This document shows positions 1 through 24,071 of a stretch of DNA of 24,071 nucleotides, in pieces. The notes under the pieces are model-generated. The model saw only the letters and a list, made by a program, of their open reading frames with translations, had not been told where the DNA came from and ran no database searches. This DNA is from a virus. The position numbers and the translations under genes were made by a program. The stretch is taken from the IMG/VR virus record IMGVR_UViG_3300021379_001542, positions 1-24,071 of that record; one strand, 5' to 3'. Each line of letters begins with the position of its first letter. The first letter of the stretch is position 1.

Positions 1-1
1 T

Positions 2-2281
2 ACACCAGGTCCGTTTGAAAAAAGACAAAATGCTCCAACTTATCAACACGGCAAAGACGAAATAGAATTTTATAAAGCACGTCTTGGCGGACATAGCATT
101 GTTATGGACGACGGTGATGATAAATTTTTACGTAAGGGTCATCCTGAATCTACACCTTTTGAATATGCAGATATTGAAAACACTGAAGATACAGGTGACG
201 TCACTAGACCTGCAAATGAATTGTTTAGAATTAGAACACGCACTGGTCATCAAATACTTTTACATAATACAGAAGATCTAATCTATATCAGCAACAGCAA
301 AGGAACTAGCTGGATAGAAATGTCAAGCAATGGTAAAATTGATGTATATGCTCAAGACAGTGTTAGTATTCACAGTGAAAATGATTTAAACTTTACAGCT
401 GATAGAGACATTAATTTAACTGCAAATGAAAACATGAATATCAGTGCAGGTAAAGATATTGCAATTGATGCTGGTGGTAGTATTGGTGCCTCAGCTCAAC
501 AAGAAGCAGCAGTAAATGCTGGAGCAAATATTAGTTTAACAGGACAAGACGGTATAGGTCTTTACGGTAATGATAACATCAGTTTGACCAGTAAGGGTGC
601 TTTAAATATAATAAGCCAACAACATTTAGCAATTGGTAGTGCAGAAAGCGTTGGCATTGAAGGTTGCGAGTTTGTAAAAATTACTACTGACGGTGATTAT
701 CACATGAAAGCACTAGGTAGCAGTTATCATCAAGTAGATGGTCAAAATCATTTTAGTAGCGAACTGCAAACATATATAACTTCTGCAAATACATTAGAAC
801 TTTACATCACAGGTGCAACTAAATTATATTCACAAGCATTGATGAGTTTACAAGCAGATGGCGCCAACATTCAAACAACTGCTACTGAAATACATTTGAA
901 TAGTAGTAGTTATCCTGCTGACACTGCTATAGAATCTCGTGAAGCTACATTGCCACCTGCTCCTAATCCGTTTTTGCCAAATGCACCTGTAAGGGCAGCA
1001 GTTGCAGCACGGGTGCCTGAGCATGAACCGTGGCCACAGCATGAAAACTTAAATCCAGCAGCTTACACAGTAGAAAAAACTAGAGCAGGAACACAACAAG
1101 TTAACAGCCATTTAAGTTCTACATTACCTGATACTTTTGCAGCTATTGGCGCTGGTACAACCGCACCTGTATCTAGTGCAGAAAAAGACGATGACATTAA
1201 TAAAAAATCAAACAGAGATGCTGCTGCATTTGAAAATGCAAGTGCTGGACAATATGCAGTTGTTTCTGTAGGCACAGAAGATCTTGGCAATCCTGAAAAA
1301 GCAAAAATTAACATTAGAAAAATTGTTGTTGATTTAAAAGCATTAGGATACAAAGTTGTCATTGTTTCTCCAAATATTAATCCACCGTTTGGCCATCCTA
1401 TTGAAAATGACTTGAAAACACTTGCAAGGGCTGTAAATGATGCAGCACTAGAAAACGGTGCTATAGTTGAAAATCCAGTGTATGATCAAATTGATCCAAC
1501 ATTGATTACACCTGATGCTGCTCAAGAAATAGCAGACAAATATAGAGCAAGTTCAAAGTATTTTGGCAGTTCCACAGTAAGTTCTACTATTGCTTCAGCA
1601 GCAGGTGGTTCTGCTGAATTAGCAGGTGGTACACAAGCAGTAGTTGAAAAAACAACAGATGTAGCAGTAGCACAACTGCAACAAGATTATCCGCCAGCAG
1701 GAACAGAAGGAACAAAATACGGTTGTGACGGTCCTAGTGACGGACCTTTGTCTGCTGCTCCAGCAGGAACAATAAACGGATTTACCGAAGCAGAAACAGT
1801 TGCTTATCTTAATGCTATTGGCTTTAGAGAAAGCGGATTACGCTATAATTGTGTAAACACTATTGGCTTTGCAGGAAAGTATCAGTTTGGTGGATATGCA
1901 TTAAAAGAAGGCGGTTATATTAGAAAGAGTGTCAAAGGCGGCAGTCCTAAATTAAGACTTAATCCAGATAATTGGACTGGAAAAGATGGTGTCAATAATG
2001 TTGACGATTGGTTAGCAAACAAAAGCGATTGTCAAGAAAAAGCTATGATACTTTATACCAATGCAAATATTAGATATCTAAAAGCTAATGGCAGCATCAG
2101 AGAAGGCGACAGTAAACAGTTAATTGCCGGATTGTTAATGGGTGCGCATTTGAAAGGTCCTAATGATGTGAAAAAATGGCGCAACGAAACTGCTGTAGGA
2201 ACAGATGCTTACGGAACTACCATTGACGAATATATCCAATTAGGACAAGCCACAGTTCCAAACAAAGGAGTATATGTATAA
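2..2281 (+). CDS. gp5: gp5/VgrG-like baseplate hub spike with C-terminal lytic domain (5'-truncated)
   Basis: The frame is open from base 2, so the gene begins before the window; the ATG at 104 is internal (34 codons lie upstream in frame). At least 759 residues are visible. In order: the end of an OB-fold/VgrG-type region (about residues 1-110, with GHSIVMDDGDD and TRTGHQILLHNTED signatures); short beta repeats (about 112-302; e.g. INLTANENMNISAGKDI) typical of the gp5C/VgrG beta-helix needle; an Ala/Pro-rich linker; an alpha/beta region resembling an SGNH hydrolase (about 417-520); and a C-terminal lysozyme/lytic-transglycosylase-like domain (about 593-753) with FRESG (candidate catalytic Glu610) and a GKYQFGGYA motif. 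In T4 gp5 the lysozyme domain precedes the needle, whereas here enzyme-like domains follow it. Expected role: trimeric central spike that pierces the outer membrane and cuts peptidoglycan. The stop overlaps the next ATG by 1 nt. Confidence 0.85.
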   Translation, partial: TPGPFEKRQNAPTYQHGKDEIEFYKARLGGHSIVMDDGDDKFLRKGHPESTPFEYADIENTEDTGDVTRPANELFRIRTRTGHQILLHNTEDLIYISNSKGTSWIEMSSNGKIDVYAQDSVSIHSENDLNFTADRDINLTANENMNISAGKDIAIDAGGSIGASAQQEAAVNAGANISLTGQDGIGLYGNDNISLTSKGALNIISQQHLAIGSAESVGIEGCEFVKITTDGDYHMKALGSSYHQVDGQNHFSSELQTYITSANTLELYITGATKLYSQALMSLQADGANIQTTATEIHLNSSSYPADTAIESREATLPPAPNPFLPNAPVRAAVAARVPEHEPWPQHENLNPAAYTVEKTRAGTQQVNSHLSSTLPDTFAAIGAGTTAPVSSAEKDDDINKKSNRDAAAFENASAGQYAVVSVGTEDLGNPEKAKINIRKIVVDLKALGYKVVIVSPNINPPFGHPIENDLKTLARAVNDAALENGAIVENPVYDQIDPTLITPDAAQEIADKYRASSKYFGSSTVSSTIASAAGGSAELAGGTQAVVEKTTDVAVAQLQQDYPPAGTEGTKYGCDGPSDGPLSAAPAGTINGFTEAETVAYLNAIGFRESGLRYNCVNTIGFAGKYQFGGYALKEGGYIRKSVKGGSPKLRLNPDNWTGKDGVNNVDDWLANKSDCQEKAMILYTNANIRYLKANGSIREGDSKQLIAGLLMGAHLKGPNDVKKWRNETAVGTDAYGTTIDEYIQLGQATVPNKGVYV
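335..910 (+). other. Beta-helix needle region of the gp5-like spike
   Basis: Within the spike gene this stretch encodes a run of short beta repeats in which alternating hydrophobic residues are separated by Gly/Asn/Asp turns (VYAQDSVSIHSENDLNF, INLTANENMNISAGKDI, ANISLTGQDGIGLYGND). This is the pattern of the intertwined triple-stranded beta-helix of T4 gp5C and VgrG. The repeat loosens after about nt 680, where Gln/His/Tyr-rich sequence appears, and ends before a Pro-rich linker near nt 940. This is a domain call within the CDS, not a separate gene. Confidence 0.75.
1778..2262 (+). other. C-terminal lysozyme/transglycosylase-like domain of the spike
   Basis: The domain begins with a helix (TEAETVAYLNAIGFRESGLR) in which Glu610 sits in a 'RESG' context typical of goose-type lysozyme and soluble lytic transglycosylase folds. 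A GFAGKYQFGGYAL segment follows, like the 'G-x-YQF' strand of that fold, and then helices with NADIRYLKANGS-type and GLLMGAHLKGP-type sequences. It most likely cuts glycan strands during injection. The family assignment rests on motif recognition only. Confidence 0.65.
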
Positions 2282-3084
2282 TGTGTCAAATAGTTGTACC
2301 AGGCAATCCAGTTCCGTCTCCGTCTAGAGCACTAGAAGCTGGCGAAATTGACAGGTATTTTCTACCTTTTGATGATAATACACAACGTAGTGTATTTCAA
2401 GCACCAGATGCTCTTACAGGAGTAGGAGATTTTGATCCTAATATTGGCGGCAATTATCAGCCTGTAAAACCTCCAGAAAATCCACCACCTGCTGGCACGC
2501 CATATGCAAGTTTATCGCAAATATTAGAAGCATTTCCTAACCAAGATTGGAGAGAAAGAGGAAATCCTCCTAATCCAAATATTGCTGAAGCATGGGAAGT
2601 TTCAGGCGGCGGCAGAATGCAAGTTGATGGACCAAAAACAAATCCATGGTGTGCAGCATTTGTGACCTGGGTATTATGGAAATGTGGATTAGAACACATT
2701 GTTCCTGGTATGGGTAGCCAAAGTTATTTACGATATGGAAAATCAGTAGATTGGCGAGATTTTACAAAAATTAGAAAATACGATTTGGTTGTACTGACAC
2801 GTAAAGAAGAATCACGTTATGGACATGTTGGGTTTGTGCATAGTATTGATCCTGCTGCAAACAAAATTAGAATGTTTGGAGGCAATCAAAGCAATGGTAA
2901 AAATCCATTATCAAATTTTAAAATTGTAAATAGAGAAACCACAGGATTATACTTAAATCAAATTAGAAGAAATTGGGAAATTCCAGCTGGGTTTGATATA
3001 CCTCTAATAACAATACAGCCAGAACAAAATACAAGCGGGCCACCGTCTAGTGATACTGGTGTGTACGAAACAAGCACAAGATAG
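2281..3084 (+). CDS. CHAP/NlpC-P60-like cysteine peptidase (TIGR02594-like), tail-associated
   Basis: 267 residues. The ATG shares its A with the upstream TAA stop and is preceded by AGGAG at 2266-2270, so translation is probably coupled to the spike gene. The N-terminal ~75 residues are Pro-rich with no recognised fold. The C-terminal part carries a papain-like endopeptidase signature: NPWCAAFVTWVLWKCGL (candidate nucleophile Cys124), YGHVGFV (candidate His182) and FGGNQSN (199-205), in the order and spacing of CHAP/TIGR02594 proteins. No signal peptide or membrane segment is visible, which suits a virion-associated rather than a secreted enzyme. Expected role: cleaving peptide cross-links in peptidoglycan, complementing the glycan-cutting domain encoded just upstream. 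It could instead act as a structural hub protein with a degenerate enzyme fold, but the Cys/His pair is intact. Confidence 0.8.
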   Translation: MCQIVVPGNPVPSPSRALEAGEIDRYFLPFDDNTQRSVFQAPDALTGVGDFDPNIGGNYQPVKPPENPPPAGTPYASLSQILEAFPNQDWRERGNPPNPNIAEAWEVSGGGRMQVDGPKTNPWCAAFVTWVLWKCGLEHIVPGMGSQSYLRYGKSVDWRDFTKIRKYDLVVLTRKEESRYGHVGFVHSIDPAANKIRMFGGNQSNGKNPLSNFKIVNRETTGLYLNQIRRNWEIPAGFDIPLITIQPEQNTSGPPSSDTGVYETSTR

Positions 3085-3096
3085 GTTAAATACATT

Positions 3097-3537
3097 ATGA
3101 GCACGTTAGAAAAGAATCTGTATAAGAATTTAAAAATTAAAACACCTAAGTCTAGTAATAATGTTTTGGTTGACAAAAGTTATAAAGGACTTAGCACAGT
3201 TTCTGCTAACGAAAAAACATTTCAACTACGCAATTTAGATTTAATTAAACAAGATATATTGAATCACTTTCATATTCGAATAGGTGAACGTTTAGAAAAT
3301 CCAAGATTTGGTTGTATAATTTGGGATGTTTTATTTGAACCACTCACTGAACCAGTAAAACGTGCAGTGTTAGATAATGTGACACAAATACTTAATTACG
3401 ATCCAAGAGTGCAAGCAGAAAATATCATTGTAGATGCGTACGAATCGGGTATAGAAGTATATGCAGATTTAACCTATTTAGACTACAATATCAGTGAACG
3501 CTTAACACTGCGTTTTGATAATGAAAATCAACTTTAG
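3097..3537 (+). CDS. gp25: Baseplate wedge protein gp25
   Basis: 146 residues (T4 gp25 has 132). Residues about 48-141 match the GPW/gp25 family. The segment RLENPRFGCIIWDVLFEPLT aligns with the conserved 'RP(F)DPEFGC...LFE..TPLT' segment of T4 gp25. The family's EPR core motif appears as YDPR (residues 101-104) in an LNYDPRVQAENI context. gp25 forms the inner core of the baseplate wedge with gp6 and is structurally related to the sheath-initiating baseplate proteins of contractile injection systems. The start follows the previous stop by 12 nt and has only a weak AGG (3083-3085) upstream, so initiation may depend on re-initiation by ribosomes from the previous gene. It is followed by a 57-nt gap holding a late promoter and then the gp6-like gene, an adjacency common in T4-like marine phages. 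Confidence 0.93.
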   Translation: MSTLEKNLYKNLKIKTPKSSNNVLVDKSYKGLSTVSANEKTFQLRNLDLIKQDILNHFHIRIGERLENPRFGCIIWDVLFEPLTEPVKRAVLDNVTQILNYDPRVQAENIIVDAYESGIEVYADLTYLDYNISERLTLRFDNENQL

Positions 3538-3563
3538 TTTTAATGTACGCAGTTTATAAATCT

Positions 3564-3571
3564 CATAAATA
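3564..3571 (+). promoter_or_regulatory. T4-type late promoter box (CATAAATA)
   Basis: CATAAATA lies in the 57-nt gap before the gp6-like gene. It matches the NATAAATA late consensus reported for marine T4-like phages and differs from T4's TATAAATA in the first base only. With a start site about 6 nt downstream, the transcript would begin just before the AAGGA ribosome site (3583-3587), which lies 7 nt before the ATG at 3595. A related TATAAATC box sits at 3555-3562, just upstream. Confidence 0.75.
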
Positions 3572-3594
3572 TTACATTAGCTAAGGAAAAAGAC

Positions 3595-6500
3595 ATGTCA
3601 TCTACAGATAGGCAAAACCGACTATTATTAGCCGAAGATTGGCAAAAAATTTATCAAAGTTTCAAATATGCAGACTTCAAAAGTTATGATTTTGACAATC
3701 TGCGTAGAACAATGATCAATTACATCAGACAAAATTATCCAGAAGATTTTAACGATTATATTGAAAGTTCTGAATACCTATCTTTGATTGACCTAATTGC
3801 GTTCCTTGGCCAAAATATTAGTTTTAGGGTTGATCTAAATGCTAGAGAAAATTTTATTGAATTAGCAGAGCGCAGAGAAAGTGTTTTAAGACTAGCAAGA
3901 CTTATCAGTTATAATGTCACAAGGAATCAAGCAGCAAACGGATTGCTTAAAATAGACAGTGTGACAACAACAGAAAATATCGTTGATACAACAGGATCCA
4001 ACATTTCCGGCAAGTCTGTAAAATGGAATGATCAAACAAATAGTAATTGGTATGAACAATTTATTAAAATTATGAATGCTGCAATGCTTAATCAAAATCA
4101 GTTTGGCTCTCCTCGTAAGTCTGATATTGTAAACGGTATTCCAACAGAAAAATACAAACTTAACAATTTACAATCTGCATTTCCTATTTTTAGTTTTAAC
4201 AAAGTTATCAATGGTACAAATTTAGATTTTGAAGTTGTTGGCGCAGATATCGACGATGGCGAAATAATTGAAGAAGCACCATTAACAGGAAACAAATTTA
4301 GTTTACTATACAGAGACAACGGACAAGGCGCTGGCAGCTCAAACACCGGATTTTTCTTACATTTTAGACAAGGAACATTACAAAGAGGAGACTTTTCTGT
4401 AAGTTTACCTACACCTAATCAAAATGTAGAAATAGACGCAACAAACGTTAACAACACTGACGTATGGTTATATAGTTTGAATGCACAAGGAGTTGAAGAA
4501 ACACCTTGGACAAAGGTAGATGCTGTAGAAGGCAACAATGTAATTTATAACAGTGTTGCAAAAAATATCAAAGATATTTTCAGTGTTCTTACTAGAACAA
4601 ATGATAGAATTAGTTTAATTTTTAGTGACGGTGTTTTTGGTAATTTACCTAAAGGTGATTTTAGGGCTTACTATCGAACAAGTGCAAATTTAGACTACAC
4701 TATTTTTGCCAATAACATTCAAAATATTAAAGTTAGCATACCTTATACTTCAAATATCGGTCGTAATGAAACTTTGTCTATTGTTTGTAGTTTAAAGCAA
4801 GCAGTCACAAACGGCGCAAGCACAGAATCCACAGACAGTATTCGTGATAATGCACCTAGCACATATTATACACAAAACAGACTTATCACAGGAGAAGACT
4901 ATAACTTAGGTCCATTGGGTGTAAGTCAAGATATTATCAAAGCAAAAGCAATTAATAGAACAAGTAGTGGTATCAACAGGTATTACGATTTAAGAGACAG
5001 CACAGGAAAATACAGCACTACAAATATGTTTGGAACAGATGGTGTTATTTACAAAGATTATCAAACAGAAAAAACAAATTTTAGTTTTATAACAAAAACT
5101 GATATTGAAGGGGTTATTAACAATACTGTTTCTAATTTACTAGAAGATGCAAACTTAAGAAATTATTATTACGATAAATTTACAGATCAAGAATATAGCG
5201 ATTTAAATGTAGTTTGGCAGCAAACAACTAAAGATACAAACAGAAGCACTGGCTTTATTGTTGATAGCAGCAATGCCTTTGATACATCTGCTTTCAAATA
5301 CACAGTTTCTAGTTTTACTGAGGGTGTGTTTAGATACTTAGAACCAGGTGCATTGGTAAAATTTGTAGCACCATCAGGACAGCATTTTATGCCAGATGGC
5401 ACCTTGATGGCAGGAGCAGCAGATCATGCTGGATCCAGTGATTACAAATGGGTAAAAGTAGTTGCTGTGAATAACGGCGGCAATGAACTATCGGAATCGG
5501 GTCTTGGTGGTATTACATTTAATGATATTATTCCTACAGGCGCTGTTTTAGATAGAATTAAACCAAAGTTTGTTAGAGACTTGGTAGATGATGTAAAAAG
5601 TGTTTTAGTTGACCAGATATTTGCTTATAGAACTATTGCGCTGAGATATGATACAAATGCAAGACGTTGGGCAGTTGTGACACAAGAAAATGTAAACACA
5701 ACACAGGAATGGAGCAGTGGTTTAACTGGTGATATCACACAGCAAAATTTAGATAGAAGTTGGCTTGTATTATTTGAAACAAACGGTGTTGAATACACAA
5801 TCACATCTAGAACACTGCGTTATGTTTTTGAAAGTGACAAAGAAGTTAGATTCTTTTATGATTCTACTAAAAAGATTTACGATAGTAGAACAGGCGATAT
5901 TGTAAGAGATAAAATTAGTGTTTTAAATATCAATAAAAATCTAAACAGTACAGGTCAATTAACACCTTTTACAGTTGACTATGACTGGGCTGTAAGTGCT
6001 GAATATAGAGATGGCATAGGATATGTAAACAGTAAAAAGGTCGAAGTTGTATTTTTTGATAACGACGACGACGGTGTAGTTGATAATCCGCAAATATTTG
6101 AAGATATTACTGCTAACAACGATTCGTCACAATCAGCATATGTTTTTGTAAAAAAATCTACAAACGATAATGAGTTTTATTATTATGTAGATGCAGACGC
6201 AGAAAATATTAAAGTAGTCACAAGTGAAGTAGAAGCTACGGTCACTACACCAGGTGATCCTATTTTTTATGTTTCTTCTACAAATGTTTTTTATAAAATT
6301 AACAGCACAGCAAGAACACGAGAATTAATTTTTAATTACAAAGGCTATTTAGGTCGAGCAGGTCTTAAATTCCAATATCTACATGCAAGCGACGAAAATA
6401 ACAGAATTGACCCAAGTAGTAGCAATATTATGGATACATATTTGTTAACAAAACAGTATGATACAAGCTATAGACAATATCTAGCTGGAGCAGTTGATTC

Positions 6501-7080
6501 AGAACCGTTGCCGTTAAGTAGCGATCAGTTATTTAGAGCATACGGCGGTGAAATTAACAAAATCAAAAGCATTAGTGATGAAATTGTTTATCATCCGGTT
6601 AAATTTAAAGTATTGTTTGGATCAAAAGCAAACCCAAATTTGCAAGCAACTTTAAAAGTAGTAAAAAATACAGATAGAGTTGTAAATGATCAAGATGTAA
6701 AAAGTAAAATCATTGAAGCAATTGAAGAATTTTTTGCACTAGAAAATTGGAACTTTGGTGAAACATTTTATTGGAGTGAATTGAGTGCATATATTATGAA
6801 GTCTTTAGCACCAGATTTGAATAGTATCGTTTTAGTACCAAACAGTGCAACAGATTCGTTTGGAAGTTTATTTGAAGTCAAGTCTGAAAATGATGAAATT
6901 TTTATAAGCGGTGCAACAGTAGATAATGTTGAAATAATTACAGCAATTACAGCAGAACGTTTAAGAGCCAGTGGCGCAATTGTGACGTCTATTAATGATG
7001 CAAGTCAATCAGTTTCTAGCGCAGCAGAAACAATTGTCACTACTCCTAGTAGTTCTAACAGCGGAGGAAGTACTTACTAA
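3595..7080 (+). CDS. gp6: gp6-like baseplate wedge protein (baseplate J-like), enlarged
   Basis: 1161 residues, against about 660 for T4 gp6. The N-terminal ~120 residues fit the gp6 pattern: SYDFDNLRRTMINYIRQNYP followed by ESSEYLSLIDLIAFLGQNIS and ENFIELAERRESVLRLARLI, a helical segment conserved in wedge proteins. A baseplate-J-like segment occurs near residues 428-455 (LITGEDYNLGPLGVSQDIIKA, with the GEDY turn at 433-436). The C-terminal part (about 1000-1100) has KFKVLFGSKANPNLQ and IEEFFALENWNFGETFYWSE, the usual C-terminal wedge-dimer region. The extra ~500 residues lie mostly between these conserved parts (about 500-990) and include an EF-hand-like loop (residues 822-833, DNDDDGVVDNPQ). 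gp6 dimers link neighbouring wedges around the hub. The start is supported by the late promoter and AAGGA 7 nt upstream. The stop overlaps the next ATG by 1 nt. Confidence 0.88.
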   Translation: MSSTDRQNRLLLAEDWQKIYQSFKYADFKSYDFDNLRRTMINYIRQNYPEDFNDYIESSEYLSLIDLIAFLGQNISFRVDLNARENFIELAERRESVLRLARLISYNVTRNQAANGLLKIDSVTTTENIVDTTGSNISGKSVKWNDQTNSNWYEQFIKIMNAAMLNQNQFGSPRKSDIVNGIPTEKYKLNNLQSAFPIFSFNKVINGTNLDFEVVGADIDDGEIIEEAPLTGNKFSLLYRDNGQGAGSSNTGFFLHFRQGTLQRGDFSVSLPTPNQNVEIDATNVNNTDVWLYSLNAQGVEETPWTKVDAVEGNNVIYNSVAKNIKDIFSVLTRTNDRISLIFSDGVFGNLPKGDFRAYYRTSANLDYTIFANNIQNIKVSIPYTSNIGRNETLSIVCSLKQAVTNGASTESTDSIRDNAPSTYYTQNRLITGEDYNLGPLGVSQDIIKAKAINRTSSGINRYYDLRDSTGKYSTTNMFGTDGVIYKDYQTEKTNFSFITKTDIEGVINNTVSNLLEDANLRNYYYDKFTDQEYSDLNVVWQQTTKDTNRSTGFIVDSSNAFDTSAFKYTVSSFTEGVFRYLEPGALVKFVAPSGQHFMPDGTLMAGAADHAGSSDYKWVKVVAVNNGGNELSESGLGGITFNDIIPTGAVLDRIKPKFVRDLVDDVKSVLVDQIFAYRTIALRYDTNARRWAVVTQENVNTTQEWSSGLTGDITQQNLDRSWLVLFETNGVEYTITSRTLRYVFESDKEVRFFYDSTKKIYDSRTGDIVRDKISVLNINKNLNSTGQLTPFTVDYDWAVSAEYRDGIGYVNSKKVEVVFFDNDDDGVVDNPQIFEDITANNDSSQSAYVFVKKSTNDNEFYYYVDADAENIKVVTSEVEATVTTPGDPIFYVSSTNVFYKINSTARTRELIFNYKGYLGRAGLKFQYLHASDENNRIDPSSSNIMDTYLLTKQYDTSYRQYLAGAVDSEPLPLSSDQLFRAYGGEINKIKSISDEIVYHPVKFKVLFGSKANPNLQATLKVVKNTDRVVNDQDVKSKIIEAIEEFFALENWNFGETFYWSELSAYIMKSLAPDLNSIVLVPNSATDSFGSLFEVKSENDEIFISGATVDNVEIITAITAERLRASGAIVTSINDASQSVSSAAETIVTTPSSSNSGGSTY

Positions 7081-10000
7081 TGGAAAGTATTGATTACCCA
7101 TTGCCAACTGGTGATTCAGACAGATCAGCTAAAAGTTTATTACCTAGATATTTTAGATCAGATACTAACAGTAAATTTATTCAGTCAACTGTTGATGCAA
7201 TGATTTCTGAAGGGGTAATAGAAAAGTTAGATGCATATGTAGGTAGAAGAAATTCTCCTACAACAAAAGTCACAGATACTTTTTTACCTGATGTATCTAC
7301 CGATAGAGAAAACTATCAGTTTGAATCAAGTATTGTAAGTAAAGACGATTTAGGTAATGTAAATTTTTATGCTTCATATACAGATTTATTAGGAGTTATT
7401 AAATCATATAAAGGCAGTGTAAGTAATCACAGTGTTTTAAATTCTCAAACAAGTTATAGTTGGAATCCACATGTGGATTTTGACAAGTTTACTAACTTTA
7501 GAGAATATTATTGGCTACCGCTTGGTCCGATACCTGTTGCAGTAAGTGGTAATCAGCGAGGTATTACTAGTGTATATAATGTTGAACTAGGACAAGATGA
7601 TCAAGTACAGAGTTATATCTTCTCTCCTGATGGAATAACAAAGAATCCAACTTTGAAATTGTACAAAGGACAAACTTACAAATTTGATATTAACACACCA
7701 GGCGAGCCTATTTCTTTTGTCACAAATATTGCATATCAAGACAACGATCCTTTGCTAGAGGTTGATGCAGAAAACATTAGTACCATTTACAACACAAACA
7801 TCAAAAGATACAAACGAAACGAAGACGGTGCATACATTGAGACAGACGATGTATGGATTGAAAATGGTCGTATCGAATTTACTCCAGATGATTCAGTTCC
7901 AGCACTGTTATATTATGCAAGTAAAAATAATGCAAATATGAATGGATTGCTTAATTTTTATAACATAAACGAAAATTCGCAAATCGATGTTGAAGATGAA
8001 ATCATAGGCAAAAAATCTTATTCATCGCCGATTGGCGGTAATTTATCCAACGGACAGCGCATTTATTTTGTAGGTGACGTGACTCCAGAAAAGTATGCAA
8101 CAGGAAACTATTTTGTTGAAGGTGTTGGTTCATCTATTAGATTAATACCAGAAACTGAATTAGAAATTCCAGTGCCTTTTTCAACAGTTAAAAATGTTCC
8201 ATTTGATGGCGAAGAATTTGGATTTGACGAGTATCCTTATGAAGACGCCGCTGCATTTGTGGCACAAAAAGATTATATCACAATTAACAGAGGTAGTCCA
8301 GATAAAAATCCATGGTCACGATATAACAGGTGGTTCCATAGAGATGTTATTGTAGAAAGTTATAACCAAGCAGGATTGCCTGTAGAAATAGACGAAGAAG
8401 CTAGAGCCAAACGCCCAATCATTGAATATACATCTGGTTTAAAATTGTATAACCATGGTGCTGTTGCAAAAGAAAATGTTGATCTAGTTGATACGTTTAC
8501 AACTGATGTTTTCAGCACAATTGAAGGCAAAGGCGGATATATCATTGATGGTGTTGAAGTCACAGATGGCATGAGATTATTGTTCACAGCTGACAAAGAC
8601 ATACTTGTTGCAGGAAAAATTTATAAAGTAAAATTTATTAATTTTGGTACAGGTGCAACCAAAAATAGACAAATTACCTTGGTTGAAGAATTGGATACTA
8701 ATCCAAACGAAGGCGATACTGTTTTAATTACTTTAGGTGATGTTAATGCTGGAAAAATGTTCCATTATGAAAACAACAAATGGAATGCCGCACAAGAAAA
8801 GACATCTGTAAATCAACAACCTCATTTTGATTTGTTTGATTCAAATGCGTACAGCTATGGCGATAGCAAACAGTATGAAGGTACTAGTTTTACCGGTACA
8901 AAGTTATTTTCTTATGCACAAGGTAGCGGTACAAACGATGTAGAACTTGGATTTCCATTAAAATACGAAAGTATTAACAATTTTGGAGACATTGTTTTTG
9001 ATTTTAATTACCACACTGATAAATTTACCTATCAAGACAGTGTTCAAAATATTGTAGAAAAAAATACTTCAAGCGGTTTCTTTAAAATCTTTAATCAAGA
9101 CGGCAGTTATAAATGGAAAAGCGTTTGGGAACAAACATATTTTAAATCAAGACAACCTGTTATTAGACAATATAATGGACAATTAAATAATTTTCCTGTA
9201 GATGTTTTTGACAACAGTCATTTACTTGATGATCTAGTAGTTAGAGTTTTTGTTAATAACAAAAAGAAGATCGAAGGTGTTGATTATACATTAGATAATA
9301 CAGCAAACTACAAACAGGTAAGATTTTTTAACAACCTAGACAGCGAAAGCATTGTTGTTTTAAAATGCTATAGTTCAGCAAATAAAAATATTAATGGATA
9401 TTATGAAATTCCAAAAAACTTGGAAAGCAATCCGCAAAATGAAAATATTACAACATTCACACTCGGCGAAGTAAACAAACATGTAAACAGTATTGTTGAA
9501 AACTATCATCCAGTAGCACAAGGTAGCATTCCCGGAAATACAAATCTAAGAGATTTAGAAAACATTGCTCAGTACGGAACGCAGTTTATGAAACACAGCG
9601 GGCCTGTAAATCTTGCAGCATACCATTTAGTTGATAAAAATGCGAACATAATTAAATCTATTCAATTTGCTATGAAAGAATACAGTAGATTTAAAAATAG
9701 TTTTTTGTATCAAGCAAACCAAACCGGTTTTCATGGAGATGTCAAAAAGCATGTTGACTTGATAATGAACACTCTTAACAAAGATAAAACGTCAAGCATG
9801 CCGTTTTTTGCAACTGATATGGTTCCAATGAATGCAACCACAGAAACAGTGCATGAGATTGAATACAATGAAACAGCATATTTGCCTACAAGTTTTACAA
9901 ATTATGATTTGCAAACACTCAGCAACAAAGCAGTTTTAGTTTATGTTGATGACGAACAAAAATATCAAGGTGTTGATTATGATTTTGAAAACGGATTTAT

Positions 10001-13000
10001 AAAATACTATAATCCAACAGTAGGACAAGACATAGTTGTATACGAATATGAAAATACAAATGGATGTTATGTTCCTCCTACACCAACTAAATTGGGTTTA
10101 TATCCTTTATACAAGCCAGAGTTCCAGACTATTACTGGTGCTACTGGCAAAGTAAATGTTATCGTAGGACATGATGGTAGTTATACTACAAGATTTGATG
10201 ACTATAGAGATGAGTTATTGTTAGATCTTGAAAAAAGAATATACAACAATATTAAAACATCATATAACGCTGAATACTTAGACATACACAATTTTATTGG
10301 AGGGTTCAATAGAAACACAGGTGTAAGTAGAGAAACAATCGATGGACTAATACTAGAAGATTTTAGTTCATGGTTAAGCACAGCTGGAAATCCAAATTAC
10401 ACTGAAAACACAAATTGGAGCGGCGAAAATAGTTTTACATTTAACTATAGAAACATGTCAGATACAAATGGCAAAAGATTGCCAGGTGGGTGGCGTGCAA
10501 TCTTTAAACAGTTCTATGACACAGATCGTCCACATACTCATCCTTGGGAAATGCTAGGGTTTAGTATCGAACCTTCCTGGTGGCAAGATGTTTATGGTCC
10601 TGCGCCATATACTCTAAGCAATACAGTGCTTTGGCAAGATTTACGTGACGGTTTTGTAAAAGAACCTGGAAAATCTGTAAAGACTTTAGAAAAGTATAAA
10701 CGTCCAAATCTACTATCTATTATTCCTACCGACGACAATGGAAATTTACGTTCGCCTTTAGATAGCGGAATTGCACAAGGATTTTATCTACCTTCTACAA
10801 GTGAGCCGTTTGTTTATGGAGATCAAGGGCCAACTGAAAGTGCATTTAGAAATAGTAGTGATTATAGATTTGCTATACTAAAGGCTTGGATTGTCAGTAA
10901 GCCATGTGAAGTTTTTGGATTAGGTTTCGATAGAAGTAGAATTATTAAAGATATGGCAGGCAATTTTGTTTACAGCGAAACTGGTCAAGCTATCACTACA
11001 AAGGATTTAATTTTTCCAACAATAACAGGCGAAGATTCAAAACAACACCTAACTGCCGGTTTGGTAAATTATATATCAAATTATGTAAAATGGGCAGTTT
11101 CATCTAGCTATGATGCTTATAAAGAAGATCTACAAAAATTAGATAATCAGTTGAGTATCAAACTAGCTGGCTTTGCTGAAAAAAATAAATTAAAATTATT
11201 ACTTGATAGTAGAAGTCCTTTAAATAAAACCAGTGTATTTGTTCCAGAAGAAAACTATCAAATTTTCTTAAACACTTCGTCGGTGCAAGAAGTTGCAACA
11301 CTTAGTGGTATTTTGATTACTGTAAGTGAAAGTGGATACATTGTACAGGGCTATGATAGTCAAAATCCGTCGTTTACAATTTACCCATACATAGAAACAC
11401 AAAGTGATGCTGCTGTTAATGTTGGTGGAATAAGTGAAAAGTTTTTAAACTGGAGCGAATCTAATACATACACAATTGGTACAGTAGTCAAATACAACAA
11501 TGAATTTTACAGAGCAAAAGTTTCTCATTTAAGTTCTAATGAATTCGAAAATCAAAACTTTACTAAATTAGCAGAGCTTCCTGTTCAAGGAGGTAAAACC
11601 GGAATTATTAGAAGAAGATTTGACAAAACTCCTATAAGTGTTCCTTATGGACAAATTTACAAAACTGAACAAGATGTTGTAGATTTCCTTTTAGGATACG
11701 AAGCATACCTAAAAGATCAAGGTTGGAACTTTGAAAACATCAATCCTGAAAGTGGGCAAGTGGAAGATATGCTTCTGCTACTAAAAGAATTTTTGTTCTT
11801 TACAACACAAAACTGGGATAATGATACAGTATTAGCAATCAGTCCTGCTGCTAATAAAGTCATATTTTCTAAAAAGAATTTCACTATTGACAATGTGTAT
11901 GATAATTTTTATGATGTAGCTATACTGGACGGCAATGGCAATGCAATAGATAGCAGTCTTACAAATATTTTCAGAGATAAAGATACAAGATTTACAATTA
12001 ATCCAATTGGCACACCAGAAGGTATATACTTGATTAAATTACCTTTGGTTCAAAAAGAGCACGTTGTACTAATTGACAATCAAACAGTGTTTTCTGATAC
12101 TATTTTTGATAAAGCAGCAGGATTTAGACAAGAACGTATTAAGTTAGTAGGATACAGAACAGACAATTGGTCTGGTAGTTTGAGTATCCCAGGATTCTTT
12201 TACGATGAAGCCAAAATTGTTGATTGGCAAGAAAACACTGATTATCGTATAGGTGATGTGGTAAAATACAAAGAATTTTATTATAGTGCATTTGGTAATC
12301 ACAGCTCTAAGCAAACATTTGACAATACAAAATGGCGTAGACTAAGTGAAAAACCTGTTTCAGAAATATACCCAAACTGGGATTACAAAGTTAATCAGTT
12401 TGCAGATTTTTATGACTTAGACACTGATAATTTTGATACTGAACAACAACGTTTAGCACAACATTTAATAGGTTATCAAAAAAGACAATATTTGGAAAAC
12501 ATTATCAACGACAGTGTAAGTCAGTATAAGTTTTATCAAGGATTTATACAAGAAAAAGGTACAAATAATGCTATCACTAAATTGTTTGATGCTTTAGGTT
12601 CAGCTAACAAAGACAGTGTAGAACTCTATGAAGAATGGGCAATTAGAGCTGGACAGTACGGATCGATTGATAATATTCAAGAAATTGAATACAAAATTGA
12701 TGAAAGCAAATACAGAATTGAACCACAGTTGTTTGAACTTAACAACAACATTACAATTGGCAGAACTGACCTAGTTTATGAAATTGCAAAAAATCAAGTT
12801 TTTAAATCGCCAGAAGAGTATGATCATACATTAACCAGTGTTGTATCTAATACAGATACTTATACAAAAAATTCAGGATATGTAAGATCAGAAGATGTAG
12901 AATATATTGTGACATCAAAAGATTCTATTGTAAACATAGACATTGACAATTTAGAAATTGGCAAACATATTTGGGTCACTACTGATAAACAATCTTGGAC

Positions 13001-16000
13001 AGTATTGAAGCACAGTCAAAGTGATTTAGAAATACTAGGCTTTACAAATTTAACACTTCCGTCTAGTAATTCTGGAGTAAAAATAAATTGTGACAGACAA
13101 GTTGAAGATATTGCTGTTGGCGATATTGTTGGAATATTTTCAAGTATTCCAAATTTCAAAGGATTTTACAAAGTCACTGATGTATTAGGCAGTGATATTA
13201 CATTTGATTTAGGATCAAGCGAAATTGAAATTAATTTTGAAGATCCTGATGATAGCTTTTCAGCAGTTGGCGGCGCAAGTTTAAGCAGATTTGTAGAAAG
13301 AAGATTTGCTGACTTTGAAACGCTAAATTTGAATATCCAAGATATACAAAAAGATGCAGCCGACAGACTTTGGGTGGACGATAACGGACAAGGTATTTTC
13401 AGTGTATATGAAAATAATAGTGTTATTTCTCTACAACAAGAATATGCAAATTTAGATTCACAACTTACCCGTGTAGCAGAAAGTTATGATGTTAACTTTG
13501 GAAATACAACATTTGTCAAAGGTGACAGCACAGACACATCAGCCACACGAGTGGGTAAAGTATCTTTACTAACTAGGAATGCAGAAAGTTTTCAATTTTC
13601 GGCAGGAGCATTTTTTGAGCCAGGAGACGAAGCTGACATAAATTCTGGATACGGTTCGAGTGTAGCAATATCACCGGATAGTAAATGGATAGTAGTCGGT
13701 GCACCATTAGCAGATAATTTTATATCCCAATTCAAAGGCACATATGATCCTACAGAAGCATACGACCAAAAAGACATAGTTGTTGATAGAGGAACCTTGT
13801 GGAGAGCAAAAAAGGCTGTAAGCAATTGGCATGATAGCTATAGCGACAGTAGTACTATTTCAGATAGCGACAGCAACGATTGGGAAGCAGTCTATAGAAT
13901 TGAACACACAGGTCTTGGAACACCGTCTGGACTTACAAATCAAGGTATTGTACACATTTATGAGTTTGACGATTCTACAAGAGAATACATTTTACACACA
14001 GTTATGTGTAGTCCAGATCCAAATGCAGAAGAACAATTTGGACACCAAGTCGAGTTAAGAAAAACCAATAATGGTACACACCAATTGTATGTAAGTGCTC
14101 CTGGTATAGATATTGGTCGTGTTTACTTCTTTGAATTTGATGAAGAATGGAAATGGACTAGAAATAGAAATTATAAAGGTGTTTTTGATGTTAATGAAAA
14201 ATACAGAGAAAATGACATAGTATTTTATCGCGGCGCTTTGTATCAAGCACTGGTTGAAAGAATTCCTTTGACTACTCCTGTGACTGATAAACTGCCTACT
14301 GATACAAATAGCTGGATTGCAGTACAAGATATAGAACACACTGGATATATTCCAAATAGATATCAAGAACTAGATGGCGATCTTGATACAGGAGAATCAA
14401 ACTTTGGTATCAAATTTGATGTAAACGATCAAGGCGATAAAATTGTTGTTGAGTCTGAGGTAAGCGGTGTTAGAACCCTTAGTGTTTATAACAAGCCAGC
14501 AAACAGATGGAAATATATTCAAGAAATACAAGCAGATACCACAAAAAGAGAAAGCTGGGGTGTAGACTTTGCAATAAATGACGACGGCGATCGTATTGCT
14601 GTTGCAGCACCATACAATGATGATATATCAAATGATGCTGGCACAGTATACGTTTACACACAACAATCTAGCGATTTGTACACGCTAACTCAAAATGTAA
14701 GAAGTCCGTACACAGATAAAAATGAAGCATTTGGTAGTGCAGTTGATTTCAGTGGAAATAAACTTGCAATTTGTGGAAAAAACAGCGACCTTATTGAAGT
14801 CACAGGTTTTGATAATTATCAACTAAAACTAGACAACGGCAATACAGAAATATCAAGAACAATAAAAGATACAGGTAGAATTGTTGTATTCCAACTTATT
14901 AACAACACTTACGTTTACGGTGAGGATATAGAATATAAGAGAAATACATCAAATCACATTCTTGATGATTTCAAATTTAATCAAAATCATTTGTATCTAA
15001 ATATGCCAACTATTACTCCTCTTACAGCAGATAATCCTGCTACAGATAATTCTAAATATGTTAACAGCACACTACAGGGTTTGTTAGCTGACTTTAGCTT
15101 TATTAAAGGAAAAGATAGCTGGACTGTTTTAACAAGTCAACAATCTAAACCAAAGATAGACGAATTACAACAAGTATTTTTGTATAGTGATGATAAAAAA
15201 GATATTATTCAACGTTTGGATGTTATTGATCCAAGACAAGGAAAAATTGCAGGTCCAGCAGAGCAAGAAATTACATTTAAAACTTGGTATGATCCAGCAG
15301 TGTATTCATTTAGCACAGGCGAACAGGATGTTGTAGTTGACGCAAATTCTAACTGGACAGACAAATATGTTGGAAAACTGTGGTGGGATATTAGTCAAGC
15401 AAGTTGGTTTGATCCATATCAAGGTAATAGCAATTATAGAGCAGGTGTGTTCCATAAATTGCTGCCTAATGCACAAATACAAGTTTGCGAATGGGTAGCA
15501 TCTGATTTACTTCCAAGCGAATGGGATGAATTAGCTGGAACAGGAGAAGGCTATTCAAGAGGTGTGACAGGCACAACATTATACGGTAGTGAGGTGTTTA
15601 GTAGCAAGCAAGTATATGATACTGTAAGAAAAACATTTATAACAAAATATTTTTATTGGGTAAGAAATACTCAAATTATTCCTAACGTACCTGGTCGTGT
15701 CTTAAGTTGTGAATCTGTCACTAATTTGATTACTGACCCTGCTTCAACTGGATACAGATTTATTAGTTTACTAGAAAATAATAAATTTGCAATGTACAAC
15801 ATAGCAAGTTTAATCGAAGGTCAAAACACAATCTTACACTTTAGAAAAGAAAAAGATGTTGACCTAAACGTTCCTGTACATTATGAATATAACTTGCTAA
15901 CTGAAGGATTGGATGTTTCTATGCCAAGCAAAGACATAGAACAAAAATGGATTGATAGTTTAATTGGTTATGACAACGTAGGCAATCCAGTTCCTGATGA

Positions 16001-19000
16001 AAATCTACAAGTTTCTAAAAAGTACGGTTTGTTAAATATTCCAAGGCAAAGTATGTTTGTTAACAGAATAGAAGCCGTAAAACAATTTGTTGATAGAGTA
16101 AATTCTGTATTTTTACAAAACATAATAGTTGATAACTATAACATTAGTAAGTTGTTGTTGGTTGATCCTGCTCCTTTGTTAACAGCAGGTAAACACGATG
16201 TAGCAGTTGATACTGTAAATGATTTACAATTTGTTGGAACTGCAAAAAAGACACAAGCTGTACTGACACCTGTTATTGTTGACGGAAAAATAACTGATGT
16301 AATTATCACAAATCCAGGCAATGGATATAAGGTTGCTCCTGAAATTGAATTTGATGATGTCACAGGTAAAAATGCTGAATTAAAAGCAACAATAAACAGC
16401 AATGGACAAATTACCAGTGTTCAAGTAAAAGAACAAGGTTTTGACTATTCTTCTAACACAATTTTAAAAGTTAGAGAGTTTAGTGTTCTAGTGAACGCAG
16501 ATGAAACAATTGGCGGACGTTGGAGCATATATGTTTACAACTCAGCTTCTAGAGAATGGAACAGAACAGATAACCAAAGTTTTGATACTACAAAATACTG
16601 GAATTATGCTGATTATTATGCATCTGGTTATTCAGTAAACACAATTATTAATCAAACAATAGAATCCAGTTATGAATTATTTGGATTAGACAATAACATA
16701 GGTGACATTGTTAAAATTAAAAATATTGGAACAGGCGGTTGGCTCCTGTTAGAAAAAACAAATGATCAAGACACTGAAGACTATACAATTAATTATAAAA
16801 CTGTAGGTAGGCAAAACGGTACAATTCAACTGTCAAGTTTAATTTACAATTACTCAACAGAAACAACCGGTTATGATGCAGGTGTGTATGACATAGCATT
16901 TTACGACAGAGAGCCAGTCAATGAATTAAGAAATATAGTCAATGCTATAAAAACTGATATTTTTGTTGGTGAATTGGCTGTAGAATATAACAAACTATTC
17001 TTTGCAAGTGTAAGATATGCATTATCTGAACAAGAAAATGTTGATTGGGTATTCAAATCAAGTTTCTTAAGAGCAAAACACAACGTTGGAGAACTTGAGC
17101 AAAAAGTTGCATATCAAAATGATAACCTAGAAAATTATCAAGATTATATCAACGAAGTTAAACCATATAAAACAAGTGTTAGAGAATACATAAGTGCATA
17201 CGAAAAAATTGAACCAACTAATAGTTTGATTTCTGACTTTGATTTACCACCTAGTTATATTGGAGGAAAAATTACTCCTAGTGTAGCTAAATTTTCAAAC
17301 AATGAAGTAAGCGATTTATGGCAAAAATACTTTACATATCCGTACAAAAATTGGGTAGATAACAACACTTACGAAATAGTCAGTATCGAAGTCTTAGACG
17401 GAGGCAGCGGATTTAATGATACTCCAAATGTGACTATCAGCGGAGACAGCGGAGCCACTGCAAGAGCATATGTTGCAAAAGGTAAAGTAAAATCTATTGA
17501 AATACTTAAAAAAGGCAACAGAGTATTATCTGCTCCTACAGTCTCAGTCAGTGGTAATCAAGACCCTGACGGTGATCCAGTAAAAGCAAGTGTGATTATT
17601 GGTAATCCTTTGGTAAGAAGCACACATATGACTGTAAAGTTTGATAGAGTTAGCGGTAAGCAATATTTTGAAACTATTGATCAAACAGAAAACTTCTTAG
17701 GAACAGGTGCTAAACAAAAGTTTACTTTACTATGGCCAATGAATGTAAAAACAGATACATTCAGTGTCACAGTAAATGGTGTTGAAATGTTAAAAAGCGA
17801 TTATCAAGTTGGCAATGAACTTGATACTACAAAAGGTTATGATAGATATTTTGGATATATTAATTTTATAGAAGATCCTGCAATTGACGCTGTTATAGTC
17901 GTAAATTACAAAAAAGCAACCAGTTTGCTTAATGCTGCTGATAGAGTATTGTATGAATACAATCCTACTACAGGTATGCCTGGCAAAGAATTAAGCCAAG
18001 TAATGCAAGGAGTAGAATACGAAGGTGCATTATACGATAGTTTTGACTTTGGCAATGAACAAGGGTTTGGTGCCGGCGGCTTTAGTGATTTGCCATGGGA
18101 TACATTTGATAATACATTTAGTGATGAAGTAATCAAACTAGATGGTAGCACGTCTACTATCACCCTTTCAAAAGCATTAGAAAATGGTGTAAATTACAAC
18201 ATATATCTAAATGGTGTAAGGCTAGACGATCCTGCATATGATGGCAGCACTGCTACAGCCAACAAAAATGCTGTAATGGCTACTATCGTAGGTGACGGTG
18301 AGCAAACAGAAATAGATATACAAGGTATATTCACTACAACAGACGGTGACGAAGTTATCATTAGAAAAGAAGAAAGCGACGGATCTTTAGCTCCAGTAAG
18401 CACAAACTTTGATACAAGTTTATCAGGTGGCGCACTTGACAAGACTACTGCTACTGGTATACCAAGTGGAGAAATTGTTGTAGATGGTGACGGATTCTTT
18501 ACTGAAACAAACAGTAAAGGACCCGAAGAACTTGTGCCTGGAACAGTCACAGACACACTAGACTTACAAGTTTACACAAGGCCTAATAATGGACAAGCAA
18601 ATATTGCTGTTGCTAATTATGTCTATGATGGTTCAACAAATGAATTTGAGTTTCCTGAAAAACCATTTGGAGAAACAAATGTTGTTGTAATGGTTAATCA
18701 AAAAGTTCTAAGAGAAGATTTATTTTCAACAGACTTTGATTTAAATGTAGTGTTTATTGATAGCGATCAAAACATTGATGCAGGTGATAGTGTGACTGTA
18801 ATGACATTTGGTTCTAATGGCAACAATTTAATTGATGCTAAAACAATACAACTTAATTCATATGATTTTGCAAATCAACCACAAGAAGAAAATTGGAGAT
18901 TTGTGACAGCCGCAGATTTTAGCAGTGATGCTAGTGCAATTGTTGTTCTTAATGGTCGAATTGCAATCGAAGGCACTGATTACTTCTTGAATATAAGCGA

Positions 19001-20834
19001 TAGTACCACAGAAGCAGCAAACAAAATTGCCATAGAATTTCCAGGAGGTAGTATTAGACTCGACGAAGACAATATAATACAATATGCTGTATATGATACA
19101 AATCTTGTAAGTTATAGTCAAATATATCAAGATATATCGTGGAATCAAACACTAGGAAATTATTGGAACTTTATAGATACTCCAACACCTATCAATGTTA
19201 AACCTTTAGGTCATAACTTAATTGTGTTTGGTGATGATGAAATACTAGATCCGGGTTATAGTATAAGATATACTACAACGTCTGATAGAGTATATGATTT
19301 AGATAGTTGGGCATTTGCAGACCTAACACAGATTAACAGCAGAGATATTTTGGTTTATGCTGACGATGTTAGAGTTGATAGACAGTTTTGGTCTTGGGAT
19401 CAAACAAGTGCTAGAATTACTATTTTGTCAAACACAGTTGCTCCAGCAGGAACAAAACTAGATATCTATGTTATTAATAATGCTGATTATTACTTTATTG
19501 ATACACAAATAGAATTTACAGAGTTAGACGGTAGTACCACTATAAACATGGAATCTTTGGTCACAGTTGGACAACCTCTAAAATTAGTAAGCACAGCAAC
19601 TTCAACTATTTTTAATCCAGTTGTTAAATCGGTATCAAATAATGTAGTTGTAGTGCAAGGTATGGCCAGACAAATTAGAGATGAATTTGTTGCTGATGAA
19701 GATTTCTGGGTCACAAACGATTCTACACAAATGAAAATTGCAAACTTAGAATTTGTAGATAGTGATAGTATCAGTATTGATCCAGAAAAATACAACGGTA
19801 TATTTACAACTTACAGAGTAATGCACTTTAGTAATCACGATGTCAACAAGTTTAGAAGATACAGTTATGATGTTCTCACTGATACAGTTGTTAATGAGTT
19901 TACTCCTGAATATACAAGACGTAATTTGCTTACAAGTGGTATTATTGAACTTGATAGTCAAGCAGCTGGAGCTCAATATGTGTGGGTGGTAAAAAATAAA
20001 AAATTACTACGTCCTTTAATTGACTACGAAGTAATGGAAGAACTTGATGCAGTAAGACTAAATGAAATTCCTGCTGCTAATGACAAAATACAAGTTTTAC
20101 ACTGGGCTAATGCAGTATCAGGTAAACGTTTTGGTTATAGAATATTTAGAGATATGCTTGGCAGAACACACTATAAGCGTCTAAGTCAAGAAAACAGTTA
20201 TGTTTTAGCAGCAAACCTACAACCATATGACAATACTCTTGTGCTTGATGATACAACAGGCATACAGCAACCAAGTACAACAAAAAATATACCAGGTATA
20301 CTTTGGATTGATGGTGAACGCATTGAATACTTTGCAATCCAAGGAAACACATTGTCTCAGTTGCGTAGAGGAACCTTAGGCACAGGTGTTAAGAGTTTGC
20401 ACAAAGCAGGCGATAGAGCATTTGGTCAAGGACCAGGAGAAACAATTGATTACCAAGACACATACGATGTATATAGAGATTTTGCAGATGGGTCAAGTCA
20501 AATTGTAGATCTTGGATTTACATTTGATAACATAAACGAAATTGAAGTGTTTGTTGGTGGCAGAAAGTTAAGTAAAGTTGATGTTGATGTTTACAATAAC
20601 ACAATAGCACAAGACAGTACAGAAGGTGATCAAGTTAGAGCACAAGAGTTTACAGTAGTAGATGTATCAGGAGAAAAGCGTATAAACTTTACAACAACTC
20701 CTGCTGTAAACACAGAAATAAGAGTAGTGAAAAGAACCGGAAAAAGATGGATTCAACCAAACGAAACCCTTAGAACCAGCTCTTCACCAATAGCAAAATT
20801 TATTCGCGGAGCAACAATTGAGCTACCTAAATAA
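7080..20834 (+). CDS. Giant multidomain baseplate/adhesion protein (4584 aa) in the gp7 position
   Basis: One uninterrupted 4584-codon frame (roughly 500 kDa). The ATG overlaps the gp6 stop and GGAGG lies at 7063-7067. The N-terminus (LLPRYFRSDTNSKFIQSTVD, about 20-39; YSWNPHVDFDKFTNFREYYW, about 125-144) resembles very large virion proteins I recall from marine T4-like phages; this is from memory, not a search. Modules seen in order: VNG/DY-type beta repeats (about 717-758, 950-992); CBM5/12-like modules (about 1455-1503, 1713-1760); a beta-propeller with FG-GAP motifs (about 2095-2650) holding two more CBM5/12-like modules (2218-2278, 2364-2422); GxGY repeats (about 3071-3135, 3430-3512); eight further VNG/DY repeats (about 3560-4530); and a DGERIEYFAI...LRRGTLGTG segment (4411-4435). 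No membrane segments or signal peptide. The position after gp6 is that of T4 gp7, the wedge initiator, but I cannot show homology to gp7. Likely a peripheral baseplate and host-surface-binding scaffold (inference). Confidence 0.8.
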   Translation: MESIDYPLPTGDSDRSAKSLLPRYFRSDTNSKFIQSTVDAMISEGVIEKLDAYVGRRNSPTTKVTDTFLPDVSTDRENYQFESSIVSKDDLGNVNFYASYTDLLGVIKSYKGSVSNHSVLNSQTSYSWNPHVDFDKFTNFREYYWLPLGPIPVAVSGNQRGITSVYNVELGQDDQVQSYIFSPDGITKNPTLKLYKGQTYKFDINTPGEPISFVTNIAYQDNDPLLEVDAENISTIYNTNIKRYKRNEDGAYIETDDVWIENGRIEFTPDDSVPALLYYASKNNANMNGLLNFYNINENSQIDVEDEIIGKKSYSSPIGGNLSNGQRIYFVGDVTPEKYATGNYFVEGVGSSIRLIPETELEIPVPFSTVKNVPFDGEEFGFDEYPYEDAAAFVAQKDYITINRGSPDKNPWSRYNRWFHRDVIVESYNQAGLPVEIDEEARAKRPIIEYTSGLKLYNHGAVAKENVDLVDTFTTDVFSTIEGKGGYIIDGVEVTDGMRLLFTADKDILVAGKIYKVKFINFGTGATKNRQITLVEELDTNPNEGDTVLITLGDVNAGKMFHYENNKWNAAQEKTSVNQQPHFDLFDSNAYSYGDSKQYEGTSFTGTKLFSYAQGSGTNDVELGFPLKYESINNFGDIVFDFNYHTDKFTYQDSVQNIVEKNTSSGFFKIFNQDGSYKWKSVWEQTYFKSRQPVIRQYNGQLNNFPVDVFDNSHLLDDLVVRVFVNNKKKIEGVDYTLDNTANYKQVRFFNNLDSESIVVLKCYSSANKNINGYYEIPKNLESNPQNENITTFTLGEVNKHVNSIVENYHPVAQGSIPGNTNLRDLENIAQYGTQFMKHSGPVNLAAYHLVDKNANIIKSIQFAMKEYSRFKNSFLYQANQTGFHGDVKKHVDLIMNTLNKDKTSSMPFFATDMVPMNATTETVHEIEYNETAYLPTSFTNYDLQTLSNKAVLVYVDDEQKYQGVDYDFENGFIKYYNPTVGQDIVVYEYENTNGCYVPPTPTKLGLYPLYKPEFQTITGATGKVNVIVGHDGSYTTRFDDYRDELLLDLEKRIYNNIKTSYNAEYLDIHNFIGGFNRNTGVSRETIDGLILEDFSSWLSTAGNPNYTENTNWSGENSFTFNYRNMSDTNGKRLPGGWRAIFKQFYDTDRPHTHPWEMLGFSIEPSWWQDVYGPAPYTLSNTVLWQDLRDGFVKEPGKSVKTLEKYKRPNLLSIIPTDDNGNLRSPLDSGIAQGFYLPSTSEPFVYGDQGPTESAFRNSSDYRFAILKAWIVSKPCEVFGLGFDRSRIIKDMAGNFVYSETGQAITTKDLIFPTITGEDSKQHLTAGLVNYISNYVKWAVSSSYDAYKEDLQKLDNQLSIKLAGFAEKNKLKLLLDSRSPLNKTSVFVPEENYQIFLNTSSVQEVATLSGILITVSESGYIVQGYDSQNPSFTIYPYIETQSDAAVNVGGISEKFLNWSESNTYTIGTVVKYNNEFYRAKVSHLSSNEFENQNFTKLAELPVQGGKTGIIRRRFDKTPISVPYGQIYKTEQDVVDFLLGYEAYLKDQGWNFENINPESGQVEDMLLLLKEFLFFTTQNWDNDTVLAISPAANKVIFSKKNFTIDNVYDNFYDVAILDGNGNAIDSSLTNIFRDKDTRFTINPIGTPEGIYLIKLPLVQKEHVVLIDNQTVFSDTIFDKAAGFRQERIKLVGYRTDNWSGSLSIPGFFYDEAKIVDWQENTDYRIGDVVKYKEFYYSAFGNHSSKQTFDNTKWRRLSEKPVSEIYPNWDYKVNQFADFYDLDTDNFDTEQQRLAQHLIGYQKRQYLENIINDSVSQYKFYQGFIQEKGTNNAITKLFDALGSANKDSVELYEEWAIRAGQYGSIDNIQEIEYKIDESKYRIEPQLFELNNNITIGRTDLVYEIAKNQVFKSPEEYDHTLTSVVSNTDTYTKNSGYVRSEDVEYIVTSKDSIVNIDIDNLEIGKHIWVTTDKQSWTVLKHSQSDLEILGFTNLTLPSSNSGVKINCDRQVEDIAVGDIVGIFSSIPNFKGFYKVTDVLGSDITFDLGSSEIEINFEDPDDSFSAVGGASLSRFVERRFADFETLNLNIQDIQKDAADRLWVDDNGQGIFSVYENNSVISLQQEYANLDSQLTRVAESYDVNFGNTTFVKGDSTDTSATRVGKVSLLTRNAESFQFSAGAFFEPGDEADINSGYGSSVAISPDSKWIVVGAPLADNFISQFKGTYDPTEAYDQKDIVVDRGTLWRAKKAVSNWHDSYSDSSTISDSDSNDWEAVYRIEHTGLGTPSGLTNQGIVHIYEFDDSTREYILHTVMCSPDPNAEEQFGHQVELRKTNNGTHQLYVSAPGIDIGRVYFFEFDEEWKWTRNRNYKGVFDVNEKYRENDIVFYRGALYQALVERIPLTTPVTDKLPTDTNSWIAVQDIEHTGYIPNRYQELDGDLDTGESNFGIKFDVNDQGDKIVVESEVSGVRTLSVYNKPANRWKYIQEIQADTTKRESWGVDFAINDDGDRIAVAAPYNDDISNDAGTVYVYTQQSSDLYTLTQNVRSPYTDKNEAFGSAVDFSGNKLAICGKNSDLIEVTGFDNYQLKLDNGNTEISRTIKDTGRIVVFQLINNTYVYGEDIEYKRNTSNHILDDFKFNQNHLYLNMPTITPLTADNPATDNSKYVNSTLQGLLADFSFIKGKDSWTVLTSQQSKPKIDELQQVFLYSDDKKDIIQRLDVIDPRQGKIAGPAEQEITFKTWYDPAVYSFSTGEQDVVVDANSNWTDKYVGKLWWDISQASWFDPYQGNSNYRAGVFHKLLPNAQIQVCEWVASDLLPSEWDELAGTGEGYSRGVTGTTLYGSEVFSSKQVYDTVRKTFITKYFYWVRNTQIIPNVPGRVLSCESVTNLITDPASTGYRFISLLENNKFAMYNIASLIEGQNTILHFRKEKDVDLNVPVHYEYNLLTEGLDVSMPSKDIEQKWIDSLIGYDNVGNPVPDENLQVSKKYGLLNIPRQSMFVNRIEAVKQFVDRVNSVFLQNIIVDNYNISKLLLVDPAPLLTAGKHDVAVDTVNDLQFVGTAKKTQAVLTPVIVDGKITDVIITNPGNGYKVAPEIEFDDVTGKNAELKATINSNGQITSVQVKEQGFDYSSNTILKVREFSVLVNADETIGGRWSIYVYNSASREWNRTDNQSFDTTKYWNYADYYASGYSVNTIINQTIESSYELFGLDNNIGDIVKIKNIGTGGWLLLEKTNDQDTEDYTINYKTVGRQNGTIQLSSLIYNYSTETTGYDAGVYDIAFYDREPVNELRNIVNAIKTDIFVGELAVEYNKLFFASVRYALSEQENVDWVFKSSFLRAKHNVGELEQKVAYQNDNLENYQDYINEVKPYKTSVREYISAYEKIEPTNSLISDFDLPPSYIGGKITPSVAKFSNNEVSDLWQKYFTYPYKNWVDNNTYEIVSIEVLDGGSGFNDTPNVTISGDSGATARAYVAKGKVKSIEILKKGNRVLSAPTVSVSGNQDPDGDPVKASVIIGNPLVRSTHMTVKFDRVSGKQYFETIDQTENFLGTGAKQKFTLLWPMNVKTDTFSVTVNGVEMLKSDYQVGNELDTTKGYDRYFGYINFIEDPAIDAVIVVNYKKATSLLNAADRVLYEYNPTTGMPGKELSQVMQGVEYEGALYDSFDFGNEQGFGAGGFSDLPWDTFDNTFSDEVIKLDGSTSTITLSKALENGVNYNIYLNGVRLDDPAYDGSTATANKNAVMATIVGDGEQTEIDIQGIFTTTDGDEVIIRKEESDGSLAPVSTNFDTSLSGGALDKTTATGIPSGEIVVDGDGFFTETNSKGPEELVPGTVTDTLDLQVYTRPNNGQANIAVANYVYDGSTNEFEFPEKPFGETNVVVMVNQKVLREDLFSTDFDLNVVFIDSDQNIDAGDSVTVMTFGSNGNNLIDAKTIQLNSYDFANQPQEENWRFVTAADFSSDASAIVVLNGRIAIEGTDYFLNISDSTTEAANKIAIEFPGGSIRLDEDNIIQYAVYDTNLVSYSQIYQDISWNQTLGNYWNFIDTPTPINVKPLGHNLIVFGDDEILDPGYSIRYTTTSDRVYDLDSWAFADLTQINSRDILVYADDVRVDRQFWSWDQTSARITILSNTVAPAGTKLDIYVINNADYYFIDTQIEFTELDGSTTINMESLVTVGQPLKLVSTATSTIFNPVVKSVSNNVVVVQGMARQIRDEFVADEDFWVTNDSTQMKIANLEFVDSDSISIDPEKYNGIFTTYRVMHFSNHDVNKFRRYSYDVLTDTVVNEFTPEYTRRNLLTSGIIELDSQAAGAQYVWVVKNKKLLRPLIDYEVMEELDAVRLNEIPAANDKIQVLHWANAVSGKRFGYRIFRDMLGRTHYKRLSQENSYVLAANLQPYDNTLVLDDTTGIQQPSTTKNIPGILWIDGERIEYFAIQGNTLSQLRRGTLGTGVKSLHKAGDRAFGQGPGETIDYQDTYDVYRDFADGSSQIVDLGFTFDNINEIEVFVGGRKLSKVDVDVYNNTIAQDSTEGDQVRAQEFTVVDVSGEKRINFTTTPAVNTEIRVVKRTGKRWIQPNETLRTSSSPIAKFIRGATIELPK
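11442..11588 (+). other. CBM5/12-like module 1 of the giant protein
   Basis: Residues about 1455-1503. Pattern W-x(4)-TYTIGTVVKYNNEFYRA followed by an FTKLAEL strand. This is the 'W...Y..GD.V.Y.G..Y.A' pattern of carbohydrate-binding family 5/12 (ChtBD3-type) modules, about 50 residues long. In bacteria such modules bind chitin or related glycans; on a phage baseplate they would suit contact with host surface polysaccharide (inference). Confidence 0.6.
12216..12359 (+). other. CBM5/12-like module 2 of the giant protein
   Basis: Residues about 1713-1760. Pattern IVDWQENTDYRIGDVVKYKE, then FYYSAFGNHSS and KWRRLSEKP. It has the same order of Trp, Tyr, Gly-Asp-Val-Val and Tyr residues as module 1, indicating a diverged internal duplicate. 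Confidence 0.6.
13731..13913 (+). other. CBM5/12-like module 3, inserted within a propeller blade
   Basis: Residues about 2218-2278. Pattern GTYDPTEAYDQKDIVVDRGT, then LWRAKK, a Ser/Asp-rich loop (DSYSDSSTISDSDSND) and WEAVYRIEHTG. It interrupts an FG-GAP blade between its VVGAPLADN strand and its GIVHIYEFDD strand. The 'IEHTG' ending is shared with module 4. Confidence 0.55.
14169..14345 (+). other. CBM5/12-like module 4, inserted between propeller blades
   Basis: Residues about 2364-2422. Pattern YKGVFDVNEKYRENDIVFYR, then GALYQALVE and SWIAVQDIEHTG. It is the closest relative of module 3, sharing the GxxD/YxxxDIV core and the W-x-AV-x(2)-IEHTG ending. It follows the GRVYFFEFDEEWKW strand and precedes the next FG blade. 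Confidence 0.55.
16290..17615 (+). repeat. GxGY-type beta repeats in the giant protein (two clusters)
   Basis: Two separated clusters share a pattern 'ItdV.I...G.GY...P.v.......a.A.....G.I.sV.V...G': residues about 3071-3135 (ITDVIITNPGNGYKVAPEIE and ITSVQVKEQGFDYSS) and about 3430-3512 (IVSIEVLDGGSGFNDTPNVT and VKSIEILKKGNRVLSAPTVS). Each cluster has two units of about 35-40 residues. The nucleotide range spans both clusters and the unrelated sequence between them. Similar repeats are common in large phage structural and adhesin-like proteins. Confidence 0.55.
17750..20740 (+). repeat. Tandem degenerate 'VNG...DY' beta modules at the C-terminus of the giant protein
   Basis: Eight diverged units follow the pattern 'v.VxVNgxxLxxxxDYxv......i.f...p..gd.I.V..'. 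The recognisable cores are FSVTVNGVEMLKSDY (about 3560), YNIYLNGVRLDDPAY (about 3706), VVVMVNQKVLREDLF (about 3867), IVVLNGRIAIEGTDY (about 3953), LIVFGDDEILDPGYS (about 4046), ILVYADDVRVDRQFW (about 4090), YVWVVKNKKLLRPLIDY (about 4300) and IEVFVGGRKLSKVDV (about 4488). Two more copies sit in the N-terminal part (about 717 and 951). Copies are diverged at both protein and DNA level, so this is an ancient module array and not a recent tandem repeat. Confidence 0.6.
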
Positions 20835-20837
20835 ATA
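20830..20837 (+). promoter_or_regulatory. T4-type late promoter box (AATAAATA)
   Basis: AATAAATA overlaps the TAA stop (20832-20834) of the giant gene and matches NATAAATA exactly. A start about 6 nt downstream would fall just before the AAGG ribosome site (20844-20847), which is 8 nt from the ATG at 20856. This is the same promoter-ribosome-site arrangement as at 3564-3571. By eye these are the only two exact matches on the + strand. Confidence 0.72.
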
Positions 20838-20855
20838 CAGTATAAGGTAAAAAAG

Positions 20856-21464
20856 ATGACACAGTTTAATGATCTAAATGGAATACATGTTGAAGGACAC
20901 ATTAAAATTTCTGACCCCGATAGCGGCGAAATTTATGTGAATAAACGCAATGCGATTCACTATGAAAATATGAGTATTGCACTAGCAGAAAGTCTTGCTA
21001 ACCAAGGCGAAGGCTTTGTTTATGAAATGAGTTTTGGCAATGGCGGAACCAGTGTTGATCCAACAGGTATTGTGACATACTTAACACCAAATAGCACAGG
21101 CACAAACAGCAGTTTATATAATCAAACATTTACAAAAGTAGTAGATGAACGCAGTGTTAACAACACTGATCCAGCAAGAAATAAAACTGAAATTAGACAT
21201 GTTAGTGGCACAAATTATACTGATATATTGGTTAGATGCTTGTTAGATTATGGAGAACCATCAGGACAAGATGCATTTGATACTGCCGGTAGTAATGACA
21301 GTTTATATGTATTTGATGAATTAGGTTTACGTAGTTATAGTGCAAGCGGAACTGGAAGATTAATCACACATGTTATTTTCCATCCAGTACAAAAAAGTTT
21401 GAATCGTTTGATACAGGTAGACTATACTGTGAGGATTCAAAGTTTAAGTGGAATTGAGGGGTAA
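20856..21464 (+). CDS. Conserved-looking virion structural protein of unknown function (202 aa)
   Basis: 202 residues, starting 21 nt after the giant gene behind a late promoter and an AAGG site. The sequence is soluble and rich in beta and turn residues, without signal peptide or membrane segment. Notable segments are LNGIHVEGHIKISDPDSGEI (about 8-27), EMSFGNGGTSVDPTGIVTYL (about 57-76) and the C-terminal IQVDYTVRIQSLSGIEG. The FGNGG-T-VDPTG segment and its location between the baseplate giant and the tail fibres suggest a small baseplate or fibre-attachment component, a role filled in T4 by gp8 to gp11, but I see no motif that identifies any of these. It ends 2 nt before the next ATG, so it is co-transcribed with the fibre genes. 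The gene itself is secure; the role is inferred from context only. Confidence 0.7.
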   Translation: MTQFNDLNGIHVEGHIKISDPDSGEIYVNKRNAIHYENMSIALAESLANQGEGFVYEMSFGNGGTSVDPTGIVTYLTPNSTGTNSSLYNQTFTKVVDERSVNNTDPARNKTEIRHVSGTNYTDILVRCLLDYGEPSGQDAFDTAGSNDSLYVFDELGLRSYSASGTGRLITHVIFHPVQKSLNRLIQVDYTVRIQSLSGIEG

Positions 21465-21466
21465 TC

Positions 21467-23530
21467 ATGGCAGACTATACCATAAACTTTACAGATTTAA
21501 TTAACAAAGGTTCTCTTACAGTTGAAGAAAATGGACTAAATTCTACAGATACAAGTTTAAAATTAGTAGGACAGAATCTGTCTGGTTATGGTGCTTATAT
21601 CAACGAAAACTTTTTGCATATTTTAGAAAATTTTGCAAATACTACTGCACCTAGTAGTCCAGTAGAAGGACAACTTTGGTACGATACAACTACAGGTGTA
21701 GATCAATTAAAAGTATACGATGGTGCGGCATGGGTAGCAGCAGGCGGTATTAAAAAAGCAGCTTCGCAGCCAGAAGCAAGTGCAAGTATACTTGGAGATA
21801 TTTGGGTAGATACAGCAAATTTACAAGCATATATCTATAGTGGAAGTGGTTGGGTTTTAATTGGACCAGACTACAGTGAGTCTACTGCTACAGGCGCAAA
21901 AATAGAAACACTTGTTGGCACAAGCACACTACTTGGCACTGATGCAAATCACACAGTATTAATTAATTATGTAAACAATAATATTATTGCAGTTTACAGC
22001 TATGTTGAATTTACACCAAAAGTTAAAGTCACTGGATTTCCTACAGGTTATGTAATGAAACCTGGTGTTAATATTCCAACAGAAGCTATATTTTCTGGAG
22101 CAAAAGCAAAATATTATGGAACCAGTGAAAAAGCAGAAGCGTTAGTAGATGCAAGTGGAAATAACAGCATTGTCTACGGAGATGTTGCAACAAAGGATGT
22201 GACAAATAGATTTACAAAAGAACAAAGGATTGCAAGCAATGCAGGACTTACTATTGGTGAAAATGGAATCTTAACAGCAAGTGTCACAGGATCGTCAGTG
22301 ACTATTAGAAATAAAGCCACAGACGGATCAATTAATTTTAACACAAATAACAGTGGAGCAAATCAAACCTCTTTGTATATTGCATCTGATGGAAAACATG
22401 GTATTTTGAATACTTCACCAGAAGAAGCATTAGATGTCACTGGAAATATAAAAGCATCAAAAATAATTTCTACAAGTACCTTGAACAGTACTAATACAAC
22501 AGATGGTGCAATTAACACAGCTGGTGGAATTGGTATTGCAAAAGATATCAATGTTGGCGGTGATGCTTATTTTAACCAAAACGATACAAATAATACAAGC
22601 TCAATTTATGCTGAAAATATACAACCTTATACAACTTTAGCAAATAGTATTGGTACACCTAATTTAAAATATGCTCATGTATATTCAAATACTTTCCACG
22701 GAAATTTAGAAGGAAATGTCACAGGTAATGTAAGCGGTAGTGCGCAAACAGCAGGTAAACTTGCTAGTCCTACAACTTTCCAATTCAATAGCGCAGGTGA
22801 TGTGACTGCAACAGGTAGTGTCACATTTGACGGTCAAGTTGGCGGCACAACTAAAGAATGGACATTGAATATTGATGCAAATTTTCTTACAAATCAAACT
22901 CCAGTGTCGGTATCAACAGCAGGAACAGATGAATTCCTAGTTTATAACTCAGAAGGTTTGCGTAAAATGACGCAGGCACAAATTGTTAGTACAATACCAG
23001 TATTTCAAATTGCAATGATAATGCCATACGCAGGAACTGTTGCACCAACTGGGTGGGAGTTATGTCACGGACAAGAACTTGCACGAGGCGGCGATTATGA
23101 GCCGTTATATGCTATTATAGGCGATCGATATGGAACACCTAGTACACCAGACTTTTTTGTGCTACCTGATTTTAGAGGAAGATTTTTACTTGGACACTTG
23201 GGTGCAGCAACAAGCGGAAACAGAGTGTTAAACGACACAGCAGCTAATACAGTTGGTTTAACTGGCGGCTCTGAATCTCATATTCTTACCCAAGAACAAT
23301 TACCAGATCACACGCACAGTATGCAAGGCGACAACGGCGAACAATATTATGGAGTCACAAATGTCACAGGTGGCACAGATACTGGTGCAAGTTCTCAAAA
23401 TATTTCAGGAACGACAACAGGCACAGGAATTGATAGAACAGGATCAATGAATGACATACAAAGTAATCCTTATTATCATACCAGTCCGTATACAACAGTT
23501 GAGTTTATTATCTACACAGGAGGGTCTTAA
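21467..23530 (+). CDS. Tail fibre protein with C-terminal phage tail collar domain
   Basis: 687 residues; strong GAGGGG (21456-21461) 5 nt before the ATG. The N-terminal ~140 residues form a module with SLKLVGQNLSGYGAYINENF, LENFA and GQLWYDTTTG (32-77), followed by LKVYDG and GDIWVDTANLQAYIY. It is shared with the next gene and probably anchors the fibre to the baseplate. The middle is fibre-like: an SPEEALDVTGNIKASKI segment (317-333), TAGGIGIAKDINVGGDAYF (351-369) and HGNLEGNVTGNVSGSAQTAG (411-430). The C-terminus has a tail-collar signature: MIMPYAGTVAPTGWELCHGQ (517-536), IGDRYGTPSTPDFFVLPDFR (551-570), then LTQEQLPDHTHSM (607-619) and TTVEFIIYTGGS. It is comparable in role to T4 short-fibre (gp12-type) or other collar-domain fibres, which bind host surface receptors. 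The His-x-His pair in PDHTHSM may be a metal-binding site as in gp12 (inference). Confidence 0.88.
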   Translation: MADYTINFTDLINKGSLTVEENGLNSTDTSLKLVGQNLSGYGAYINENFLHILENFANTTAPSSPVEGQLWYDTTTGVDQLKVYDGAAWVAAGGIKKAASQPEASASILGDIWVDTANLQAYIYSGSGWVLIGPDYSESTATGAKIETLVGTSTLLGTDANHTVLINYVNNNIIAVYSYVEFTPKVKVTGFPTGYVMKPGVNIPTEAIFSGAKAKYYGTSEKAEALVDASGNNSIVYGDVATKDVTNRFTKEQRIASNAGLTIGENGILTASVTGSSVTIRNKATDGSINFNTNNSGANQTSLYIASDGKHGILNTSPEEALDVTGNIKASKIISTSTLNSTNTTDGAINTAGGIGIAKDINVGGDAYFNQNDTNNTSSIYAENIQPYTTLANSIGTPNLKYAHVYSNTFHGNLEGNVTGNVSGSAQTAGKLASPTTFQFNSAGDVTATGSVTFDGQVGGTTKEWTLNIDANFLTNQTPVSVSTAGTDEFLVYNSEGLRKMTQAQIVSTIPVFQIAMIMPYAGTVAPTGWELCHGQELARGGDYEPLYAIIGDRYGTPSTPDFFVLPDFRGRFLLGHLGAATSGNRVLNDTAANTVGLTGGSESHILTQEQLPDHTHSMQGDNGEQYYGVTNVTGGTDTGASSQNISGTTTGTGIDRTGSMNDIQSNPYYHTSPYTTVEFIIYTGGS

Positions 23531-24071
23531 TGAGCTATAAAATTAATAAAACCGATGGAACTCTATTAGTAGATTTAATTGACGGTGCTATAGATACTAC
23601 ATCAACTGATGTCACACTTGTTGGCAGAAATTACACTGGCTATGGAGAAGCATTCAATGAAAACTTTGTAAAAATCATTGAAAACTTTGCTGCTACAAGT
23701 GCTCCTGCAAATCCTTTAAGAGGACAAATTTGGTATGATACAAGCGAAGGCAGACTAAAAGTTTGGGACGGCGAACAGTTTAGAGGCACTGATACAACAA
23801 CTTACAGTGCAATTAAACCAACCTTGGTTGCTGGTGATTTATGGATTGACGCTACTAATAAACAACTTTATTTTAGTGACGGTGCAGCAGAGTATCTAGT
23901 TGGCCCTAGTTATACTAGAACGCAAGCAAAAACAGAATATGATGCAATTAGTCTTATAGATAGCTTTGGAATTACAAAAACTGTAGGTAGATGGAGTGTT
24001 GGAAATAGAACCGTAGCTCTTGTTTGTGCAGAAGATTTTACAGCAGCAACTATTGATTCCAATGTGGCACT
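23530..24071 (+). CDS. Paralogous tail fibre / structural protein, N-terminal part (3'-truncated by window)
   Basis: The ATG shares its A with the upstream TAA and is preceded by AGGAGGG (23518-23524), the strongest ribosome site in the window. 180 complete codons are visible and the frame is open at the window end. The N-terminus MSYKINKTDGTLLVDLIDGA is followed by TDVTLVGRNYTGYGEAFNEN (26-45), IIENFAATSAPANPLRGQIW (49-68), YDTSEGRLKVWDG and GDLWIDATNKQLYF (102-115). These align along their length with residues about 10-125 of the preceding 687-aa fibre, so the two genes are tandem duplicates that have diverged at most positions. The visible C-terminal part (FGITKTVGRWSVGNRTVALV) does not match the first copy, indicating a different shaft or tip. 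Whether it carries a collar domain lies beyond the window. Confidence 0.85.
   Translation, partial: MSYKINKTDGTLLVDLIDGAIDTTSTDVTLVGRNYTGYGEAFNENFVKIIENFAATSAPANPLRGQIWYDTSEGRLKVWDGEQFRGTDTTTYSAIKPTLVAGDLWIDATNKQLYFSDGAAEYLVGPSYTRTQAKTEYDAISLIDSFGITKTVGRWSVGNRTVALVCAEDFTAATIDSNVA

Follow-up and report, generated by a model that had tools for sequence, protein, structure and literature searches.

Propellers of the FG-GAP or integrin-like type are already known in phages as the products of separate genes. The "hemagglutinin" of the Agrobacterium jumbo phage Atu_ph07 is an integrin-like propeller forming a separate protein of about 390 amino acids (aa), as is its relative in Sinorhizobium phage AP-J-162, gp213, which was modelled as resembling human integrin 3VI3 (PMC11242549). 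For phage CBB, propeller proteins of the Kelch type have been reported, including a virion protein (PMC5259590). Phage nt-1 carries an "FG-GAP repeat protein" annotated as a separate gene, and UFOVP1367_22 (A0A6J5S3H5), from the tail module of an uncultured Caudovirales phage, matches FG-GAP_2 at E 3.8e-26. FG-GAP_2 blades are also found in a giant protein of the jumbo phage Phosso, XYS97267. Among cellular proteins, the integrin alpha chains (alphaM, alphaX, alpha4, and alphaIIb) combine seven blades with FG and GAP-type strand motifs and, in the case of the alphaI domain, have an extra domain inserted among the propeller blades.

Here, we analyzed a stretch of 24,071 nucleotides (the window, IMG/VR record IMGVR_UViG_3300021379_001542) from an uncultured jumbo-type phage, in which such a propeller lies inside a giant tail protein. 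The Atu_ph07 hemagglutinin and UFOVP1367_22 both match the window propeller in fold, but the latter is a separate 473-aa protein of a 36-kb phage and is not contained within a baseplate giant, while Atu_ph07 also has a homologue of the giant protein, without detectable propeller. Phosso XYS97267 is encoded by another gene at another locus, and no blades could be detected in the protein of Phosso that is homologous to the window giant. Compared with integrin alpha chains, its best matches in the PDB in both fold and profile comparisons, the phage propeller has no calcium loops, shares about 10 to 12% identity, carries CBM5/12-like inserts, and sits inside a phage virion protein. In the open-access literature, we found no report of an FG-GAP propeller in a gp6-adjacent giant protein; its location inside that giant, the shared slot that it occupies, and its universality within a large uncultured clade are new. 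As a side observation, XYS97267 (L099; Sinorhizobium phage Phosso, 57900-68978) holds 19 FG-GAP_2 stretches together with Laminin_G_3 (LamG) domains and is annotated as hypothetical only.

Results

The propeller segment (13365-15029) is in frame within a single open reading frame (ORF) at 7080..20834 (+ strand; 4,584 aa), the backbone of which matches the virion structural protein profile phrog_10938 along its length at 1051 bits. Homologues of this giant protein are present in cultured jumbo phages, e.g., PA5oct, Atu_ph07, and 121Q, and the PA5oct homologue, gp355, which itself has no propeller, is flagged ESI-MS/MS in its record. All on the + strand as well, a gp25-like baseplate wedge protein (3097..3537; PF04965, E 2.4e-7) and a gp6-like baseplate wedge protein (3595..7080; phrog_10646, E 7.8e-288; phrog_219, baseplate wedge subunit) are encoded upstream, and a tail collar domain protein (21467..23530; PF07484, E 1.1e-14) is encoded downstream, resulting in the order gp25, gp6, giant, 202-aa protein, and tail collar protein. 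This gene order and the mass spectrometry flag of the PA5oct homologue argue only for a virion and tail role of the giant protein. Judged from its sequence and that of its neighbors, the giant appears to be encoded in a T4-like baseplate cluster. The sequence-only reading had placed the propeller within a phage baseplate protein, and this holds insofar as the carrier is a virion protein in such a cluster, by phrog_10938 and by gp25/gp6 synteny. In T4, gp7 is likewise encoded directly after gp6, a likeness of synteny only: hhalign against a single T4 gp7 sequence gave a probability of 0.3% or less, and no match was obtained between T4 gp53 or gp5 to gp11 and any part of the giant protein outside the slot.

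Pfam FG-GAP_2 (PF14312) matched the propeller segment at 44.4 bits (E 1.9e-11; curated cut-off, 23) and the whole ORF again above the curated cut-off (E 1.8e-7), with its best match on blade 5, and a PDB search with a five-sequence profile detected integrin alpha-4 (E 5e-4). An AF2 model of residues 2087-2724 based on a 17-sequence alignment, used instead of a single-sequence model that reached a pLDDT of only 33, gave a propeller with a pLDDT of 73.5 and a pTM of 0.76. Its best Foldseek matches in the PDB were integrins alphaM, alphaX, and alpha4 (E from 5e-10, for alphaM), and VIA-align returned Z scores of 23 to 24 over 286 to 363 residues against seven-bladed WD40 propellers and integrin alphaM (23.4 for alphaM alone), the matches to seven-bladed propellers spanning model residues from about 22 to 590. 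With an HMM of the family's blades, five domains were found in the window slot at E<0.01, whereas only 2 of 330 slot sequences gave any domain after shuffling, with a full E of about 1e-3 at best. The predicted structure is a closed seven-bladed FG-GAP_2 propeller at residues ~2126-2687 of the giant protein. Structure prediction and HMM comparison (AF2, Foldseek, VIA, Pfam, and the integrin alpha-4 profile) thus bear out the integrin-type propeller that had been read from the letters alone.

Blades were assigned from the strand order in the AF2 model and from the alignment with relatives. Seven were assigned in place of the five previously counted by eye, because the first and last blades, although clear in L011, L049, and other relatives, have degenerated in the window. 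The slot opens with the N-terminal flank motif LWVDDNGQGxFSVYxNN (13368..13418), conserved in the 33 slots compared. It is followed by blade 1 (13455..13613, residues 2126-2178), which is seen in the AF2 strands and has a canonical FG start in L007, L008, and L011, and by blade 2 (residues 2189-2311), which an insert divides into a first half (YGSSVAISPDSKWIVVGAP; 13644..13715) and a second half (GIVHIYEF...YILHTVM; 13935..14012). Both halves of blade 2, as well as blade 3 (14028..14165, residues 2317-2362; 43.7 bits) and blade 4 (14388..14534, residues 2437-2485; 44.8 bits), are supported by the blade HMM and by AF2 strands. Blade 5 (AINDDGDRIAVAAP...GTVYVY; 14544..14705, residues 2489-2542) is the best stretch for Pfam and the site of the integrin alpha-4 alignment, with a blade HMM score of 63.6 bits. 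Blade 6 (14718..14936, residues 2547-2619), in which the B-C loop is long, rests on AF2 strands and alignment, and the degenerate blade 7 (14952..15140, residues 2625-2687), which ends in SWTVL, rests on AF2 strands and is a clear blade in L007, L011, and L049. Hence, the interval first given for the propeller is in frame but ends too early, as the last blade reaches about 15140. The conserved backbone resumes at the C-terminal flank (QQVFLYSDDKKDIIQRLDVIDPRQGK; 15144..15245), which aligns to all seven cultured relatives. In L054, L056, L066, L068, and similar slots, the flank motif at the slot start reads WVDDNGDGLW and resembles an EF-type acidic loop, outside the blades.

Two of the intervals between blades are not propeller but inserted CBM5/12-like modules. 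Insert 1 (13716..13934, residues 2213-2285) occupies the B-C loop of blade 2, and insert 2 (14166..14387, residues 2363-2436) follows strand C of blade 3 and precedes blade 4. The two are homologous, with 38% mutual identity (E 2e-11); insert 2 matched PF02839 in the segment at 23.5 bits (E 5.8e-5), under the curated cut-off of 26.2, and insert 1 on its own had no Pfam match. In the usual propeller strand order, B-C and D-A loops are on one face, and, if this order holds here, inserts 1 and 2 would probably share that face. Read from the alignment, insert 1 is absent at least in L008, L011, and L049 and insert 2 at least in L008 and L011, and L007 and L036 have a similar module in blade 4 as well. 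Slot length among relatives ranges from 582 to 1888 aa with varying inserts, and CBM_5_12 (PF02839) was detected at E<0.001 in 22 of 47 related slots. Another CBM5/12 module belongs to the backbone (11430..11700, + strand; PF02839, E 4.8e-7), with weaker PF02839 matches in the corresponding part of PA5oct, Atu_ph07, Phosso, and SCTP-2.

The strings DVNDQGD (in blade 4) and INDDGD had been described as calcium-loop-like; both are present, and neither is a calcium-binding loop. The window slot has no DxDxDGxxD motif, and a scan of 33 slots did not find it in any propeller blade. A relaxed form occurs in a few related slots, mostly in the flank motif DDNGDG, which is not part of the blades; in L034, it lies within the insert that follows blade 3. 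The calcium loops of integrins align to short turns without aspartates, the A-B turn being too short for a loop.

The slot was compared with homologues from seven cultured phages (PA5oct, Atu_ph07, Phosso, SCTP-2, 121Q, GAP32, and Vibrio phage 2.275.O), with BLASTP alignments covering residues 1 to about 1900 and about 2690 to 3400 of the window protein. The backbone anchors are separated by 784 aa in the window, versus 195 in GAP32, 196 in 121Q, 257 in 2.275.O, 310 in PA5oct, 498 in SCTP-2, 1514 in Phosso, and 1521 in Atu_ph07. No blades were detected in any of the seven by the family blade HMM, or by Pfam where scanned. In PA5oct, VWIDSINSDNDWAVAVV, the counterpart of the N-terminal flank motif, is 25 aa from the C-terminal flank, a gap that reads as a site without propeller. 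In the cultured relatives, the slot is either short or occupied by other sequence. About 440 aa in the slot of the Salicola phage SCTP-2 (L022, 17832-19150) resemble a LamG-like jelly roll by eye; there was no Pfam match in this slot, and we do not claim that identity. In the slot of Atu_ph07 (L021, 17430-21820), GxGYxxxPxVxxxGxxGxGA repeats abound over ~1,460 aa, and no propeller was detected.

Relatives were at first found with the propeller itself, and a second scan of viral contigs with the backbone alone served for the presence/absence count, which is thereby freed of ascertainment bias. At least 588 backbone relatives were confirmed in environmental viral contigs. Among the best 80 of these, which are the most query-like and speak for the window's clade only, blades were found in all 66 complete slots (full E<=3e-15 each). 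The earlier remark that such a propeller is no standard T4-type part therefore stands for T4 and the seven cultured relatives and fails for the window's own clade, in which it was universal as sampled. Pfam FG-GAP_2 was detected in 39 of 47 backbone-found slots and in 22 of 24 from another set of relatives. No match to the segment was returned by tblastn from 50,697 phage records, and a scan of genome contigs for relatives found none.

In a tree of the backbone that follows the slot, built on propeller-ascertained rows, 27 propeller-bearing rows formed one clade (branch support, 97/94), and slot and backbone distances were correlated (r = 0.93). Mean identity was 27% in the slot versus 41% in the flanks. 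Together, the single clade and this correlation make it most likely that the propeller was acquired a single time and has since been passed on vertically, changing faster than the backbone. Between close relatives, dN/dS was low (0.086 for the slot, window versus L002, similar to several backbone regions), and it gave no sign of positive (diversifying) selection.

Discussion

Our computations show the propeller fold and its slot, the single clade of its carriers, the inserts, and the co-inheritance of slot and backbone. On this basis, we propose a model, to which we give equal measures of belief and doubt, in which the slot-fixed seven-bladed propeller would act as a rigid exposed platform with clade-specific, glycan-touching modules on its loops. 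The giant would be a tail or baseplate protein with a fixed insertion slot, which a single gain would have filled with the FG-GAP_2 propeller in the window's large uncultured clade. The propeller may be exposed on the virion surface, and its loops would bear the clade-specific modules, here two CBM5/12-like ones, which could contact host-surface glycans before or during baseplate rearrangement and in this way take part in adsorption. Exposure and binding are suggested indirectly by the variation of the inserts, by the presence of CBM_5_12 in nearly half of the related slots, and by the lower conservation of the slot than of its flanks. Counting against this platform are the low dN/dS of the slot, without sign of diversifying selection, the CBM match of insert 2 under the Pfam cut-off with none for insert 1 alone, and the PA5oct homologue, detected by mass spectrometry and devoid of propeller. 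Universal presence and vertical inheritance would also suit a purely structural part.

The leading alternative is such a purely architectural role because the propeller is never missing in the sampled clade: it would be a baseplate part packing against other wedge proteins or against repeats of itself, the inserts being decoration. Vertical inheritance and strong purifying selection fit this explanation as well, but cultured relatives manage without a propeller, several blades accommodate inserts of very different size, and the slot has diverged more than its flanks, and we regard this role as rather doubtful. A calcium-dependent integrin-like host-binding head, as proposed in the sequence-only reading, has in its favor that integrin alpha chains are the best PDB matches; with the DxDxDGxxD motif absent from the window and, in the 33 slots scanned, from all propeller blades, and with the integrin loops aligned to turns lacking aspartates, calcium dependence is unsupported and such a head is very improbable. 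A host-binding head as such is plausible. Equally improbable is an enzyme, e.g., a polysaccharide lyase or hydrolase clearing capsule or matrix, since LOR107 (6byt, solved with a tetrasaccharide substrate), although present among the Foldseek matches, ranks under many non-enzymes, and integrins and WD40 scaffolds match better.

Returning to the platform, we suggest more tentatively that the jumbo phages of this large uncultured clade employ an integrin-like propeller, fixed in the giant protein, to present changeable glycan-binding modules on its loops, in parallel to the alphaI domain on the integrin head, and that the slot is a general cargo site, as the same slot is short or otherwise filled in cultured relatives. 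Whole domains at this fixed site of the giant virion protein are present, absent, or different depending on the jumbo-phage lineage, and one lineage has filled it with an integrin-type propeller. Considering the number of backbone relatives in environmental viral contigs, this may represent a widespread, undescribed adsorption device. For phages known from sequence only, the slot is a tangible starting point in the search for host-range determinants.

Other genes of the window merit mention. A hub-like protein with a DUF2345 (VgrG-type) region is encoded at 2-2281; by eye, the C-terminal part of this protein (FRESGLRYNCVNTIGFAGKYQFGG) resembles a lysozyme or a transglycosylase. Between this gene and gp25, a CHAP-domain protein (2281-3084; PF05257, E 1.4e-7) is probably a virion-associated peptidoglycan hydrolase. 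At the other end, the genes at 21467-23530 and 23530-24069, the first of which encodes the tail collar domain, share a similar N terminus (INKGSLTVEENGLN / INKTDGTLLVDLIDG...YGxxxNENFxxILENFA) and look like tandem paralogues.

Follow-up and report, generated by a model that had tools for sequence, protein, structure and literature searches.

A viral DNA record of 24,071 bases, analysed over its whole length and called the window here, encodes a protein of 4584 residues (ORF 7080-20834, plus strand) in which segments resembling carbohydrate-binding modules of the CBM5/12 type lie within an apparent beta-propeller. Two questions arise: whether these segments are domains inserted into an existing propeller, and what they do there. 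The first-pass annotation had read the interval 13731-14345 (residues 2218-2422 of the ORF) as a duplicated insertion displaying glycan-binding modules on the propeller face.

Genomic setting of the giant protein

The genes and segments that define the setting are as follows.

3595-7080, plus strand: gp6-like baseplate wedge gene, 1161 residues, immediately 5' of the giant ORF (phrog_10646, E 7.8e-288)
7080-20834, plus strand: giant baseplate-region protein, phrog_10938 'virion structural protein' (PHROGs and tblastn)
11451-11573, plus strand: CBM5/12 module 1, lying outside the propeller at residues 1458-1498 (Pfam or profile)
12225-12347, plus strand: CBM5/12 module 2, lying outside the propeller at residues 1716-1756 (profile)
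15135-15659, plus strand: conserved segment 3' of the propeller, common to the named relatives (14 invariant columns in nine sequences)

Across most of residues 1-1800 the protein shares about 28% identity by tblastn with giant structural proteins from Atu_ph07, PA5oct, Phosso and SCTP-2. The annotation of phrog_10646 is 'baseplate wedge subunit', and in PA5oct and Phosso the baseplate wedge annotation is on the gene preceding the giant-protein homologue. The giant proteins of these four phages and of RaK2 share a homologous scaffold and the same place after gp6-like genes, but differ in the propeller, whose profile matched none of the 12 named phage proteins examined. In T4, gp7 comes directly after gp6, and the giant ORF has the corresponding position directly 3' of the gp6-like gene. 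Pfam searches of the 4584-residue protein at E up to 1 revealed neither a gp7 nor a Dit family, its neighbour being the gp6-like wedge gene, and a sequence search found no solved structure of it. The source of the window is probably a T4-related jumbo phage.

The part of the giant protein that the propeller takes up, about 13040-15135 (residues ~1990-2685), varies among phages. It is short in RaK2-like phages, is long and of unrelated sequence in Atu_ph07 and Phosso, and looks LamG-like by eye in SCTP-2. Further downstream in the window, the adjoining proteins of 21467-23530, which has tail-protein matches, and 23530-24069 begin with an alike N-terminus (..VG.N..GYG...NENF..I.ENFA...AP..P..GQ.WYDT), suggesting duplicated fibre genes.

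A propeller of the integrin alpha type

Residues 2085-2705 were modelled from an alignment of 23 sequences (pLDDT 73.5, pTM 0.79). Seven four-stranded blades were counted from the DSSP strands of the model, the assignment of strands to blades being ours.

13425-15149, plus strand: seven-bladed integrin-alpha-type FG-GAP propeller, residues ~2116-2690 (model, profile)
13425-13448, plus strand: N-terminal strand, residues 2116-2123, probably closing blade 7 as its strand 4 (DSSP E32-39)
13470-13616, plus strand: blade 1 (DSSP strands, our assignment)
13659-14009, plus strand: blade 2, with module 3 interrupting strands 2 and 3 (model strands)
14049-14153, plus strand: blade 3 (model strands)
14415-14531, plus strand: blade 4 (model strands)
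14565-14702, plus strand: blade 5, FG-GAP_2 match (Pfam, model strands)
14730-14930, plus strand: blade 6, with a beta hairpin in the 2-3 loop (model strands)
14970-15101, plus strand: blade 7, strands 1 to 3 (model strands)

FG-GAP_2 scored 31.7 bits in the whole protein and 43.5 bits in the propeller region (Pfam cut-off 23). A profile of 23 relatives compared with solved sequences gave 19 matches at E up to 0.01, all 19 of them integrin alpha chains and the best integrin alpha-4 (E 6e-14); the top solved matches of the window model in Foldseek were also integrin alpha chains. With VIA the window model aligned to integrin alphaM at Z 27.5 and to Gbeta, itself a propeller of seven blades, at 27-28; the alignments to alphaM begin at model residue 30, which bears on the N-terminal strand. 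Integrin alpha propellers are described as seven-bladed (PMC5076510).

The propeller of the relative L120, which is naturally without module 3, was modelled at pLDDT 78.9. VIA aligned 346 of its residues to integrin alphaM (Z 33.1, rmsd 3.0), and integrin entries occupied ranks 1-43 of the list. Since L120 models as a complete propeller, the blades are independent of module 3. A propeller was predicted both with module 3, in the window, and without it, in L120, the kind of comparison by which the first-pass annotation had proposed to check its nested reading.

The calcium-binding motif of the 1-2 loops in integrin-alpha-type propellers is DxDxDG; the propeller sequence contains partial forms only, such as NDDGD in blade 5. 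In the named phages the window propeller gave no tblastn match at 1e-5, and the L120 propeller matched two records (E 6e-3 and 7e-3). A DNA-pattern scan of genome contigs for the window propeller returned 20 matches, none of them a relative, and a literature search found no paper joining FG-GAP, phage and baseplate.

Position of modules 3 and 4

Two modules and one variable loop are located within the propeller.

13731-13907, plus strand: CBM5/12-like module 3 (residues 2218-2276), set into blade 2 at its 2-3 loop (model, profile)
13821-13880, plus strand: residues 2248-2267, Ser/Asp-rich variable loop within module 3 and site of a ~480-residue domain in relatives (relatives' alignments)
14172-14339, plus strand: CBM5/12-like module 4 (residues 2365-2420), set into the 4-1 loop that joins blades 3 and 4 (profile; model pLDDT 34-61)

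Module 3 had been said to part the strands VVGAPLADN (13692-13718) and GIVHIYEFDD (13944-13973); the coordinates are exact, and in the model the two are the second and third strands of blade 2. Module 4, described earlier as lying between successive blades, links strand 4 of blade 3 to strand 1 of blade 4 in our strand assignment. In the window model, module 3 has four short strands at pLDDT 61-89, and module 4 has pLDDT 34-61. By our count from the model strands, all 13 of the 1-2 and 3-4 loops have 1-5 residues; the 2-3 and 4-1 loops, also 13 in number and the kinds in which both modules are located, range from 2 to 87 residues. The 2-3 and 4-1 loops of four-stranded propeller blades open on one common face, and modules 3 and 4 are predicted by the model to sit in loops that open on the same face of this propeller.

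Kinship of the modules with CBM5/12

Over the whole protein CBM_5_12 scored 44.2 bits (Pfam cut-off 26.2) in three stretches, the best in module 1. Within the propeller region module 4 scored 23.1 bits (E 7.6e-5), just below the cut-off, and module 3 alone gave no Pfam match, being detected only via relatives. The propeller of L146 scored 32 bits, over the cut-off, and 22 of the 27 in-propeller modules matched CBM_5_12 at E up to 1. Identity between modules 3 and 4 is 40% (alignment score 86, versus 13-29 with modules 1 and 2). The profile built from the upstream modules only (A5) missed module 3 and gave module 4 3.9 bits, against 5.0 for the best of 200 shuffles; upstream and in-propeller modules compared profile to profile gave E 9.6e-12.

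Among solved sequences the profile of the 27 in-propeller modules matched the chitin deacetylase DA1 (E 2.8e-8) and chitinase 2rts (E 1.8e-7), as well as phage and pyocin tail fibres including Milano gp124. The chitin-binding domain of chitinase A1 (ChiA1, 1ED7) was matched at E 8.6e-7 by the upstream-module profile and at 0.0031 by the in-propeller profile. On these profile comparisons the in-propeller modules appear to belong, as a family, to CBM5/12.

Relatives lacking, multiplying or splitting the modules

To collect relatives, viral contigs were scanned twice with DNA patterns and once at the protein level; the sample includes near-copies, and counts refer to the matches listed. In the set of 161 proteins the propeller profile had at least 108 matches among those listed, 33 of which (of 108, again among the matches listed) contained at least one CBM match inside the propeller span.

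Module 3 is absent from L107 and L120, and blade 2 is complete in both. Comparison with relatives lacking the insertion, also proposed at the outset, therefore left the blade intact. These relatives, the confident propeller model and the CBM5/12 kinship of the module family together uphold the domain-in-domain architecture first read from the letters. L107 has no CBM match inside its propeller, and L120 has, linking its blades 1 and 2, a CBM-like stretch with a model pLDDT of 34-40. At blade 3 of both (L107:12393-14051, L120:2034-3785) the place of module 4 is taken by another small beta domain, which may lie between strands 3 and 4. Because of that domain, not every insert need share one face. 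In the tree of the relatives, which is unrooted and has 5 of 32 inner branches open, L107 and L120 fall in a clade with the module-bearing L056, so that loss of module 3 seems likelier than never having had it. The same insertion points recur across the deep tree.

The content of these points varies. The module 3 site holds a single module in the window and in L002, L133, L056, L135, L145, L146 and L096, and two modules in L115 and L148; by eye, a small insert splits the module there in L071 and also in L115 and L148. A third module occurs in blade 4 of L146, L096 and L145, and tandem modules occupy the module 4 site in L065, L078, L104 and L138.

In further relatives a domain of about 480 residues divides the module that occupies the module 3 site. 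Among the matches listed for the 161 proteins it was found in full at no fewer than 10 loci (L061, L065, L060, L104, L127, L130, L078, L089, L095 and L097) and at a contig edge at two. The nested domains form one family, with 24-49% identity among seven aligned members. Seven of them had nothing above the curated cut-off in Pfam, and for three the best E in PHROGs was 0.057. Gp7 domain V was considered for the nested domain and set aside, one of the seven giving one weak Gp7_5th match below cut-off (E 0.0068). Past the nested domain the last strand of the module, N-x-D-W-x-x-V-Y, resumes as in the window. In five of seven cases the C-terminal half outscored every segment of the nested domain (the exceptions were L065 and L104). 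Joined N- and C-terminal halves, scored as one CBM, exceeded all 40 random joins at 1 of 9 loci, an uninformative comparison beside the clearer one with C-terminal halves alone. As far as sequence can tell, nesting reaches three levels, a ~480-residue domain in a module in a propeller.

Duplication and selection

The motif IEHTG ends both modules of the window (13899-13913 and 14331-14345) and had been taken as the sign of a duplicated insertion. Module 3 of the close relative L002 has no IEHTG ending, so the motif is not diagnostic of duplication; this module, together with the lack of any remaining DNA direct repeat in 13560-14460, rules out IEHTG as the mark of a recent duplication. A common origin of modules 3 and 4 by duplication is possible and, since no direct repeat remains in that interval, would be old. 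Duplication thus survives from the first reading as a possibility, and the evidence offered for it does not.

Between the window and L002, dN/dS was 0.061 for the whole protein, 0.024 for module 4 and 0.038 for module 3, the last being a rough value because dS is near saturation (2.195). Residues 2120-2217 (13437-13730), which precede module 3, gave 0.251 at 80.6% identity; in this pair they diverge faster than the remainder of the protein. By these ratios modules 3 and 4 are retained by selection rather than drifting, and purifying selection of this strength fits a conserved ligand equally well as a scaffold.

Contact residues and the role of the modules

The residues of ChiA1 that contact chitin are described as His681, Thr682, Trp687, Pro689 and Pro693 (PMC2265269). 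The columns for His681 and Thr682 were set directly by profile alignment to 1ED7. The Trp687 column was reached by counting on along ChiA1, using what we take to be its last residues. Residues were counted over distinct sequences after all modules (13 of 192 distinct modules) of L088, L092, L115, L136 and L148, five of the 33 relatives with a CBM match inside the propeller span and ambiguous in placement, had been left out. Histidine was present at the His681 position in none of 34 in-propeller modules, versus 51 of 141 other modules of the same proteins. An aromatic residue occupied the Trp687 position in 5 of 32 versus 111 of 135, the in-propeller alignment being uncertain at this column because it adjoins a loop of variable length. 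The pattern was the same with 70% representatives (His, 0/27 versus 41/114; aromatic, 4/25 versus 93/111). Modules 3 and 4 themselves have neither equivalent in the alignment used, and in-propeller modules generally differ from 1ED7, which their profile matches, in mostly lacking both.

Because the chitin-contact residues are mostly lost in the propeller, glycan display through the CBM5/12 site is unsupported for modules 3 and 4. The kinship of the fold is unaffected by this loss, and it is the sugar-binding claim that is lowered. The loop of module 3 retains a Trp and a Tyr, and to judge from these residues the module might bind sugars in a different way. Of the display on the propeller face first proposed, the common face therefore stands and binding at the CBM5/12 site does not.

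That modules 3 and 4 nevertheless bind host surface sugars and so aid adsorption is a reading we consider unlikely. It can call on CBM5/12 family membership, on the selective constraint on modules that open on one face, and on the CBMs inserted in phage Dit proteins, described as possible or functional binders that contribute to cell-wall polysaccharide binding (PMC8540738). Against this, the chitin-contact residues gone from the propeller are more often kept elsewhere in the same proteins, and related folds in solved phage tails occupy tail- or head-binding parts. Residues 1-175 of Milano gp124 are reported as a tail-binding module (PMC10811340), and domain D2 of CBA120 TSP1 as a head-binding part with the ChiA1 fold, for which its authors state that polysaccharide binding was never reported (PMC3966878). 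These tailspikes resemble the window protein in having a ChiA1-like chitin-binding-type sequence or fold in a tail protein; in the parts described the domains are near the N-terminus, whereas the window modules are insertions in propeller loops.

If instead the modules were loop insertions tolerated without any particular role, the complete absence of module 3 from L107 and L120 and the wide variation in size and content at its site would be readily explained. The dN/dS of the modules (0.02-0.04), below that of residues 2120-2217, and the recurrence of the insertion points over the deep tree make this reading improbable. Hardly any weight can be given to a chance likeness of integral blade strands to CBM5/12, which could appeal to the failure of the upstream-only profile and of Pfam to find module 3, since relatives without that module keep blade 2 and fold, as modelled, into a complete propeller and CBM_5_12 is matched by most in-propeller modules.

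The reading that we favour, by a modest preference, gives modules 3 and 4 a structural role, as a socket on an exposed face, with sugar binding at the canonical site unlikely for both. The propeller would be an accessory head set in the baseplate scaffold, at a place where other phages carry different segments, and the modules would be CBM5/12-fold domains inserted in two loops of one of its faces. Their small beta fold, with a variable loop able to take further domains, would suit them as mounting sockets and spacers. Since that loop accepts domains, the exposed face could be rebuilt with the blades undisturbed; the socket of module 3 would carry a short Ser/Asp-rich loop in the window phage and the ~480-residue domain in relatives. 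We infer that the face with the modules is directed at the host and that mounting, not sugar binding, is their main job.

The closest architectural parallel is found in the integrin alpha chains with an I domain (alphaM, alphaL, alphaX and alphaE), which also have a domain inserted between the blades of a seven-bladed FG-GAP propeller. The phage propeller matches integrin alpha chains best in both sequence and structure, and the likeness is architectural only. The I domain is described as a vWFA domain of about 200 residues between blades 2 and 3 (PMC10659397); the phage, in contrast, has CBM5/12-like modules within blade 2 and at the junction of blades 3 and 4, and its protein belongs to the baseplate region. 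Evolved Dits of siphophages (J-1, skunaviruses and OE33PA) likewise have modules of carbohydrate-binding type inserted in a tail-tip protein. They differ in the Dit scaffold and, in OE33PA, in a CBM4-type module, and the parts of that source drawn on here describe neither a propeller nor a third level of nesting (PMC8540738). Integrins and evolved Dits provide known cases of domain insertion, which this architecture extends by a third nesting level. More tentatively, the modules may act as general plug sockets through which a lineage swaps host-contact parts of up to ~480 residues on one propeller face, leaving the underlying fold intact, a phage counterpart of the inserted domain of integrins.

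A CBM5/12 match in a phage tail is thus to be taken with caution, as not always marking a sugar binder. The giant baseplate protein may gain parts by nesting, to a depth of as many as three levels, at loop positions that are fixed and recur, and its relatives supply natural intermediates with no module, one module, tandem modules or a split module, which makes it possible to test how contractile phages may change their host contacts.
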